Assembly: GCA_964036045.1 (NCBI GenBank)
Contig: OZ038379.1
Coordinates: 118,433,104 to 118,497,103, forward strand
Direction: 5' to 3'
DNA length: 64,000 nt
DNA from: Eutreptiella sp. 'Long Island Sound 2002'
Lineage: Eukaryota; Euglenozoa; Euglenophyceae; Eutreptiales; Eutreptiaceae
Shown here: one piece after another, positions 1-64,000 of the stretch
Layout of the letters: each line of letters starts with the position of its first letter
How positions within the stretch are numbered: position 1 is the stretch's first letter
Position numbers and translations under genes: made by a program
Notes under the pieces: model-generated
Told to the model about the DNA's origin: nothing
Database searches by the model: none
What the model saw: the letters and a program-made list of their open reading frames with translations, nothing else

Positions 1-228
1 TAAAGGAAGGTGTTGCCCCAAAATAAAAAAAAAGACCCCCTACCCGGAAGAAATGGTGGGAGTGGTGACCCCATACCAATCACACTCCCACTCCCTTGTG
101 GCGCAAAGGGAGTGGACGATGAGCTTGGTTTTAGGGTCCTCGGTGCAGACCCGGCGGGTGTTGTTGGTGAGGGGATGGGGAAACCGACCATGCGGCTTCT
201 CCTCTCCCTTGCAAGGCCTGATTCTTAC

Positions 229-445
229 CTTTTGTACACCAATCAGGAGGGGATGGTGGGGCTTGTCCTTCATCCTTGCACCCCCCCCCACCACCTCGTC
301 CCCTTGCTCCTCCCCTTCGTCGTCCTCCTTCTCCTGACCCACATAGAGGGTCGTCTTCGTCCTCGCACCCTTCTCGGCGTGGGCCGTGATGGACTTCACC
401 ACCAGCACCACGTCGTCAGACAGCCGCTGGCGAAAAACCCGGCAA
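229..445 (-). pseudogene. putative exon of an unidentified gene
   Basis: On the minus strand this stretch reads as an open frame with a highly acidic segment (KEDDEGEEQGDE) and ends at a good splice donor (AAAG then GTAAGAATC, donor bases at 227-228). It lies just downstream of a gene-B-like fragment (455-968), whose own end also looks like a donor (GTAAATC). I do not recognise the protein. The splice reading is inferred only from the donor sequence; no acceptor was identified with confidence. Confidence 0.25.
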
Positions 446-454
446 CCACTAGAT

Positions 455-968
455 TTACCTCCAACAATGATGTAGTTGCTGGAAACGAGGGGGTCTTTGG
501 ATGTTCCAATCAACGAGCAATGCCATCGGGTTGTGACAATGTCGTTGGGTATTGCGTAGCATATCGAGCAGATCCAAGGGCTCTTCGTCGCGACCTGTAC
601 GGGAGTCATATGTGCCAAATGAGTTGCTGTCTACTAGCTTCCCGAGCAATATCGAGGGGGGCATAGATGGTTCTCGGAGAAATGGGTGCATTGCACACAT
701 CGGTGCACACCTTCAGCATTTCCCTCTGTTGTGCAACAACTCCCATGACCACTGTGTCAACCCGGTCCAATACGTCTTGCACAGTCGGGTGAGCAAGAAA
801 AAGGGGAAGAGGGTTCGTGTGCAACACCACAATTGCGGTGGCATCTAGACACACATTGGGTTTCACTGTGGGGTGCATGTTGGAAGCACTCCGCTGGAAC
901 TCCCCCCTTCTAGCACAAAATTTTACCACATCCTCGTTTCCTATGCAAAAATTGTTGCATTCACCCAA
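455..968 (-). pseudogene. gene-B-like fragment (relative of the 6.5-kb transposon's gene B)
   Basis: Two overlapping minus-strand frames (968 to 606, then 700 to 455) line up in order with the middle of gene B at 22,937-25,027. Shared landmarks are the DATAIVVLH block (gene B: NCTAVAVLH), the PLDIAR block, and a later LLVD with a hydrophobic residue three positions on (LLVDWNI here, LLVDMKI in gene B). The switch of frame between PLDIAR and LLVD shows a frameshift, so this copy is probably dead. It ends at a possible splice donor at 457-458. The upstream part of the same gene appears to lie at 2,960-3,316, separated from this piece by a KDZ-like insertion. Confidence 0.5.
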
Positions 969-1117
969 TGGACCCCCAAACGTCTTACACTATGACCCCC
1001 TTGCTAATACAAATCTTGGGTGTTGGTGGTCACCGTGTCCATGCGGAGCACTTGGGCACGCAAAAAGTGCATGAAGTAGTGCTAGAAGCCGCTGCTTGCG
1101 GGCTTCCGGCAACTTTT

Positions 1118-1222
1118 TAGAACCCCTTCTAGCGCTGGAACCCCCGGTGGAACCCCCTTCCAACGAACCGTGCCAGCGCCGGAGGGGGGTTCCAACGGGG
1201 GTTCGAGCGCCGGAACCCCCCC
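1118..1222. repeat. GGAACCCC/GGGGTTCC array, left boundary of a KDZ-like insert
   Basis: A GC-rich run of CTGGAACCCCC, CCGGTGGAACCCCC and GGAGGGGGTTCCAACG motifs in both orientations. A similar array lies at 2,696-2,985. The pair brackets the KDZ-like fragment 1,240-2,034, much as arrays of AGGAACCCC bracket the KDZ-like frame at 30,950-31,590. Confidence 0.5.
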
Positions 1223-1239
1223 TTCCGCCACACGTCCCA

Positions 1240-2034
1240 ACTTCACCAAACTGCACGCCGGTGGCAAAAACCGATTACAACTCAACTCATCGGTGCGCGA
1301 CAATGCTCTTGTAGTTGAACACCGTTGTCTTTTCAATAGTGCACGACCCTTACGTCGAATGTATTGCCGCAAACGAATATGCATAGTGTCCATGATAAAG
1401 AGTTGGCGCAAGCGTTGTCGCGACACACGTGGCTTTTGGAGCGACCAACCACGCATGGAGTTTGTCACTTGCATCTGAAATCGGCGGTGCCGGTGTTTGG
1501 CGGGTACACTGGAGAATAGATATAAAGTGCGACATTTGGCAAGGAAGTAGTGGAAGTGGGTGACAATCCAATGGACCCATAGAGTGGCCTTCCACCCCAA
1601 TTTCTCCCAACATGTGCCAATGCTTACACACAAAGCTTTGGCATCGGCCAGCTCAACGTAAGTAAGAGGTTCTTTTTTGCGCCGATGTCTTTGAAGTGCA
1701 CCAAAATCGCGCAAAAAAAACGGTAACGAAACATACATACATACACGTGGCAAATAATAGTTGGAAAGTGGGCTAACGTGAGCCGTTGTTGAAATGCGGG
1801 TCCATCCCAAAAAAGAATGGTGATGCACTCGTCCTTGGTGGCGTTGTGGACCGGGGAGTCGGCAAAGATACCACGGTAGCGGTAAAGCCCAAAATTGGTG
1901 ATGGCACTGGGGTACTCATTGGTGGTCGTGCCGGGGGCAGGGCCAGAGACAACCTCCTCGTTGCTGCCCATCAATGGAAGGGGGTGGCCTATAGAAAAAG
2001 GAAGAAAGGGCTCCTCGTCGGTGGTGGACATCAT
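1240..2034 (-). pseudogene. KDZ-like transposase C-terminal fragment
   Basis: The frame below about 1,828 aligns along roughly 100 residues with the plus-strand proteins at 30,950-31,590 and 44,489-45,250. It has FFL near the start, then CWEKLGW, WVHW, an HxxYF segment, a TLYLFSSVP block and NSMRGWSL. In KDZ-like transposases a comparable C-terminal region carries His, a GTL-phi-FS block, Lys and Asn-Ser-x-x-Gly. The upper part (about 1,790-2,034) is in another frame (contains LFWDG), so at least one frameshift or an intron lies near 1,780. The family name comes from recalled motif patterns, not a search. Confidence 0.4.
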
Positions 2035-2180
2035 GGTGGGGGTGGTAAGGCCATAGTGGTTGTCAGGTCTCCACTATCACCGGCTGGACATGCGCAACGA
2101 GTAGATGGGGATTTGTCTATGTGCGTCTTTGAGGGAGAGGAAGCGGAGTGTGTGAGTTGTGGGCCGGGGGGGGGGGGGGG

Positions 2181-2762
2181 TTAATAGTTGTCCTTGCCCA
2201 TCTTCTTGCTTGTGGGGCGCCTCCTAGCAAAGAGGACGTCACCGGACTGGTCGTCCCCCACATGCAACTTCACGGTGCTGTTGGAGTCGGTGGGGAGCCT
2301 AGAGGTGATGCACAGGTGCAAATCCACCTCGTCTATGAGATAAATGAAGAGTTGAAAAATGGGAACGTGGGGGTTTTTGTCCATAACGCCGGTGATGTAA
2401 TCACTCGCCACAACGGGGGTACGATCATGCATGATGGACCCCCTCACTTGGACACGACCAACAGTGGTGGTGAGCTTGAAAATAAGTGTAGCACCTGTGG
2501 TTTGGGCTGTGAGGGTTTCAAGTTCACAATCAAAATAGGTTCAATATCCACGAGTCCCCACGAGGCCATTGGCCTTGTCAAGCCAAGATGCAAGTACCGC
2601 AAAATTCGAGCGGTCCATGATCAAGGTGAAAAGCTGACACAATAGTGTGAAAAACATGGGTGGAGAGCAGCGAATGTGGAGGTAGAACCAGTGCTGCATG
2701 CCCAGCTGGAACCCAGCTGGAACCCCCTTCCAGCGCTGGAACCCCTGTGTTCTAGCGCTCAA
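2181..2762 (-). pseudogene. unidentified minus-strand coding remnant with a basic C-terminus
   Basis: A minus-strand frame (2,447 to 2,181) of about 88 residues is rich in hydrophobic residues (FQLFIYLIDEVDLHLCI) and ends in a basic tail (FARRRPTSKKMGKDNY), like the basic tails of gene-A proteins. Upstream, a second frame (2,762 to 2,541) with MDRSNFAVLASWLDKANG may be part of the same gene, but a stop codon separates them. No family was recognised. It may be a broken gene-A-type protein. Confidence 0.3.
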
Positions 2763-2985
2763 ATCCCCTTCCAGCGAAGAGCTGGAAGAAGTTCTAGCGG
2801 GGGTTACAACACTTTCCGACCCATCTTAAATCATGCAAGCGGGCAATGGCACACCTTGTTCCCTGCACCAACAAACACTACGAACAACATATTTCTTAAC
2901 TAAGGGGACGTGGCATGGTAGCCCCCACTGAGTGTCCTAGAAAGGGGGGGGGGGGGTTCCAGCGGAGCGCTTCCATCGGCGCACC
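2696..2985. repeat. GGAACCCC/TTCCAGCGC array, right boundary of a KDZ-like insert
   Basis: Clustered CAGCTGGAACCC, TTCCAGCGCTGGAAC and TTCTAGCGC motifs, then a run of about 12 G followed by TTCCAGCGGAGCGCTTCC. TTCCAGCGCTGGAA is itself a perfect 14-bp palindrome. It mirrors the array at 1,118-1,222. Confidence 0.45.
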
Positions 2986-3316
2986 CTAAGGGTTTGGCCC
3001 AAAACTGTGCATGCCACCAGTTGTCCACCAACACCCCAATATAACGCCGAACAATGCTACGCCACATTTTACTGCAATGCCCCCTGGTTGGCGGTAGACA
3101 TCCACGATGGCTCACTGAGACCTGCGTGCACCAACTTCGGGCTGTCCGCCCGCATGACAGCACTGGTGCTGTCACCACTGGGGATGGCATCTTGTGGCAC
3201 CGCCATGCAACACATACCCGGCAACGCACAATAAGCCTCCTTGAAAAATTAGTTAGCCAATGCTGCCGTTCGTTTGGTGCCACCGCCTTGCGAATGCGAT
3301 CAAGCGCAATGCGCAA
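2960..3316 (-). pseudogene. gene-B-like upstream fragment with the VDN motif
   Basis: The minus-strand frame contains RSIVRRYIGVLVDNWWHAQF. In gene B the matching stretch has Trp-x4-His-Arg-Arg followed by IWFDNLRRYR, so the conserved Asp-Asn falls at the same place after the basic pair. The frame then runs into the GGTTCC array at about 2,940-2,985. The next conserved block of gene B (DATAIVVLH) reappears only below 968. I infer that this and 455-968 are halves of one gene split by about 1.9 kb of KDZ-like insertion. Confidence 0.4.
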
Positions 3317-3319
3317 CCG

Positions 3320-4900
3320 CTTGTTAACACGTAGACCCGCACAAATTGTACAAATTTCTCCGCCACACCATGTCGCATAGCCAATAATATCATTTGACGA
3401 AGAGTACGTCAGTTTTTCTTACAAGGGGACCGCATGTAGCTGACAAGCAAGGCGACAGAAACCGGTGCCATGGTACGAAAATGGTCTAGGCGGCACAACA
3501 GGAAAAGGCGGTACCCACAAAAAGATATATTGGCAACAGGGCGTGGACTAGCACATGCCGTGCGCAGTGGAGGCTAAATTCACAAGTCAGATAAAAGAAG
3601 TACGGACTTGCATTGCAAACAGTTGGCATAGAAGACATGAAAGTAGGTTTTCGGATAAGGATGGGCCCTTCACACGCAGCATGCGGAAATTTGTAATGTT
3701 GGGGCGTGTAATAGACATAGGGGACATAGGAAACTACGAACAAGGAAATGAGAAGGAATAAAAGTAGCATGTGTGCAAGCCGAGCGCGGAAGACCCTAGA
3801 GTCCCGAAAAGCAAAAATTGTGGGGTGCATAACATACATGTGGGAATTGTCCCAAACACTTAATGGTTGCAAAAGGAACATAGTTTTCCGGTATTTTATT
3901 GGTGGCATATCAGGTAGTAATGACCACGGTGACCGATACTGACCATCTCTTTTTACTAAGACAGTAGATGGTAGTGGGAACGCAGATTGATCGACACTCG
4001 GCGACAATGCAACATGCGCATGTGGCAACAGTGAGTACCTGGGGGTGTGTTGATTGTCCGCAATAGCGGCAGTGGGCACCGGGGAAGTACATCAAGGGAG
4101 TGGCAGGATGGAAGTCCTTGGGGGTATCGCAGTATGAAGCAAGTGCACCGGTGCACTAACTGAACGCCTACCAATGAAGTTGATGGGTGTGCAACTCAAG
4201 GTAGGGGAGGGGGGGTTATGTGATATAGGCACTAGTGGCAACAGGCTGCAGTTTGACTGCCCTCCTGTGGGCTGCTTCCACAAGTGGTCCAAGCGACCGT
4301 ATGTACCGGTGATCGGAGTTATACCAATCAATCTGTGTGAGTGTGGGTTGGTCGGCATCCGGGGGATGAAGTGGCCGAGGAGGGGGGATATGGGGTGGGA
4401 AGACTACTCAACAGGGGACGTATTTCCGGATGAAATGTATCCAGGAGCCTGCTCCTCTGTGCTTGACAAAAAATGAGATCGGCATATCGGATCCCCTTGA
4501 TGCCATGTTACAAAGGGGTCGCGCATTGGGTTCCGCAATGCGAAAGGTAACCGCGCTGGAAGCCCCTAGATGTATTGCACAAACCATCGTGTCTCGCCAC
4601 CACTGTTGTCCCTCACCAACTCCGTTGTCTTCTGAGGCAATGGGTCATTGAGGGAGGCCTTTGGCCTCCAAGGGCACCAGCGTGCAAACTGTCTCAGGCT
4701 TGTTGTATAGTACTACTAAAGAGTTGCTAATCATGATGCTGATACAATTCCGCATTGACACCATTGTACAACAACATGCAACAACAACACAGCACAAAGG
4801 CATAGAAAAAACATAACAACAAACCACAATGTACAATAAGTTTCGAAGCGTCATAGTGTTATTATGTCCTAAGACAAGGCGTCAAAATGGGACATTGTGA
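3320..4900. other. no assignable gene
   Basis: The longest frame is 197 residues on the minus strand (3,486-4,079), with a hydrophobic run (LLLFLLISLFVV). I find no homologue for it within the window and no splice context. It is left unassigned. The rest of the interval shows nothing recognisable. Confidence 0.4.
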
Positions 4901-4907
4901 AGGTTTC

Positions 4908-5371
4908 GGCTTTGCAAAGCCCAGCCTACAGAGAAACCCTAATATGCACCCCGTAAGAACCTGGTATATGAACATGGGGGTCTGGAGAGCCGAAATTGTT
5001 GGAAAGCTCTAACATAGGCGCGGTTTTGGCATTTTCATCAACATGATGTGGTGCCTGGTGTAGCACGTGTCTTTGATCATTGCCCAACAGTCATGTATGG
5101 AGGCATTGTATCGTTGATTCTCATTCCTACTTAACACATGGCGACGACCTTTAGGCGTAGTATGATACAGCGGCACAGGAGGTATACCATTTCTCCCAGC
5201 GCCATGTGGCGGCGTGGCCACTTGACCACTTCATACATGCGCCAATTGTGCAACGGCTGTCACACACATGGAATCACTTGTAGCCTGGGCTTTGTAGAGC
5301 CCAAAAATCAAAAGTGTGCAATATTGGGGCCTGAAATGACTTGCACAACCGGTGTGGGCTCTGCAGAGCCC
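4908..5371. repeat. palindromes of the GGGCTCTGCAGAGCCC type (P5)
   Basis: Three related sites: GGCTTTGCAAAGCC at 4,908-4,921 (perfect), GGGCTTTGTAGAGCCC at 5,287-5,302 (one arm mismatch) and GGGCTCTGCAGAGCCC at 5,356-5,371 (perfect). The latter two start 69 bp apart, the same spacing as palindromes in the 6.5-kb transposon. Flanks are also shared: two sites continue as AGCCCAGCCTA. No coding sequence was recognised around them. Confidence 0.6.
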
Positions 5372-5587
5372 AGCCTAAAGCTAAATTGCAAATTGGCACC
5401 CCGATTTTAGCATATGCAAAAATCCACCTGTCAACCCTTTTTTCGGTAAATCGATAGGGGTCACTATGGCCCTCCTAAGTTGGTGCCCCAAAGTGCAGCC
5501 CCTTCTCCGAAGCAAGAACTCAAGAAAATGCTCAACCTAAAAAATGCACTTTTATACTTGCGGACACTTGGAGACAACTAATACGCA

Positions 5588-6533
5588 CCCTAATCAAGCC
5601 TGAATATTGGGACTGAGCTGGTGGGGGAGGGAACATCAGCTATGATTGGTGAGGGACATCAAGAATGATTCACACATTGATGGCCCTTGACAAAGTGCAA
5701 GGCATTCTGGGATTTTCGGATGATCAAAATGGGCCACCACAAGCTGAACATGGTCCAAAAACACTTGTTTTAGGGTCGCACATGGTCTATGATCATTGTT
5801 GAGAAAAGTCATCTTTTTGCCCTTAGTGGACCCTAATGGCCCATTTGGGCACCCACCTGTTTGGGCTTGAACTTGCAGCTTGCCGCAGCCTAGTGGGCCT
5901 AGGTATTGGGGTCTGGGCGTCCGTTTGGGCAATTTGGAGGGGTGGAAACCACAAAAAGTGGGGGGTTGGGAGTGGAGTAGGTGCCCTCCGAATCGCGTTT
6001 TGAGCCATGTAGCCAAAGATATGGCCTATTCTTGGTTTGTGGCTGTCCGCATCAGGGGCTTCTGGGGGCCTTTTTGGGCCGTTTGCGGGACATATCATGG
6101 AGTTAGAGGGCCGCAAAGAGCTCGTTGACACGGGGAAGTCAAGCCGCACGTGGAGTGTACCCGGCGTTTCCCTTCGTTTGGCCGTTTGGAATGTGTTGCG
6201 GGGCTTTTTTGGCCCAAAAATGGCTGTTTTTGGCCCTAAACTGCAGTTTTTGAAACTGAGGTCCGCCACTTGCGAATTCCGTTCCCGGCCGCCACCGTCG
6301 AGTCTCTTGCTCAAACTTTGTGTGATTGTACTTCACACCCATAGGTATCATGCACCAAAATTTCAACCAAATCCAAAGCACCACGACGGAGGTCCGATTT
6401 TTACCCATTTCGCGCGTGCTGTTGCTTGCTTCCTTGCTGCTTGCTGGTGCTGAACCTGGTAGGTCCAACCTAGGCACTAAAAGGGGTTAAAAAACCAAGA
6501 CTGGTTCCACTAGCTCGTTGACCATAACCCTAA
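5588..6533. repeat. tandem repeat unit 1 (about 946 bp)
   Basis: Begins with ACCCTAATCAAG and AATATTGGGAC and ends at CATAACCCTAACCCTAAT. The following unit repeats it in the same order, offset 946 bp at the start. Open frames exist on both strands of both units but match nothing, and the two copies do not preserve them consistently, so I treat it as non-coding satellite-like DNA. The junction carries two telomere-like CCCTAA units. Confidence 0.75.
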
Positions 6534-7690
6534 CCCTAATCAAGACTGAATATTGGGACAGAGCTGGTGGGGGAGGGAACATCAGCTATGACTGGTGAGG
6601 GACATCCAGAATGATTCACACATTGATGGCTTTTGACAAAGTGAAATCAGCTTGCAAGTGAACCCCATCACCACGAGGCCCACTTTCAGGGCTTTTTGGA
6701 CTTTTGAGGGGCCAAAATGCCCCAAAATGGGCTCAAAATGGGCTGATTTCACCCGCTTGTGCACCCCAAATGGTCTAGGATGAGGTTTGGCAAAATGTGT
6801 TTTTGATTCATTTTTGACCCATTTTTCGTCCCAAAGCAGCCCATTTTCAAGGAATTTTGGGATTTTCGGAGGACTCGAATGGGCCACCACAAGCTCAAAA
6901 CGGTCCAAAACCACTTGTTTTAGCGTCGCACATGGTCTAGGATCATTTTTGAGAAAAGTCATCTTTTTGCCCCCAATGGACCCTATTGACCCATTTGGGC
7001 ACCCACCCACCTGTTTGGGCTTGAGCTTGCAGCTTGCCGCAACCTAGTGGGCCTAGGTATTGGGGTCTAGGTGTCCGTTTGGGCAATTCTGAGGGGTAGA
7101 AACCATGCACAAAAAGTGGGAGCTTGCGGGAGGAGTAGGTGCCCTCGCAATCGCATTTTGAGCCATGTAGCCAAAAACCTGGCCCATTCTTGGTTTGTGG
7201 CTGTCGGCATTTGGAGCTTTTGGGGGCCTTTTTGGGCCGTTTCCGGGACATATCATGGAGTTAGAGGGCCGCAAAGAGCTCGTTGTCACGGGGAAATCAA
7301 GCCGCACGTGGAGTGTACCCACTGTTTCCCTTCGTCCGGCCATTTTGAATGTGTTCCAGGGCTTTTTTCGCCCAAAATTGGCTGTTTTTGGCCCCAAAAT
7401 GCAGTTTTTGAAACTGAGGTGCGCCACTTGCGAATCCCGTTCCCGGGCGCCACCGTTGAGTTTCTTGCTCAAACTTTGTGTCATTGTACTTCACATCCAT
7501 AGGTATCATCCACCAAAATTTCACCCGAATGCGAAGCAGCACGATGGAATTCTGATTTTTTCCCATTTCGCGCGTGCTGCTTGCTGCTTGCTTGCTGCTG
7601 CTGCTAAACCTGGTAGGTCCACACTAGACACTAAAAAGGGTTATAAAACCAAGACTGGTTCAACCAGCTCGTTGACCCTAACCCTAACCA
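6534..7690. repeat. tandem repeat unit 2 (about 1.15 kb)
   Basis: A second copy of the unit at 5,588-6,533, with about 200 bp extra near 6,642-6,850. It ends at GACCCTAACCCTAACC (about 7,675-7,690). Its 3' part (about 7,447 onward) and the following unique stretch to about 7,910 recur in inverted orientation at 37,875-38,335. Confidence 0.75.
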
Positions 7691-7894
7691 TAGGCTACTA
7701 CATCAATGGTATTGTACCTGCGGCTCACTGGTGGCTAAGTGGAAATGTGAAGTTGGGGCTCATTTGGGGCTCAGCTGTGCATTGCGATGTCTTTGAGCTT
7801 GTTTGTTGTGTTGTTTGCATGCTAGGTAATGTGCATTTCATGCTTTTAGAAATTTTAGATGCTCACTTGGTCAAGGTTCAAGAGGGGGGGGACT
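7691..7894. other. flanking stretch without a gene
   Basis: Unique-looking sequence between the tandem repeat and the fold-back element. It contains no credible gene and recurs inverted around 37,880-38,090. It ends in a run of eight G and seven T at the fold-back boundary. Confidence 0.5.
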
Positions 7895-7904
7895 TTTTTT
7901 GGCG

Positions 7905-10140
7905 ACAGCTTAGTTGACTGAGCGCCCGACTAAGCCGTCACTGAGCCGTCACCGAGCCGGCTCACTTAGCTCTCAATTAGCTCTCACTTAGCTGTCACTG
8001 AGCGCGCCAAATGGCTCACTGAGCGCTCACTGAGAGCTAATTAGGGGCTCACTGAGGGCTCACTCAGGAGTTTCTCCCCCTTTCCGCCCTCTCTTCCCAC
8101 CCTTGCCGGCCCACACTTCACCCTTTTCACACCAACACCGGTCCGCAGTTGTCACCATGTCTTTTCTCCAAGAACTGGAGCGTGCATGCACACATACATA
8201 CTTGCATACATGTACCCACCGCGACAAAGACACCAACATCCAAACACACAATTCGTGAGCGACACAAAAATCCAAACACATACACACACATACACCCATA
8301 CACACGTCCACACACACATGCACATGCACAAATTGACAACCACATTCATTCTTGTGTGCAATTGTCTTGCGTGTACATAAACACATGGCCACATTGAGGC
8401 AGGCGAAGTGAAGGGCTAGAGAGAGATGGTTACGGGTTTGCGATTCGGGATATGAACCTAGCCATTTGCCAGGATGTTCCTTGTTGCCTCATGAAAATGG
8501 CACCCACCCACCCCACACACACACACACACACACACACATGGGCGCGCGCGCCATGAAGCACAAATAGGGCACAGAGGATATTGTTTGCTTTTGTGAGGT
8601 TCACCATACAACCATCTTGACCTACACCATGACACACTGATCCCCATCCCTCCTTAAGCCCTCCGCATGCCGCGTCCCCCCGCTTGCCCCATGCGAACCC
8701 CTTCTCTTATCTTGCCCGTCACGTCTCCTTGCCCTGCCCCTGCCATGCCTTTCCTATTTTCTCGCCATGGCATCAAGTGCATGATGGTGGCGGCAACGAC
8801 GATGGCCTTTGCAGGTATGTTGTGCTATTGTGTGTGTTTGTGTGTGTGTGCGTATGCCCATGCGCATGTGCGCAAGTGTAGATGGTTTGTTCGCCCTTGG
8901 TTTCTCTCATTTAGTGTGTTTGTATGTATGTTCGTGTTTGAGTTGGGGGGGGGGGGGCTTCCTTGGATCGATGCGTGGGTGAAGGTGTCGTTGTGCGTCA
9001 CTATGAGTGTGTGACTGCATTCTTTGGTTTCTGGTTGCCTAGGTTTGTGTGCGTATGGGGATTCGTGAATGTGTGTACGCGCAGGTGTCTGTGTGTGTGT
9101 GTGTGTGCCAATGTGTGTGTGTGTGTGTGTGTGTGTGTTGCAGCTGTTGTTTTGGATGTTGTTGTTGGTTTTGGGGTTGCGTGGCATAGGCTTTGATTGT
9201 GTGCGCATAACATTGTGTTTGTGGCTGCAGATGCAGGTATGGTTGTGTTTGTGGTTGTGGCTATGGTTCGGGGCTTGCGTGCGGTTGTTGCTATGGCCGT
9301 TGTGGTAGGTCTCGTTGTGGGTGTGGTTATGGTAGTGGCTGTGGTTGCGGCTTTGGTTGTGGGTGTGGGTGTGGGTTTGGCTGTGGGTGTGGGTGTGGGT
9401 GTGGGTGTGTTTCTGCAAGCTGTGTTGTGTGTGGATTTGGTTGTGGTTGTGTCAGTGTGTGTGGCCCTGGCGGTGGCGAACGATGCAGTTGCAACTTTCA
9501 CTGTGGCTGCAGCTGTTTTTTGGCTTCTGGCTGTAGCTGTGCGGGGGGGGGGCGGGTTAAAGGACTGCAAAGAGGGGGGGCTCAAATTACCATTCACCCC
9601 CTCCAAAAAAAATCGCATCAAGATTGCAGTGACAGTGTACAGTGACACTGTACAATGACAGTGTACAGGGAGAGCATACATTGAGTGTAGAGTGACAGTG
9701 TAGAGTGCTATTGTAGAGTCTTGGCTGTTGTGGCGGACACACTGTGTGCGGGGACACATTCTATGAGACCTTGGGGAGTACAGTGTACAAAGTACAGTGT
9801 ACAATGTACAGTGTACAATGTACAGTGACAATGTGCAGTGTACAGTTCGCGGTGGCATTGTGCACTGGCAGTGTGCAATGTGCAGTGACAACGTACAGTG
9901 CCAGAGTACAGTGTACCATGTACACTGACAGTAGACAGCGACAGCATTGACAATGTACATGGGCAGTGTACAGTGGCAGTGTACAGTGACGGTGAACCAT
10001 GAGTGAGCCCTCACTGAGCGCTGACAGAGCGCTCGATGAGCACGCGAAACGGCGCAGTGCGCACTCGGTGAGAGCGCCAAACGGCTCAGTGAGCAATCAC
10101 TGGGCGCCTGAACGCTTGCACTGTACGGTGTGCAGTGTGC
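7905..10140 (+). repeat. left arm of the fold-back element
   Basis: In order: tandem GAGCGCTCACTGAGC/AGCTCTCACTTAGC motifs, CA-rich microsatellite, TG-rich and GGGTGTG runs, then GTACAGTGACA motifs. It pairs with 11,530-13,868 in reverse complement. Microsatellite lengths differ between arms, consistent with slippage after the inverted repeat formed. Confidence 0.7.
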
Positions 10141-11530
10141 ATGACACAGTGTGCGGTGTGCATTACACAGTGCGTAGTGTGCAGTGTACAGTGCGCACTG
10201 CACACTGTGTACTGCACACCGCACACTGTGTATTGCACACTGCACACTGTGTATTGCACACTGCACACTATGTATTGCACACTTCACACTATAATGCACA
10301 CTGCACACTGTGTATCGCACACTGCACACTGCACACTGTGCATTACAAATTGCACCCTGCACGCTGTAATGCACATTGCACATTGTAATGCACACTGCAT
10401 ACTGCACACTGCACACTGCGTGTAACAAATTGCACACTGCACACTGCAATGCACACTGCACAGTGTAATGCACACTGCACACTGTGTCATGCACACTGCA
10501 CACTGTGTATTGCACACTGCACACTGCACACTCCACACTGCGTGTAGTGTGCAATACACGGGGTGTAGTATGCAGTGTACTGCACACTGTGTATTGCACA
10601 CTGCACACTGTGTATTGCACACTGCACACTGTAATGCACACTGCACACTGTGTCATGCACACAGCACATTGCACACTGTGCATCGCAAATTCCACACTGC
10701 ACGTTGTAATGCACACTGCACACTGTGTATTGCACACTGCACACTGCACACAGTGTGTTACAAATTGCACACTGCACGTTGTAACGCACACTGCACACTG
10801 TGTATTGCACACTGCAAATTGCACACTGTGTATTGCACACTGCACACTGCATATTGTGTATTGCACACTGCACACTGTGTGTTACAAATTGCACACTGCA
10901 CACTGTGTAATACACTTTGCACACTGTCTGCACAGTGTGTATTCCTCACTGCAAACTGCACACTGTGTATTGCACGCTGCACACTGCACAATGTGTGTTA
11001 CCAATTGCACACTGCACACTGTAATGCACACTGCACACTGTGTAATACACTCTGCGCACTGTCTGCACACTGTGTATTGCACAATGCACACTGCACATTA
11101 TGAATTGCACACTGCACACTGCACACTGTGTGTAGTGTGCACCACACAGGGTGTAGTATGCCGTGTGTGATGTAATCCACACTGCACACTGTATAATGCA
11201 CACTGCACATTGTGTCATGCACACTACACGCTGCACCCTGTGTATTGCACATTGGGTATTGCACAGTGCACCGGGTGCAGCGTGCAATACCCAGTGTGCA
11301 TTACACAGGGTGCGATGTGTAGTGTGCAATACACAATGTGCGGTGTGCATTACAGTGTGCAGAGTGCAATTTGTAATGCACAGTGTGCACTGTGCAGTGT
11401 GCAATACACAGTGTGCAGTGTGCATTACAGTGTGCAGTGTGCAATACACAATGTGGAGTGTGCAGTGTGCAGTACACGGTGTGCGATGTGCAGTGTACAC
11501 TGCACACTGCACACTTTGTAATGCACACTG
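10140..11530. repeat. TGCACACTG-type alternating purine/pyrimidine array
   Basis: About 1.4 kb of TGCACACTGTGTATTGCACAC and its complement, with orientation switches near 10,190, 10,530-10,575, 11,130-11,165 and 11,270. At the last, a GGGTATTGCAC arm faces GTGCAATACCC across a short loop. Almost pure alternation of purine and pyrimidine makes Z-DNA or cruciform formation possible. Cysteine-rich frames in it are artefacts of the repeat. Confidence 0.75.
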
Positions 11531-12643
11531 CACACTGTGTCATGCACACTGCACACCGTACAGTGCAAGCGTTCGGGCGCTCAATGAGCGCTCACTTAGC
11601 CATTTGGCGCGTTCACTAAGCGCTCACTGCGCCGTTTCGAGCGCTCACTGAGCGCTCACTGAGGGCGCCAAATGGCTCAGTGAGCGCCCAGTGAGGGGTC
11701 ACTCATGGTTCACTGTTAGTGTACACTGTCCATGCACACGGTCCATGTACACTGTCTACTGTCACTGTACATGGTACACTGTATTCTGGCACTGTACGTT
11801 GTCACTGCATACTGCACACTGTACACTGTCACTATACACTGTCACCGTACATTGTCACTATACACTGTACACTGTACACTGGACTCCCCAAGGTCTCATA
11901 GAATGTATCCCTGCACGCAGCGCGTCCGCCACAACGGCCAAGACTCTACAATAGCACTCTACACTGTCACTCTACACTCAATGTATGCTCCCACCGTACA
12001 CTGTTATTGTACGCTGTCACTGTACACTGTCACTGTAAATTTGGTGCGATTTTTTTTGGAAGGGGTGGATGGTAATTTGAGCCCCCCCTCTTTGCAGTCC
12101 TTTAACCCGCCCCCCCCCCCCCCCCCCACCCCGCACAGCTACAGCCAGAAGCCAAAAAACGGCTGCGGCCACAGTGAAAGCTGCAACTGCAGCCTTCGCC
12201 GCAGCCAGGGCCACACACACTGACACAACCACAACCAAATCCACACACAACACAGCTTGCAGAAACACACCCACACCCACACCCACACCCACAGCCACAC
12301 CCACACCCACACCCACACCCACACCCACAACCACAACCACACCCACAGCCACACCCACACCCACACCCACACCCACAACCACACCCACGCCCACACCCAC
12401 AGCCACACCCACACCCACACCCACAACCAAAGCCGCAACCATAGCCACTACCACAACTACACCCGGAACGAGAGCTACCACAACGGCCATAGCAACAACC
12501 GCACGCAAGCCCAGAACCATAGCCACAACCACAACCACAACCATACCTGCCTCTGCAGCCACAAACACAATGTTATGCGCACACAATCAAAGCCTGTGCC
12601 ACGCAACACCAAAACCAACAACAACATCCAAAATAACAGCTGC

Positions 12644-12682
<39 letters not shown>

Positions 12683-13868
12683 GCGCGTACACACATTCAC
12701 GAATCCACATACACACACGAACCTAGGCAACCAGAAACCAAAGAATGCAGTCACACACTCACAAAGACCCACGCAAAAAGATACCTTCACCCACGCATCG
12801 ATCCATGCAATCCCGCCCCCCCCCGATTCACACACAAACATACATACAAACACACTGAATGAGAAAAACCAAGAACGAACAAATCATCTACACTTGCGCA
12901 CATGCACATTGGCACAACTACACAGGAACACAAGCACGCACACACCCACCCACACACATAATAGCACGACATACCTGCAAAGGTCATCCTCCTTGCCGCC
13001 ACCATCATGCATGTGATGCCACGGCCAAAAAATAGGAAAGGCCGGACAAGGGGACGGGGGAGGCAGAGAAGAGAAGGGCTACGCACGAGGGAAGCGGGGG
13101 GACATAGCATAGCAAAGTGGAGGGGAGGGAATAAAGAGGGAGAGGGATCAATGTGTCATAGTGTAGGTCAAGATGGTTGTATGATGAACCTCACAAAAGC
13201 GAGCAATGTCCTTTGTGCCCTACTTGTGCTTCATGGTGTGTGTGTGTGTGTGTGCGGTGGGTGGGTGCCATTTTCATGAGGCAACAACGAACACCCTCGC
13301 ATACAGCTAGGTTCATATCCATACACATGTCCACACACACATGCACATACACAAATTGACAACCACATTCATTCTTCTGTGCAATTATCTTGCATGTACA
13401 TAAACACATGGCCACGTTGAACCATGCGAAGTGAAAGGCTAGGGAGAGATGGTTACGGGTGTGGGGTTCGGGTGTATGTGTGTGTATGTGTTCGGATATT
13501 TGTGTCGCTCACGAAGTGTGTGTTTGGATGTTTGTGTGTTTATCGCGGTGGGTACATGTATGCAAGTATGTATGTGTGCATGCACGCTCCAGTTCTTGGA
13601 GAAAAAACATGGTGACCACTGCGGACCGATGTTGCTGTGAAAAGGGTGAAGTGTGGGCCGGCAAGGGTGGGAAGAGAGGGCGGAAAGGGGGAGAAACTCC
13701 TGAGTGAGCCCTCAGTGAGCCCCTAATTAGCTCTTAGTGAGCGCTCAGTGAGCCATTTGGCGCGCTCAGTGACAGCTAAGTGAGAGCTAAGTGAGAGCTA
13801 AGTGAGCCGGCTCAGTGACAGCTCAGTGACGGCTCACTCGGGGTGCTCAGTCAACTGAGCCGTCGAAG
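11530..13868 (+). repeat. right arm of the fold-back element
   Basis: Reverse complement of the left arm. Includes a CCCACA hexamer tract (about 12,265-12,430, longer than in the left arm), CA microsatellites, and the GAGC-type tandem motifs before the GCTCAGTCAACTGAGC end. A second, directly oriented copy occupies 34,921-37,880. Confidence 0.7.
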
Positions 13869-13872
13869 AACC

Positions 13873-14112
13873 CCCCCCCCCCCGGTCGAATCCTGTTGGA
13901 CTAGGGATTGGGATCCCTTTGGGGACATTCAAAAACCCCAACCCACCCCCGATAGCCGCAAGTTTTGACATGAAACCCCTTGAAAAACACCACTTAGCCC
14001 CAAGTGAGCCCCAACTTCAAATTTTGAAGTGAGCCGCAGGTATAATCTCGTTTGAGTGCTAGCAGCAAAAATCTTGGGCCATGGGGCGGTAGCAAGAACC
14101 TGCTAAAATGAG
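13873..14112. repeat. duplicated flank (block V) of the fold-back element
   Basis: GGATTGGGATCCCTTTGGGG and the following bases recur directly at about 38,345-38,630. The last part contains TTTGAGTGCTAGCAGCAAAA (14,051-14,070), a degenerate palindrome of the TACTGCTAGCAGTA type. No gene was recognised. Confidence 0.6.
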
Positions 14113-14370
14113 CTGCGTATCCCCCGTTGATTCTTTAAAGAGTGCTGGTCCCAGCATCCTTGCATCGTCCAATTTTTCAATTGCTTGCAACCGATCGGCA
14201 TAGCCATACATCGTGTCCGCAAAGTTGGCAACTCCCCGCCATTGCGTCACCGCACGTTGTTGCGGTGACAATAACAATCGGAATGTAAACTTCTCGCTGC
14301 GCCCACAATGTTGTATCAACGCAATGTTTGTACTACACACAGAACACCATGACTTTTCTATTGCTGGCAT
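14059..14370 (-). pseudogene. zinc-knuckle-like protein fragment (copy A)
   Basis: Minus-strand frame of 103 residues with KSWCSVCSTN then a His-Cys nine residues later (QHCGRSEKF), followed by SPQQRAVTQWRG and a helical segment (YADRLQAIEKLDDARMLG). The Cys-x2-Cys...His-Cys spacing could bind zinc. The paralogue at 40,569-40,982 continues past the point where this one is cut (about 14,112), so this copy is truncated. The missing continuation is found at 31,672-31,790 on the other side of the region. Function unknown; perhaps part of a transposon protein. Confidence 0.4.
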
Positions 14371-14756
14371 AACAACATACCGTCTTCTTAGGTGTCTTAT
14401 AACCCTTGTACTCTAGGCCCAGGTCTTGTATAATGTGGCACAACTCATCTACATCCGATGTCATCGGTGGGACCGTTGTGCTAGGCTTCCGGTGATCTCG
14501 TTGAATGTGGCCTCCTCATGCCTCCACTCGGGCCACTGGTGGTGGCCTCTCGCCATCCTCATCACCGCCCTAGGCGTGTCCGGCTTTATCACCACAGCCT
14601 TAGTCTGTGTGTATGGCCGCGAAGAGTCTGCTTCATCAACCCCCCCGCATTGTGTCACTAGTGCCGTCTTCCGGTTGAAGATCTTACGTGCGGCGGCGAA
14701 GATGTGCTAATCAACAATGGGGAAGTACGTGGAGGCTCTTGAGGACCGGAGTACAA

Positions 14757-14868
14757 GTTTCTACTCTTAGCAGCAAAACTTTCATCAAACCGTTGCTGAC
14801 AGGTGCCATCATCGTGATCCTACAATATTGCACCGATCAAAATTGTTTTCTACTGCCAGCAGTAAAAC
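14757..14868. repeat. pair of TACTGCTAGCAGTA-type palindromes (P2), copy A
   Basis: TTTCTACTCTTAGCAGCAAA (within 14,757-14,778) and TTTTCTACTGCCAGCAGTAA (within 14,845-14,868) are imperfect inverted repeats. They recur at about 41,369-41,480 in copy B. Related sites lie at 14,051, 31,796, 40,501, 60,228 and 61,330. The surrounding DNA has no convincing long frame and may be intronic or intergenic. Confidence 0.5.
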
Positions 14869-14879
14869 TCAAACCATAG

Positions 14880-16040
14880 TGCTGCACTATAGACGAAAAG
14901 TACCTTGTAGGTCAAGCAAGTAAGTGTGCACCTCCGCCACCTGCCTCTCAATTGCAGGGTGGCCCTAATCTTGTCTAGTCTCTTGCCGCTCAAGGGACGC
15001 GACCGTCCACGGCATTGGCGTTGTCGCCAGAATAGCTAGTTCAACGGTTCGTGCCCCTACCATGTTATCCACTTGACAATCCCCGTCAGAGCCGCTTCAG
15101 CCTCCTCGTCAATGCATTGCTGTGTCCCATCGACTACCTAATCCCCGCCACTGTCCTTTGTCTCCTCCTCCTCCTCCTCATCATGCTCCTCATCCTCCTG
15201 GTCATTGTCATGCTTGCTTGCTTGCCCATCTGCATATGTGCGCTCTCCTCCACCAGTATCATGGCCTACACGGTGCACACGCCTTGTGTGGCAAACCATG
15301 TATGATGTCTTTGGCTAGTACGGAATTGACAATGAAGTTCACGCAAGCAGGAGTCTACGCCACACGCGCATTCTACACTTCGTTGGTACGGAAATTCTGC
15401 TGTCTTCTACGGCTGACAGTACTACATGGGCCGGTGACCCTTTCTGTTCAGGTGATTGTACGTTCATTGTGAAGCCAAATTGGATGGTTCAGGAATGGAA
15501 TGTGGCGCACTGCAACGCACATCATCGTTCATCACAACAACCCAAAGGTCCGTATACCGTTGGCAGAAGACAATAATAAAACTCAAAGGAGATAAACATC
15601 TTAAACCAACACTGTGTGCCCTAGGGACTCAAATGAAATACAATATACTTAATTTTTGGCGAAAAATTAATTGATTAAACCAAAGTATGCACTTTTTGCG
15701 AGGGGTTAGGGGCGTCGCTTGGGGAAATTGTCACCCGTACGGGGTGCCTTGTGCGTTTGTCCAGGATCTCACCCCTTGGTCTGGGGGGGGGGGGGGGGTT
15801 CACCCGTCTCTGACGTGTAAAAATATTCAAATGGCTTTCGGCTTTAAATTTTGAGATTAATTTTTGATGTAAAATTTGTAAATTTTCAATATTATGTGTC
15901 CCCGGGATCGAAAATTAAACGAACAAAATTAGAACAAACTTTCCGAAATTGAAACCTCCCTACACAAGCACAACAACACATATAACATACGTATCAGCCT
16001 TCGCGGCTCGTGTGCTTGGCCATTCTTGCCATTGTGGCCG
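14880..16040. other. no assignable gene; duplicated non-coding stretch
   Basis: Contains small hydrophobic frames (for example 15,051-15,305, Leu-rich) that I cannot support as genes, a run of 17 G near 15,783-15,799, and an AT-rich stretch (about 15,840-15,980). The whole stretch is repeated at about 41,490-42,600 with few differences. Confidence 0.5.
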
Positions 16041-16042
16041 TG

Positions 16043-16636
16043 TTACACCTCTCGGGAGCCCGTTTCCGGGTCCCATAGTGCCGGGATAGCTTGGGTTTCG
16101 GTAGTGGGGTTAGGTGGGTTAGTGAGGGTATTTGGGTTGGGTTGAGGGTTTTCTTGGGGGTTAGTCTGGGGGTTAGCCGGCTTTGTTGGGGGGGGGTTGG
16201 TGGTGGGTGTCTTGCCCTTGCGCACCTTTTGTAGGTGCGCCTCCGCGGGTTCGGCCGTGCCGAAGATGAGGTGGCGTTCCACGTCATAGAACTTGGGGTT
16301 GTTTGGGTATCTCACCGAAACAACCCCGCTCTTGCGGGTGTGGACACCGGTGACGGTGCCCACCTCTACCCCGCCCCCGTACGGGACGTGGGCGGGGATT
16401 CCCACGCGGGGATCGGGGGGTCCCCCCCGCTTTCCTAGTTCTTCACCCCCCCTCGCTTCTGTCCCACCCCCCTCCGCCTTCTTCTCCTGCCATTTCTCTT
16501 TTGGGGCGGGGACAGACTTTGACTTACGGGGGGGGGTTCTTATTCGGGGGGGGGTGTCCTCGCCGGAGCACGACGAAGATGAAGAGGCGGGGTTCTCGGA
16601 CTCGTCCGAGAATGCGACCATGGGTGTCCAAAACAA
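16043..16636 (-). pseudogene. Tudor/SH3-like domain exon of a KDZ-like gene (copy A)
   Basis: Minus-strand frame of up to 197 residues. It has an acidic Ser-rich start, a Lys-rich segment, a compact block GTVTGVHTRKSGVVSVRYPN ending DVERHLIFG, and a long Pro/Thr/Asn tail (PTTNPPPTKPAN). The compact block looks like a small beta-barrel (Tudor- or SH3-like), a guess from the pattern of alternating Val/Tyr. It lies downstream of KDZ-like C-terminal exons (16,905-17,228), so it is probably the last exon of that gene. Copy B (42,653-43,078) has lost part of the Ser-rich start. Confidence 0.4.
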
Positions 16637-16830
16637 CTATTTTGTCCGAAAAAGGCCCTTTTCAATGGGTTGCAACGGAGGATATGGTTTCAAAAATTCT
16701 GGAAAAAACAAAATACAGATCCCTGCGCGAAAAAACCACCCCCTTTCCACACACTGGGTGGCCATGGTGGCCGTTTAATGCGCTATTCGTATTGTGCCAC
16801 TCGCCTCTGTCTGCTGCGACCCTTGCGAAT

Positions 16831-16851
16831 GCGAATTTGGGCCAAATTCGC
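16831..16851. repeat. TTCG-type palindrome (P3) in a probable intron, copy A
   Basis: GCGAATTTGG and its complement CCAAATTCGC flank a single G, giving a 21-base inverted repeat. GCTTCGCACGAAG follows a few bases later. It falls between the C-terminal exon near 16,950 and the Tudor-like exon. The copy-B site is at about 43,430-43,450. The same style of palindrome lies in the intron 47,366-47,588. Confidence 0.5.
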
Positions 16852-16904
16852 CCGAGCTTCGCACGAAGTTGGCCCGATTTTCGCGTACGGGGATGCACAT
16901 CTTC

Positions 16905-17228
16905 ACCATACCAAAGCAAGGCCTCTTTGCCATGAACCGTCCAAACGTGCTATGCTCGCCGCTGTTTGCGTCGTCTGAAACGTTGACTAAGGGTATGTAC
17001 ATAGTTGAGGTCACTAAGGGCCCTCTTGCGGGCCCCCCTAGCCAATTGTTGTACGGTCAACGGGCCTTGCCCACGCATGGACCTCTTTGTGATGTCCCAC
17101 ACCTCCGCACGGAGGCTGTCGTCTATGGTGTGGTTGTCAACGACAACCTGCACACCTAGGGCCCATACAGAAGGCTGAGGCCCCCGCTGTTGCGCAACAT
17201 GCGCTTTAGCCTACAGTGGCTGCCTTCC
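16905..17228 (-). pseudogene. KDZ-like transposase C-terminal exon, cut by transposon insertion (copy A)
   Basis: Minus-strand reading includes VVVDNHTIDDSLRAEVWD and ALSDLNYVHTLSQRF. It begins exactly where the 13-kb insertion ends (17,229). In copy B the uninterrupted sequence upstream reads WRTLSKFSCFAIEGSHRRLK then LMLRNSGG, a typical KDZ-like C-terminal block with Glu-Gly-Ser-His and Arg-Asn-Ser. The outer transposon is inserted within the Glu-Gly-Ser-His part, and the missing upstream piece is at 30,285-30,563. At least one frameshift separates the RNS block from VVVDNH. Confidence 0.45.
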
Positions 17229-17229
17229 A
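17225..17229. repeat. left target-site duplication TTCCA of the outer transposon
   Basis: TTCCA precedes the left TIR and recurs right after the right TIR at 30,280-30,284. Copy B has a single uninterrupted version (CTGCCTTCGATGGCG near 43,815-43,830), with one base different. Confidence 0.85.
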
Positions 17230-17254
17230 CTTAGGCGTCACAAGTTGCCCACCC
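17230..17254 (+). repeat. left TIR, outer transposon
   Basis: 25 bp beginning CTTAGGCGTCACAAG, perfectly complementary to 30,255-30,279. Similarity to the right end stops immediately after it. Confidence 0.9.
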
Positions 17255-18020
17255 CCCATCTGGCGCTATGGCCCACGGAAGTCCATGTTGTAGTGAGGGG
17301 AAAAGGATGTGAAAAGGGGTGTTATTTTTTGGGTATCCAAACCCCCCTGGTGGCAACATGCAAAAACAAGGTGTGTATTTCAAATATATGCCATTATTTG
17401 CATTTCTGGAAACACACAGATTTTCAAAATAAAGACATTCAATCACCAAAATATAGTGTTGTTTTACATTTAGACCACTGCATTCTAGTGCGGGGGGGGG
17501 GGGGGGGGGCTGCCTATTTTTTCTCTCCCCTTTGTTCCAGGGTGATCACAGAATCCCCCTATACACCACAGATAAAGGAACCCCAAACATACCTTTCATG
17601 GAAGCACACAGAAAACTCTCCCAAAGCATATACTTGTATTTCCTATTTTAACCAACCTGGCTGAAATTTCGGCCAGCTCTTCGAAAAATGTCCAAACACA
17701 TGGTCCTATTTTGCAGAACGGGCCTAAGCTGGCCGAAATTTCGGCCAGGTCCATCGAAGCTCCGAATATGATCACTGAAATGGGTACCTATGACAGTAGA
17801 CATGAGCAAGGAACACAGGAGCAGTGACATTTGAACAGGGTGTGCAACATAATAGACTCAATCACAAGCAAATACTTGCCAACTGACGAAGCGAATCAGA
17901 CTTTTGCAGTGCCTATGGAGAAACACAATAATAAGAGGCTGAAGAGGCTGAGGATTGCATGCTAGCCGAAATTTCGGCCAGACTTCATATTGATACGCAA
18001 TATAAGCAGTAGGACTGGCA
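17255..18020. promoter_or_regulatory. left subterminal region with palindromes at 17,657, 17,729 and 17,962 (outer)
   Basis: About 0.77 kb without a gene. CTGGCCGAAATTTCGGCCAG is perfect at 17,729-17,748 and has one or two changes at 17,657-17,676 and 17,962-17,981. Spacings are 72 and 233 bp. A run of about 19 G near 17,492-17,510 replaces a TG-plus-G run in the inner copy. Possible protein-binding or 3'-untranslated function is inferred. Confidence 0.6.
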
Positions 18021-19074
18021 TTAGCGCTTGCGCAGACTAGATGCACGGGGCTTCTTAGCACCTGTGTTAGCAGGAGGCTTGGCAGGGGTTGCAGCACCAG
18101 GCTTGGCAGTGGCAGAGTTCTGTGACTGTGTGTTTCCACCCTGGGATGGTGAAAAATGATTCACAAAAGCATTCATACTTCTGCCAGTAGGGGCCACACT
18201 GCCTGAGGAGGAAGCTGGGGTGGCCTGAGCGCACTGCGTGCCACTAGGTGAGGGGGCAGGGGCAGTTTTGGGCTTCTTCTTTGGAGTGTGTGTCTCTGAT
18301 TGCGACTCTACCTCCCCGTCTTGCTCCTCAGGATCCTCATCTACATACCTAACGCCAGAACAATCCACAGGAAAACTTGCCCCCAAATCGTGGTACACAT
18401 CCTCCCATGACTTGGGGGGGCACGTGTCCGCGTTGGTGATAGCTCCTCTGATGGACTGAACAAACTCATCAGGCACAACAGTCTCGTCACCCAAAAGGGC
18501 ACACACAACATTACAGTCCTTGGAAAACATGGTAGACATCATGCTTGCAAAATACACAGACAGAGTCCCCATCAAAAACCAGTTGCCTACCCGTCCTGGG
18601 ACCGGAACCAGGCTCAAAAGAAATGAGAATATCTCAACAAGCATCACAGACGACATGGGTCCTTCAGTAAAAGCCACGTAACGGGGCAGCCTGTTATCAA
18701 AGGCAGTGGCAGAACAAATGGAAACCAGATGGGACGTAGAAGTGTACAGCGGGGTCTTGGTTGACAAATTGTAAATTGCAACATCACACTGATACATATC
18801 CTCAGCCACAGTGGCCTTCAAAGCAGCAACAGTGACTTTCACATCAGCAGACTCACCCGCAATGAACACAGGCACACCGGACAAAAGCAGCTGCGCAACC
18901 AGGTTATGCAAACCAGCTGTATAGAGGCGGGGCACCTCAATGACACAAGCAGCAAAGGGCAGTGAACTAATGATACTGGGAACAGGGACTCCACAACGCA
19001 TTGCCAACAGTACCACACGGCGTGACTCTGCAATGAGTTTGCCTGTGCTTGACTCAACGAGGGACTCCCTAGCA
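18021..19074 (-). pseudogene. gene A, 3' part of exon 3 (outer copy), split by the inner transposon
   Basis: 331 residues collinear with the inner copy's C-terminus, ending in the same basic tail (KKPRASSLRKR). Upstream the frame is cut in ARESLVE by the inner insertion at 19,075. The rest of exon 3 resumes at 25,610. Relative to the inner gene it shows scattered substitutions and no internal stop in this part. Confidence 0.85.
19070..19074. repeat. left target-site duplication TAGCA of the inner transposon
   Basis: TAGCA ends the left part of gene A and is repeated at 25,605-25,609. The uninterrupted inner gene has a single CCCTAGCACACTGG at the same codons. Confidence 0.9.
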
Positions 19075-19099
19075 CTTAGGCGTCACAAGTTGCCCACCC

Positions 19100-19863
19100 C
19101 CCACCTGGCGCTATGGCCCACGGAAGTCCATGTTGTAGTGAGGGGAAAAGTATGTGAAAAGGGGTGTTTTTTTTTGGGTATCCAAACCCCCCTGGTGGCA
19201 ACATGCAAAAACAAGGTGTGTATTTCAAATATATGCCATTATTTGCATTTCTGGAAACACACAGATTTTCAAAATAAAGACATTCAATCACCAAAATATA
19301 GTGTTGTTTTACATTTAGACCACTGCATTCCAGTGTGTGTGTGTGTGGGGGGGGCTGCCTATTTTTCTCTCCCCTTTGTTCGAGGTTGATCACAGAACCC
19401 CCCCATACACCACAGATGAGGGAACCCCAAACATACCTTTCATTGAAGCACACATAAAACTATCCCAAAGCATGTACTTGTATTTCCTATTTTAACCAAC
19501 CTGGCCAAAATTTCGGCCAGCTCTTCGAAAAATGTCCAAACACATGGTCCTATTTTGCAGACAGGCCTAAGCTGGCCAAAATTTCGGCCAGGTCCATCAA
19601 AACTCCGAATATGATCACTGAAATGGGTACCTAAGACAGTAGACATGAGCAAGGAACACAGGAGCAGTGACATTTGAACAGGGTGTGCAACATAATATAC
19701 TCAATTACAAGCAAATACTTGCCACCTGACGAATCAAAGCAGACTTTTGCAGTGCCTATGGGGAAACACAATAATAAAAGGCTGAAGAGGCTGAGGACTG
19801 CATGCTGGCCGAAATTTCGGCCAGACTTCATGCTGACAGGCAATATAAGCAGTAGGACTGGCA
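19100..19863. promoter_or_regulatory. left subterminal region with palindromes at 19,501, 19,572 and 19,805 (inner)
   Basis: No gene. Sites at 19,501-19,520 and 19,572-19,591 share one change (CTGGCCAAAATTTCGGCCAG), and 19,805-19,824 is perfect. Spacings are 71 and 233 bp, matching the outer copy's 72 and 233. Confidence 0.6.
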
Positions 19864-22451
19864 TTAGCGCTTGCGCAGACCAGATGCACGGGGCTTCTTA
19901 GCACCTGTGTTAGCAGGAGGCTTGGCAGGGGCTGCAGCACCAGGCTTGGCAGTGGCAGAGTTCTGTGACTGTGTGTTCCCACCCTGGGATGGTGAAAAAT
20001 GATTCACAAAAGTATTCATACCTTTGCCAGTAGGGGCAACAGTGCCTGAGGAGGAAGCTGGGGTGGCCTGAGCGCACTGCGTGCCACTGGGTGAGGGGGC
20101 AGGGGCAGTTTTGGGTTTCTTCTTTGAAGTGTGTGTCTCTGGTTGCGACTCTGCCTCCCCTTCTTGCTCCTCAGGATCCTCATCTACATACCTAACCCCA
20201 GAACAATCCACAGGAAAACCTGCCCCCAAGTCGTGGTACACATCCTCCCATGACTTGGGGGGGCACGTGTCGGCGTTGGTGATACCTGCTCTGATGGACT
20301 GAACAAAGTCATCGGGCACAACAGTCTCGTCACCCAAAAGGGCACACACAACATCACAGTCCTTGGAAAACCTGGTAGACATCATGCTTGCAAAATACAC
20401 AGACAGAGTCCCCAGCAAAAACCAGTTGCCTGCCCGTTCTGGGACCGGAACCAGGCTCAGAAGAAATGAGAATATTTCAACAGGCATCACAGACGAGATG
20501 GGTCCTTCAGTAAAAGCCACGTAACGGGGCAGCCTGTTATCAAAGGCAGTGGCAGAACACATGGAAACCAGATGGGACGTAGAAGTGTACAGCGGGGTCT
20601 TGCTTGACAAATTGTAAAGTGCAACATCACACTGATACATATCCTCAGCAACAGTGGCCTTCAAAGCAGCAACAGTGGCTTTCACATCAGCAGATTCACC
20701 CGCAATGAACACAGGCACACCGGACAAAAGCAGCTGCGCAACCAGGTTATGCCGGCCAGCTGTATAGAGGCGAGGCACCTCAATGACACAAGCAGCAAAG
20801 GGCAGTGAACTAATGATACTGAGAACAGGGACTCCACAACGCATTGCCATCAGTTCCACACGGCCTGACTCTGCAATGAGTTTGCCTGTGCTTGACTCAA
20901 CGAGGGACTCCCTAGCACACTGGATACCGACCACGCCAGTATCAGGTTTTTCACAAACAGGCTTAGCAACAGGCTTCTGCAACAATCCCCGCAACCCCTC
21001 ATATTTGGGTTCCTTCCAAAGAGGGGCCTTAATTACTGCTGACCATGGGGGCCAGGGGTTTTCTTCAGTCCATGTCCAACTGCCATAGCCTACCTTCAGG
21101 TGTGATGCAATAGCGCACTGCCTTTTGGCCATCTCGATAGTACCAAGTGTAGCTGCAGACAGGTGGTAGCACAGGGTGGGCTCCTATTGTGCATTAATTG
21201 AACGACACACAAGGTGGCCGAAATTTCGGCCAGGTGGGTCGATTTATTCGAATACAAACCCCTGTTTGACCAAAACATACCTCTGGTGTTGTTCACAAGC
21301 CCATTGGTAACCGCCTCGGGATGAAGAATGTGCCAGGACCACATATGGGCCTTTTTAACATCTTTTATAATTTTTGTGAGACCAGGTAGGGTACTTTTTG
21401 TCCCATCCATGTAACCTACGATCTCGCGAAGTCGGTCAGGCGTGATGCCTTCCACTTCCTTGAACGTACCCAGTATTGGATGTAATCCACGCTTCTCCGT
21501 GGCTGCCATGGCGCCTACTGCAGCAAGACCCACAAATTTCACCAAACGCCCAACGCCACCCCACCGTTTGGCAACAGCACTCTGCACAGGAGAACATGTG
21601 GAACACAGAAGCTGGCCGAAATTTCGGCCAGGTCAATCGACAAAACCGAATTAATAAACGAAACACACCACAGTGCCTTCCTCGGCAGTAACACCACACT
21701 CTTCAAGCATAACAGTAATGTGATGGTACAAGGTGTACTCATTGGCATCCTCATCCTCAAGCCTATCCAGGAGTAGGGACATTCGCTCCGATGTGGTGGA
21801 TGCTGAGCCAGCAGTGGTCTGGATTTGATGTAAGCCTGCAAGTCGGCGCCTAGTCCGCAGGAGGCAGTCCTGTTTGACTTCATAACCACCAAATACCAGG
21901 GTCCAATCCGGAGTCTCCATATTTTTCATCTCAAATTTGGTCTTGTGTTTTTGGGCAGCAGTGTAAACATGCTGACCCCCCAACAGAACCCAGCGAGTGG
22001 CTGTGCAACGGGAATATTCGTAACAGCAGGGTCGAAAATTCAGACGCGAAAACGGTACCATCGAGAAGAATACCACAACACACATACGAGTGACTTTATA
22101 AAAAAGAAGATCCTGGATGTAATCAACAGGCGGGGCTGCCTTCAGATCGTCGTAGCGGCGTTGCACTTGATCATCCGAAATCCTACGGACCTGCCCAAAT
22201 TTTCGGTCGTGGTCGATAATAATCTCATCCCACCGAACCTTTATTTTCGTCGTTGACGTAACCCAGTCGGATAACTTGATGGAGGATGATGAATTTTTCT
22301 TTGGTGCGGCCTCAGGCTTCTTTTGAAGTCTCTCTGTGCTCGCCTGGTCCTCTTGAGACTGGGATTGCACTTGAGATTGCCCATTGTCTGTTGCAGGCTC
22401 ACCATCTGGCGAAACAGCCATGTCCTGTGATACCCCTCCAGGCTCAGTCAT
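19864..22451 (-). CDS. gene A, three-exon protein of 790 residues (inner copy)
   Basis: Exons 22,451-21,669, 21,581-21,281 and 21,152-19,864 join in frame (783 + 301 + 1,289 nt) across canonical GT-AG introns. The start is ATG at 22,451 (MTEPGG), chosen because the upstream extension enters the palindrome gap. The N-terminus (to about residue 70) is polar and Gln/Ser-rich with a Lys cluster, followed by about 190 residues with WDEIIIDHDRKF and WVLLGGQHVYTAAQ. The middle is hydrophobic. The C-terminus has an acidic patch (DEDPEEQEGE), KKKPKTA, then KKPRASGLRKR, which look like nuclear-localisation signals. No catalytic motif or known domain was recognised. A relative of its C-terminal half is at 63,180-64,000. 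It could be a DNA-binding accessory protein or part of a two-subunit transposase (inference). Confidence 0.75.
21153..21280 (-). other. intron 2 of gene A (inner), 128 bp
   Basis: Donor GAG|GTATGT (exon ends 21,281), acceptor CTGTCTGCAG|CTACACTTGG (exon starts 21,152). Removing it keeps the frame (phase 1). TGGCCGAAATTTCGGCCA lies at 21,215-21,232. In the outer copy the acceptor AG has become AA. Confidence 0.8.
21582..21668 (-). other. intron 1 of gene A (inner), 87 bp
   Basis: Donor ACTGTG|GTGTGTTTCG, acceptor TTCTCCTGTGCAG|AGTGCTGTTG, phase 0. The perfect palindrome occupies 21,612-21,631, nearly a quarter of the intron. In the outer copy a short deletion removes the acceptor. Confidence 0.8.
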
Positions 22452-22815
22452 AAAATAAAGGGCTACAGGGCAACATTTCATGAAGGGGAGAGTTCCCAGA
22501 TAGCAAATAACAAGCACAGATCAACCAAAAAAGGACCAAAACGGACTGCCAGACAGAAAATTCGGATAACCTGGCCGAAATTTCGGCCAGCACTGCTCTG
22601 CATGTCAAACCACTGTGTACAAATACCATTCTGAGAGGCTAGCCAAAATTTCGGCCAGAACCTTAAGTCATTTGTGTTCCGGGGGTAGCCATATGACAAA
22701 ACAACAAGTCTGGCCGAAAAACCTTGAAACAGCAAATAGACACACCAAAATCACTGGCAATGCGTGGCAGAACCCATACCACAGTGACAAACACAGCTGC
22801 AAACAGAAATCAGTC
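22452..22815. promoter_or_regulatory. gap between genes B and A with three spaced palindromes (inner)
   Basis: Sites start at 22,571 (perfect), 22,639 (two changes) and 22,710 (only the left half CTGGCCGAAA remains), spaced 68 and 71 bp. They lie 120-280 bp upstream of gene A's ATG, the likely promoter position. The outer copy has matching sites at 27,247, 27,315 and 27,386. Confidence 0.6.
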
Positions 22816-25027
22816 CTAGTCCTGGGTATCCACACCGATGTGTTCCGCCTCATCTAGGGCTTCAAAGGAGGCAACGCTGTCTGCATCACAATCAATGTCC
22901 TGGTCACTATCACAACGGTCGACAGCAATGGAATCATCAGGGGCGTGGGGGGGGGGTACTGGGCGGGGGGGGGGGGGCGCGGGGGGGTACTGGGGGGCCT
23001 CTGGCTCGGGGCTTCAGGGGTGGCTTAGGGGGCAAGGCAATTCCACCAGGAGCAGCAACAGCAGCAGCAGGCGGTGCACGGTTGGCAGCGCGAATAGAAG
23101 CATGTGCAGTACGCAACACCCCTTGCTCGGCAGCAGTGCGAGCAGGTGCATTTGTCTTTAAAAAATCCTCAACACCCTCAGGAACCCTGGTACGCGCAAC
23201 CAGATTTTGCATTGCATGCAACAGAACCACTTTTAAACGGTCTGTGGTGATTCGTGTCCTAGACATGGTACCGGGGAACGTCAAATCCTCAACTGCATCC
23301 AGTCTTCTCACCTCAACTTTATAGTCTGGAACGGGAACACAAATGGGCAGGCTCTGTGTATGGGCTGTCAAGATGAATTGTTTAAGATTGGCAGAGAACA
23401 TTGCCACGGATCTCTCAGTGAGCACACCACGCAAAACTTTCTCTCCCGGTTGGACAGGGGGAGGTGTCAGAAATAAATCAGACGACTGTTGGACACTAGT
23501 ACAAGCAGTGTTGCGGCGACAGTGGGCTGAGAACCGACTCAGAAGTGCCTCACCCAGCTCCTCAGAGTGGATACACCCTAGGGAGGCGGAATGCCACTGA
23601 CTCCAAAACAAAAGACCAACAGCGGTGGTTTTCACATACTCCGTGGTTAACTGTTCCTCGGGCTTTAGGATGTTCAGCATGAGCAGTAGGGACATCTCAA
23701 GTGCCTGCTTAGCTACAATACCGGAACCTGCCCCCCGTCCCTCCCAGTTGCACTCACGAACCAAAGTCCCGATGCTGAAAGCAGCTGGACAGTATGTGTA
23801 CAGCAAAGCCTTAAGGGCTAATAACATACACAAACCCTTGCGCTGAATGGGTGTCAAGTCCCGCTGGCTATTGAGCAGGGAAGTGACGCGCTCATTTAGT
23901 CTGCCTCTATTGGACGATGTGGCTAGCATGAGTCCAAGCAACGTCTTCTCCATATAGATGACCTTGACCTTGCGAGGGAGGATAGACCCAACCTGAAGGC
24001 TGTTCCCCTGCTCCAAAAACTTAATGAACGGCAGGAACGCCCCGTAGATCAATTCAACGCAATACTTATAGCTATGCCATACTCCGTACACCAAAGGAAA
24101 ACCCAACAGTAATTGTGGTACATTCCAGGGAACATAAGCATCACCATAACACAGCTTAAGTAGGGCAAAGTGTATTTTCATGTCCACAAGCAGCGGAATA
24201 CAGTGTCTGGTGCGGTGTTCCACACATGACAAATCAACCACGAGTTGCAAAAGCTCTTTGTGTGTGCCGGAGCGGAGCTCAGAGAGGAAAAAGGGTCTCC
24301 AGTTGAGGGAACGAACATTTTTCCTGGCAATATCCAAAGGAGGGCGAACCCAAACTCTCTGAATACCTTGGTTGGCAACATCAATACGATCAAACAATGC
24401 TCTATGTGAGCGAAAGATGTCATCAGCAACCTTTGGTACCCTGGCCTCAATTTCGACCAGCTCCGGCAGACCCCGGTATGCAGGTAGGGTAGCAATGTGC
24501 AAAACAGCAACAGCTGTACAGTTTAGGGTTAAGTCGGGTGAATGGGGATCAGCTCCCGACCTGTAACGCCTCAGGTTATCAAACCATATACAAACTTGCC
24601 TACGGTGCATGGTGTTCCACAAGTTGTGTGCTGCTAGTCCAGCATGATGGTGAATGGACTCCTGCTTAGTGTTACACTGACCAAGGACTCCTACCTTACG
24701 GCGTTGGCGGCAGGACATAATACCCCAGTTGTAACCAGACCCACAGTTAGAGTATGGGAGGGCCATACGGCGCAGCAGGCGGTATAGGGCATGGAACTGT
24801 GACAAAAATGTCATGTACCATCGTGGGGGCTTCTTCTCAGTGGCGGCAGCCTTCAACTGTGTCAAGGAGTGCCTGCTCCTGCGATTCTTCCGCAACAAGA
24901 GGCAAAATTGCAAAAGCTTTTGCAGAGTCCCACCACGTAATGCGTTTCGCAACAGCCCTTTGGCTGTAGTAGCAAAAGCACCAGTAACTGCAGCATGTAC
25001 AACATTGACAGTAATAGCAGAAGACAT
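22816..25027 (-). CDS. gene B, candidate transposase of about 700 residues (inner copy)
   Basis: Open from ATG 25,027 for 696 residues. Early in the protein is a basic Arg/Lys region (RKNRRSRH). Then come IWFDNLRRYR (about residue 155), NCTAVAVLH, PPLDIARKNV, LLVDMKIHF (about 285), GVWHSYKYC (about 320) and KVIYMEKTL (about 360). The Asp, Asp and Glu of FDN, LVD and YMEK are spaced like a DDE nuclease triad, which is inference only. The C-terminus is Pro-rich. The frame ends at 22,937, but an acidic tail (DADSVASFEALDEAE) follows one frame away and stops at 22,816. A one-base change in the long C runs would join them, so the true length may be about 735. Relatives lie at 455-968, 2,960-3,316 and 60,119-62,216. 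Confidence 0.65.
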
Positions 25028-25579
25028 TAATGCTGAGACAAGAAAACAGTTATGTAGGAGCGTATGGTGTAATACTCATGAACAACGACAATTGCAAGCT
25101 GGCCGAAATTTCGGCCAGGTGTGTTCAAAGGGGAAATAATTGCTTAAATGTTCAAAAATAGCAAAAGCTGGCCAAAAATTCGGCCAGACCGCCCAAAAAC
25201 CAGAATATAAGTGCTTGAATAGTGAACAGACCAAAAAGCTGGCCGAAATTTCGGCGAGCCCTAAGAAAAATGAAAAAAACTATGCCTATTCACCAGGAAA
25301 CCAAAAAGCTGGCCGAAATTTTGGCTAGAAGGGTCAAAAACTGCATACACACATAGTTGTTTGCAATGTTACCCAAAACTTGGCCGAAATTTCGGCCAGC
25401 TTCAGAAAAACGTCAAATACAACGCACTAGAAGACGGGGATACACAAGGCTAACACATCAACACGTATTTCAACGGGTGTCACACAGCTCTGCCAACAAC
25501 TTTGGTCACATACGTCAAATAACATACTCAAAGTAGAAATGTAGAATATTGTCAAATCGCGCATATACGGGGTCCTAGA
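25028..25579. promoter_or_regulatory. right subterminal array of five palindromes with about 70-bp period (inner)
   Basis: Sites start at 25,099, 25,168, 25,239, 25,309 and 25,380 (steps 69, 71, 70, 71). The first is perfect, the others carry one or two changes. They lie between gene B's start and the right TIR. The regular step suggests sites on a similar DNA face for a multimeric protein, controlling gene B or assembling the transposition complex (inference). Confidence 0.7.
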
Positions 25580-25604
25580 GGCTGGGCAACTTGTGACGCC
25601 TAAG
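25580..25604 (-). repeat. right TIR, inner transposon
   Basis: Complement begins CTTAGGCGTCACAAGTTGCC. It differs from the left TIR at one of 25 positions. Followed by TAGCA (25,605-25,609). Confidence 0.9.
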
Positions 25605-27127
25605 TAGCACACTGAATCTGACCTGACCAGTATCAGGTTTTTCACAAACAGGCTTAGCAACAGGCTTCTGCAACAATCCCCGCAACCCCTCATATTTGGG
25701 TTCCTTCCAAAGAGGGGCCTTAATTACTGCTGACCACGGTGGCCAGGGGTTTTCTTCATTCCAGGTCCAGCTGCCATAGGCTACCTTCAGGTGTGATGCA
25801 ATAGCGCACTGCCTTTTGGCCATCTCGATAGTACCAAGTCTAGTTGCAGACAGGTGGTGTCAGAGGGTGGGCTCCTATTGTGCATTAATTGAACGACACA
25901 CAAGCTGGCCAAAATTTCGGCCAGGTCGGTCGATTTATTCGAATACAAACCCCTGTTTGACCAAAACATACCTCTGGTGTTGTTCACAAGCCCATTGGTA
26001 ACCGCCTCGGGATGAAGAATGTGCCAGGACCACATGTGGGCCTTTTTAACATCTTTTATAATTTTTTTGAGACCAGGTAGGGTACTTTTTGACCCATCCA
26101 TGTAACCTACGATGTCGCGAAGTCGGTCAGGCGTGATGGCTTCCACTTCCTTGAACGTACCTAGTGTTGGATGTAATCCACGCTTCTCCATGGCTGCCAT
26201 GGCGTCTACTGCAGCAAGACCCACAAATTTCACCAAACGCCCAACGCCACCCCACCGTTTGGCAACAGAACATGTGGAACACAGAAGCTGGCCGAAATTT
26301 CGGCCAGGTCAATCGACAAAACCGAATTAATAAACGAAACACACCACAGTGCCTTCCTCGGCAGTAACACCACAGTCTTCAAGCATAATAGTAATGTGAT
26401 GGTACAAGGTGTACTCATTGGCATCCTCATCCTCAAGCCTATCTAGGAGTAGGGACATTCGCTCCGATGTGGTGGATGCTGAGGCAGCAGTGGTCTGGAT
26501 TTCATGTAAGCCTACAACCCGGCGCCGAGTCCGCAGGGGGCAGTCCTGTTTGACTTCATAACCACCAAATACCAGGGTCCAATCCGGAGTCTCCATATTT
26601 TTCATCTCAAATTCCGTCTTGTGTTTTTGGGCAGCAGTGTAAACATGCTGAGCCCCCAACAGAACCCAGCGAGTGGCTGTGCAACAGGAATATTCGAAAC
26701 AGCAGGGTCGAAAATTCAAACGCGAAAACGGTACTATCGAGAAAAATACCACAACACACATACGAGTGACTTTATAAAAAAGAAGATCCTGGATGTAATC
26801 CACAGGCGGGGCCGCCTTCAAATCGTCGTAGCGGCGGTGCACGCGATCATCCGAAATCCTACGGACCTGCCCAAATTTTCGGTCGTGGTCGATAATAATC
26901 TCATCCCACCGAACCTTTATTTTCGTCGTTGACGTAACCCAGTCGGATAACTTGATGGAGGATGTTGAATTTTTCTTTGGTGCGGCCTTAGGCTTCTTCT
27001 GAAGTCCCTCTGTGCTCGCCTGGTCCTCTTGAGACTGGGATTGCACTTGAGATTGCCCATTGTCTGTTGCAGGCTCACCATCTGGCGAAACAGCCATGTC
27101 CTGTGATACCTCTCCAGGCTCAGTCAT
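25605..27127 (-). pseudogene. gene A, exons 1, 2 and 5' part of exon 3 (outer copy), splice sites lost
   Basis: Exon 1 is 27,127-26,345 (783 nt, intact). Exon 2 runs to 25,972 with its donor intact, but a short deletion near 26,270 removed the intron-1 acceptor CAG. The intron-2 acceptor reads CTGTCTGCAA instead of CTGTCTGCAG near 25,846. Exon 3 then runs to the inner transposon at 25,605-25,609. Palindromes remain in both former introns (25,905-25,924 and 26,288-26,307). With these changes and the insertion this gene cannot make the full protein. Confidence 0.8.
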
Positions 27128-27497
27128 TAAATAAAGGGCTACAGGGCAACATTTCATGAAGGGGAGAGTTCCCAGATAGCAAATAACAAGCACACATAAA
27201 CCAAAAAAGGACCAAAACGGACTGCCAGACAGGAAAATCGGATAACCTGGCCGAAATTTCGGCCAGTACTGCTCTGCATGTCAAACCACTGTGTACAAAT
27301 ACCATTCTGAGAGGCTGGCCGGAGGTTCAGTTAGAACCTGATGTCATTTGTGTTCTGGGGGTAGCCATATGACAAAACAACAAGTCTGGCTGGAATTTCG
27401 GCCACAAAAACATGACACCGCAAATAGACACACCAAAATCACTTGCAATGCCTGGCAGAACCCATACCACAGTGACAAACATAGCTGCAAACAGAAA
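27128..27497. promoter_or_regulatory. gap between genes B and A with palindromes (outer)
   Basis: Perfect palindrome at 27,247-27,266, then degenerate versions starting at 27,315 and 27,386, in the same 68- and 71-bp steps as the inner copy. The third site is better preserved here (CTGGCTGGAATTTCGGCCAC) than in the inner copy. Confidence 0.55.
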
Positions 27498-29707
27498 TCA
27501 GTCCCAGTCCTGGGTATCCACACCGATGTGTTCCGCCTCATCTAGGGCTTCAAAGGAGGCAACACTGTCTGCATCACAATCAAAATCCCGGTCACTATCA
27601 CAAGAGTCGACGGCAAAGGAATCATCAGGGGCGGGTGGGGTACTGGGCAAGGGGGGGGGGGCTGGGGGGGTTACTGGGGGGCCTCTGGCTGGGGGCTTTG
27701 GGGGTGGCTTTGGGGGCAAGGCAATTCCACCAGGAGCAGCAGCAGGACAGCAGGCGGTGCACGGTTGGCAGCGCGGATAGAAGCATGTGCAGTACGCAAC
27801 ACCCCTTGCTGGGCAGCAGTGCGGGCAGGTGCATTTGTCTGTAAAAAATCCTCAACACCCTCAGGAACCCTGGTACGCGCAACCAGATTTTGCATTGCAT
27901 GCAACAGAACCACTTTTAAACGGTCTGTGGTGATTCGTGTCCTAGACATGGTACCGGGGAACGTCAAATCCTCAACTGCATCCAGTTTTCTCACCTCAAC
28001 TTTATAGTCCGGAACGGGAACACAAATGGGCGGGCTCTGTGTATGGGCTGTCAAGATGAATGGTTTAAGATTGGTAGAGAACATTGCCACGGATCTCTCA
28101 ATCAGCACACCACGCAAAAATTTCTCTCCAGGTTGGATAGGGGGAAGTGTCAGAAATAAATCAGACGACTGTTGGACATTGGTACAGGCAGTGTTGCGGC
28201 GACAGTGGGCTGAGAACCGACTCAGAAGTGCCTCACTCAGCTCCTCAGAGTGGATACACCCTAGGGAGGCGGAATGCCACTAACTCCAAAACAAAAGAGC
28301 AGCAGCAGTGGTTTTCATATACTCCGTGGCTAACTGCTCCTCGGGCTTTAGGATGTTGAGCATGAGCAGTAGGGACATCTCAAGTTCTTGCTTAGCTACA
28401 ATCTCGGAACCTGCCCCCCGTCCCTCCCAGTTGCACTCACGAACCAAAGTCCCAATGCTGAAAGCAGCTGGACAGCATGTGTACCGCAAAGCCTTAAGGG
28501 CTAATAACATACGCAAACCCTTGCGCTGAATGGGTGTCAAGTCCCGCTGGCTATTGAGCAGGGTAGTGACGCGCTCATCTAGTCCGCCTCTATTGCACGA
28601 TGTGGCTAGCATGAGTCCAAGCAACGTCTTCTCCATATGGATGACCTTGACCTTGCGAGGGAGGATAGACCCAACCTGAAGGTTGTTCCCCTGCTCCAAA
28701 AACTTAATGAACGGCAGGAACGCCCTGTAGATCAATTCAACGCAATACTTATAGCTATGCCATACTCCGTACACCAAAGGAAAACCAAACAGTAATTGTG
28801 GTACATTCCACGGAACATAAGCAGCACCATAACACAGCTTAAGTAGGGCAAAGTGTATTTTCATGTCCACAGACAGCGGAACACAGTGTCTGGTGCGGTG
28901 TTCCAAACATGACAAATCAACCACGAGTTGCAAAAGCTCTTTGTGTGTGCCGGAGCGGAGCTTAGAGAGGAAAAACGGTCTACAGTTGAGGGAACGAACA
29001 TTTTTTTTGGTAATATCCAAAGGAGCACGAACCCAAACTCTCTGAATACCTTGGTTGGCAACATCAATACGATCAAACAATGCTCTATGTGAGCGAAAGA
29101 TGTCATTTGCAACCTTTGGTACCCTGGCCTCAATTTCGACCAGCTCCGGCAGACCCCGGTATGCAGGTAGGGTAGCAGTATGCAAAACAGCAACAACTGT
29201 ACAGTTTAGGGTTAAGTCGGGTGAATGGGGATCAGCTCCCAACCTGTAACGCCTCAGGTTATCAAACCATATACAAACTTGCCTACGGTGCATGGTGTTC
29301 CACAAGTTGTGTGCTGCTAGTCCAGCACGATGGTGAATGGACTCCTGCTTAGTGTTACAATGACCAAGGACTCCTACCTTACGGCGTTGGCGGCAGGACA
29401 TAATATCCCAGTTGTAATCAGACCCACAGTTAGAGTATGGGAGGGCCATACGACGCAGCAGGCAGTATAGGGCATGGAACTGTGACAAAAATGTCATGTA
29501 CCATCGTGGGGGCTTCTTCTCAGTGGCGGCAGCCTTCAACTGTGTCAGGGAGTGCCGGCTCCTGCGATTCTTCCGCAACAAGAGGCAGAATTGCAAAAGC
29601 TTTTGCAGAGTCCCACCACGGAATGAGTTTCGCAACAGCCCTTTGGCTATAGTAGCAGCACCAGTAACTGCAGCATGTACAACGTTGACGGTAATAGCAG
29701 AAGACAT
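27498..29707 (-). pseudogene. gene B (outer copy) with a nonsense codon and frameshifts
   Basis: Collinear with the inner gene B from ATG 29,707. At 28,280-28,282 the inner TGG AGT CAG TGG has become TGG AGT TAG TGG, stopping the protein after about 475 residues. The remainder (28,117 to 27,671) is still readable, followed by a frame change near 27,720 before a Pro-rich and acidic tail ending QDWD at 27,498. Most substitutions are scattered, and the FDN, GVWHSYKYC and MEK motifs are intact. Confidence 0.8.
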
Positions 29708-30254
29708 TGATGCTGACACAAGAAAACAGTTATGTAGGAGTGTATGGTGTAATACTCATGAACAACGACAATTGCAAGCTGGCCGAAATTTCGGCTAGGT
29801 GTGTTCCAAGGGGAAATAATTGCTTAAATGTTCAAAAATAGCAAAAGCTGGCCGAAAATTCGGCCAGACCGCCCAAAAACCAGAATATAAGTGCTTGAAT
29901 AGTGAACAGACCAAAAAGCTGGCCGAAATTTCGGCCAGCCCTAAGAAAAATAAAAATAACCATGCCTATTCACCAGGAAACCAAAAAGCTGGCCGAAATT
30001 TCGGCCAGAAGGGTCAAAAACCGCATATACACATAGTTGTTTGCAATGTTACCCAAAAGCTGGCCGAAATTTCGGCCAGCTTCAGAAAAACGTCAAATAC
30101 AACACAAGACGGGGATACACAAGGCTAACCCATCAACACGTATTTCAACGGGTGTCACACAGCTTTGCCAACAACTTTGGTCACATATGTCAAATAGCAT
30201 ACTCAAAGTAGAAATGTAGAACATTGTCACATCGCGCGTATACGGGGTCCTAGA
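29708..30254. promoter_or_regulatory. right subterminal array of five palindromes with about 70-bp period (outer)
   Basis: Sites start at 29,779, 29,848, 29,919, 29,989 and 30,060, with steps 69, 71, 70, 71, identical to the inner copy. The last three are perfect, so this older copy keeps better sites here than the inner one. Confidence 0.7.
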
Positions 30255-30284
30255 GGGTGGGCAACTTGTGACGCCTAAGTTCCA
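30255..30284 (-). repeat. right TIR and TTCCA duplication, outer transposon
   Basis: TIR 30,255-30,279, the complement of the left 25 bp, followed by TTCCA at 30,280-30,284 and then TGGCGAGGCATGAAAATTTG, which matches copy B at about 43,824. Confidence 0.9.
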
Positions 30285-30563
30285 TGGCGAGGCATGAAAA
30301 TTTGGAGAGGGTTCTCCATTGGCGGGCAAGAAAAGTACATGTGGTCAATCCACAAATGTGACCACAACAGCTTAGGCCATTCCAAGAGTAAGTGGGCTTT
30401 GCCCATCGCTATACTACACTCACATAACCTTTCTAGATTTGCCCCGGACAGCCAAGATGTCCGCCATGCATATATACACATCTTGGCAAAATTGTCCCAC
30501 TGCCTACAAACATACCCCCATGGTCTCCCCCCCATGGGGTGCAGCCAAGGAAGGGTGGCCTAG
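30285..30563 (-). pseudogene. KDZ-like transposase exon, upstream half of the insertion target (copy A)
   Basis: Minus-strand reading with FAKMCIYAWRTSWLS, CECSIAMGKAHLLLEWPKLL and WSHLWID, ending at the outer transposon. Copy B (43,805-44,100) carries the same exon joined to the EGSHRRLK block. The two halves in copy A are now 13 kb apart. Confidence 0.5.
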
Positions 30564-30650
30564 GAACCCCCCTCCAAATGACACGGTAGTGCACCGCTAA
30601 AGTAACGGACCACACTTATGGGGGGTGTTTTGGGGGTCAAAATAAGAGTA

Positions 30651-30842
30651 TAGGAACTATCAAGACCCCGGTATCAACCAAGGGAGTGAACTTTTTTCGG
30701 GCACGAATCCCCCTAGGAACCCCTTCCTAGACCCTTCCTGCACCCTTCCTAGACCCCTTCCTGGTAGGAACCCCCCTTCCTAGACCCTTCCTAGACCCCT
30801 TCCTAGCCAAGAACCCCCCCCTTCTTGGCCAGGAACCCCCTT
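30651..30842 (+). repeat. AGGAACCCC/CCTTCCTAGACC array (copy A, left of KDZ-like frame)
   Basis: Starts with TATAGGAACTATCAAGACCC and continues as CCTTCCTAGACCC, TTCCTGGTAGGAACCCCCC and TTGGCCAGGAACCCCC units. The inverted version (GGGTCTAGGAAGGGGGGTTC) lies at 31,595-31,672. Other copies are at 44,187-44,395 and 46,087-46,290. Probably a terminal region of an element. Confidence 0.5.
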
Positions 30843-30889
30843 TCTTGTGGCCCTTCCTGCCCCTCAAAGGCAGCCCGGTTTTCGCAATG

Positions 30890-31590
30890 CCTGCCTGTCC
30901 GTTCCCTTGCGATTGGATGGGGGCCGTCACAAACCCGGCCCGTATACGTGATCGCTCCCTTCCGGAGGGGCAGACGTTCCACGACACGGCCATCGCAAGA
31001 AAGTGCATTACATGGTTGAGTTGTGGCCGTATTGCGGGATAACCTACCCGACGTGGCCTTTGGTGGCGTTAAATTTTTCCTATTGGAGAAGCATGTGTTA
31101 TTATCCATGCATCGAATGCACACGCTCTATCGCACAAGGGATTGGCCAACACAGGCCGAACTCAAGGAATCGGAGTCCACGAGTGACCGTTTAGGGGAGT
31201 GTTGGGGTAAATTGCAATGGGGTAAAACCCCTTGGGTACATTGGGCATGTGTTCACAGCGCATATTTTGCGCGTAGCTTTGGGACTTTGTACATTTTTCG
31301 CAGTATTCCGACACAATACAGAAACCAGCCGTTCAAGCGGCATCTCAAAAACTAGATGCGCGGTTGATGCCTTCAGCGACCCCGCATCACACGCCTCAAA
31401 ATGAGGCACGTGGTGCACACCGACGCGTTGAGTGTCGGTTTGCAATTGTACGAGGCGCGGCAAGGCCGCGGTGCGGCCGTTGTCAAGCGAGGCAAGCGAC
31501 ATGTGGACCAGTGACAACATGAATGCGGTGGCACAATGGGATTCAAGCCCCAGCGAACGGATTTGTGTGATATTGCCTCGGGACAGCAAG
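30890..31590 (+). pseudogene. KDZ-like transposase C-terminal region (copy A)
   Basis: Plus-strand frame with FFLLEKHVLL, a Glu-rich helix ending GECWGKLQW, then TPWVHW, HSAYFARSFGTLYIFRSIPT and an early stop after HLKN. Copy B (44,489-45,250) reads on through NSMRGWCLQRPRITR, so this copy has a nonsense mutation (TAG near 31,352). It is flanked by inverted AGGAACCCC arrays and is homologous to the fragment at 1,240-2,034. Confidence 0.45.
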
Positions 31591-31594
31591 GGTC

Positions 31595-31672
31595 ATAGAA
31601 AGGGTCTAGGAAGGGGGGTTCCTGCCCAGGAAGGGGTATCGGAAGGGGGGGGTTACTACCCAGAAACCCCCC
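31595..31672 (-). repeat. inverted AGGAACCCC array (copy A, right of KDZ-like frame)
   Basis: GGGTCTAGGAAGGGGGGTTC and related units, complementary to 30,702-30,842. The sequence changes abruptly after CCCCCCTAG to the zinc-knuckle gene fragment. Confidence 0.5.
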
Positions 31673-31818
31673 TAGGTAAAAGAATTGCAAGAACTGCAAG
31701 GGATCAACACCTATGTGTACCAACGAGACGTGCCGCCCCACGACTATCAACGTATCCTGTGCTCGGTCCGGGGAAGATGTTGTGTTCTACACCACCTTTA
31801 ACTGCTAATAGTAAAAAA
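31672..31818 (+). pseudogene. displaced 3' part of the zinc-knuckle-like gene
   Basis: Plus-strand reading ELQGINTYVYQRDVPPHDYQ continues the protein that is intact in copy B (40,982 to about 40,570, minus strand). It keeps a Gln codon where copy B has a stop (CAA against TAA). It ends near a palindrome CTTTAACTGCTAATAGTAAA (from 31,796), probably intronic. Its 5' part is stranded at 14,059-14,370. Confidence 0.4.
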
Positions 31819-32368
31819 GAGTTCGGAGTGATGGTTGGCACACGGTTAACATCTGCACACCCTGGTGTATCGGCCATAAGGTGTCTTATGTCCTTCGGCA
31901 CTAAAAGCATAGCGAAGCGTTTGATCGCGGACAACCGCTTGTGGAGTTGGGGACTACGGGAGCGAGCAATGGCAATCTAGAGATCGTAACGCCTCAACCG
32001 GAAGGCAAAGGATTCGATGAAGGCCACATTCTAGACCCAGGCAGCACACAAGGGATTGAGGAAGAGTCTTGCAGCATACATGACCGCTGAAGGTACTTTG
32101 AGCGGCGATGCTACGCAGGATGTAGTGCTCGAGGTGGTGGCGAACAACAAGATGCCACCACTGTGACACTAGAAGGACATGACGGGAACGGTGAATGCAG
32201 CCCACTTGGTGTACATTGAGCTTGGGCATGGACACGATCAGTGTGGTTCCGGGGGGTAAGTTGGTGGCTGATGGGACGCATTGCGTTGTGTGTGGAACCA
32301 ATACAAGGGAGTAGGCACCATCCGTGCAAGAGAAGCGACCTCTACTAGCAAATTAGTAGAAGATCTAG

Positions 32369-33330
32369 ATGGCGGTGCACAGCATAAAGGGAAACAGACA
32401 TGGATGCCAAGAAGAGTCGGAATGTGTCCACATGCACTGTGCTGTACATGGTGTGGTTGCGGCCCAACATGTTTATCGTGCATCCGCCATACATGGTTGT
32501 GAATTACGCATCGTGCGCCTCCATTTTCCGACGGTTGTACCAATTGGTGGTCGCATTGATGAATGTGCTAGTTGATCCAGCACGGCCCATGCTATTGGTG
32601 TTTCCCGCAACCTGCCGCTGTACGCGGCGGAATTTGAATATTGTGTCAATCCTTTTGGTGTTTCTGTGCGGTGAACCATCCGTTTTTGGGATTGCACCGG
32701 CTTGCCACCTAAAGGAATGCAGAAGGTGCCCTTGGCAGAGGTGACAACCACACAGAATGCACTGCCTCCGGACTTCGAAGGGGAGTTGCCGTTACTCGCA
32801 AACGCGACACCGGTGACACCAGCCGCGTCAAGCTCCCTAGGCAAGTGCATTGAGGAGACCGCCAAACACGCAAACAAAATAGATAAGCAGGTGATGAAGC
32901 AGGAGGCCAAGCAGGAGGCAAAGCAGCACGCTGCCATGGCCGACAATACGCCAAAGGCAGCCGGGAAGAGGGGTGTTAATGGCACTACATGGTCTCTTCA
33001 CTCCCCGGGTCCTCCACTTACTTGTGGTCTCTAAATCAGCAGCACATTGGGAGGCATTGGCAGACGGCTTGGCTGAGGGGCTTGCCTTGGATTCCGACGC
33101 CTTGCTGTAGGGAGCAATCTCAGTAGCAAGCCCAGTAGTAGGGCAAACAGGGGAAAGAGCTCTCCATTAGGCGTATCAGTTGCGATGATGCACTCGTTCG
33201 AGAGGATTCACAGATGGGCCCGCCCACGCTCTCCACCACTTCCAGCTTTGCAGGCGCGAAGATCGCTACGGCACAAGACATGCAAAATTTTTTCGAGAAG
33301 AGTTGGGGTAATGGGAAGAAGAACTAGTCC
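32369..33330 (+). pseudogene. gene-A-like protein remnant (block S, copy A)
   Basis: Pieces in several frames: HCAVHGVVAAQHVYRAS then NLPLYAAEFEYCV (32,369-32,640), MPPKGMQKVPLAEVTT with a repeated KQEAKQEAKQHA helix (32,702-33,034), and a final MQNFFEKSWGNGKKN before a stop. Order and landmarks (CGV...., then KTPLY in gene A against NLPLY here, and a basic C-terminus) suggest a distant gene-A relative. Stops and frameshifts, or unrecognised introns, separate the parts. Similarity is by eye and weak. Confidence 0.3.
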
Positions 33331-33747
33331 CACTGACTGCTCGATGGTGGTGTTTCACTATTGGCAGCACCCCCCCCCCCCCCGAGGATACTGGTTGCTT
33401 GTCAATGTGATGGGGTTGTGCCCTTGGTGTGGGGCGAACTCCTCTTGTACTCCCGTTTGTGGTGATTTTTTGTGTTCGGATTCACATTCACATGTGTGTT
33501 CTACAGCTGGCGGGTGTCCACCAATGGATCGTAGCTACATACTGTTTTGTATTCTTATGTGGTGGCTTGTTGTGTGCCTTGTATTGCATCTGGTGAGAGG
33601 CTTGTCTTGGGAATCGCACGTCGTTGTTGTACACATGTCAACCCTCGTCTATGTTGCTCCGGTGAACTCGAGACCCAATGTCCCCCAAAGTAGGCGCATT
33701 GAAGGTGCGGTGTTTGTGTTCAAAGTCTTCGGGTGCCGTCGTAATGT

Positions 33748-34914
33748 CTAGGAGTAGAAAAACCCTAGGAAGGTGCGCATGTATTGCACAGCCGCGGCAC
33801 ACTCCAACCTAACGTTGCCCTGCGCGTTGGCGCTGTCATTGCCCTTTGCCATCCTACCCTTTGTTACTGTCTTGGCTGCCATGCGGGCAACATCTAGGAT
33901 TGGATGGAAAAAATTGCGGACAGCGACCGCCGCGGACTTGCCAATGGCAGCCGACGCCGCATCCCTCATGCTGGAAATACCACAAATAGTTACTCGCAGT
34001 ACCCCGTGCAACCCGTAGTTGGGAATGCAACATTTGGCTGGGAGGTGTCTACATGTCGCTGCCATGGGGAGCACAACCTCCCACCAGCCGTCAATGGTGG
34101 CTTCCAAGCCGAAGTTGGCAAGGCAGTCTGCCCTATTGCGGCCGCAAACCCAACATACCATGGCTTGTGAAGTCTCGGCTTTCAAAAATTTACCATTGGC
34201 CATTAAAATTTGTGCCGTGCCGTCGGCACGGAGGAGGAAAAGTGTTTCCCGGTCGGCACCGGAAGTATCTTGCAAGACAACCTTACCAGCATAGCACAAC
34301 TGTTGGTCGCAGTCAACCTCTTGAGCAGCCGCGTACAAGGTCGCCCACTCCTCACTACCCCCCAGTAGCCACCAGCTTGCTAGTTGATTGGGGCTACTGG
34401 TTGCCCCAAGGGTGCAATGCACGTACGAAGGCTCGTGCCGCAACGTGCCGTCCACTGCTAGTGGCATCCTATGCAGCCTTGGGTTGCCCGGTTGTTGGAC
34501 GTGGGCCGGTTCAACCGGTTGGCAACGGTACACGTGTTGCCACCGCACCGGTAACGGGCAGAAGGCTCCGTATAGCTCGGTGTCATCCCCCGTCTTGGCT
34601 ACAAACCCCTCCGACCCGGGCTGTGCAAGCTGCTGCATGGTGACCCACACATGCTCCCAGGGTACCCCCTCGACTAGATGGGGAGTGAGGTACTGCGCCT
34701 CTGTCCTGCACAGGTGCAGCGACCGGATGCGCCACACCGCGGCGATGGTCTTCTCCCACATGGATGGTGCAGTGGGCAGAGCACCACTCCCCCCGCCCGT
34801 CTACCGGCATGAGGACAATCTGGCCCGTGTCCGGGGTGTGCTTCACCAGATACTAGGCTCCTAGTTCCCCCGAGATAACGTCCTGCAATGTCCTCAAGCA
34901 GCGGGCCTGGTGCT
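33748..34914 (-). pseudogene. KDZ-like transposase N-terminal half (copy A)
   Basis: A clean frame of 337 residues (34,761 to 33,748) has a Cys pair (CWVCGRNRADC), GWWEVVLPMA and the block IPNYGLHGVLRVT, resembling the KDZ pattern of a P-x-x, LHxxLR motif after a zinc-binding pair. The Asp usually found before LH is Gly here. The same reading extends upstream in another frame (VISGELGA to VGEDH), with a stop and a frameshift. Upstream it is cut at about 34,915 by the fold-back arm. Copy B covers 45,389-46,086. Confidence 0.4.
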
Positions 34915-34920
34915 GCGTGA

Positions 34921-37880
34921 CACACTGTGTCATGCACACTGCACACTGCAAACTGTGCATTGCAAATTGCACACTGCACGTTGTAATGCACACTGCACAA
35001 TGTGTATTGCACACTGCAAAGTGAACACTATGTATTGCATAGTGCACAGTGCATACTGTGTATTGCACACTGCACACTGTGTGTTATAAATTGCACACTG
35101 TACCCTGTGTAATACACTTTGCACACTGTCTGCACAGTGTGTATTCCTCACTGCAAACTGCACACTGTGTATTGCACACTGCACACTGCACAATGTGTGT
35201 TACCAATTGCACACTGCACACTGCAATGCACACTGCACACTGTGTAATACACTCTGCGCACTGTCTGCACACTGTGTATTGCACAATGCACACTGCACAT
35301 TATGAATTGCACACTGCACACTGCACACTGTGTGTAGTGTGCACCACACAGGGTGTAGTATGCCGTGTGTGATGTAATCCACACTGCACACTGTGTAATG
35401 CACACTACACATTGTGTCATGCACACTACACGCTGCACCTTGTGTATTGCACATTGGGTATTGCACAGTGCACCGGGTGCAGTGTGCAATACCCAGTGTG
35501 CATTACACAGGGTGCGATGTGTAGTGTGCAATACACAGTGTGCAGTGTGCAGTACAGTGTGCAGTGTGCAATTTGTAATGCACAGTGTGCAGTGTGCAAT
35601 ACACAGTGTGCAGTGTGCATTACAGTGTGCAGTGTGCAATACACGATGTGCAGTGTGCAGTGTGCAGTACACAGTGTGCGATGCGCGTTGTACACTGCAC
35701 ACTGCACACTTTGTAATGCACACTGCACACTGTGTCATGCACACTGCACACCGTACAGTGCAAGCGTTCGGGCGCTCAATGAGCGCTCACTAAGCGCCCA
35801 CTGAAGGCGCCAAATGGCTCAGTGAGCGCTTAGTGAGGGGTCACTCATGGTTCACTGTCACTGTACACTGTCCATGCACACTGTCCATGTACACTGTCTA
35901 CTGTCACTGTACATGGTACAGTGTATTCTGGCACTGTACATTGTCACTGCGTACTGCACACTTTGCATTGTACACTGTCACTATACACTGTCACCGTACA
36001 TTGTCACTGTACACTGTACACTGTACACCGTACTCCCCAAGGTCTCATAGAATGTATCCCTGCACGCAGCGCGTCCGCCACGACGGCCAAGACTCTACAA
36101 TAGCACTCTACACTGTCACTCTACACTCAATGTATGCTCTCACCGTACACTGTCATTGTACGTTGTCACTGTACACTGTCACTGTAAACTTGGTGCGATT
36201 TTTTTTTGGAAGGGGTGGTTGGTAATTTGAGCTCCCCCTCTTTGCAGTCCTTTAACCCACCTCCCCCCCCCCGCACAGCTACAGCCAGAAGCCAAAAAAC
36301 GGCTGCGGCCACAGTGAAAGCTGCAACTGCAGCCTTCGCCACAGCCTGGGCTACACACACTGACACAACCACAACCAAATCCACACGCAACACAACTTGC
36401 AGAAACACACCCACACCCACACCCACACCCACACCCACACCCACACCCACAACCAAAGCCGCAACCATAGCCACTACCACAACTACACCCACAACGAGAG
36501 CTACCACAACGGCCATAGCAACAACCGCACGCAAGCCCAGAACCATAGCCACAACCACAACCACAACCATACCTGCCTCTGCAGCCACAAACACAATGTT
36601 ATGCGCACTCAATCAAAGCCTATGCCACGCAACACCAAAACCAACAACAACATCCAAAACAACAGCTGCAACACACACACACACACACACACACACTTGC
36701 GCGTACACACATTCATGAATCCACATACACACACGAACCTAGGTAACCAGAAACCAAAGAATGCAGTCACACACTCACAAAGACCCACGCAAAAAGATAC
36801 CTTCACCCATGCATCGATCCATGCAATCCCCCCCCCCCCCGATTCACACACAAACACACATACAAACACACTAAATGAGAAAAACCAAGAACGAACAAAT
36901 CATCTACACTGGCGCACATGCACATTGGCACAACTACACACGAACACAAGCACGCACACACCCACCCACACACATAATAGCACAACATACCTGCAAAGGT
37001 CATCCTCCTTTCCACCACCATCATGCATGTGATGCCACGGCCAAAAAATAGGAAAGGCCGGACAAGGGGACGGGGGAGGCAAGATAAAAGAAGGGCTACG
37101 CACGAGGGAAGCGGAAGGACATAGCATAGCAAAAGGGGAGGGGAGGGGATAAGGAGGGAGAGGGATCAATGTGTCATAGTGTAGGTCAAGATGGTTGTAT
37201 GATGAACCTCACAAAAGCGAGCAATGTCCTTTGTGCCCTACTTGTGCTTCATGGGGTGTGTGTGTGCAGTGGGTGGGTGCAATTTTCATGAGGCAGCAAC
37301 GAACACCCTCGCAAATGGCTAGGTTCATATCCATACACACGTCCACACACACATGCACATACACAAATTGACAACCACATTCATTCTTGTGTGCACTTAT
37401 GTTGCATGTACATAAACACATGGCCACATTGAACCATGCGAAGTGAAGGGCTAGGGAGAGATGGTTACGGGTGTGGGGTTCGGGTGTATGTGTGTGTATG
37501 TGTTTGCATATTTGTGTCGCTCACAAAGTGTGTGCTTGGATGTTTGTGTGTTTATCGCAGTGGGTACATGTATGCAAGTATGTATGTGTGCATGCACGCT
37601 CCAGTTCTTGAAGAAAAGACATGGTGACCATTGCGGACCGATGTTGCTGTGAAAAGGGTGAAGTGTGGGCCGGCAAGGGTGGGAAGAGAGGGCGGAACGG
37701 GGGAGAAACTCCTGAGTGAGCCCTCAAAGAGCCCGTAATTAGCTCTCAGTGAGCGCTCAGTGAGCCATTTGGCGCGCTCAGGGACAGCTAAGTGAGAGCT
37801 AACTGAGAGCTAAGTGAGCCGGCTCAGTGACGGCAGTGGTGATGGCTCAGTCGGGCGCTCAGTCAACTGAGCCGTCGCCA
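34921..37880 (+). mobile_element. single-arm second copy of the fold-back element
   Basis: Matches 10,655-13,868 directly: TGCACACTG array, GAGCGCTCACTGAGC units, GTACACTGTCAC motifs, polyC, a shorter CCCACA tract, CA repeats, and the GCTCAGTCAACTGAGC end. The left arm is absent, so it cannot fold as the first copy does. The array core carries internal deletions. Confidence 0.7.
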
Positions 37881-38335
37881 AAAAAAGTCCCCCCCCTCTT
37901 GAACCTTGACCAAGTGAGCATCTAAAATTTCTAAAAGCATGAAATGCACATTACCTAGCATGCAAACAGCACAACAAACAAGCTCAAAGACATCGCAATG
38001 CACAGCTGAGCCCCAAATGAGCCCCAACTTCACATTTCCACTTAGCCACCAGTGAGCCGCAGGTACAATACCATTGATGTAGTAGCCTATGGTTAGGGTT
38101 AGGGTCAACGAGCTGGTTGAACCAGTCTTGGTTTTATAACCCTTTTTAGTGTCTAGTGTGGACCTACCAGGTTTAGCAGCAGCAGCAAGCAAGCAAGCAA
38201 GCAGCAAGCAGCACGCGCGAAATGGGAAAAAATCAGAATTCCATCGTGGTGCTTCGCATTCGGGTGAAATTTTGGTGGATGATACCTATGGATGTGAAGT
38301 ACAATGACACAAAGTTTGAGCAAGAAACTCAACGC
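37875..38335 (-). repeat. inverted copy of 7,447-7,915 (block T)
   Basis: The run CTCTTGAACCTTGACCAAGT through GGTTAGGGTTAGGG (telomere-like, near 38,093) to the GCAAGCAAGCAAGCAGC tract is the reverse complement of the left flank of the fold-back element. At about 38,340 it joins a second GTCAACTGAGCC end. Block T is thus sandwiched between two fold-back ends. Confidence 0.7.
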
Positions 38336-38631
38336 TGGCGCCCAGTCAACTGAGCCGTCGAAGAACCCCCCCCCCCAGGTCGAATCCTGATGGACTAGGG
38401 ATTGGGATCCCTTTGGGGACATTCCAAAACCCCAACCCACCCCCGACAACCGCAAGTTTTGACATGAAACCCCTTGAAAAACACCAGTTAGCCCAAAATG
38501 AGCCGTTTTAGCCCCAAGTGAGCCCCAACTTCACATTTTGGAGTGAGCCGCAGGTATAATCTCGTTTGAGTGCTAGCAGCAAAAATCTTGCGCCATGGGG
38601 CGGTAGCAAGAACCTGCTAAAATGAAGACAC

Positions 38632-40664
38632 ACAACTCTTGAAAGAACGCACGCCGGAGCAACATAGACGAGGGTTGACATGTGTACAACAACGACGTGC
38701 GGTTCCCAAGACAAGCCTCTTACGAGATGCAATACAAGGCACACAACAAGCCACCACATAAGAATACAAAAAAGTATGTAGCTACGATCCATTGGTGGAC
38801 ACCCGCCAGCTAGAGAACACACATGTGAATGTGAATCCGAACACAAAAAATCACCACAAACAGGAGTACAAGAGGAGTTCGCCCCACACCAAGGGCACAA
38901 CCCCATCACATTGACAAGCAACCAGTATCCTCGGGGGGGGGGGGGGGTTGCTGCCAATATTGAAACACCACCATCGAGCAGTCAGTGGGACTAGTTGTTC
39001 TTCCCATTACCCCCACTCTTCTCGAAAAAATTTTGCATGTCTTGTGCCGTAGCCATCTTCGCGCCTGCAGAGCTGGAAGTGGTGGAGAGCGTGGGCGGGC
39101 CCATCTGTGAATCCTCTCGAACGAGTGCATCATCGCAATTGATACGCCTAATGGAGAGCTCTTTCCCCTGTTTGCCCTACTACTGGGCTTGCTACTGAGA
39201 TTGCTCCCAACAGCAAGGCGTCGGACTCCAAGGAAAGCCCCTCAGCCAAGCCGTCTGCCAATGCCTCCCAGTGTGCTGCTGAGTTAGAGACCACAAGTAA
39301 GTGGAGGATCCGGGGAGTGAAGAGACCATGTAGTGCCATTAACACCCCTCTTCCCGGCTGCCCTTGGCGTATTGTCGGCCATGGTAGCGTGCTGCTTTGC
39401 CTCCTGCTTGGCCTCCTGCTTCATCACCTGCTTGTCTATATTGTTTGCGTGTTTGGCGGTCTCCTCAATGCACTTGCCTAGGGAGGTTGACGCGGTTGGT
39501 GTCAGCGGTGTCGTGTTTGCCAATAACGGCAACTCCCCTTCGAAGTCCGGAGGCAGTGCATTCTGTGTGGTTGTCACCTCTGCCAAGGGCACCTTCTGCA
39601 TGCCTTTAGGTGGCAAGCCGGTGCAATCCCAAAAACGGATGGTTCACCGCACAGAATACACCAAAAGGATTGACACAATATTCAAATTCCGCCGCGTACA
39701 GCGGCAGGTTGCAGGAAACACCAATAGCATGGGCCGTGCTGGATCAACTAGCACATTCATCAATGCGACCACCAATTGGTACAACCGTCGGAAGATGGAG
39801 GCGCACTATGCGTAATTCACAACCATGTATGGTGGATGCACGATGAACATGTTGGGCTGCAACCACACCATGTACAGCACAGTGCATGTGGACACATTCC
39901 GACTCTTCTTCACAACCATGTCTATTTCCCTTAATGCTGTGCACCGTCATCTAGATCTTCTACTAATCTGCTAGTAGAGGTCGCTTCTCTTGCACGGATG
40001 GTGCCTACTCCCTTGTATTGGTTCCATACACAACGCAATGCGTCCCATCAGCCACCAACTTACCCCCTGGAACCACACTGATCGTGTCCATGCCCAAGCT
40101 CAATGTACACCAAGTGGCTTGCATTCACCGTTCCCATCATGTCCTTCCAGTGTCACAGTGGTGGCATCTTGTTGTTCGCCACCACCTCGAGCACTACATC
40201 CTGCGCAGCATCGCCGCTCAAAGTACCTTCAGCGGTCATGTATGCCGCAAGACTCTTCCTCAATCCCTTGTGTGCTGCCTGGGTCTAGAATGTGGCCTTC
40301 ATCGAATCCTTTGCCTTCCGGTTGAGGCGTTACGATCTCTAGATTGCCATTGCTCGCTCCCGTAGTCCCCAACTCCACAAGCGGTTGTCCGCGATCAAAC
40401 GTTTCGCTATGCTTTTAGTGCCGAAAGACATAAGACACGTTATTGCCGATGAAACAGGGTGTGCCGATGTTAACCGTGTGCCAACCATCACTCCAAACTA
40501 TTTTTTACTATTAGCAGTTAAAGCTGGTGTAGAACACAACATCTTCCCCGGACCGAGCAAACAATACGTTAATAGTCGTGGGGCGGCACGTCTCGTTGGT
40601 ACACATAGGTGTCGATCCCTTGCAGTTCTTGCGATTCTTTTACCTTGCCGTTCACCATGCTCCT
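38632..40664 (-). repeat. duplicated block S (copy B, inverted)
   Basis: Reverse complement of 31,672-33,662. Here it lies between block V and block P, continuous with the zinc-knuckle gene at 40,569-40,982. This may be the original arrangement, because that gene is uninterrupted here. Confidence 0.7.
38970..39960 (-). pseudogene. gene-A-like protein remnant (block S, copy B)
   Basis: Minus-strand counterpart of 32,369-33,330, with MPPKGMQKVPLAEV and KQEAKQEAKQHA at 39,284-39,616 and the MQNFFEKSGGNGK end near 39,005-39,045. Same broken structure as copy A. Confidence 0.3.
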
Positions 40665-40982
40665 GGTGAGCTTTTTTGTCACCCGATCCCTCAACCACTC
40701 CATGGACTCCTTGCGGTACTTACAGTGCCTGTCCCCCGTTGATTCTTTAAAGAGTGCTGGTCCTAGCATCCTTGCATCCTCCAATTTTTCAATTGCTTGC
40801 AACCGATCGGCATAGCCATACATTGTGTCCGTAAAGTTGGCAACTCCCCGCCATTGCGTCACCGCACGTTGTTGCGGTGACAATAACAATCGCAATGTAA
40901 ACTTCTCGCTGCGCCCACAATGTTGTATCGACGCGATGTTTGTACTACACACAGAACACCATGACTTTTTTATTGCTGGCAT
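40569..40982 (-). pseudogene. zinc-knuckle-like protein (copy B, longer)
   Basis: 138 residues: KSWCSVCSTN, QHCGRSEKF, SPQQRAVTQWRG, a helical stretch, RKESMEWLRDRVTKKL and ELQGIDTYVYQRDVPPHDY, ending at a TAA that replaces Gln in copy A (31,672-31,818). The Cys-x2-Cys and His-Cys could form a zinc site. The protein is unrecognised. A palindrome of the TACTGCTAGCAGTA type follows downstream (about 40,501). Confidence 0.4.
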
Positions 40983-42652
40983 AACAACATACCGTCTTCT
41001 TAGGTGTCTTATAACCCTTGTACTCTAGGCCCAGGTCTTGTATAATGTGGCACAACTCATCTACATACGATGTCATCGGTGGGACCGTTGTGCTAGGCTT
41101 CCGGTGATCTCGTTGAATGTGGCCTCCTCATGCCTCCACTCGGGCCACTGGTGGTGGCCTCTCGCCATCCTCATCACCGCTCTAGGCGTGTCCGGCTTTA
41201 TCACCACAGCCTTAGTCTGTGTGTATGGCCGCGAAAGGTCTGCTTCATCAACCCCCCTGCATTGTGTCACTAGTGCCGTCTTCCGGTTGAAGATCTTACG
41301 TGCGGCGGCGAAGATGTGCTAATCAACAATGGGGAAGTACGTGGGGGCTCTTGAGGACCGGAGTACAAGTTTCTACTCTTAGCAGCAAAACTTTCATCAA
41401 ACCGTTGCTGACAGGTGCCATCATCGTGATCCTACAATATTGCACCGATCAAAATTGTTTTCTACTGCCAGCAGTAAAACTCAAACCATAGTGCTACACT
41501 ACAGACGAAAATTACCTTGTAGGTCAAGCAAGTAAGTGTGCACCTCCGCCACCTGCCTCTCAATTGCAGGGTGGCCCTAATCTTGTCTAGTCTCTTGCCG
41601 CTCAAGGGACGCGACCGTCCACGGCATTGGCGTTGTCGCCAGAATAGCTAGTTCAACGGTTCGTGCCCCTACCATGCAATCCACTTGACAATCCCCGTCA
41701 GAGCCGCTTCAGCCTCCTCGTCAGTGCATTGTTGTGTCCCATCGACCACCTAATCCCCGCCACTGTCCTTTGTCTCCTCCTCCTCCTCCTCATCATGCTC
41801 CTCATCCTCGTGGTCATTGTCATGCTCGCTTGCTTGCCCATCTGCATATGTGTGCTCTCCTCCACCAGTATCATGGCCTACACGGTGCACACGCCTTGTG
41901 TGGCAAACCATGTATGATGTCTTTGGCTAGTACGGAATTGACAATGAAGTTCACGCAAGCAGGAGTCTACGCCACACGCGCATTCTACACTTCGTTGGTA
42001 CGGAAATTCTGCTGTCTTCTACCGCTGACAGTACTAAATGGGCCGGTGACCCTTTCTGTGCAGGTGATTGTACGTTCATTGTGAAGCCAAATTGGATGGT
42101 TCAGGAATGGAATGTGGCGCACTGCAACGCACATCATCGTTCATCACAACAACCCAAAGGTCCGTGTACCGTTGGCAGAAGACAATAATAAAACTCAAAG
42201 GAGATAAACATCTTAAACCAACACTGTGTGCCCTAGAGACCCAAATGAAATACAATATACTTAATTTTTGGCGAAAAATTAATTGATTCAACCAAAGTAT
42301 GCACTTTTTGCGGGGGGTTAGGGGCGTCGCTTGGGAAAATTGTCAACCGTACGGGGTGCCTTGTGTGTTTGTCCACGATCTCACCCCTTGGTCTGGGGGA
42401 GGGGGGGGTTCACCCGTGTGTGACGTGTAAAAATATTCAAATGGCTTTCGGCTTTAAATTTTGAGATTAATTTTTGATGTAAAATCTGTAAATTTTCAAT
42501 ATTATGTGTCCCCGGGATCGAAAATTAAACGAACAAAATTAGAACAAAATTTCCGAAATTGAAACCTCCCTACACAAGCACAACAACACATATAACATAC
42601 GTATCAGCCTTCGCGGCTCGTGTCCTTGGCCATTCTTGCCATTGTGGCCGTG

Positions 42653-43078
42653 TTACACCTCTCGGGAGCCCGTTTCCGGGTCCCATAGTGCCAGGATAGC
42701 TTGGGTTTCGGTAGTGGGGTTAGGTGGGTTAGTGAGGGTATTTGGGTTGGGTTGAGGGTTTTCTTGGGGGTTAGTCGGGGGGTTAGCCGGCTTTGTTGGG
42801 GGGGGGTTGGTGGTGGGCGTCTTGCCCTTGCGCACCTTTTGTAGGTGCGCCTCCGCGGGTTCGGCCGTGCCGAAGATGAGGTGGCGCTCCACGTCATAGA
42901 ACTTGGGGTTGTTTGGGTATCTCACCAAAACAACCCCGCTCTTGCGGGTGTGGACACCGGTGACGGTGCCCACCTCTACCCCGCCCCCGTACCGGACGTG
43001 GGCGGGGATTCCCACGCGGGGATCGGGGGGTCCCCCCCGCTTTCCTAGTTCTTCACCCCCCCCTCGCTTCTTTCCCAC
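42653..43078 (-). pseudogene. Tudor/SH3-like domain exon of a KDZ-like gene (copy B)
   Basis: Counterpart of 16,043-16,636 with GTVTGVHTRKSGVVLVRYPN and DVERHLIFG and the Pro/Thr/Asn tail. Upstream, the Ser-rich acidic part is in another frame because of a deletion near 43,135 relative to copy A. Domain assignment is a guess from pattern. Confidence 0.35.
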
Positions 43079-43429
43079 CCCCCTCCGCCTTCTTCTCCTG
43101 CCGCTTCAGTTTTGGGGCGGGGACAGACTTTGACTTACGGGGGGGGGGTGTCCTCGCCGGAGCACGACGAAGAGGAAGAGACGGGGTTCTCGGACTCGTC
43201 CGAGAATGCGACTATGGGTGTCCAAAACAACTATTTTGTCCGAAAAAGGCCCTTTTCAATGGGTTGTAACGGAGGATATGGTTTCAAAAATTCTAGAAAA
43301 AACAAAATACAGATCCCTGCGCGAAAAAAACACCCCCTTTCCACACACTGGGTGGCCATGGTGGCCGTTTAATGCACTATTCGTATTGTGCCGCTCGCCT
43401 GTGTCTGCTGCGACCCTTGCGAATGCGAA

Positions 43430-43450
43430 TTCGGGCCAAATTCGCCCGAG
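43430..43450. repeat. TTCG-type palindrome (P3), copy B
   Basis: GCGAATTCGGGCCAAATTCGC-like inverted repeat, one base different from copy A's 16,831-16,851. Located between KDZ-like exons. Confidence 0.45.
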
Positions 43451-43543
43451 CTTCGCACGAAGTTGGCCCGATTTTCGCGTACGGGGATGCACATCTTCAC
43501 CATACCAAAGCAAGGCCTCTTTGCCATGAACCGTCCAAACGTG

Positions 43544-44102
43544 CTATGCTCGCCGCTGTTTGCGGCGTCTGAAACGTTGACTAAGGGTATGTACATAGTT
43601 GAGGTCACTAAGGGCCCTCTTGCGGGCCCGCCTAGCCAATTGTTGTACGGTCAACGGGCCTTGCCCACGCATGGACCTCTTTGTGACGTCCCACACCTCC
43701 GCACGGAGGCTGTCGTCTATAGTGTGGTTGTCAACGACAACCTGCACACCTAGGGCCCATAGAGAAGGCTGACACCCCCGCTGTTGCGCAACATGAGCTT
43801 TAGCCTACGGTGGCTGCCTTCGATGGCGAAGCATGAAAATTTGGAGAGGGTTCTCCATTGGCGGGCAAGAAAAGTACAACTGGTCAATCCACAAGTGTGA
43901 CCACAACAGCTTAGGCCATTCCAAGAGTAAGTGGGCTTTGCCCATCGCTATACTACACTCACATAACCTTCCTAGATCCGCCTCGGACAGCCAAGATGTC
44001 CGCCATGCATATATACACATCTTGGCAAAATTGTCCCACTGCCTACAAACATCCCCCCATGGTCTCCCCCCCATGGGGTGCAACCAAGGAAGGGTGGCCT
44101 AG
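43544..44102 (-). pseudogene. KDZ-like transposase C-terminal exons; empty site of the outer transposon (copy B)
   Basis: Minus-strand reading: FAKMCIYAWRTSWLS, ECSIAMGKAHLLLEWPKLLW, then FLARQWRTLSKFSCFAIEGS, HRRLKLMLRNSGG and, after a frameshift, VVVDNHTIDDSLRAEVWD. Glu-Gly-Ser-His followed by Arg-Leu-Lys and Arg-Asn-Ser is a hallmark I associate with KDZ-like C-termini. The unbroken CTGCCTTCGATGGCG here is the pre-insertion site of the 13-kb insertion in copy A. Confidence 0.5.
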
Positions 44103-44186
44103 GAACCCCCCTCCAAATGACACGGTAGTGCACCGCTAAAGTAACGGACCACACTTATGGGGGGTGTTTTTGGGGGTCAAAAAAAG

Positions 44187-44395
44187 CGTATAGGAACTAT
44201 CAAGACCCCGGTGTCGAACCAAGGGAGTGAACTTTTTTCGGGCAGGAACCCCCCTAGGAACCCCTTCCTAGACCCTTCCTTCACCCTTCCTGGACCCCTT
44301 CCTGGTAGGAACCCCCCTTCCTACACCCTTCCTAGACCCCTTCCTAGCCAGGAACCCCCCCCTTCCTGGCCAGGAACCCCCCTTCTTATGGCCCT
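44187..44395 (+). repeat. AGGAACCCC/CCTTCCTAGACC array (copy B)
   Basis: Counterpart of 30,651-30,842. Begins TATAGGAACTATCAAGACCC. The inverted array is at about 45,135-45,270. Confidence 0.5.
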
Positions 44396-44488
44396 TCCAG
44401 CCCCTCAAAGGTAGCCCGGTTTTCGCAATGCCTGCCTGTCCGTTCCCTTGCGATTGGATGACGGCCGTCACAAACCCGGCCCGTACAC

Positions 44489-45250
44489 GTGGTTGCTCCC
44501 ATCTGGAGGGGCAGACGTTCCACGACACGGCCATCGCAAGAAAGTGCATTACATGGCCGAGTTGTGGCCGTATTGCGGGACAACCTACCCGACGTGGCCT
44601 TTGGTGGCGTTAAATTTTTCCTATTGGAGAAGCATGTGTTATTATCCATGCATCGAATGCACACACTCTGTCGCAAAAGGGATCGGCTAACACAGGCCGA
44701 ACTCAAGGAATTGGAGTCCACGAGTGACCGTTTAGGGGAGTGTTGGGGTAAATTGCAATGGGGTGTAACCCCTTGGGTACATTGGGCATGTGTTCACAGC
44801 GCATATTTTGCGCGTCGCTTTGGGACTTTGTACATTTTTCGCAGTATTCCGACAGAATACAGAAACCAACCGTTCAAGCGGCATCTCAAAAACTCGATGC
44901 GCGGTTGGTGTCTTCAGCGACCCCGCATCACACGCCTCGGAATGAGGCACGTGGTGCACACCGACGCGTTGAGTGTCGGTTTGCAATTGTACGAGGCGCG
45001 GCAAGGCCGCGGTGCGGCCGTTGTCAAGCGACGTAAGCGGCTGTGGACCGGTGACAACATCAATGCGGTGGCACAATGCGATTCAAGCCCCAGCGAACGG
45101 ATTTGTGTGCTATTGCCTCGGGACAGGAAGGGTCATAGGAAGGGTCTAGGAAGGGGGTTTTGCTCAAGCCGGGGTATAGGAAGAGGGGGGGTTACTACCC
45201 AGGAACCCCCCCGGGAACCCCCTTTCTTGGCTAGGAAGGGGGGTTCCTAG
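44489..45250 (+). pseudogene. KDZ-like transposase C-terminal region (copy B, best preserved)
   Basis: 253-residue plus-strand frame. Landmarks: FFLLEKHVLLSMHRMHTLC, a Glu-rich helix, GECWGKLQW, TPWVHWACVHSAYF, GTLYIFRSIPTEYRN, FKRHLKNSMRGWCL, PRITRLGMRHVV. It reads about 90 residues beyond copy A's premature stop. It ends inside the inverted AGGAACCCC array. The N-terminal half is missing, so it is a fragment bounded by the arrays, opposite in orientation to the KDZ-like exons on either side. Confidence 0.45.
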
Positions 45251-45275
45251 GGGGGTTCCTGCCCAAAACGGGGTT
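45135..45275 (-). repeat. inverted AGGAACCCC array (copy B)
   Basis: GGGTCTAGGAAGGGGG, AGGAAGGGGGGTTCCTAGGG and related units, longer than the corresponding array of copy A. Confidence 0.45.
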
Positions 45276-45388
45276 TCCAAAAACACCCCTAAAATGGGCA
45301 TCACCAACCCGGGATCCAATGTCCCCCAAAGTAGGCGCATTGAAGGTGCGGTATTTGTGTTCAAAGTCTTCGGGTGCCGTCGTAACGT

Positions 45389-46086
45389 CTAGGAGTAGCA
45401 AAACCCTAGGAAGGTGTGCACGTATTCCACAGCCGCGGCACACCCCAACCTAACGTTGCCTTGCGCGTTGGCACTGTCATTGCCCTTTGCCATCCTACCC
45501 TTTGTTACCGTCTTGGCTGCCAAGCGGGCAACATCTAGGATTGGTTGGAAAAAATTGCGGACAGCGACCGCCGCGGACTTGCCAATGGCAGCCGACACCG
45601 CATCCCTCATGCTGGAAATACCACAAATAGTTACTCGCAGTACCCCGTGCAACCCGTAGTCGGGAATGCAACGTTTGGCTGGGAGGTGTCTATATGTGGC
45701 TGCCATGGGGAGCACAACCTCCCACCAGCCGTCAATGGTGGCTTCCAAGCAGAAGTTGGCAAGGCAGTCTGCCCTATTGCGGCCACAAACCCAACACACC
45801 ATGGCTTGTGAAGCCTCGGCTTTCAAAAATTTACCATTGGCCATTGAAATTTGTGCCGTGCCGTCGGCACAGAGGAGGAAAAGTGTTTCCCGGTCAGCGC
45901 CGGAAGTATCTTGCAAGACAACCTTACCACGATAGCACAACTGTTGGTCGCAGTCAACCTCTTGAGCAGCCGCGTACAAGGTCGCCCACTCCTCACTACC
46001 CCCCAGTAGCCACCAGCTTGCTAGTTGATTGGGGCTACTGGTTCCCGCAAGGGTGCAATGCACGTACGAAGCCTCGTGCCGCAACG
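45389..46086 (-). pseudogene. KDZ-like transposase N-terminal half (copy B, truncated)
   Basis: Same protein as 33,748-34,761, with CWVCGRNRADC, GWWEVVLPMA and the YGLHGVLRVT block. At GCAACGT (about 46,086) similarity to copy A ends and an AGGAACCCC array starts with TATAGGAACTATC, so an insertion or rearrangement removed its first part. Confidence 0.4.
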
Positions 46087-46340
46087 TATAGGAACTATCA
46101 CCACCCCGGTGTGGGACCAAGAGAGTCAACCTTTTTCGGGCAGGAACCCCCCTAGGAACCCCTTCCTAGACCCTTGCTGCGCCCTTCCTGGACCTCTTCC
46201 TGGTAGGAACCCCCCTTCCTACACCCTTCCTAGACCCCTTCCTGGCCAGGAACCCCCCCCTTCTTGGTCAGGAACCGCCCTTCCTATGGCCCTTCCTGCC
46301 CCTCAAAGGCAGCCCGGTTTTCGCAATGCCTGCCTGTCCG
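46087..46340 (+). repeat. third AGGAACCCC array, truncated element end
   Basis: TATAGGAACTATCACCACCC, CCTTCCTAGACCC and AGGAACCCCCC units as at 30,651 and 44,187, followed by TTCGCAATGCCTGCCTGTCC, after which the copies diverge abruptly. This marks a chimaeric junction. Confidence 0.5.
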
Positions 46341-46344
46341 CCTC

Positions 46345-46833
46345 CTGCGCCCGCTGCTCTACCTTCGGGTGCTTGCCTCGCAGGAGGAGAACCTCCCCCT
46401 CTACTGCCACCGCCTGTGTCTGCCACTCGGGCATGGCCCCCGCCCGCGCCGCCACCCAAGCCCCCATCTGCGCGGCGGCCTGCTTTGCCGGCAAGGGCTT
46501 TGCAGCTGAGGGCTCGCCACCCGAGTTGGCGGGAAGTTTGGGGGCTTGCGGGGGCGGCCCACCTTGCCCTTGGAGCGCCACTCTTGGAGCTCCGCATGGG
46601 GGTGGCATCGTCCCGGTCCCCCCCCCCCCCGCATCCACGTCCACCACTACCCCCACCTCCCCCAAATGCGTGGGCTGCTGCTCTTTTGCCCGCGTGTGGA
46701 TTTGGAGCCAGGCATAGCTCATGGGCTCCTCCGCCCGGTCTCCCCATCCCCTCACCCGCGTCAACAGCAACGCTGCCAACCGCCTCAAGTGCCCCTCCGG
46801 CAACCCCGCCCTACCGTGCACGCAACAATCCAT
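46345..46833 (-). pseudogene. Ala/Gly/Pro-rich exon of a KDZ-like gene (46-48.7 kb family)
   Basis: Open minus-strand frame with LRRLAALLLTRVRGW, PMSYAWLQIHTRAKEQQP and a long Ala/Pro-rich tail rich in Gln and Lys. It follows, after stops, the exon 46,969-47,365. No domain was recognised, and its membership in one gene is inferred from order and strand. Confidence 0.3.
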
Positions 46834-46968
46834 TCTTCAATGCCCTCCACGCAGCCGGTATGCGTAGAGGGCAATAATCGTCTCCCCCTCCTTCCACCCT
46901 CCCCCGGGGTTGGGGAACGTGATGGCACAAGGGAAGTAAATTTTGAAGGACGGCTCCCACGGCCCATC

Positions 46969-47365
46969 CTACGTCTCCACCTCGACCTCCCAAGTCGTCG
47001 CCACGAACTCCTCCCTTGCCCGCTTCCGTCCCGGGAGGTCCAGCTTCCATGGGAACGGGGGCTGAGACCGCAGCATGGAGAGGGAGGTGATGGGGGGGAG
47101 GTCAGCGGGGTAGGCCGTGGCCCCCGTTCCCGCGACGGGGTTTGCGATGATCACGGGGTCTGGAGCGGGGGGGTGCAAGGGGGGCTGCGGGAATGGCCGC
47201 CCGGGCGTATGCGGGGGTAGCGCCGGCCAAACTCGAGGGCACGTCGAGGGTCACGTGGCGGACAGTGCCCAGCTGTGCACGAGCATCAGTGTGCCCGGCC
47301 GGGCGAAACAATTTGTGGGCGTGCATGGCCGCACGGGGATCGGGCAGCCAGCAGCGCCATTGCTC
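46969..47365 (-). pseudogene. exon of an unidentified (KDZ-associated) gene after a verified splice acceptor
   Basis: Begins after TTTCATTTTTAG at 47,366, reading EQWRCWLPDPRAAMHAHKLF then RPAGHTDARAQLGTVRHVTL. A later frame contains LSMLRSQPPFPWKLDLPGRK. The block RAQLGTVRHVTLDVP resembles RAHHIRHITLPTP in the gene at 57.4-58.1 kb, so the two loci probably share a gene family. A frameshift lies within the exon. Confidence 0.4.
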
Positions 47366-47588
47366 CTAAAAATGAAATGAAAGGGAATAGTGTAACTATT
47401 CATGCCAAATTCGCGCGAACTTCGCCCGAACTGGGTGCGAAATTCGCGCTAAATCCGTGAATCTGCATGCCTCACCGAATTTGAAGCATTTGCAAATGCG
47501 CAGCACGGTGTCGCGAAGTTCGCGCGAACTTTGCGCGAATACGGGGTAGAAGTGCGGTGCATAGCTCACATTCACACGGGCAGGTCAC
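47366..47588 (-). other. intron (223 bp) with TTCGCGCGAA-type palindromes (P3)
   Basis: Donor ACGTGGAAG|GTGACC (exon ends 47,589), acceptor CATTTTTAG|GAGCAATGG (exon starts 47,365), phase 0. Joining keeps an open frame (GTWK then EQWR). It contains AAGTTCGCGCGAACTT (47,516-47,531, perfect) and several TTCGCGCGAA-like units at 47,407-47,455. Confidence 0.6.
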
Positions 47589-47849
47589 CTTCCACGTCCC
47601 TTTCTTGGACTCCTTTGCCGGCTTCCACGCTAGCACAGCGTGGAGCAGCTGCCAGGCGGGGGCCGGGCGCGTGGGGGGCAATATAGCCCCAAGTGCCCAC
47701 GTCACCTCCACGTCCCCGTCCGTTGAATCCCCGTGCACGACCTCCATCTCATACGCCCCATTCCGCATCAAGATGTCCCCCGCTTGAATGATTACGGGGG
47801 AGACGTCTTGGGCGGAGCGGGAGAGGAACAAGGGGTGGTGTGTGCACAC
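47589..47849 (-). pseudogene. exon upstream of the P3-bearing intron
   Basis: Reads DVSPVIIQAGDILMRNGAYE, VEVTWALGAILPP and LLHAVLAWKPAKESKKGTWK before the donor. The Ile/Val pattern with GDILMRNGAY suggests a compact beta-rich domain, unidentified. Upstream continuity with 47,862-48,229 requires a frame change at a run of seven G. Confidence 0.4.
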
Positions 47850-47861
47850 GGGGGGGCTTGG

Positions 47862-48340
47862 CTACACCTCAGGGGGCTGAAGATGTCGTCCGCCAGGTCC
47901 CGCGTGGCCAGCCCCACCGGAGCTTCCAATCCAACCCCCAACAGCAACAGTTGCCCAAAAATGGGCATGTCCTCCCCGCCCTCGCCATCCAGCAAACCGA
48001 GGCACTCCTTGAGCTCCACGGGGAGGGGAGGGAATGAGATGTGTCGTGTTCGGCTTAACCTGCGAATGACGCCGATCGGGGGTCCACTGCGTGAATAGTG
48101 CCCCCTGCATCTCTTGCCCGGGGGGGGGGGGGGGGGGAGCCCGTGGTGCCAGGCAGTGCTGACCGGGACGAGGACCTCCCCCTGTTGGAGGAGGACCTCG
48201 TCCCACCTCTCCGCCGTGGGGTCCCCCAACGCCGTTCCCGCCTAGACATTGATGCGGTACTTGGGGGAGAGGGCCACGAAGGTCGAGATGTGGCAGCTCG
48301 AGGGGTTGCGGTCACGGGGGGGGGCAGCGTGTCTAGGGCA
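47862..48340 (-). pseudogene. upstream exon(s), with an in-frame stop and a 20-G run
   Basis: Minus-strand pieces include HISTFVALSPKYRINV then a TAG, GDPTAERWDEVLLQQGEVLV, and LKECLGLLDGEGGEDMPIFG to LADDIFSPLR. Part of the frame passes through the long G run at 48,120-48,138, where a length change shifts the frame. Probably dead; protein unrecognised. Confidence 0.35.
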
Positions 48341-48369
48341 GTCGAGACATCCGTGTGGGGGCGCTGGTC

Positions 48370-48672
48370 TCACGACTCAGCACCCGACATGATGATGGAA
48401 CAAGGCATGTCAAACAAGTCGTCAAACAGATCACGGACACGGTGGTTGATGCTACTAATAAATTTTTTAATAAGGGCACTTGCCATTTCCCCGGTTTTCG
48501 TGGGCTTGGACTGGTACCGCTGGGGAGGGGTGGGGCCCTTCCTCTGCTCCTCCACCGGTTTCACATTGAACACCGGGTCAAAATGATGAGCAATTTGGTT
48601 CCCCGCCCCCCAAATTTTTTCAACCCTCCACAAAGTGGTCTTGCCAGCTATGTGTATAAAGTCTGAAGTCTG
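48370..48672 (-). pseudogene. possible first exon of the 46-48.7 kb gene
   Basis: Reads TSDFIHIAGKTTLWRVEKIW, FDPVFNVKPVEEQRKGPTPP and ALIKKFISSINHRVRDLFDD. The FDPVFNVKPV block could be an SH3- or Tudor-like strand set, as in 16,043-16,636. Upstream DNA holds GTCTGAAGTCTGAAGT (48,661-48,676), closely matched at 57,311-57,326 near the related locus. Confidence 0.35.
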
Positions 48673-48954
48673 AAGTATGATTTGGCATCTCGTGTCAAAG
48701 ACATAAAATAGAACACATCTCAGCAAAAATTTGATAAAAGTGTGGTAACCGACCCCTCCCTTCCTTCCTTCATCTCAGAAAGGGACAGGGAAAAGTCTGC
48801 CAGCCCCCCCCCCCGCAACACAACCACCAACAAGAAAAAAAACCATCATGAAAATTGAAAGTTGGGAAGAATGGGAGACCATGCAGCACAGGGGAACAAC
48901 ACCCCCCCCCAAAAAAAGGGGTGGAAAAATGCAGCATTGGGGAAAATGGGAGGC

Positions 48955-50235
48955 CGGGAAAAATATTCCATTGAGGTGGTGTACCCCCCCCCCTTTGGAT
49001 AGATATTCCAGTGAGGTGGTGTACCCCCCCCTCTGGATAAATATTCCACCGAGGTGGTGTACCCCCCCCCCATGTGGATAAATATTCCACTGAGTTGCTG
49101 TGCACCCCCCTTCTGCATAAATATTCCACCGAGGTGGTGTACCCCCCCCCCCTCTGGATAAATATTCCACTTAAGTGGTGTACCCCCACCCTTTGGATAG
49201 TTATTCCATTGAGGTGGTGCCCCCCCCCCCCCCCCCCCTGTGGACAAATATTCCACTGAGGTGGTGTAGCCACCCCCCCTGTGGAAAAATGTTCCACTGA
49301 GGTGGTGTATGCCCCCCCTCTGGATAGATATTCCACTAAGGTGGTGTACACCCCCCCCCTTATAGTAAATATTCCACTGAGGTGGTGTACCCCCCCCGTG
49401 TGGAAAAATGTTCCACTGAGGTGGTGTACGCCCCCCCCCTCTGTATAGATATTCCACTAAGGTGGTGCCCCCCTCCCCCCCTTGTGGACAAATATTTCAC
49501 TGAGGTGGTGTCCCACCCCCCCCCTGTGGAAAAATGATCCACTGAGGTGGTGTATGCCCCCCCCTCTGGATAGATATTCCACTGAGGTGGTGTCCCCCCC
49601 CCCTCAGGATGAATATTCCACTGAGGTGGTGCACCCCCCCCCTGTGGAAAAATGTTCGAATGAGGTGGTGTATGCCCCCCACTCTGGATAGATATTCCAC
49701 TGAGGTGGTGTACCCCCCCCCTCTGGAGAAATATTCCACTTAGGTGGTGTACCCCCCCCCCCTCAGGATAAACATTCCACTGAGGTGGTGCACCCCCCGC
49801 CCTATGCATAAATATTCCACTGACAGTGGTGTACCCCCCCCCTGTGGATAAATATTCCACTGAGGTGGTGTACCCCGGCCATGTGGACAAATATTCCACT
49901 GAGGTGGTGCCAGCCCCCCCTCCCCTGTGGATAAATATTCCACCGAGCTGGTGTGCACCCCCCTTCTGGATAGACATTCCACTGAGGTGGTGTACCCCCC
50001 CCCTCTGGATAAATATTCCACTCATGTGGTGTACCACCCGCCTCTGGATAATTATTCCACTGAGGTGGTACACCCCTTTTAAGTGGATAAATATTCCACG
50101 GAGGGAGTGTACAACCCTCCCCAGTGGATAAATATTCCATTGAAGAAGTGTACAGCCCTCCCCAGTGGATAAATATTCCACGGAGGAACTATACAGCCCT
50201 CCCCATTGGATAAATAATTCATGGAGGGACTGCGC
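48955..50235. repeat. minisatellite 1: about 40-bp units (ATATTCCACTGAGGTGGTG + C run)
   Basis: About 29 units of GATAAATATTCCACTGAGGT followed by GGTGTA and a run of 7-14 C. C-run length is the main variable. Long frames on both strands are repeat translations. The last units (from about 50,080) drift to ATTCCACGGAGGRAC, grading into minisatellite 2. Confidence 0.85.
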
Positions 50236-53200
50236 ACGCCTCCCAAAAGGGGGGACGTATTAAAAAATTCACGCAGGGCGGTAAACAATTCACAGAGGGG
50301 TCAAATAATTCACGGAGGGGGGTAAACAATTCACGGAGGGGTCAAATAATTCACGCAGGGGGGTAAATAATTCACGGAGGGGTCAAATGATTCACGGAGA
50401 GGGTTAACAATTCACAGAGGGGTAAAATCATTCAAGCACGGGGGTAAAAAATTCACGGAGAGGGGTCAAATAATTCACAGAGGGGTCAAATAATTCAAGG
50501 AGGGGGATAAACAATTCACGGAGGGGGGTGAAAAATTCACGGAGGGGTCAAAGAATTCACGGAGGGGGGTAAATAATTCACAGAGGGGTCAAATAATTCA
50601 CGGAGAGGGGTAAACAATTCACACAGGGGTCAAATAATTCACGGAGGGGGGTAAATAATTCACAAAGGGGTCAAATAATTCACGTAGGGGGGTAAATAAT
50701 TCACGGAGGGGTCAAATAATTCACGGAGGGGGGTAAAAAATTCACACAGCGGTCAAATAATTCACGGAGGGGGGTAAATAATTCACAGAGGGGTCAAATA
50801 ATTCACGGAGAGGGGTAAACAATTCACAGAGGGGTCAAAAAATTCACGGAGGGGGGTAAACAATTCACAAGGGGGGTAAATAATTCACGGAGGGGGGTAA
50901 ACAATTCACAGAGGGGTCAAATAATTCACAGAGGGGGGTAAACAATTCACAGAGGGGTCAAATAATTCACGGAGGGTGTTAAACAATTCACAGAGGGGTC
51001 AAATAATTCACGGAGGGGGGTAAACAATTCACGGAGGGGTTAAATAATTCACGGAGGGGTGTAAACAATTCACGGAGGGGTCAAATAATTCACGGAGGGG
51101 GGTAAAAAATTCACGGAGGGGTAAAGTAATTCACGGAGGGGGGTAAATAATTCACAGAGGGGTCAAATAATTCACGGAGGGGGGTAAACAATTCACAAGG
51201 GGGGTAAATAATTCACGGAGGGGGGTAAACAATTCACGGAGGGGTCAAATAATTCACGGAGGGGGGTAAACAATTCACAAAGGGGTCAAATAATTCACAA
51301 AGGGGGGTAAACAATTCACAGAGGGGTCAACTAATTCACGGAGGGGGCCAAACAATTCACGGAGGGGTCAAATAATTCACGGAGGGGGGTAAACAATTCA
51401 CAGAGGGGTCAAATAATTCACGAAGGGTGTTAACAATTCACAGAGGGGTCAAATACTTCACGGAGGGGGGTGAATAATTCACGGAGGGGTCAAATAATTC
51501 ACGGAGGGGGGTAAACATTTCACAGAGGGGTCAAATAATTGGCGGAGGGGGGTAAATAATTCACGGAGGGGTCAAATACTTCACGGAGGGGGGTAAACAA
51601 TTCACGGAGGGGTCAAGTAATTCACAGAGAGGGGTAAATAATTCACAGAGGGGGGTAAATAATTCACGGAGGGGGGTGAAAAATTCACGCAGGGGTCAAA
51701 CTATTCATGGAGGGGGGTAAACAATTCGCAGAGGGGTCAAATAATTCACGCAGGGGTGTAAACAATTCACGGAGGGGTCAAATAATTCACGGAGGGGGGT
51801 AAATAATTCACGGAGGGGTAAAGTAATTCACGGAGGGGGGTAAAAAATTCACAGAGGGGTCAAATAATTCACGGAGGGGGGTAAACAATTCACAGAGCGG
51901 TCAAATCCTTCACGGAGGGGGGTAAACAATTCACGGAGGGGTCAAATAATTCACGGATGGGGGTAAATAATTCACACAACGGTCAAATAATTCACGGAGG
52001 GGGGTAAACAATTCACAGAGCAGTCAAATAATTCACGGAGGGTGTTAAACAATTCACAGAGGGGTCAAAAAATTCACGCAGGGGGGCAAAAAATTCACGG
52101 AGGGGTCAAATACTTCACGGAGGGGGGTAAAAAATTCACAGAGGGGTCAAACAATTCACGGAGGGGGGTAAATAATTCACCGAGGGGCAAAATAATTCAC
52201 GGAGGGGGGTAAACAATTCACGGAGGGGTCAAATGATTCACGGAGGGGGGTAAGTAATTCACAGAGGGGTAAAAAAGGTCACGGAGGGGGGTAAATAATT
52301 CACACAGGGGTCAAATGATTCACGGAGGGGGGTAAATAATTCACAGAGGGGTCAAATAATTCACGGAGGGGGGTAAATAATTCACAGAGGGGTCAAATGA
52401 TTCACGAAGAGGGGTAAACAATTCACTGAGGGGTCAAATAACTCACGCAGGGGGGTAAATAATTCACAGAGGGGTCAAATAATTCACGGAGTCAAATGAT
52501 TCACGGAGGGGGGTAAAAAATTGACGGAGGGGTCAAAGGATTCACGGAGGGGGGTAAATAATTCACAGAGGGGTCAAATAATTCACGGAGGGGTGTAAAT
52601 AATTCACGGAGGGGTCAAATAATTCACGGAGAGGGGTAAACAATTCACAAAGGGGTCAAATAATTCACGGAGGGGGGGTAAAGAATTCACAGAGGGGTCA
52701 AATAATTCACGTACAGGGGTAAATAATTCACGGAGGGGTCAAATAATTCACGGAGGGGGGTAAAAAATTCACACAGCGGTCAAATAATTCACGGAGGGGG
52801 GTAAATAATTCACAGAGGGGTCAAATAATTCACGGAGAGGGGTAAACAATTCACAGAGGGGTCAAAAAATTCACGGAGGGGGGTAAACAATTCACAAGGG
52901 GGGGTAAATAATTCACGGAGGGGGGTAAACAGTTCACAGAGGGGTCAAATAATTCACAGAGGCGGGTAAACAATTCACAGAGGGGTCAAAAAATTCACGG
53001 AGGGGGGTAAACAATTCACGGAGGGGTCAAATAATTCACGGAGGGGGGTAAACAATTCACGGAGGGGTTAAATAATTCACGGAGGGGTGTAAACAATTCA
53101 CGGAGGGGTCAAATAATTCACGGAGAAGGGTAAATAATTCACGGAGGGGTAAAGTAATTCACGGAGAGGGGTAAAGAATTCACGGAGGGGGGTAAATAAT

Positions 53201-56200
53201 TCACGGAGGGGTAAAGTAATTCACGGAGGGGGGTAAATAATTCACAGAGGGGTCAAATAATTCACGGAGGGGGGTAAACAATTCACAGAGGGGTCAAATC
53301 ATTCACGGAGGGGGGTAAACAATTCACGGAGGGGTCAAATAAATCACGGAGGGGGGTAAACAATTCAGAGAGGGGTCAAATAATTCACAAAAGGGGGTAA
53401 ACAATTCACAGAGCGGTCAACTAATTCACGGAGGGGGCCAAACAATTCACGGAGGGGTCAAATAATTCACGGAGGGGGGTAAACAATTCACCGAGGGGTC
53501 AAATAATTCACGAAGGGTGTTAAACAATTCACAGAGGGGTCAAATACTTCACAGAGGGGGGTGAATAATTCACGGAGGGGTCAAATAATTCACGGAGGGG
53601 GGTAAACATTTCACAGAGGGGTCAAATAATTGGCGGAGGGGGGTAAAGAATTAACGGAGGGGTCAAATACTTCACGGAGGGGGGTAAACAATTCACGGAG
53701 GGGTCAAATAATTCACAGAGAGGGGTAAATAATTCACAGAGGGGGGTAAATAATTCACAGAGGGGGGTGAAAAATTCACGGAGGGGTCAAACAATTCACG
53801 GAGGGGGGTAAACAATTCACAGAGGGGTCAAATAATTCACGGAGGGGGGTAAACAATTCACGGAGGGGTCAAATAATTCACGGAGGGGGGTAAATAATTC
53901 ACGGAGGGGTAAAGTAATTCACGGAGGGGGGTAAAAAATTCACAGAGGGGTCAAATAATTCACGTGGGGGGGTAAACAATTCACAGAGCGGTCAAATCCT
54001 TCACGAAGGGGGGTAAACAATTCACGGAGGGGTCAAATAATTCACGGAGGGGGGTAAATAATTCACACAACGGTCAAATAATTCACGGAGGGGGGTAAAC
54101 AATTCACAGAGGAGTCAAATAATTCACGGAGGGGGGTAAACAATTCACGGAGGGGTCAAATAATTCACAAAGGGGGGTAAACAATTCACAGAGGGCTCAA
54201 ATAATTCACGGAGGGGGGTAAACAATTCACAGAGGGGTCAAATACTTCACGGAGGGGGGTGAATAATTCACGGAGGCGTCAAATAATTCACGGAGAGGGG
54301 TAAACAATTCACAGAGGGGTCAAATAATTGGCGGAGGGGGGTAAAAAATTAACGGAGGTGTCAAATAATTTACGGAGGGGTCAAGTATTTCACGGGGGGG
54401 GGGGTAAAAAATCCACGGACGGGGGTAACCAATTCACAGAGGGGTGGAATAATTCACGGAGGGGGGTAAATAATTAACGGAGGGGTCAAATAATTCACGT
54501 AGGGGGGTAAACAATTCACAGAGGGGTCAAATAATTCACGGAGGGGGGTAAACAATTCACAGAGGGGTCAAATAACTCACGCACGGGGGTTAACAATTCA
54601 CAGAGGGGTCAAATAATTCACGGAGGGGGGTAAATAAGTCACGGAGGGGCAAAATAATTCACGAAGGGGGGTAAACAATTCACAGAGGGGTCAAATAATT
54701 CACGGAGGGGGGTAAACAATTCACGGAGGGGTCAAATAATTCACGGAGAGGGGTAAACAATTCACAGAGGGGTAAGTAATTCACGGAGGGGTCAAATGAT
54801 TCACGGGGGGGTAAATAATTCACGGAGGGGCAAAAAAATTTACAGAGGGGTCAAATAATTCACGGAGGGGGGTAAACAATTCACGGAGGGGTCAAATAAT
54901 TCACGGAAAGGGGTAAACAATTCACAGAGGGGTCAAACAATTCACGGAGGGGGGTAAATAATTCACGGAGGGGTCAAAAAATTCACGGAGGGGGGTAATA
55001 ATTCACGGAGGGGTAAATAATTCACGGAGGGGTCAACTGATTCACGGGGGGGGTAAATAATTCACGGAAAGGGCAAAAAAAATTATAGAGGGGTCAAATA
55101 ATTCACGGAGGGGTCAAATAATTCACGGAGAGGGGTAAACAATTCACGGAGGGGTCAAATAATCCACGGAGGGGGGTAAACAATTCACAGAGGGGTCAAA
55201 TAATTCACGGAGGGGGGTAAACAATTCACAGAGGGGTCAAAAAATTCACGGAGAGGGGTAAATAATTCACGGAGCGGCAAAATAATTCACGGAGGGGGGT
55301 AAACAATTCACAGAGGGGTCAAATAATTCACGGAGGGGGGTAAACAATTCACGGAGGGGTCAAATAATCCACGGAGGGGGGTAAATAATTCACGGAGGGG
55401 TCAAAAAATTCACGGAGGGGGTTAACAATTCACGGAGGGGTAAATAATTCACGGAGGGGTCAACTGATTCACGGGGGGGGTCAAATAATTCACGGAGGGG
55501 TCAAATAATTCACGGAGAGGGGTAAACAATTCACGGAGGGGTCAAGTAATTCACGGAGAGGGGTAAACAATTCACAAAGGGGTCAAATAATGCACGGAGG
55601 GGGGTAAATAATTCACGGAGGGGTCAAATAATTTACGGAGGGGGGTAAACAATTCACACAGCGGTCAAATAATTCACGGAGGGGGGTAAACAATTCACGG
55701 AGTGGTCAAATAATTCACGGAGAGGGGTAAAAAATTTACAGAGGGGTCAAAAAATTCACGGAGAGGGGTAAACAATTCACAGAGGGGTCAAATAATTCAC
55801 GGACGGGGTTAACCAATTCACAGAGGGGTGGAATAATTCACGGAGGGGGGTAAACAATTCACAGAGGGGTCAAATAATTCACGGAGGGGGGTAAACAATT
55901 CACAGAGGGGTCAAATAATTCACAGAGGGGGGTAAATAATTCACAGAGGGGTCAAATAATTCACTGAGGGTGTTAAACAATTCACAGAGGGGTCAAATGA
56001 TTCACGGAGGGGGGTGAATAATTCACGGAGGGGTCAAATCATTCACGGAGGGGGGTAAACAATTCACAGAAGGGTCAAATAATGCGCGGAGGGGGGTAAA
56101 CAATTCACAGAGGGGGGTAATTAATTCACGGAGGGGGGTAAACAATTCACAGAGGGGTCAAATAATTCACGGAGGGGGGTGAATAATTCACGGAGGGGTC

Positions 56201-56930
56201 AAATAATTCACCGAGGGGGGTAAATAATTCACACAGGGGTCAAATAATTCACGGAGGGGGGTAAATAATTCACAGAGGGGTCAAATAATTCACGGAGGGG
56301 GGTAAATAATTCACGGAGGGGTCAAAAAATTCACGCAGGGGGGTAAACAATTCACAGAGGGGGGTAAATAATTCACGGAGGGGGGTAAATAATTCACAGA
56401 GGGGTCAAATAATTCACGGAGGGGGGTAAAAAATTCACGGAGGGGCAAAAAAATTCACGGAGGGGGGTAATCAATTCACGGAGGGGTCAAATAATTCACG
56501 CAGGGGGGTAAATAATTCATGGAGGGGTGAAATAATTCACGGAGGGGGGTAATAATTCACGGAGGGGTAAATAATTCACGGAGGGGTCAAGTGATTCACG
56601 GAGGGGGGTAAATAATTCACGGAGGGGCAAAATATTTCGCGGAGGGGGGTAAATGATTCACGGAGGGATAAACAATTCACGGAGGGGTCAAACAATTCAC
56701 GGAGAGGGGTAAACAATTCACGGAGGGGTCAAATAATTCACGGAGGGGGGTAAATAATTCACGGAGGGGTCAAATAATTCACGGAGGGGGGTAAACAATT
56801 CACAGAGGGGACAAATAATTCACGGAGGGGGGTAAATAATTCACAGAGGGGTCAAGTGATTCACGGAGGGGGGTAAACAATTCACCGAGTGGTAAACAAT
56901 TCACGGAGGGGTCAAATAATTCATGGAGAA
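50236..56930. repeat. minisatellite 2: 20/21-bp units (GGGGTCAAATAATTCACGGA / GGGGGGTAAACAATTCACRG)
   Basis: About 6.7 kb of two alternating half-units forming a composite of about 41 bp, roughly 160 composites by length. No open frame is long enough to consider. Rare variants recur at a distance of about 2.02-2.09 kb, showing a larger-scale duplication within the array. It ends at ATTCATGGAGAACCCCCACC. Confidence 0.9.
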
Positions 56931-57059
56931 CCCCCACCCACCCACCCCACTAGCAAAACCGACCCGATTAGCTGAGGTGAGGTTGCTTGGGCCAGACATC
57001 AGGATTCTGTTCCCACTTGTCTTCAGTCACATATGAGCCCCCCGATCGGTTTGAGTCAG

Positions 57060-57300
57060 AGAGATGGGGTGGGGTGGGGTGGGGTGGGGGGTGGGGGGGG
57101 GCACGTACCATCATTGAAGGGGTTGCAAGCACTGGTTGGGTTTCAGACGCTAGGGTCAAGACCACAACCCACTTCTACACCTCAAGGGTGTGGTGACAAT
57201 GGACAAGTTTGATATTGGGGGGGACATGGGGGGGGGGTCTGACACGGGGGGGGGGGGGGGTAGAAAGGGTGTTGGGGTGTGGGGGGGGGTAGGGGTGAAG
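57060..57300. repeat. G-rich tracts (GGGGT)n and poly-G
   Basis: GGGGTGGGGTGGGGTGGGG at 57,066-57,090 and poly-G runs at about 57,230-57,260 and 57,280-57,291. Four or more G runs in close order could form G-quadruplexes. No gene. Confidence 0.6.
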
Positions 57301-57431
57301 GTCCATAAAAGTCTGAAGTTTGAAGTCTGATAGCCCATTTGGTTACTATACCCATAGCTGGGTCTTGCATTCCTCCGCGAGAAGAACATCGCGGTGAACT
57401 GTGTACCCGAGGCCGTCCACCAAGTTACAAG

Positions 57432-58060
57432 CCATCGGGGGGGCCAGGCGGTCAGCCAAAACGGAGGGGTTGGCAGTGGCATATGAGGGGGAGTCTAGCA
57501 GGGGTCCCCTGCGGAAGGGTGGCTCGGGCGTAATGAAGGTGGGGGGTCCTGATTCCCCGATACCAACTGTGCCCCTTCATCCTATGGGGAGTGGGCAAAG
57601 TGATATGGCGGATGTGGTGGGCACGGGGCACGGTCCGGTGGATGGGCAAGATGCCCAGCTCGTCCCACCGCTGGACCTGCACTGCCTGCCACAGTGTGCG
57701 TGGCCATGATTCCCAAAAGGCTGTTCACGGTTGAACCGGCGGGAATGAGCCGGACGGCCCGCAAACCCGGGAGGGCCACCTGCAACTCCCGAAAAAGGGG
57801 AGTGGCCCAACCTTTTGTCCCAAACCATCGCGCCCTTTCGGCTGTACGCATGTCAACATGAATCAACTGGGGGGCAGTGGCCAACCCCTTCGCCCAGCCC
57901 ACCACCTCCTCCACTGCCAGGCCCCCCGTGTACGTGGCCTCCTCCAATGCGCCGGGGCGAAGCGGGATGCTCTGGTAGTGGCCCAGGGTGCCAGCGCACG
58001 GGTCGGGGAGTGAGTGTGACACAATTTGGGAAAGGGAATGAGACTGTTCATTGGACATTT
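57432..58060 (-). pseudogene. exon(s) of a gene related to 46-48 kb, C-terminal part
   Basis: Reads QIVSHSLPDPCAGTLGHYQS, LRPGALEEATYTGGLAVEEV, RTAERARWFGTKGWATPLFR and LLGIMATHTV, then (another frame) VQVQRWDELGILPIHRTV and RAHHIRHITLPTP. The last block resembles 46,969-47,365. The frame change near 57,690 indicates a frameshift. An upstream acceptor may be ATGAACAG at about 58,050. Confidence 0.4.
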
Positions 58061-58137
58061 TCACAAAGAAAGCGAAGGTGAGGTCTGAACAAAAGACATA
58101 CGACAAGAAGAGCATGCCCATGCACAAATCAAATGAT

Positions 58138-58160
58138 ATTTGCGCGAAGTTCGCGCAAAT
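58138..58160. repeat. TTCGCGCGAA-type palindrome (P3) in a probable intron
   Basis: ATTTGCGCGAA and TTCGCGCAAAT flank a single G: a perfect 23-base inverted repeat. It lies between coding blocks at 57,432-58,060 and 58,454 upward. Further GCGAATTCGAACGCGC sequence follows at 58,203. Confidence 0.6.
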
Positions 58161-58453
58161 GTGAAGGCGGATACGGATGCGAATACGATTCCGCACTAGG
58201 TTGCGAATTCGAACGCGCATTCAGTTTCTTTTGTGAATTTAAGCTAGATTATGACCCATTCAAGCTACAATGCAGATTGTTTGAAATTCTATCATTTTTT
58301 GGCGAAGTAAGCATAGCAAACGGGCACAAACGCAAGGCACCACGGGCAAAACGAGCAAAAAATCAACAAAGTGAGCGTACTCATTCAAAAGTTCCGTTCG
58401 CACTGGGTACACCTTGCCTCCCCAACTCCCATCCCCCACCAAAGCCCGCATTC

Positions 58454-58764
58454 TCACACCCAAACCACCCTATGCCCCAAGTCTGCCCGATGAATGGGCT
58501 TGTAGGGCCTCAAGGGCCCCCACAGCTCCGAGCCCTGGCAGCCGTGCTCCCACTCCTTCAAGCGGCGCAGCACGGCCAACGCAAGCGCGTGTCTTGAGCA
58601 AGAAACTTGTGGAGCCCCCCCAACCACACGCTCCGATCCCCGTCCTTGTCGCTCCAAACGACACGGACGGAGCGGACATCACCCCTGCAGACCACCACGT
58701 CCTTGACATGCAACAAAACAGGCGGAGGCCGTGGTTCGGGGGACAAACTAATTTTTTCGGACAA
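58454..58764 (-). pseudogene. KDZ-like gene exon(s), middle part
   Basis: Reads LHVKDVVVCRGDVRSVRVVW, DKDGDRSVWLGGLHKFLAQD and (shifted frame) LKEWEHGCQGSELWGPLRPY. Poly-basic and aromatic composition fits continuation of the KDZ-like reading above it. A one-base frame change near 58,575 breaks it. Confidence 0.35.
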
Positions 58765-58871
58765 CTTTTTGAAATTTTAAGTTCAATTTTTAACGTTAAT
58801 TTGTAATTTTTGAAGCGCCGATCGAAAATTGAAAAATTAAACCATAAGATTTAAACGAAGCGTCGGAAAAA

Positions 58872-59788
58872 TTAAAGACACGCAAACACACGCATACACA
58901 CACATAGCTTCTGAAATTCGAGGCACCCCAAGGCATGTAGAACCCCGATCGCCTGCATGAAGTTCGAGGCCGGGCTTGGGGCCTCTACGGGGTCGGCGGC
59001 GTTAGCATTGTTGGCGGCGATGGCGGCCGCCGGGGGGGGAGGGGGGCGTCCGAGTGATGGCCGCCAACCTGCGGGTGGTGCCCGAATGAGGCAAGAGCCC
59101 CTCGTAAGTGTGCTGGGCCGCGGGATCGTAGGGGGGGTGGGCAGGGCCAGCAGGGCAAACCAGACCTGTGCAAAGTGCACTAACTTGCCCTGCCGCCACT
59201 GTTGGCACCAACCAGGGGCTACCCAATGCTGCATGCACACCAGGTAGTGGTTGGGGAGCCCAATAGACAATTGGGTCCAGCCCCCACCCGCACATGGGTA
59301 GGCATCCCCACGCACAATAAACGTGAGGGGCCAATCCCAATCAATGGTGTCCACTAGTGGTGGCCGCGATTGAATGTAGCAGGCCCATGAGTGCATGGGC
59401 CAACTGCGGCCACAAGCGGGCGGGTCGTCCACATTCACGGGGGGAGGGGGGGGGCAACTCTAGCGGCTTAGCCTTTTGCTTCCCCGTGTCCAAGAAGGCT
59501 TGCCACGTTGGATTGGTCGCGCGAACTGTGGCCCGTAGCGGCCGTATAGTCAATTCCTCGCCAGGTCGTGAACTCGGAGAGGTGGCGGAGCCCCGTCTTT
59601 GTGACATTGACGTCCATGAGGGGCTCAATAAACTCGGGCGCCGGAAAAAGGGAGGAGGTGTATTGTATCACTGCCTCCACTTGCTTAGTATGAACAAGGG
59701 AGGCGTAGCCAACATCCGCGGCCTCCGACCATCGGGCCCGGGCCAAGGGACATGAAGCCACCCACTCACCAATGAGTTGGGAGACCAA
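58872..59788 (-). pseudogene. KDZ-like transposase core fragment with the RGDAYPCAGG block
   Basis: The 59,788-59,468 frame gives WVASCPLARARWSEAADVGY, VTKTGLRHLSEFTTW and SNVASLLGHGEAKG. The 59,438-58,872 frame gives SRPPLVDTIDWDWPLTFIVR, GDAYPCAGGGWTQLSIGLPN and HWVAPGWCQQWRQGKL. An Asp-Gly/Ala-x-Pro step after a hydrophobic strand (FIVRGDAYP) is what I expect around a catalytic Asp in KDZ-like and other DDE transposases. A run of nine G near 59,440 coincides with the frame break. Degraded; family call tentative. Confidence 0.4.
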
Positions 59789-59829
59789 AGGGTCCTACAA
59801 ACTCTTGGCTCCACTCAAACCCACAAGCA

Positions 59830-60118
59830 TCATGCTAAATTCGAGAATAGTGTCTCGGGGGAAAGGCATAACAAGTGCTACACAAGAGAAAAGGGGGTAC
59901 GGAGTGGGGTTGGCGGTGGGCCCAAAGAAGAGGACTAAGGGTTGGACCCCCAACCCTTAGGCAATCCAACATTTGTACAAACCCATTGGGCAACATTCTA
60001 CCACATGAAACCCCCTCAAGACCCTAGCATACACATGCAATTAACAGCGCAAATTGTTTTAAATCTAGAAAATACTAGGTATTCTCGTTTAACATGTTGA
60101 AATTTATCGGTTCGACAT
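59830..60118. other. AT-rich non-coding stretch
   Basis: No gene. TAACATGTTGAAATTTATCG and TAACATATTGGATTTGTCG style repeats appear near 60,090-60,165. Confidence 0.4.
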
Positions 60119-62216
60119 TTAACACCTTTCAAAAACTAAAATTAAAGATTTAACATATTGGATTTGTCGTGGGTGCCTAGGGTGCATGCAGTGAATTACC
60201 AAGGGCGCTGGTGACCATAGCCATGGTCTTCTACTGCTGGTAGTAAAACTATGGAGCCTAGTCGTCACCATCACACTTTTAACACTATCTAACCTACCTT
60301 GTGCCACAACAGCACAGGTCAAGCTGGACACATCAGATGATGACACATCACCGTTGAAGGCAACGTCACCATCACAGGGACCACGGTTGTGCAGGTGAAG
60401 GATCTGCTGCAACAGTGGGTCTAGATACTGCGGTGGGGGGGGGGGGACTGCCGCGCATGCCAACACATTTGGGGGAGTTGGGGGGGGGATCAGCCACAAC
60501 ATCCCCGGCAAGGGGCAAGGGATGCGAAATGTGTACCCAAAATGGGCACAAAAATTTATGAATTGCTGCTTGAAGTCACGAAGGCAAGGTGCCCAGCTGC
60601 CTAGGCCACATCAAGAGGCAGATGTGCCCTTGCGGCGGCAACCTAGGCTGCCTTTCAGCTCTAGGTTCACTAAAAAGCAACACATCCACGGTACGACCAA
60701 TAGAGGAGCGCTGCATGCTCGACCGGAGTAGTCAAGCATGATGCAAAACCGGGGTCCCCAGCAACTCCATGGTAGCCCGCAGAGTATTGGCGGCGCGCGC
60801 ATCTGCCGTTGCCTAACACCCATCGTTCTTACAAACACAACGGCACTTGCTTGAACGTGTGCTAGCAACCGTGTTACGTGCATGCTTACAGCCCGCACTA
60901 CTTCCCATCTGATGTGGGGACTCATGAGATGCTTCTCGGTTCGTGGCTGCTGGTGGCGCAGGCTACCAAATGTTTTGCGGTAGTCAACAACACTGGTAAT
61001 GCCGGCGTCCGAAGCAGCTGCCTGTGCCAAACGGGACGACAGACCTGACCGTTATCCTCCACGAAGGCACATGCGAGAAGAGAAGAGTGGTAAGAGGACC
61101 ACATCCGCAGTGCACAGTGTAAAGCACGCTTGTAACCACTGTCTTTGTGTTGCGGGTTAAATTCTTAATGAGGTAGAGCCAAATGTGCAGGCACTCCTTG
61201 GAACCATCATCTGTACCTGAGGTACAGTGGTACCCTGAACAGTCACGCACCACAATGCCTAGGTGAAGTAACGCTGAGGCGTACTAGAAAAAAAGATGAC
61301 ATAACCCTGCCAATTGTTTGTATTTGAGGGTTCTTCTGCTAGCAGTAGAACCGAAGTGTGCTCGTATACCTCAGATGGAAAGGAACACCACCCGCAAAAG
61401 ACGCCCTTCAACGACAAAGGAAGGATAGGCATAAAGATGTCTTGCATATGGGATCTTTAGGAACCCCTGGTATTCAAGTGCCCCCATGAGCAACTAGAAA
61501 GCACTATATGAGCGATCCCTACAGTACTGATACACATGCCATACACCAAATAAAAGACGACTAGAACCATACACATGCCGCAATGGAAGTGGCTGCATCC
61601 AATAGCTTTACAACATTTTAACGTAGCTGAAATAAATGGCGATGTTGCATAGCATAGGTAACACACGTGTTGTTAGCCAATTAAAGCACACCGTACGCTT
61701 GGTGACACCCAAAAGTAGCGGAAATGGGTACATGCGGTATGCCTGAGGGGAACCATAGAGTGACCAGCACCCTGCGACGAACATCCAAAGGACATCGCAA
61801 ATGCTCCAAAAACACATGTCTTGGGGCACAACCTGCTTTGCCCGGGTGGTAAACGCCACCCACGCCACTTCTACGTCACTAACATGTGGAGCCACATCAC
61901 CTTACCGGGAGTTAGGCGTTGGGCGCCCCGCAAAACGTCCGCTCAAACTACCAATGGAAAAAAGTGCCATAGAAGCTGTGGACAGTGATATGTCACGGGT
62001 TCTAACCACGTTTTTGGAGTACCGGGCCTTGTTGAATTGGTCTACCCAAGCGACAAGTGTTCTCCCCCTCTGTTGCAACATCCGTAGAACCTCCCGCTCA
62101 CTTATATCTACACGCATCGCCACAGAGGCCTGGCGGCTCAATGCATACCGTAGCTTGCAAGCTGAACACGAACCTTTTCGCGCACCCCTATTGTGTCCTA
62201 AGGCGAATTGGCCCAA
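60119..62216 (-). pseudogene. gene-B-like pseudogene, nearly full length
   Basis: In 5' to 3' order on the minus strand: LVAWVDQFNKARYSKNVV then DISLSTASMALF (62,216-61,902; gene B: IWFDNLRRYR then LTLNCTAVAVL), DVEVAWVAF (61,895 down), LLFGVWHVYQYC (about 61,555-61,515; gene B: VYGVWHSYKYC) with a TAG soon after, and finally DFKQQFINFCAHFGYTFRIP (about 60,570-60,510; gene B: NLKQFI...PICVP) followed by a Pro-rich stretch and a donor at 60,298. Several frame changes and stops make it a pseudogene, although some gaps may be introns: TACTGCTAGCAGTA-type palindromes lie at 60,228-60,250 and 61,330-61,351. Confidence 0.55.
61330..61351. repeat. TTCTGCTAGCAGTAGAA palindrome (P2 type)
   Basis: Inverted repeat of 22 bases centred on GCTAGC, GTTCT on one side and AGAAC on the other, inside the gene-B-like pseudogene, probably in an intron. 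A related site is at 60,228-60,250. Confidence 0.55.
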
Positions 62217-62501
62217 GCACTGTCACGGCGGCTAAGCTTAAGCAAAGTACGGTACAGCCTTACGAGGCCGATAGTGCCCCCTATGATTTTCTGAAAAAAA
62301 ATTCTGGTGTGCACAAAGCCTAGCCTCTCCGCTGCATAGCCAAGCGTAATGGAGGGGTTGTTCGCAGCCAGGGTGTATGGGGAGGAGCAGCGACACGCAA
62401 TTTAGGGGTGCAAAGTAGCAAAAACGCACCATTTTGGGCCCCCATAGCATACGAGCACAGCCATTGTTTCTTCGCATTTTGGAGGTAGGAAATACACAAA
62501 A

Positions 62502-62509
62502 CTTAGGCG
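62502..62509 (+). repeat. possible left end of another element of the 6.5-kb family
   Basis: CTTAGGCG equals the first eight bases of the TIRs at 17,230 and 19,075, and the following GGCCCTATACGCACG loosely resembles the inner bases of their right ends (CCCCGTATACGCGCG). It lies 678 bp from the end of a gene-A relative, comparable with 790 bp in the complete elements. Eight matching bases alone are weak evidence. Confidence 0.35.
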
Positions 62510-63179
62510 GCCCTATACGCACGTAGCAAAATTGCCACAGTTCCCAAATGGGTACCACCCCAAAACGGGGGCTGAAAAACCACTTTGAAAAATTGCACAA
62601 TTGTGCTTTGCAGAGCACACCCCCAAAAACCTGTGAATTGTCCAAAATGACTGTGTGTAGGGGGTACAACATGTGCTAGTCAAAAGTCATGTATCCCCTT
62701 CAAATTTGGGCACTGCAGTGTCCATCCAAACAAAAATCCAATTCTTCCAAATCATCCGCTGCTGCATTTCAAACCATGCCGGAAAATGCAACCTAAAAAA
62801 TGAAGCAAGGGGACGACAGGCAAACACATGCAAAAGTCTGGTTTGCTTTTTGTTACCGCGTCTGCTGACCCAGTGTCTGTGATTGTATGCGAAGCGTCAA
62901 GAATGATGCACCACCAGTGGTGCCCACCAACAACGGAGGCGCCGCCAGTGCAGGCAATCCAATAATAAATGACAACAACAATGCCCGCAAAAGAAATGGC
63001 CCAGCAGGGGTAAAAAAAGGGCGAGTCGCTGAGTTTGGGCACTGCAGCGCCAAAATTACCAAAACATGAAAAAGGGCACCAGTCTCACAGCTGCATAGAA
63101 CAGGAAGCGCGACACTGTGCAAATCGAGGCGAAAAAACTACTGACATGGTCACAGGCAGTGCCAACCGCACAACGCAGT
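62510..63179. promoter_or_regulatory. possible subterminal region with GGGCACTGCAGTG-type palindromes (P4)
   Basis: TTTGGGCACTGCAGTGTCC at 62,705-62,723 and TTTGGGCACTGCAGCGCCAA (within 63,034-63,054) are imperfect inverted repeats sharing an 11-base core. GCACAATTGTGC (62,595-62,606) and GTGCTTTGCAGAGCAC (62,603-62,618) overlap nearby. No gene in this stretch. Position matches the left subterminal region of the 6.5-kb transposon. Confidence 0.45.
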
Positions 63180-64000
63180 CTACTTCTTCTTTGGTGGAGC
63201 CTTCTTACCCTTGGCCTGACCTACTTTGGCGTGAAACATATTGAGGGGGGTACTGTCCTTGGCCTTTTTGGCTGGCCTTTTGGGGGGATCTTCAACCTCA
63301 TCCCCACTGTCGTCGGAGGACGGCTTCTTCTTGCTGGGGGTGCTCCTCTTCTTGCTGTCAACAGCTCCGACCAGCACGATCTCATCATCCTCCTCTTCCT
63401 CCACATCGTCCCCCCCCTCCTCATCTTCCCCTTCCCCAGGCCGCCGCACCACAACTGGCATACAGTCCCTAATCCTTGGCATCCAAGCGTCCCAGTTAAC
63501 CAAGTAGACACAGTCCATCTCCTGCACATACGCCGCTAGCTGTTCACAGAATTCGTTAAAGAAACCCTGGCGCCCAGTGAAGCAAGCTGCCAGACAAGGG
63601 GACTCCGGAAGGCATGACAGGGGCTGTGCTGGCAGTACAGCCAATGCTGTCAAAAGCAGGAGCCAGACTTCATCCTCGGACTGTCTATCGCGTCGGGGAA
63701 CAATACCAAGCACACGCAGGAGCCAACCAGCCGCTGCCAGACCAATGGTGCTGCCGTATGCACCCTGATCGCAAATGAAAAAATTCGGGACCTTCACCCT
63801 AAACTTGTCGGGGACACAGAAGCAAATAGTCCTCTCCTCGAGCCGATAGGTCGGGTGACCAACTGCCTGATCAAAAAAAGAGGTCATAATATACTGCCAG
63901 CCTCCACACTCCTCAGAGTCGCGCAATTGATTGACCGGGAACTTAACATCGGCCGCCATTCCACCAATAGCCATAGGTACCAACTTCGCAGCAACCTTCA
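63180..64000 (-). CDS. gene-A-like protein, C-terminal part, continuing past the window edge
   Basis: Open to the window edge (no start required inside), about 273 residues visible. It aligns in order with gene A's exon 3: a KFRVKVPNFFICDQGAYG segment matches the AFDNRLPRYVAFTEGP segment, then LLRVLGIVP with LLSLVPVP, FNEFCEQLAAYV with FVQSIRAGIT and WDAWMPRIRDCMPVV with WEDVYHDLGAGFPVD. Both proteins then have an acidic region (EGEDEEGGDDVEEEEDD) and a Lys/Pro-rich tail. Here the end is LNMFHAKVGQAKGKKAPPKK. A nuclear role is likely from the basic tail; function otherwise unknown. No stop or frameshift is visible, so it may be intact. Confidence 0.6.
   Translation of the reverse strand, partial: KVAAKLVPMAIGGMAADVKFPVNQLRDSEECGGWQYIMTSFFDQAVGHPTYRLEERTICFCVPDKFRVKVPNFFICDQGAYGSTIGLAAAGWLLRVLGIVPRRDRQSEDEVWLLLLTALAVLPAQPLSCLPESPCLAACFTGRQGFFNEFCEQLAAYVQEMDCVYLVNWDAWMPRIRDCMPVVVRRPGEGEDEEGGDDVEEEEDDEIVLVGAVDSKKRSTPSKKKPSSDDSGDEVEDPPKRPAKKAKDSTPLNMFHAKVGQAKGKKAPPKKK

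Follow-up and report, generated by a model that had tools for sequence, protein, structure and literature searches.

A nested two-gene transposon with 5-bp target duplications and arrays of palindromic sites in the genome of Eutreptiella

The window analyzed here, a 64-kb stretch of DNA from Eutreptiella sp. 'Long Island Sound 2002', contains two copies of a mobile element on the minus strand, one inserted into the other. The outer copy (17230..30279) is bounded by terminal inverted repeats (TIRs) at 17230-17254 (+) and 30255-30279 (-) and by the target site duplication (TSD) TTCCA. The inner copy (19075..25604, 6530 bp) lies within gene A of the outer one and has TIRs at 19075-19099 (+) and 25580-25604 (-), the right one with one mismatch, and the TSD TAGCA. 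The TIR, CTTAGGCGTCACAAGTTGCCCACCC, has four matches in the window at up to three mismatches and none in 100 shuffles. The TIRs and both 5-bp duplications described in an earlier note made from the letters alone are confirmed. The ends of the element read CTTAGG..CCTAAG. Without the inner insertion, the outer copy consists of 4675 + 1845 bp, and the two copies are 94.8-95.2% identical. The same note had pointed to a preserved empty site near 43,820, and the joined outer flanks (800 bp) indeed align end to end with 43424..44225 on the plus strand, at 96.8% identity and with 2 gaps. This paralogous empty site reads TTCGA, one base different from the outer TSD TTCCA.

The element has two genes on the same strand, as had been read before. 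Both lie on the minus strand, with B preceding A. In the inner copy, gene B (22813..25027) encodes a putative DDE transposase, as suggested by an open reading frame at 22937-25075, by its homologs and by a fold match. The frame of the inner gene B is lost near 22940, probably in a run of C, and the outer gene B is interrupted by an in-frame stop at 28280-28282. Gene A of the inner copy is formed by four exons on the minus strand: exon 1 (22088..22451), which has a homologous stretch in a related family of the same genome (family 2) and holds the start of a putative ParB/Srx-like region; exon 2 (21669..22000), with the motif GGQHVYTAA, placed from the sequence and by comparison with family 2; and exons 3 (21281..21581) and 4 (19864..21152), placed in part by the same comparison. 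Intron 1 (22001..22087) is an in-frame GT-AG intron of 87 nt without a palindrome, whose equivalent in L051 of family 2 is unalignable and contains a stop. Intron 2 (21582..21668, 87 nt) and intron 3 (21153..21280, 128 nt) have one palindrome each, and a palindrome is also found in the same intron of L051 as intron 3. The earlier note had placed the inner insertion in exon 3 of the outer gene A; the last coding exon is indeed split by the inner copy, but it is exon 4, because gene A has the further in-frame 87-nt intron (22087-22001).

Exact TIRs are found 449 + 449 times in the genome, and the control gave 0. All pairs closer than 7 kb among the 100 places listed of these 449 + 449 gave 35 copies beyond the window, and perfect 5-bp duplications flank all of them (35/35), as the earlier note had expected of further copies. 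TIRs in many copies together with a duplication of fixed length are those of a TIR (DDE) cut-and-paste transposon, and these data support a high-copy two-gene TIR element with 5-bp duplications and self-insertion. Copies with different ends, which according to that note would speak against the proposed limits, were not found; since the 35 copies were selected by having the same ends, this point is probed only through family 2, a separate family. In family 2, gene B is 42-48% identical to that of the first family, and gene A and the 5-bp duplications are retained. Gene B of family 3 is about 29% identical in the 801 bp read. The genome thus probably contains at least three diverged families of an undescribed transposon group. 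A candidate TIR of family 3 is seen in L052 from position 109.

A 20-bp palindrome is repeated in the noncoding parts of the element, where 13 sites have one identical majority 20-mer. By sequence and copy comparison, five of them form a 5' array (25099..25399) with starts 69-71 bp apart, two lie 68 bp apart between genes B and A (22571..22658), and three form a 3' group (19501..19824, starts at 19501, 19572, and 19805). A third palindrome between the genes, 71 bp nearer to gene B, is decayed in the inner copy and perfect in 15 of 19 copies. The spacing in the arrays is 68-71 bp, and further sites, found in the sequence, lie in introns 2 (21612..21631) and 3 (21214..21233) of gene A. Copy comparison also revealed an imperfect palindrome within the frame of gene B (24441..24460), with 2 mismatches in the majority sequence. 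The best candidate in intron 1 of gene A, with 8 mismatches, was rejected, as 770 of 20000 shuffles reached that match.

The palindromes could be a passive tandem satellite which is carried by the element and has no function. The spacers of the 5' array keep a weak mutual similarity, above that of shuffles, and among family-1 copies the palindrome columns vary like other noncoding DNA (0.023 vs 0.022), as expected after insertion, with no extra constraint visible on the palindromes. However, identity across the 13 scattered sites, of which two are in different introns, is confined to the 20 bp, and families 2 and 3 retain the dyad with a changed sequence, so that a satellite origin is very improbable. 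Family 2 has palindromes in the same layout but with a different sequence, both arms being changed, and family 3 has another 20-bp palindrome, with two copies 70 bp apart in the 801 bp read. That the palindrome differs between families yet stays symmetrical suggests that a protein is dedicated to binding it. With three families in the same genome, in which the 20-bp dyad and the spacing of about 70 bp are kept and the dyad sequence differs, a natural experiment would be at hand, in which protein-DNA co-evolution and insulation between families are testable with matched and mismatched pairs of protein and site.

On balance, we consider it probable that the element is a cut-and-paste transposon of an undescribed group, in which gene B is the transposase and a dimer binds the palindromes. 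Gene B would be an RNase H-like DDE enzyme, judging from sequence and predicted fold; it would cleave at the 25-26-bp TIRs and attach these to target strands opened with a stagger, the source of the 5-bp duplications. Gene A would be a second element protein with a putative ParB/sulfiredoxin-like N-terminal domain. A dimeric protein encoded by the element, most likely the product of gene A, may bind the 20-bp palindromes, and the arrays near both ends, with their sites about 70 bp apart, might pair the two ends or keep the element within a nucleoprotein complex, by analogy with the accessory sites of other two-gene elements.

The binder could instead be the transposase itself or a host dimeric factor, in which case gene A would have another role, such as an accessory function in replication, repair or anti-silencing. 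Transposases can bind internal sites, an example being the P element, in which binding sites for the transposase lie internally (PMC7776569), and the N-terminal region of gene B, about 145 residues mostly of low confidence in the predicted model, may leave room for a DNA-binding domain. Palindromes in introns and between the genes, beyond the ends, exceed the needs of end recognition, and a host factor is hard to reconcile with a different palindrome in each of three families of the same genome, which makes this reading rather unlikely. The palindromes might also act in transcripts as RNA hairpins with a 7-8-bp stem and a short loop, involved in splicing, export or silencing, since sites are found in introns and untranslated parts and both arms differ together between families. 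But transcription probably begins only downstream of the sites that lie 206-347 bp from the end, a DNA-bound dimer better explains perfect 20-bp DNA dyads spaced by about 70 bp, and 13 identical sites are unnecessary for hairpins; a role in RNA is thus quite improbable.

The placement of gene B was approached by its fold and by profiles. The fold comparison gave a weak match to the broad RNase H-like DDE class, in the order P element, Hermes, and Transib, and D150-D282-E489 are proposed as the catalytic triad, the final E being preceded by a helical insertion. Foldseek found nothing at E<=0.001 in PDB or BFVD, PDB sequence searches gave no significant E-value for the element proteins, and neither protein matched a curated family at its cut-off in Pfam or, for three proteins, NCBIfam. 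Weak database matches, mostly unrelated, were to Tht1, CcdA, P3A, DUF2201_N, DUF6767, complement inhibitors, and a photosystem subunit. In the literature searched, mostly outside subscription journals, no paper was recognised as describing the element. The earlier view that the proteins and the TIR fit no known superfamily is supported in this sense, unassigned meaning in Pfam, NCBIfam, PDB and the papers searched, and no profile match in Pfam or NCBIfam placed gene B in a named superfamily with the same TIR and duplication; for gene B, the weak match to the RNase H-like DDE class qualifies that view.

That the element is a diverged branch of a known superfamily, namely P, short-duplication hAT, or Transib/CMC, is favored by the order of the fold matches. 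No Pfam match to any of these was found: scans to E <= 1 for gene B and to E <= 10 for five relatives showed no THAP domain of P elements, although a very diverged one could escape them, and no hAT family domain. The ends and two-gene layout of hAT elements (Hermes; hAT5) differ from those here. The hAT duplication is of 8 bp, or 5-7 in subgroups, and 5 bp would fit only hAT5. PMC12730594 reports hAT lineages whose duplications measure 5 bp and CMCT elements in which they measure 2-5 bp; it also gives 8 bp for Zisupton (KDZ), against 5 bp here. P elements make 8-bp duplications (PMC7776569), unlike the 5 bp seen here (35/35), and the second gene A and the palindrome arrays are further differences. 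A C/DxxH motif between the second D and the last E is a signature of hAT, P, MuDR, Kolobok, and Dada according to PMC9587614, whereas the invariant H318 of gene B, in GVWH, has a G three residues before it, as judged by eye. The CMCT clade (EnSpm, Mirage, Chapaev, and Transib) has, according to PMC12730594, 5'-CA..TG-3' termini in most members and, from the second D to the last E, the motifs C(2)C and H(3-4)H; the ends here are CTTAGG..CCTAAG, and neither motif was seen by eye between residues D282 and E489 of P0001. Membership in a known superfamily is therefore possible but doubtful.

Gene A has weak profile matches (E 0.17-0.33), six of seven to sulfiredoxin, and spliced gene A matches no Pfam model at its curated cut-off. 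The full query, with the in-frame intron retained, gave no homolog among 7996 candidates scored. One open reading frame of the outer gene A matched HTH_47 (E 0.1) and HTH_49 (E 0.16) in Pfam, and both were dropped as too weak. The En/Spm (CACTA) elements, with TnpA and TnpD, also have two genes, and their accessory protein binds repeated subterminal sites. They resemble the present element in these two respects and differ in duplication length, ends and proteins, and the sites here are perfect 20-bp dyads, found also in introns. In bacterial ParB-parS partition, ParB acts with palindromic sites; the present element resembles it in its palindromic sites and a putative ParB/Srx-like motif, and gene A has no significant match to ParB. 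Sola1-1_Ec32 of Ectocarpus is reported to encode a protein that is ParB-like and has a methyltransferase (PMC12477816); no methyltransferase family appeared in the Pfam scans of gene A, which lies on the strand of gene B. We tentatively propose a new superfamily of eukaryotic DNA transposons in which a DDE transposase would work together with a clamp that resembles ParB and is loaded at parS-like palindromes. Palindrome and binder would co-evolve, so that every family would tag and collect its own DNA without cross-mobilization of its relatives in the same genome. If so, one more lineage would be added to the few superfamilies of eukaryotic DNA transposons, and DNA marking of the ParB kind, as in bacterial partition, would also occur in eukaryotic mobile DNA, through a ParB/Srx-like protein encoded next to a transposase.

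Searches of viral contigs found neither a relative of gene B or of gene A exon 1 nor an exact palindrome. P0016 and P0108 were located in the same genome at 100%, and the relatives P0019, P0020, P0076, and P0105 are on contigs of 1.5-3.1 kb.

The 25-bp inverted repeat occurs four times in the window and in none of 100 shuffles, and it bounds both copies of the two-gene transposon. The outer copy (17230-30279) is flanked by the 5-bp duplication TTCCA, and the inner copy (19075-25604), which is flanked by TAGCA, interrupts gene A of the outer copy in its last coding exon, so both the ends and the self-insertion are as the earlier note had described them. Joined, the outer flanks (400 bp each) align end to end with window 43424-44225 at 96.8%, which indicates that the uninterrupted target of the outer insertion, claimed to lie near 43,820, is indeed kept there in a paralogous repeat, whose empty site reads TTCGA.

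Exact TIRs number 449 on each strand of the 2.28-Gb host genome, with none for the reversed control. Among the 100 TIR places listed of these 449 + 449, all 35 plus/minus pairs closer than 7 kb were fetched: 35 of 35 are flanked by perfect 5-bp duplications, among which there are 34 different ones. Of three pairs set wider apart (9.9-13.5 kb), each fetched in part, the single one read at both flanks has CCCCA on either side. The other 24 listed places have no partner within 14 kb; of these, only the short loci L007 and L008 were fetched. Nineteen of the 35 copies are near full length (6360-6603 bp) and 16 have internal deletions. With the inner copy, the near-full-length set (n = 20) has a median identity of 0.968 (range 0.844-0.990), in a sample where older copies are under-represented because exact TIRs were required for entry. 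At the 35 sites, each counted on both strands, A or T stands at the duplication ends in 58 of 70 counts, and C is preferred just outside the duplication on each strand (39 of 70 at -2).

The family-1 element contains a 20-bp perfect palindrome, CTGGCCGAAATTTCGGCCAG, which is absent from the earlier note. With up to 3 mismatches it has 26 matches in the window, every one within the element (0 expected); exact copies number 6168 genome-wide and 0 for the control. Perfect 20-bp palindromes, whatever their sequence, number 11 in the window, and 10 of them lie in the element. The 20 aligned copies have 13 noncoding sites. Five stand near the 5' end, with starts 69-71 bp apart; the intergenic region has three, at spacings of 71 and 68 bp; two introns have one each; and the remaining three are near the 3' end (233 and 71 bp apart). 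The majority 20-mer is identical at all 13, and 168 of 253 instances are perfect. Palindrome columns are as variable as other noncoding columns among the copies, as expected of neutrally decaying insertions. The 5'-array spacers are 33-51% shared, against 28-33% when shuffled; a tandem duplication may thus be the origin of the array, with the palindrome as the one part that stayed identical. The only coding palindrome seen, at 24441-24460 in the gene B frame, is imperfect, with two mismatches in the majority sequence. On one host contig (G000:C1:15670312-15673187), eleven exact palindromes lie within 2.9 kb in a layout unlike that of the standard element, perhaps a non-autonomous or rearranged relative.

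A second family, detected through the gene B relative P0016, has at least 79 matching stretches in the same genome (74 candidates scored of 7358). Its loci L049 and L050 have the TIR CTTAGGCCACGCTAACTACCCGCCCC with 0-4 mismatches, and their 5-bp duplications, AAATG and TGGTA, are perfect; at a third locus, L051, the right end was looked for and not found. Blastn finds no DNA similarity between the inner copy and L049, a derivative of 2.6 kb whose 3' end has little more than the TIR. L050 4227-4786 is a piece of gene A of about 560 bp, inverted relative to L051. Family 2 has the palindrome CTGGGCGAAATTTCGCCCAG. The paired positions 5 and 16 read C/G in 250 of 253 family-1 sites, but G/C in 11, G/T in 5, A/C in 4 and A/T in 1 of the 21 family-2 sites. 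Only two of these 21, both of them in L051, are perfect. A variant half, CTTCCAG, occurs at several sites close to the element ends and faces inward at both. The layout is kept: the first palindrome lies at 205-207 bp (206 in family 1), neighbours are 69-70 bp apart, with one 111-115 bp gap in the 5' array, and the intergenic pair, the last-intron site and the 3' pair are present.

The gene B relative of a third family, P0108, is 29% identical to the family-1 protein P0001. Scoring 119 of 6110 candidates gave at least 119 stretches that match it, and many of these lie in 734-codon open frames. Its palindromes are known from 801 bp upstream of one gene B copy, which hold three perfect copies of the 20-bp CTGGGCTCTGCAGAGCCCAG, 128 and 70 bp apart; 2000 shuffles of this stretch give no perfect palindrome. 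Exact copies number 1439 genome-wide (control 0). Among the sites listed, all on contig C1, many surround gene B matches at 29.06, 46.51, 46.84 and 51.07 Mb, a spacing of 69-70 bp recurs in nine pairs of neighbours, and some clusters have no gene B match among those listed. CTGG starts the half-site in all three families.

Since the dyad is retained while its letters differ between families, the palindromes suggest a co-evolving dimer, and the simplest reading is a putative DDE transposon of the cut-and-paste type, in which a second protein, acting as a dimer, would bind them. The palindromes may instead work as RNA hairpins, or gene B may be the protein that binds them. Gene A is the better candidate for the binder, as the sites spread through introns and intergenic sequence and its apparent ParB/sulfiredoxin-like domain, next to palindromes, recalls ParB-parS.

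The whole three-exon gene A model is open in 4 of 20 aligned copies (the inner copy, L011, L019 and L024). An 87-nt GTATGT..CACAG stretch within the first exon of this model, in frame in family 1, is a further intron, because its L051 counterpart is unalignable and contains a stop while the protein is conserved on either side. Spliced, gene A gives a product of 761 residues. Where they can be aligned, its N-terminal part and two copies of family 2 are 54 and 44% identical. The motifs GGQHVYTAA and RWDEIIIDHDRxxGQVR in this part resemble the ParB/sulfiredoxin superfamily, a likeness noticed before the profile search. A three-sequence profile gave seven PDB matches, six of them sulfiredoxin, aligned over the motif at non-significant E-values (0.17-0.33); as the six are versions of one protein, the likeness is a lead, not proof.

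In a superfamily comparison that drew on PMC12730594, PMC9587614 and PMC7776569, the family-1 element departs from P element, Zisupton and CMCT in one or more of the features tested for each; the features of hAT itself point neither way, and the comparison assigns the group to no superfamily. The proposal of a two-gene TIR transposon that looks unassigned is supported to this extent, and the group in this host is perhaps of superfamily rank. The co-varying palindromes raise its interest.

Elsewhere in the window, a long tandem array starts at 50112 and ends near 57000. A single 300-bp reference recurs there in 266 overlapping registers, the unit is about 41 bp, and the plus strand is strongly G- and A-skewed. 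An unrelated duplicated unit forms an inverted repeat of about 2 kb (31674-33662 and 38654-40645), 96-98% complementary, with arms about 5 kb apart. Microsatellite-rich blocks at 7445-9806 and 36005-38343 are inverted repeats of each other, 26-31 kb apart, and their listed pieces are 88-99% complementary.
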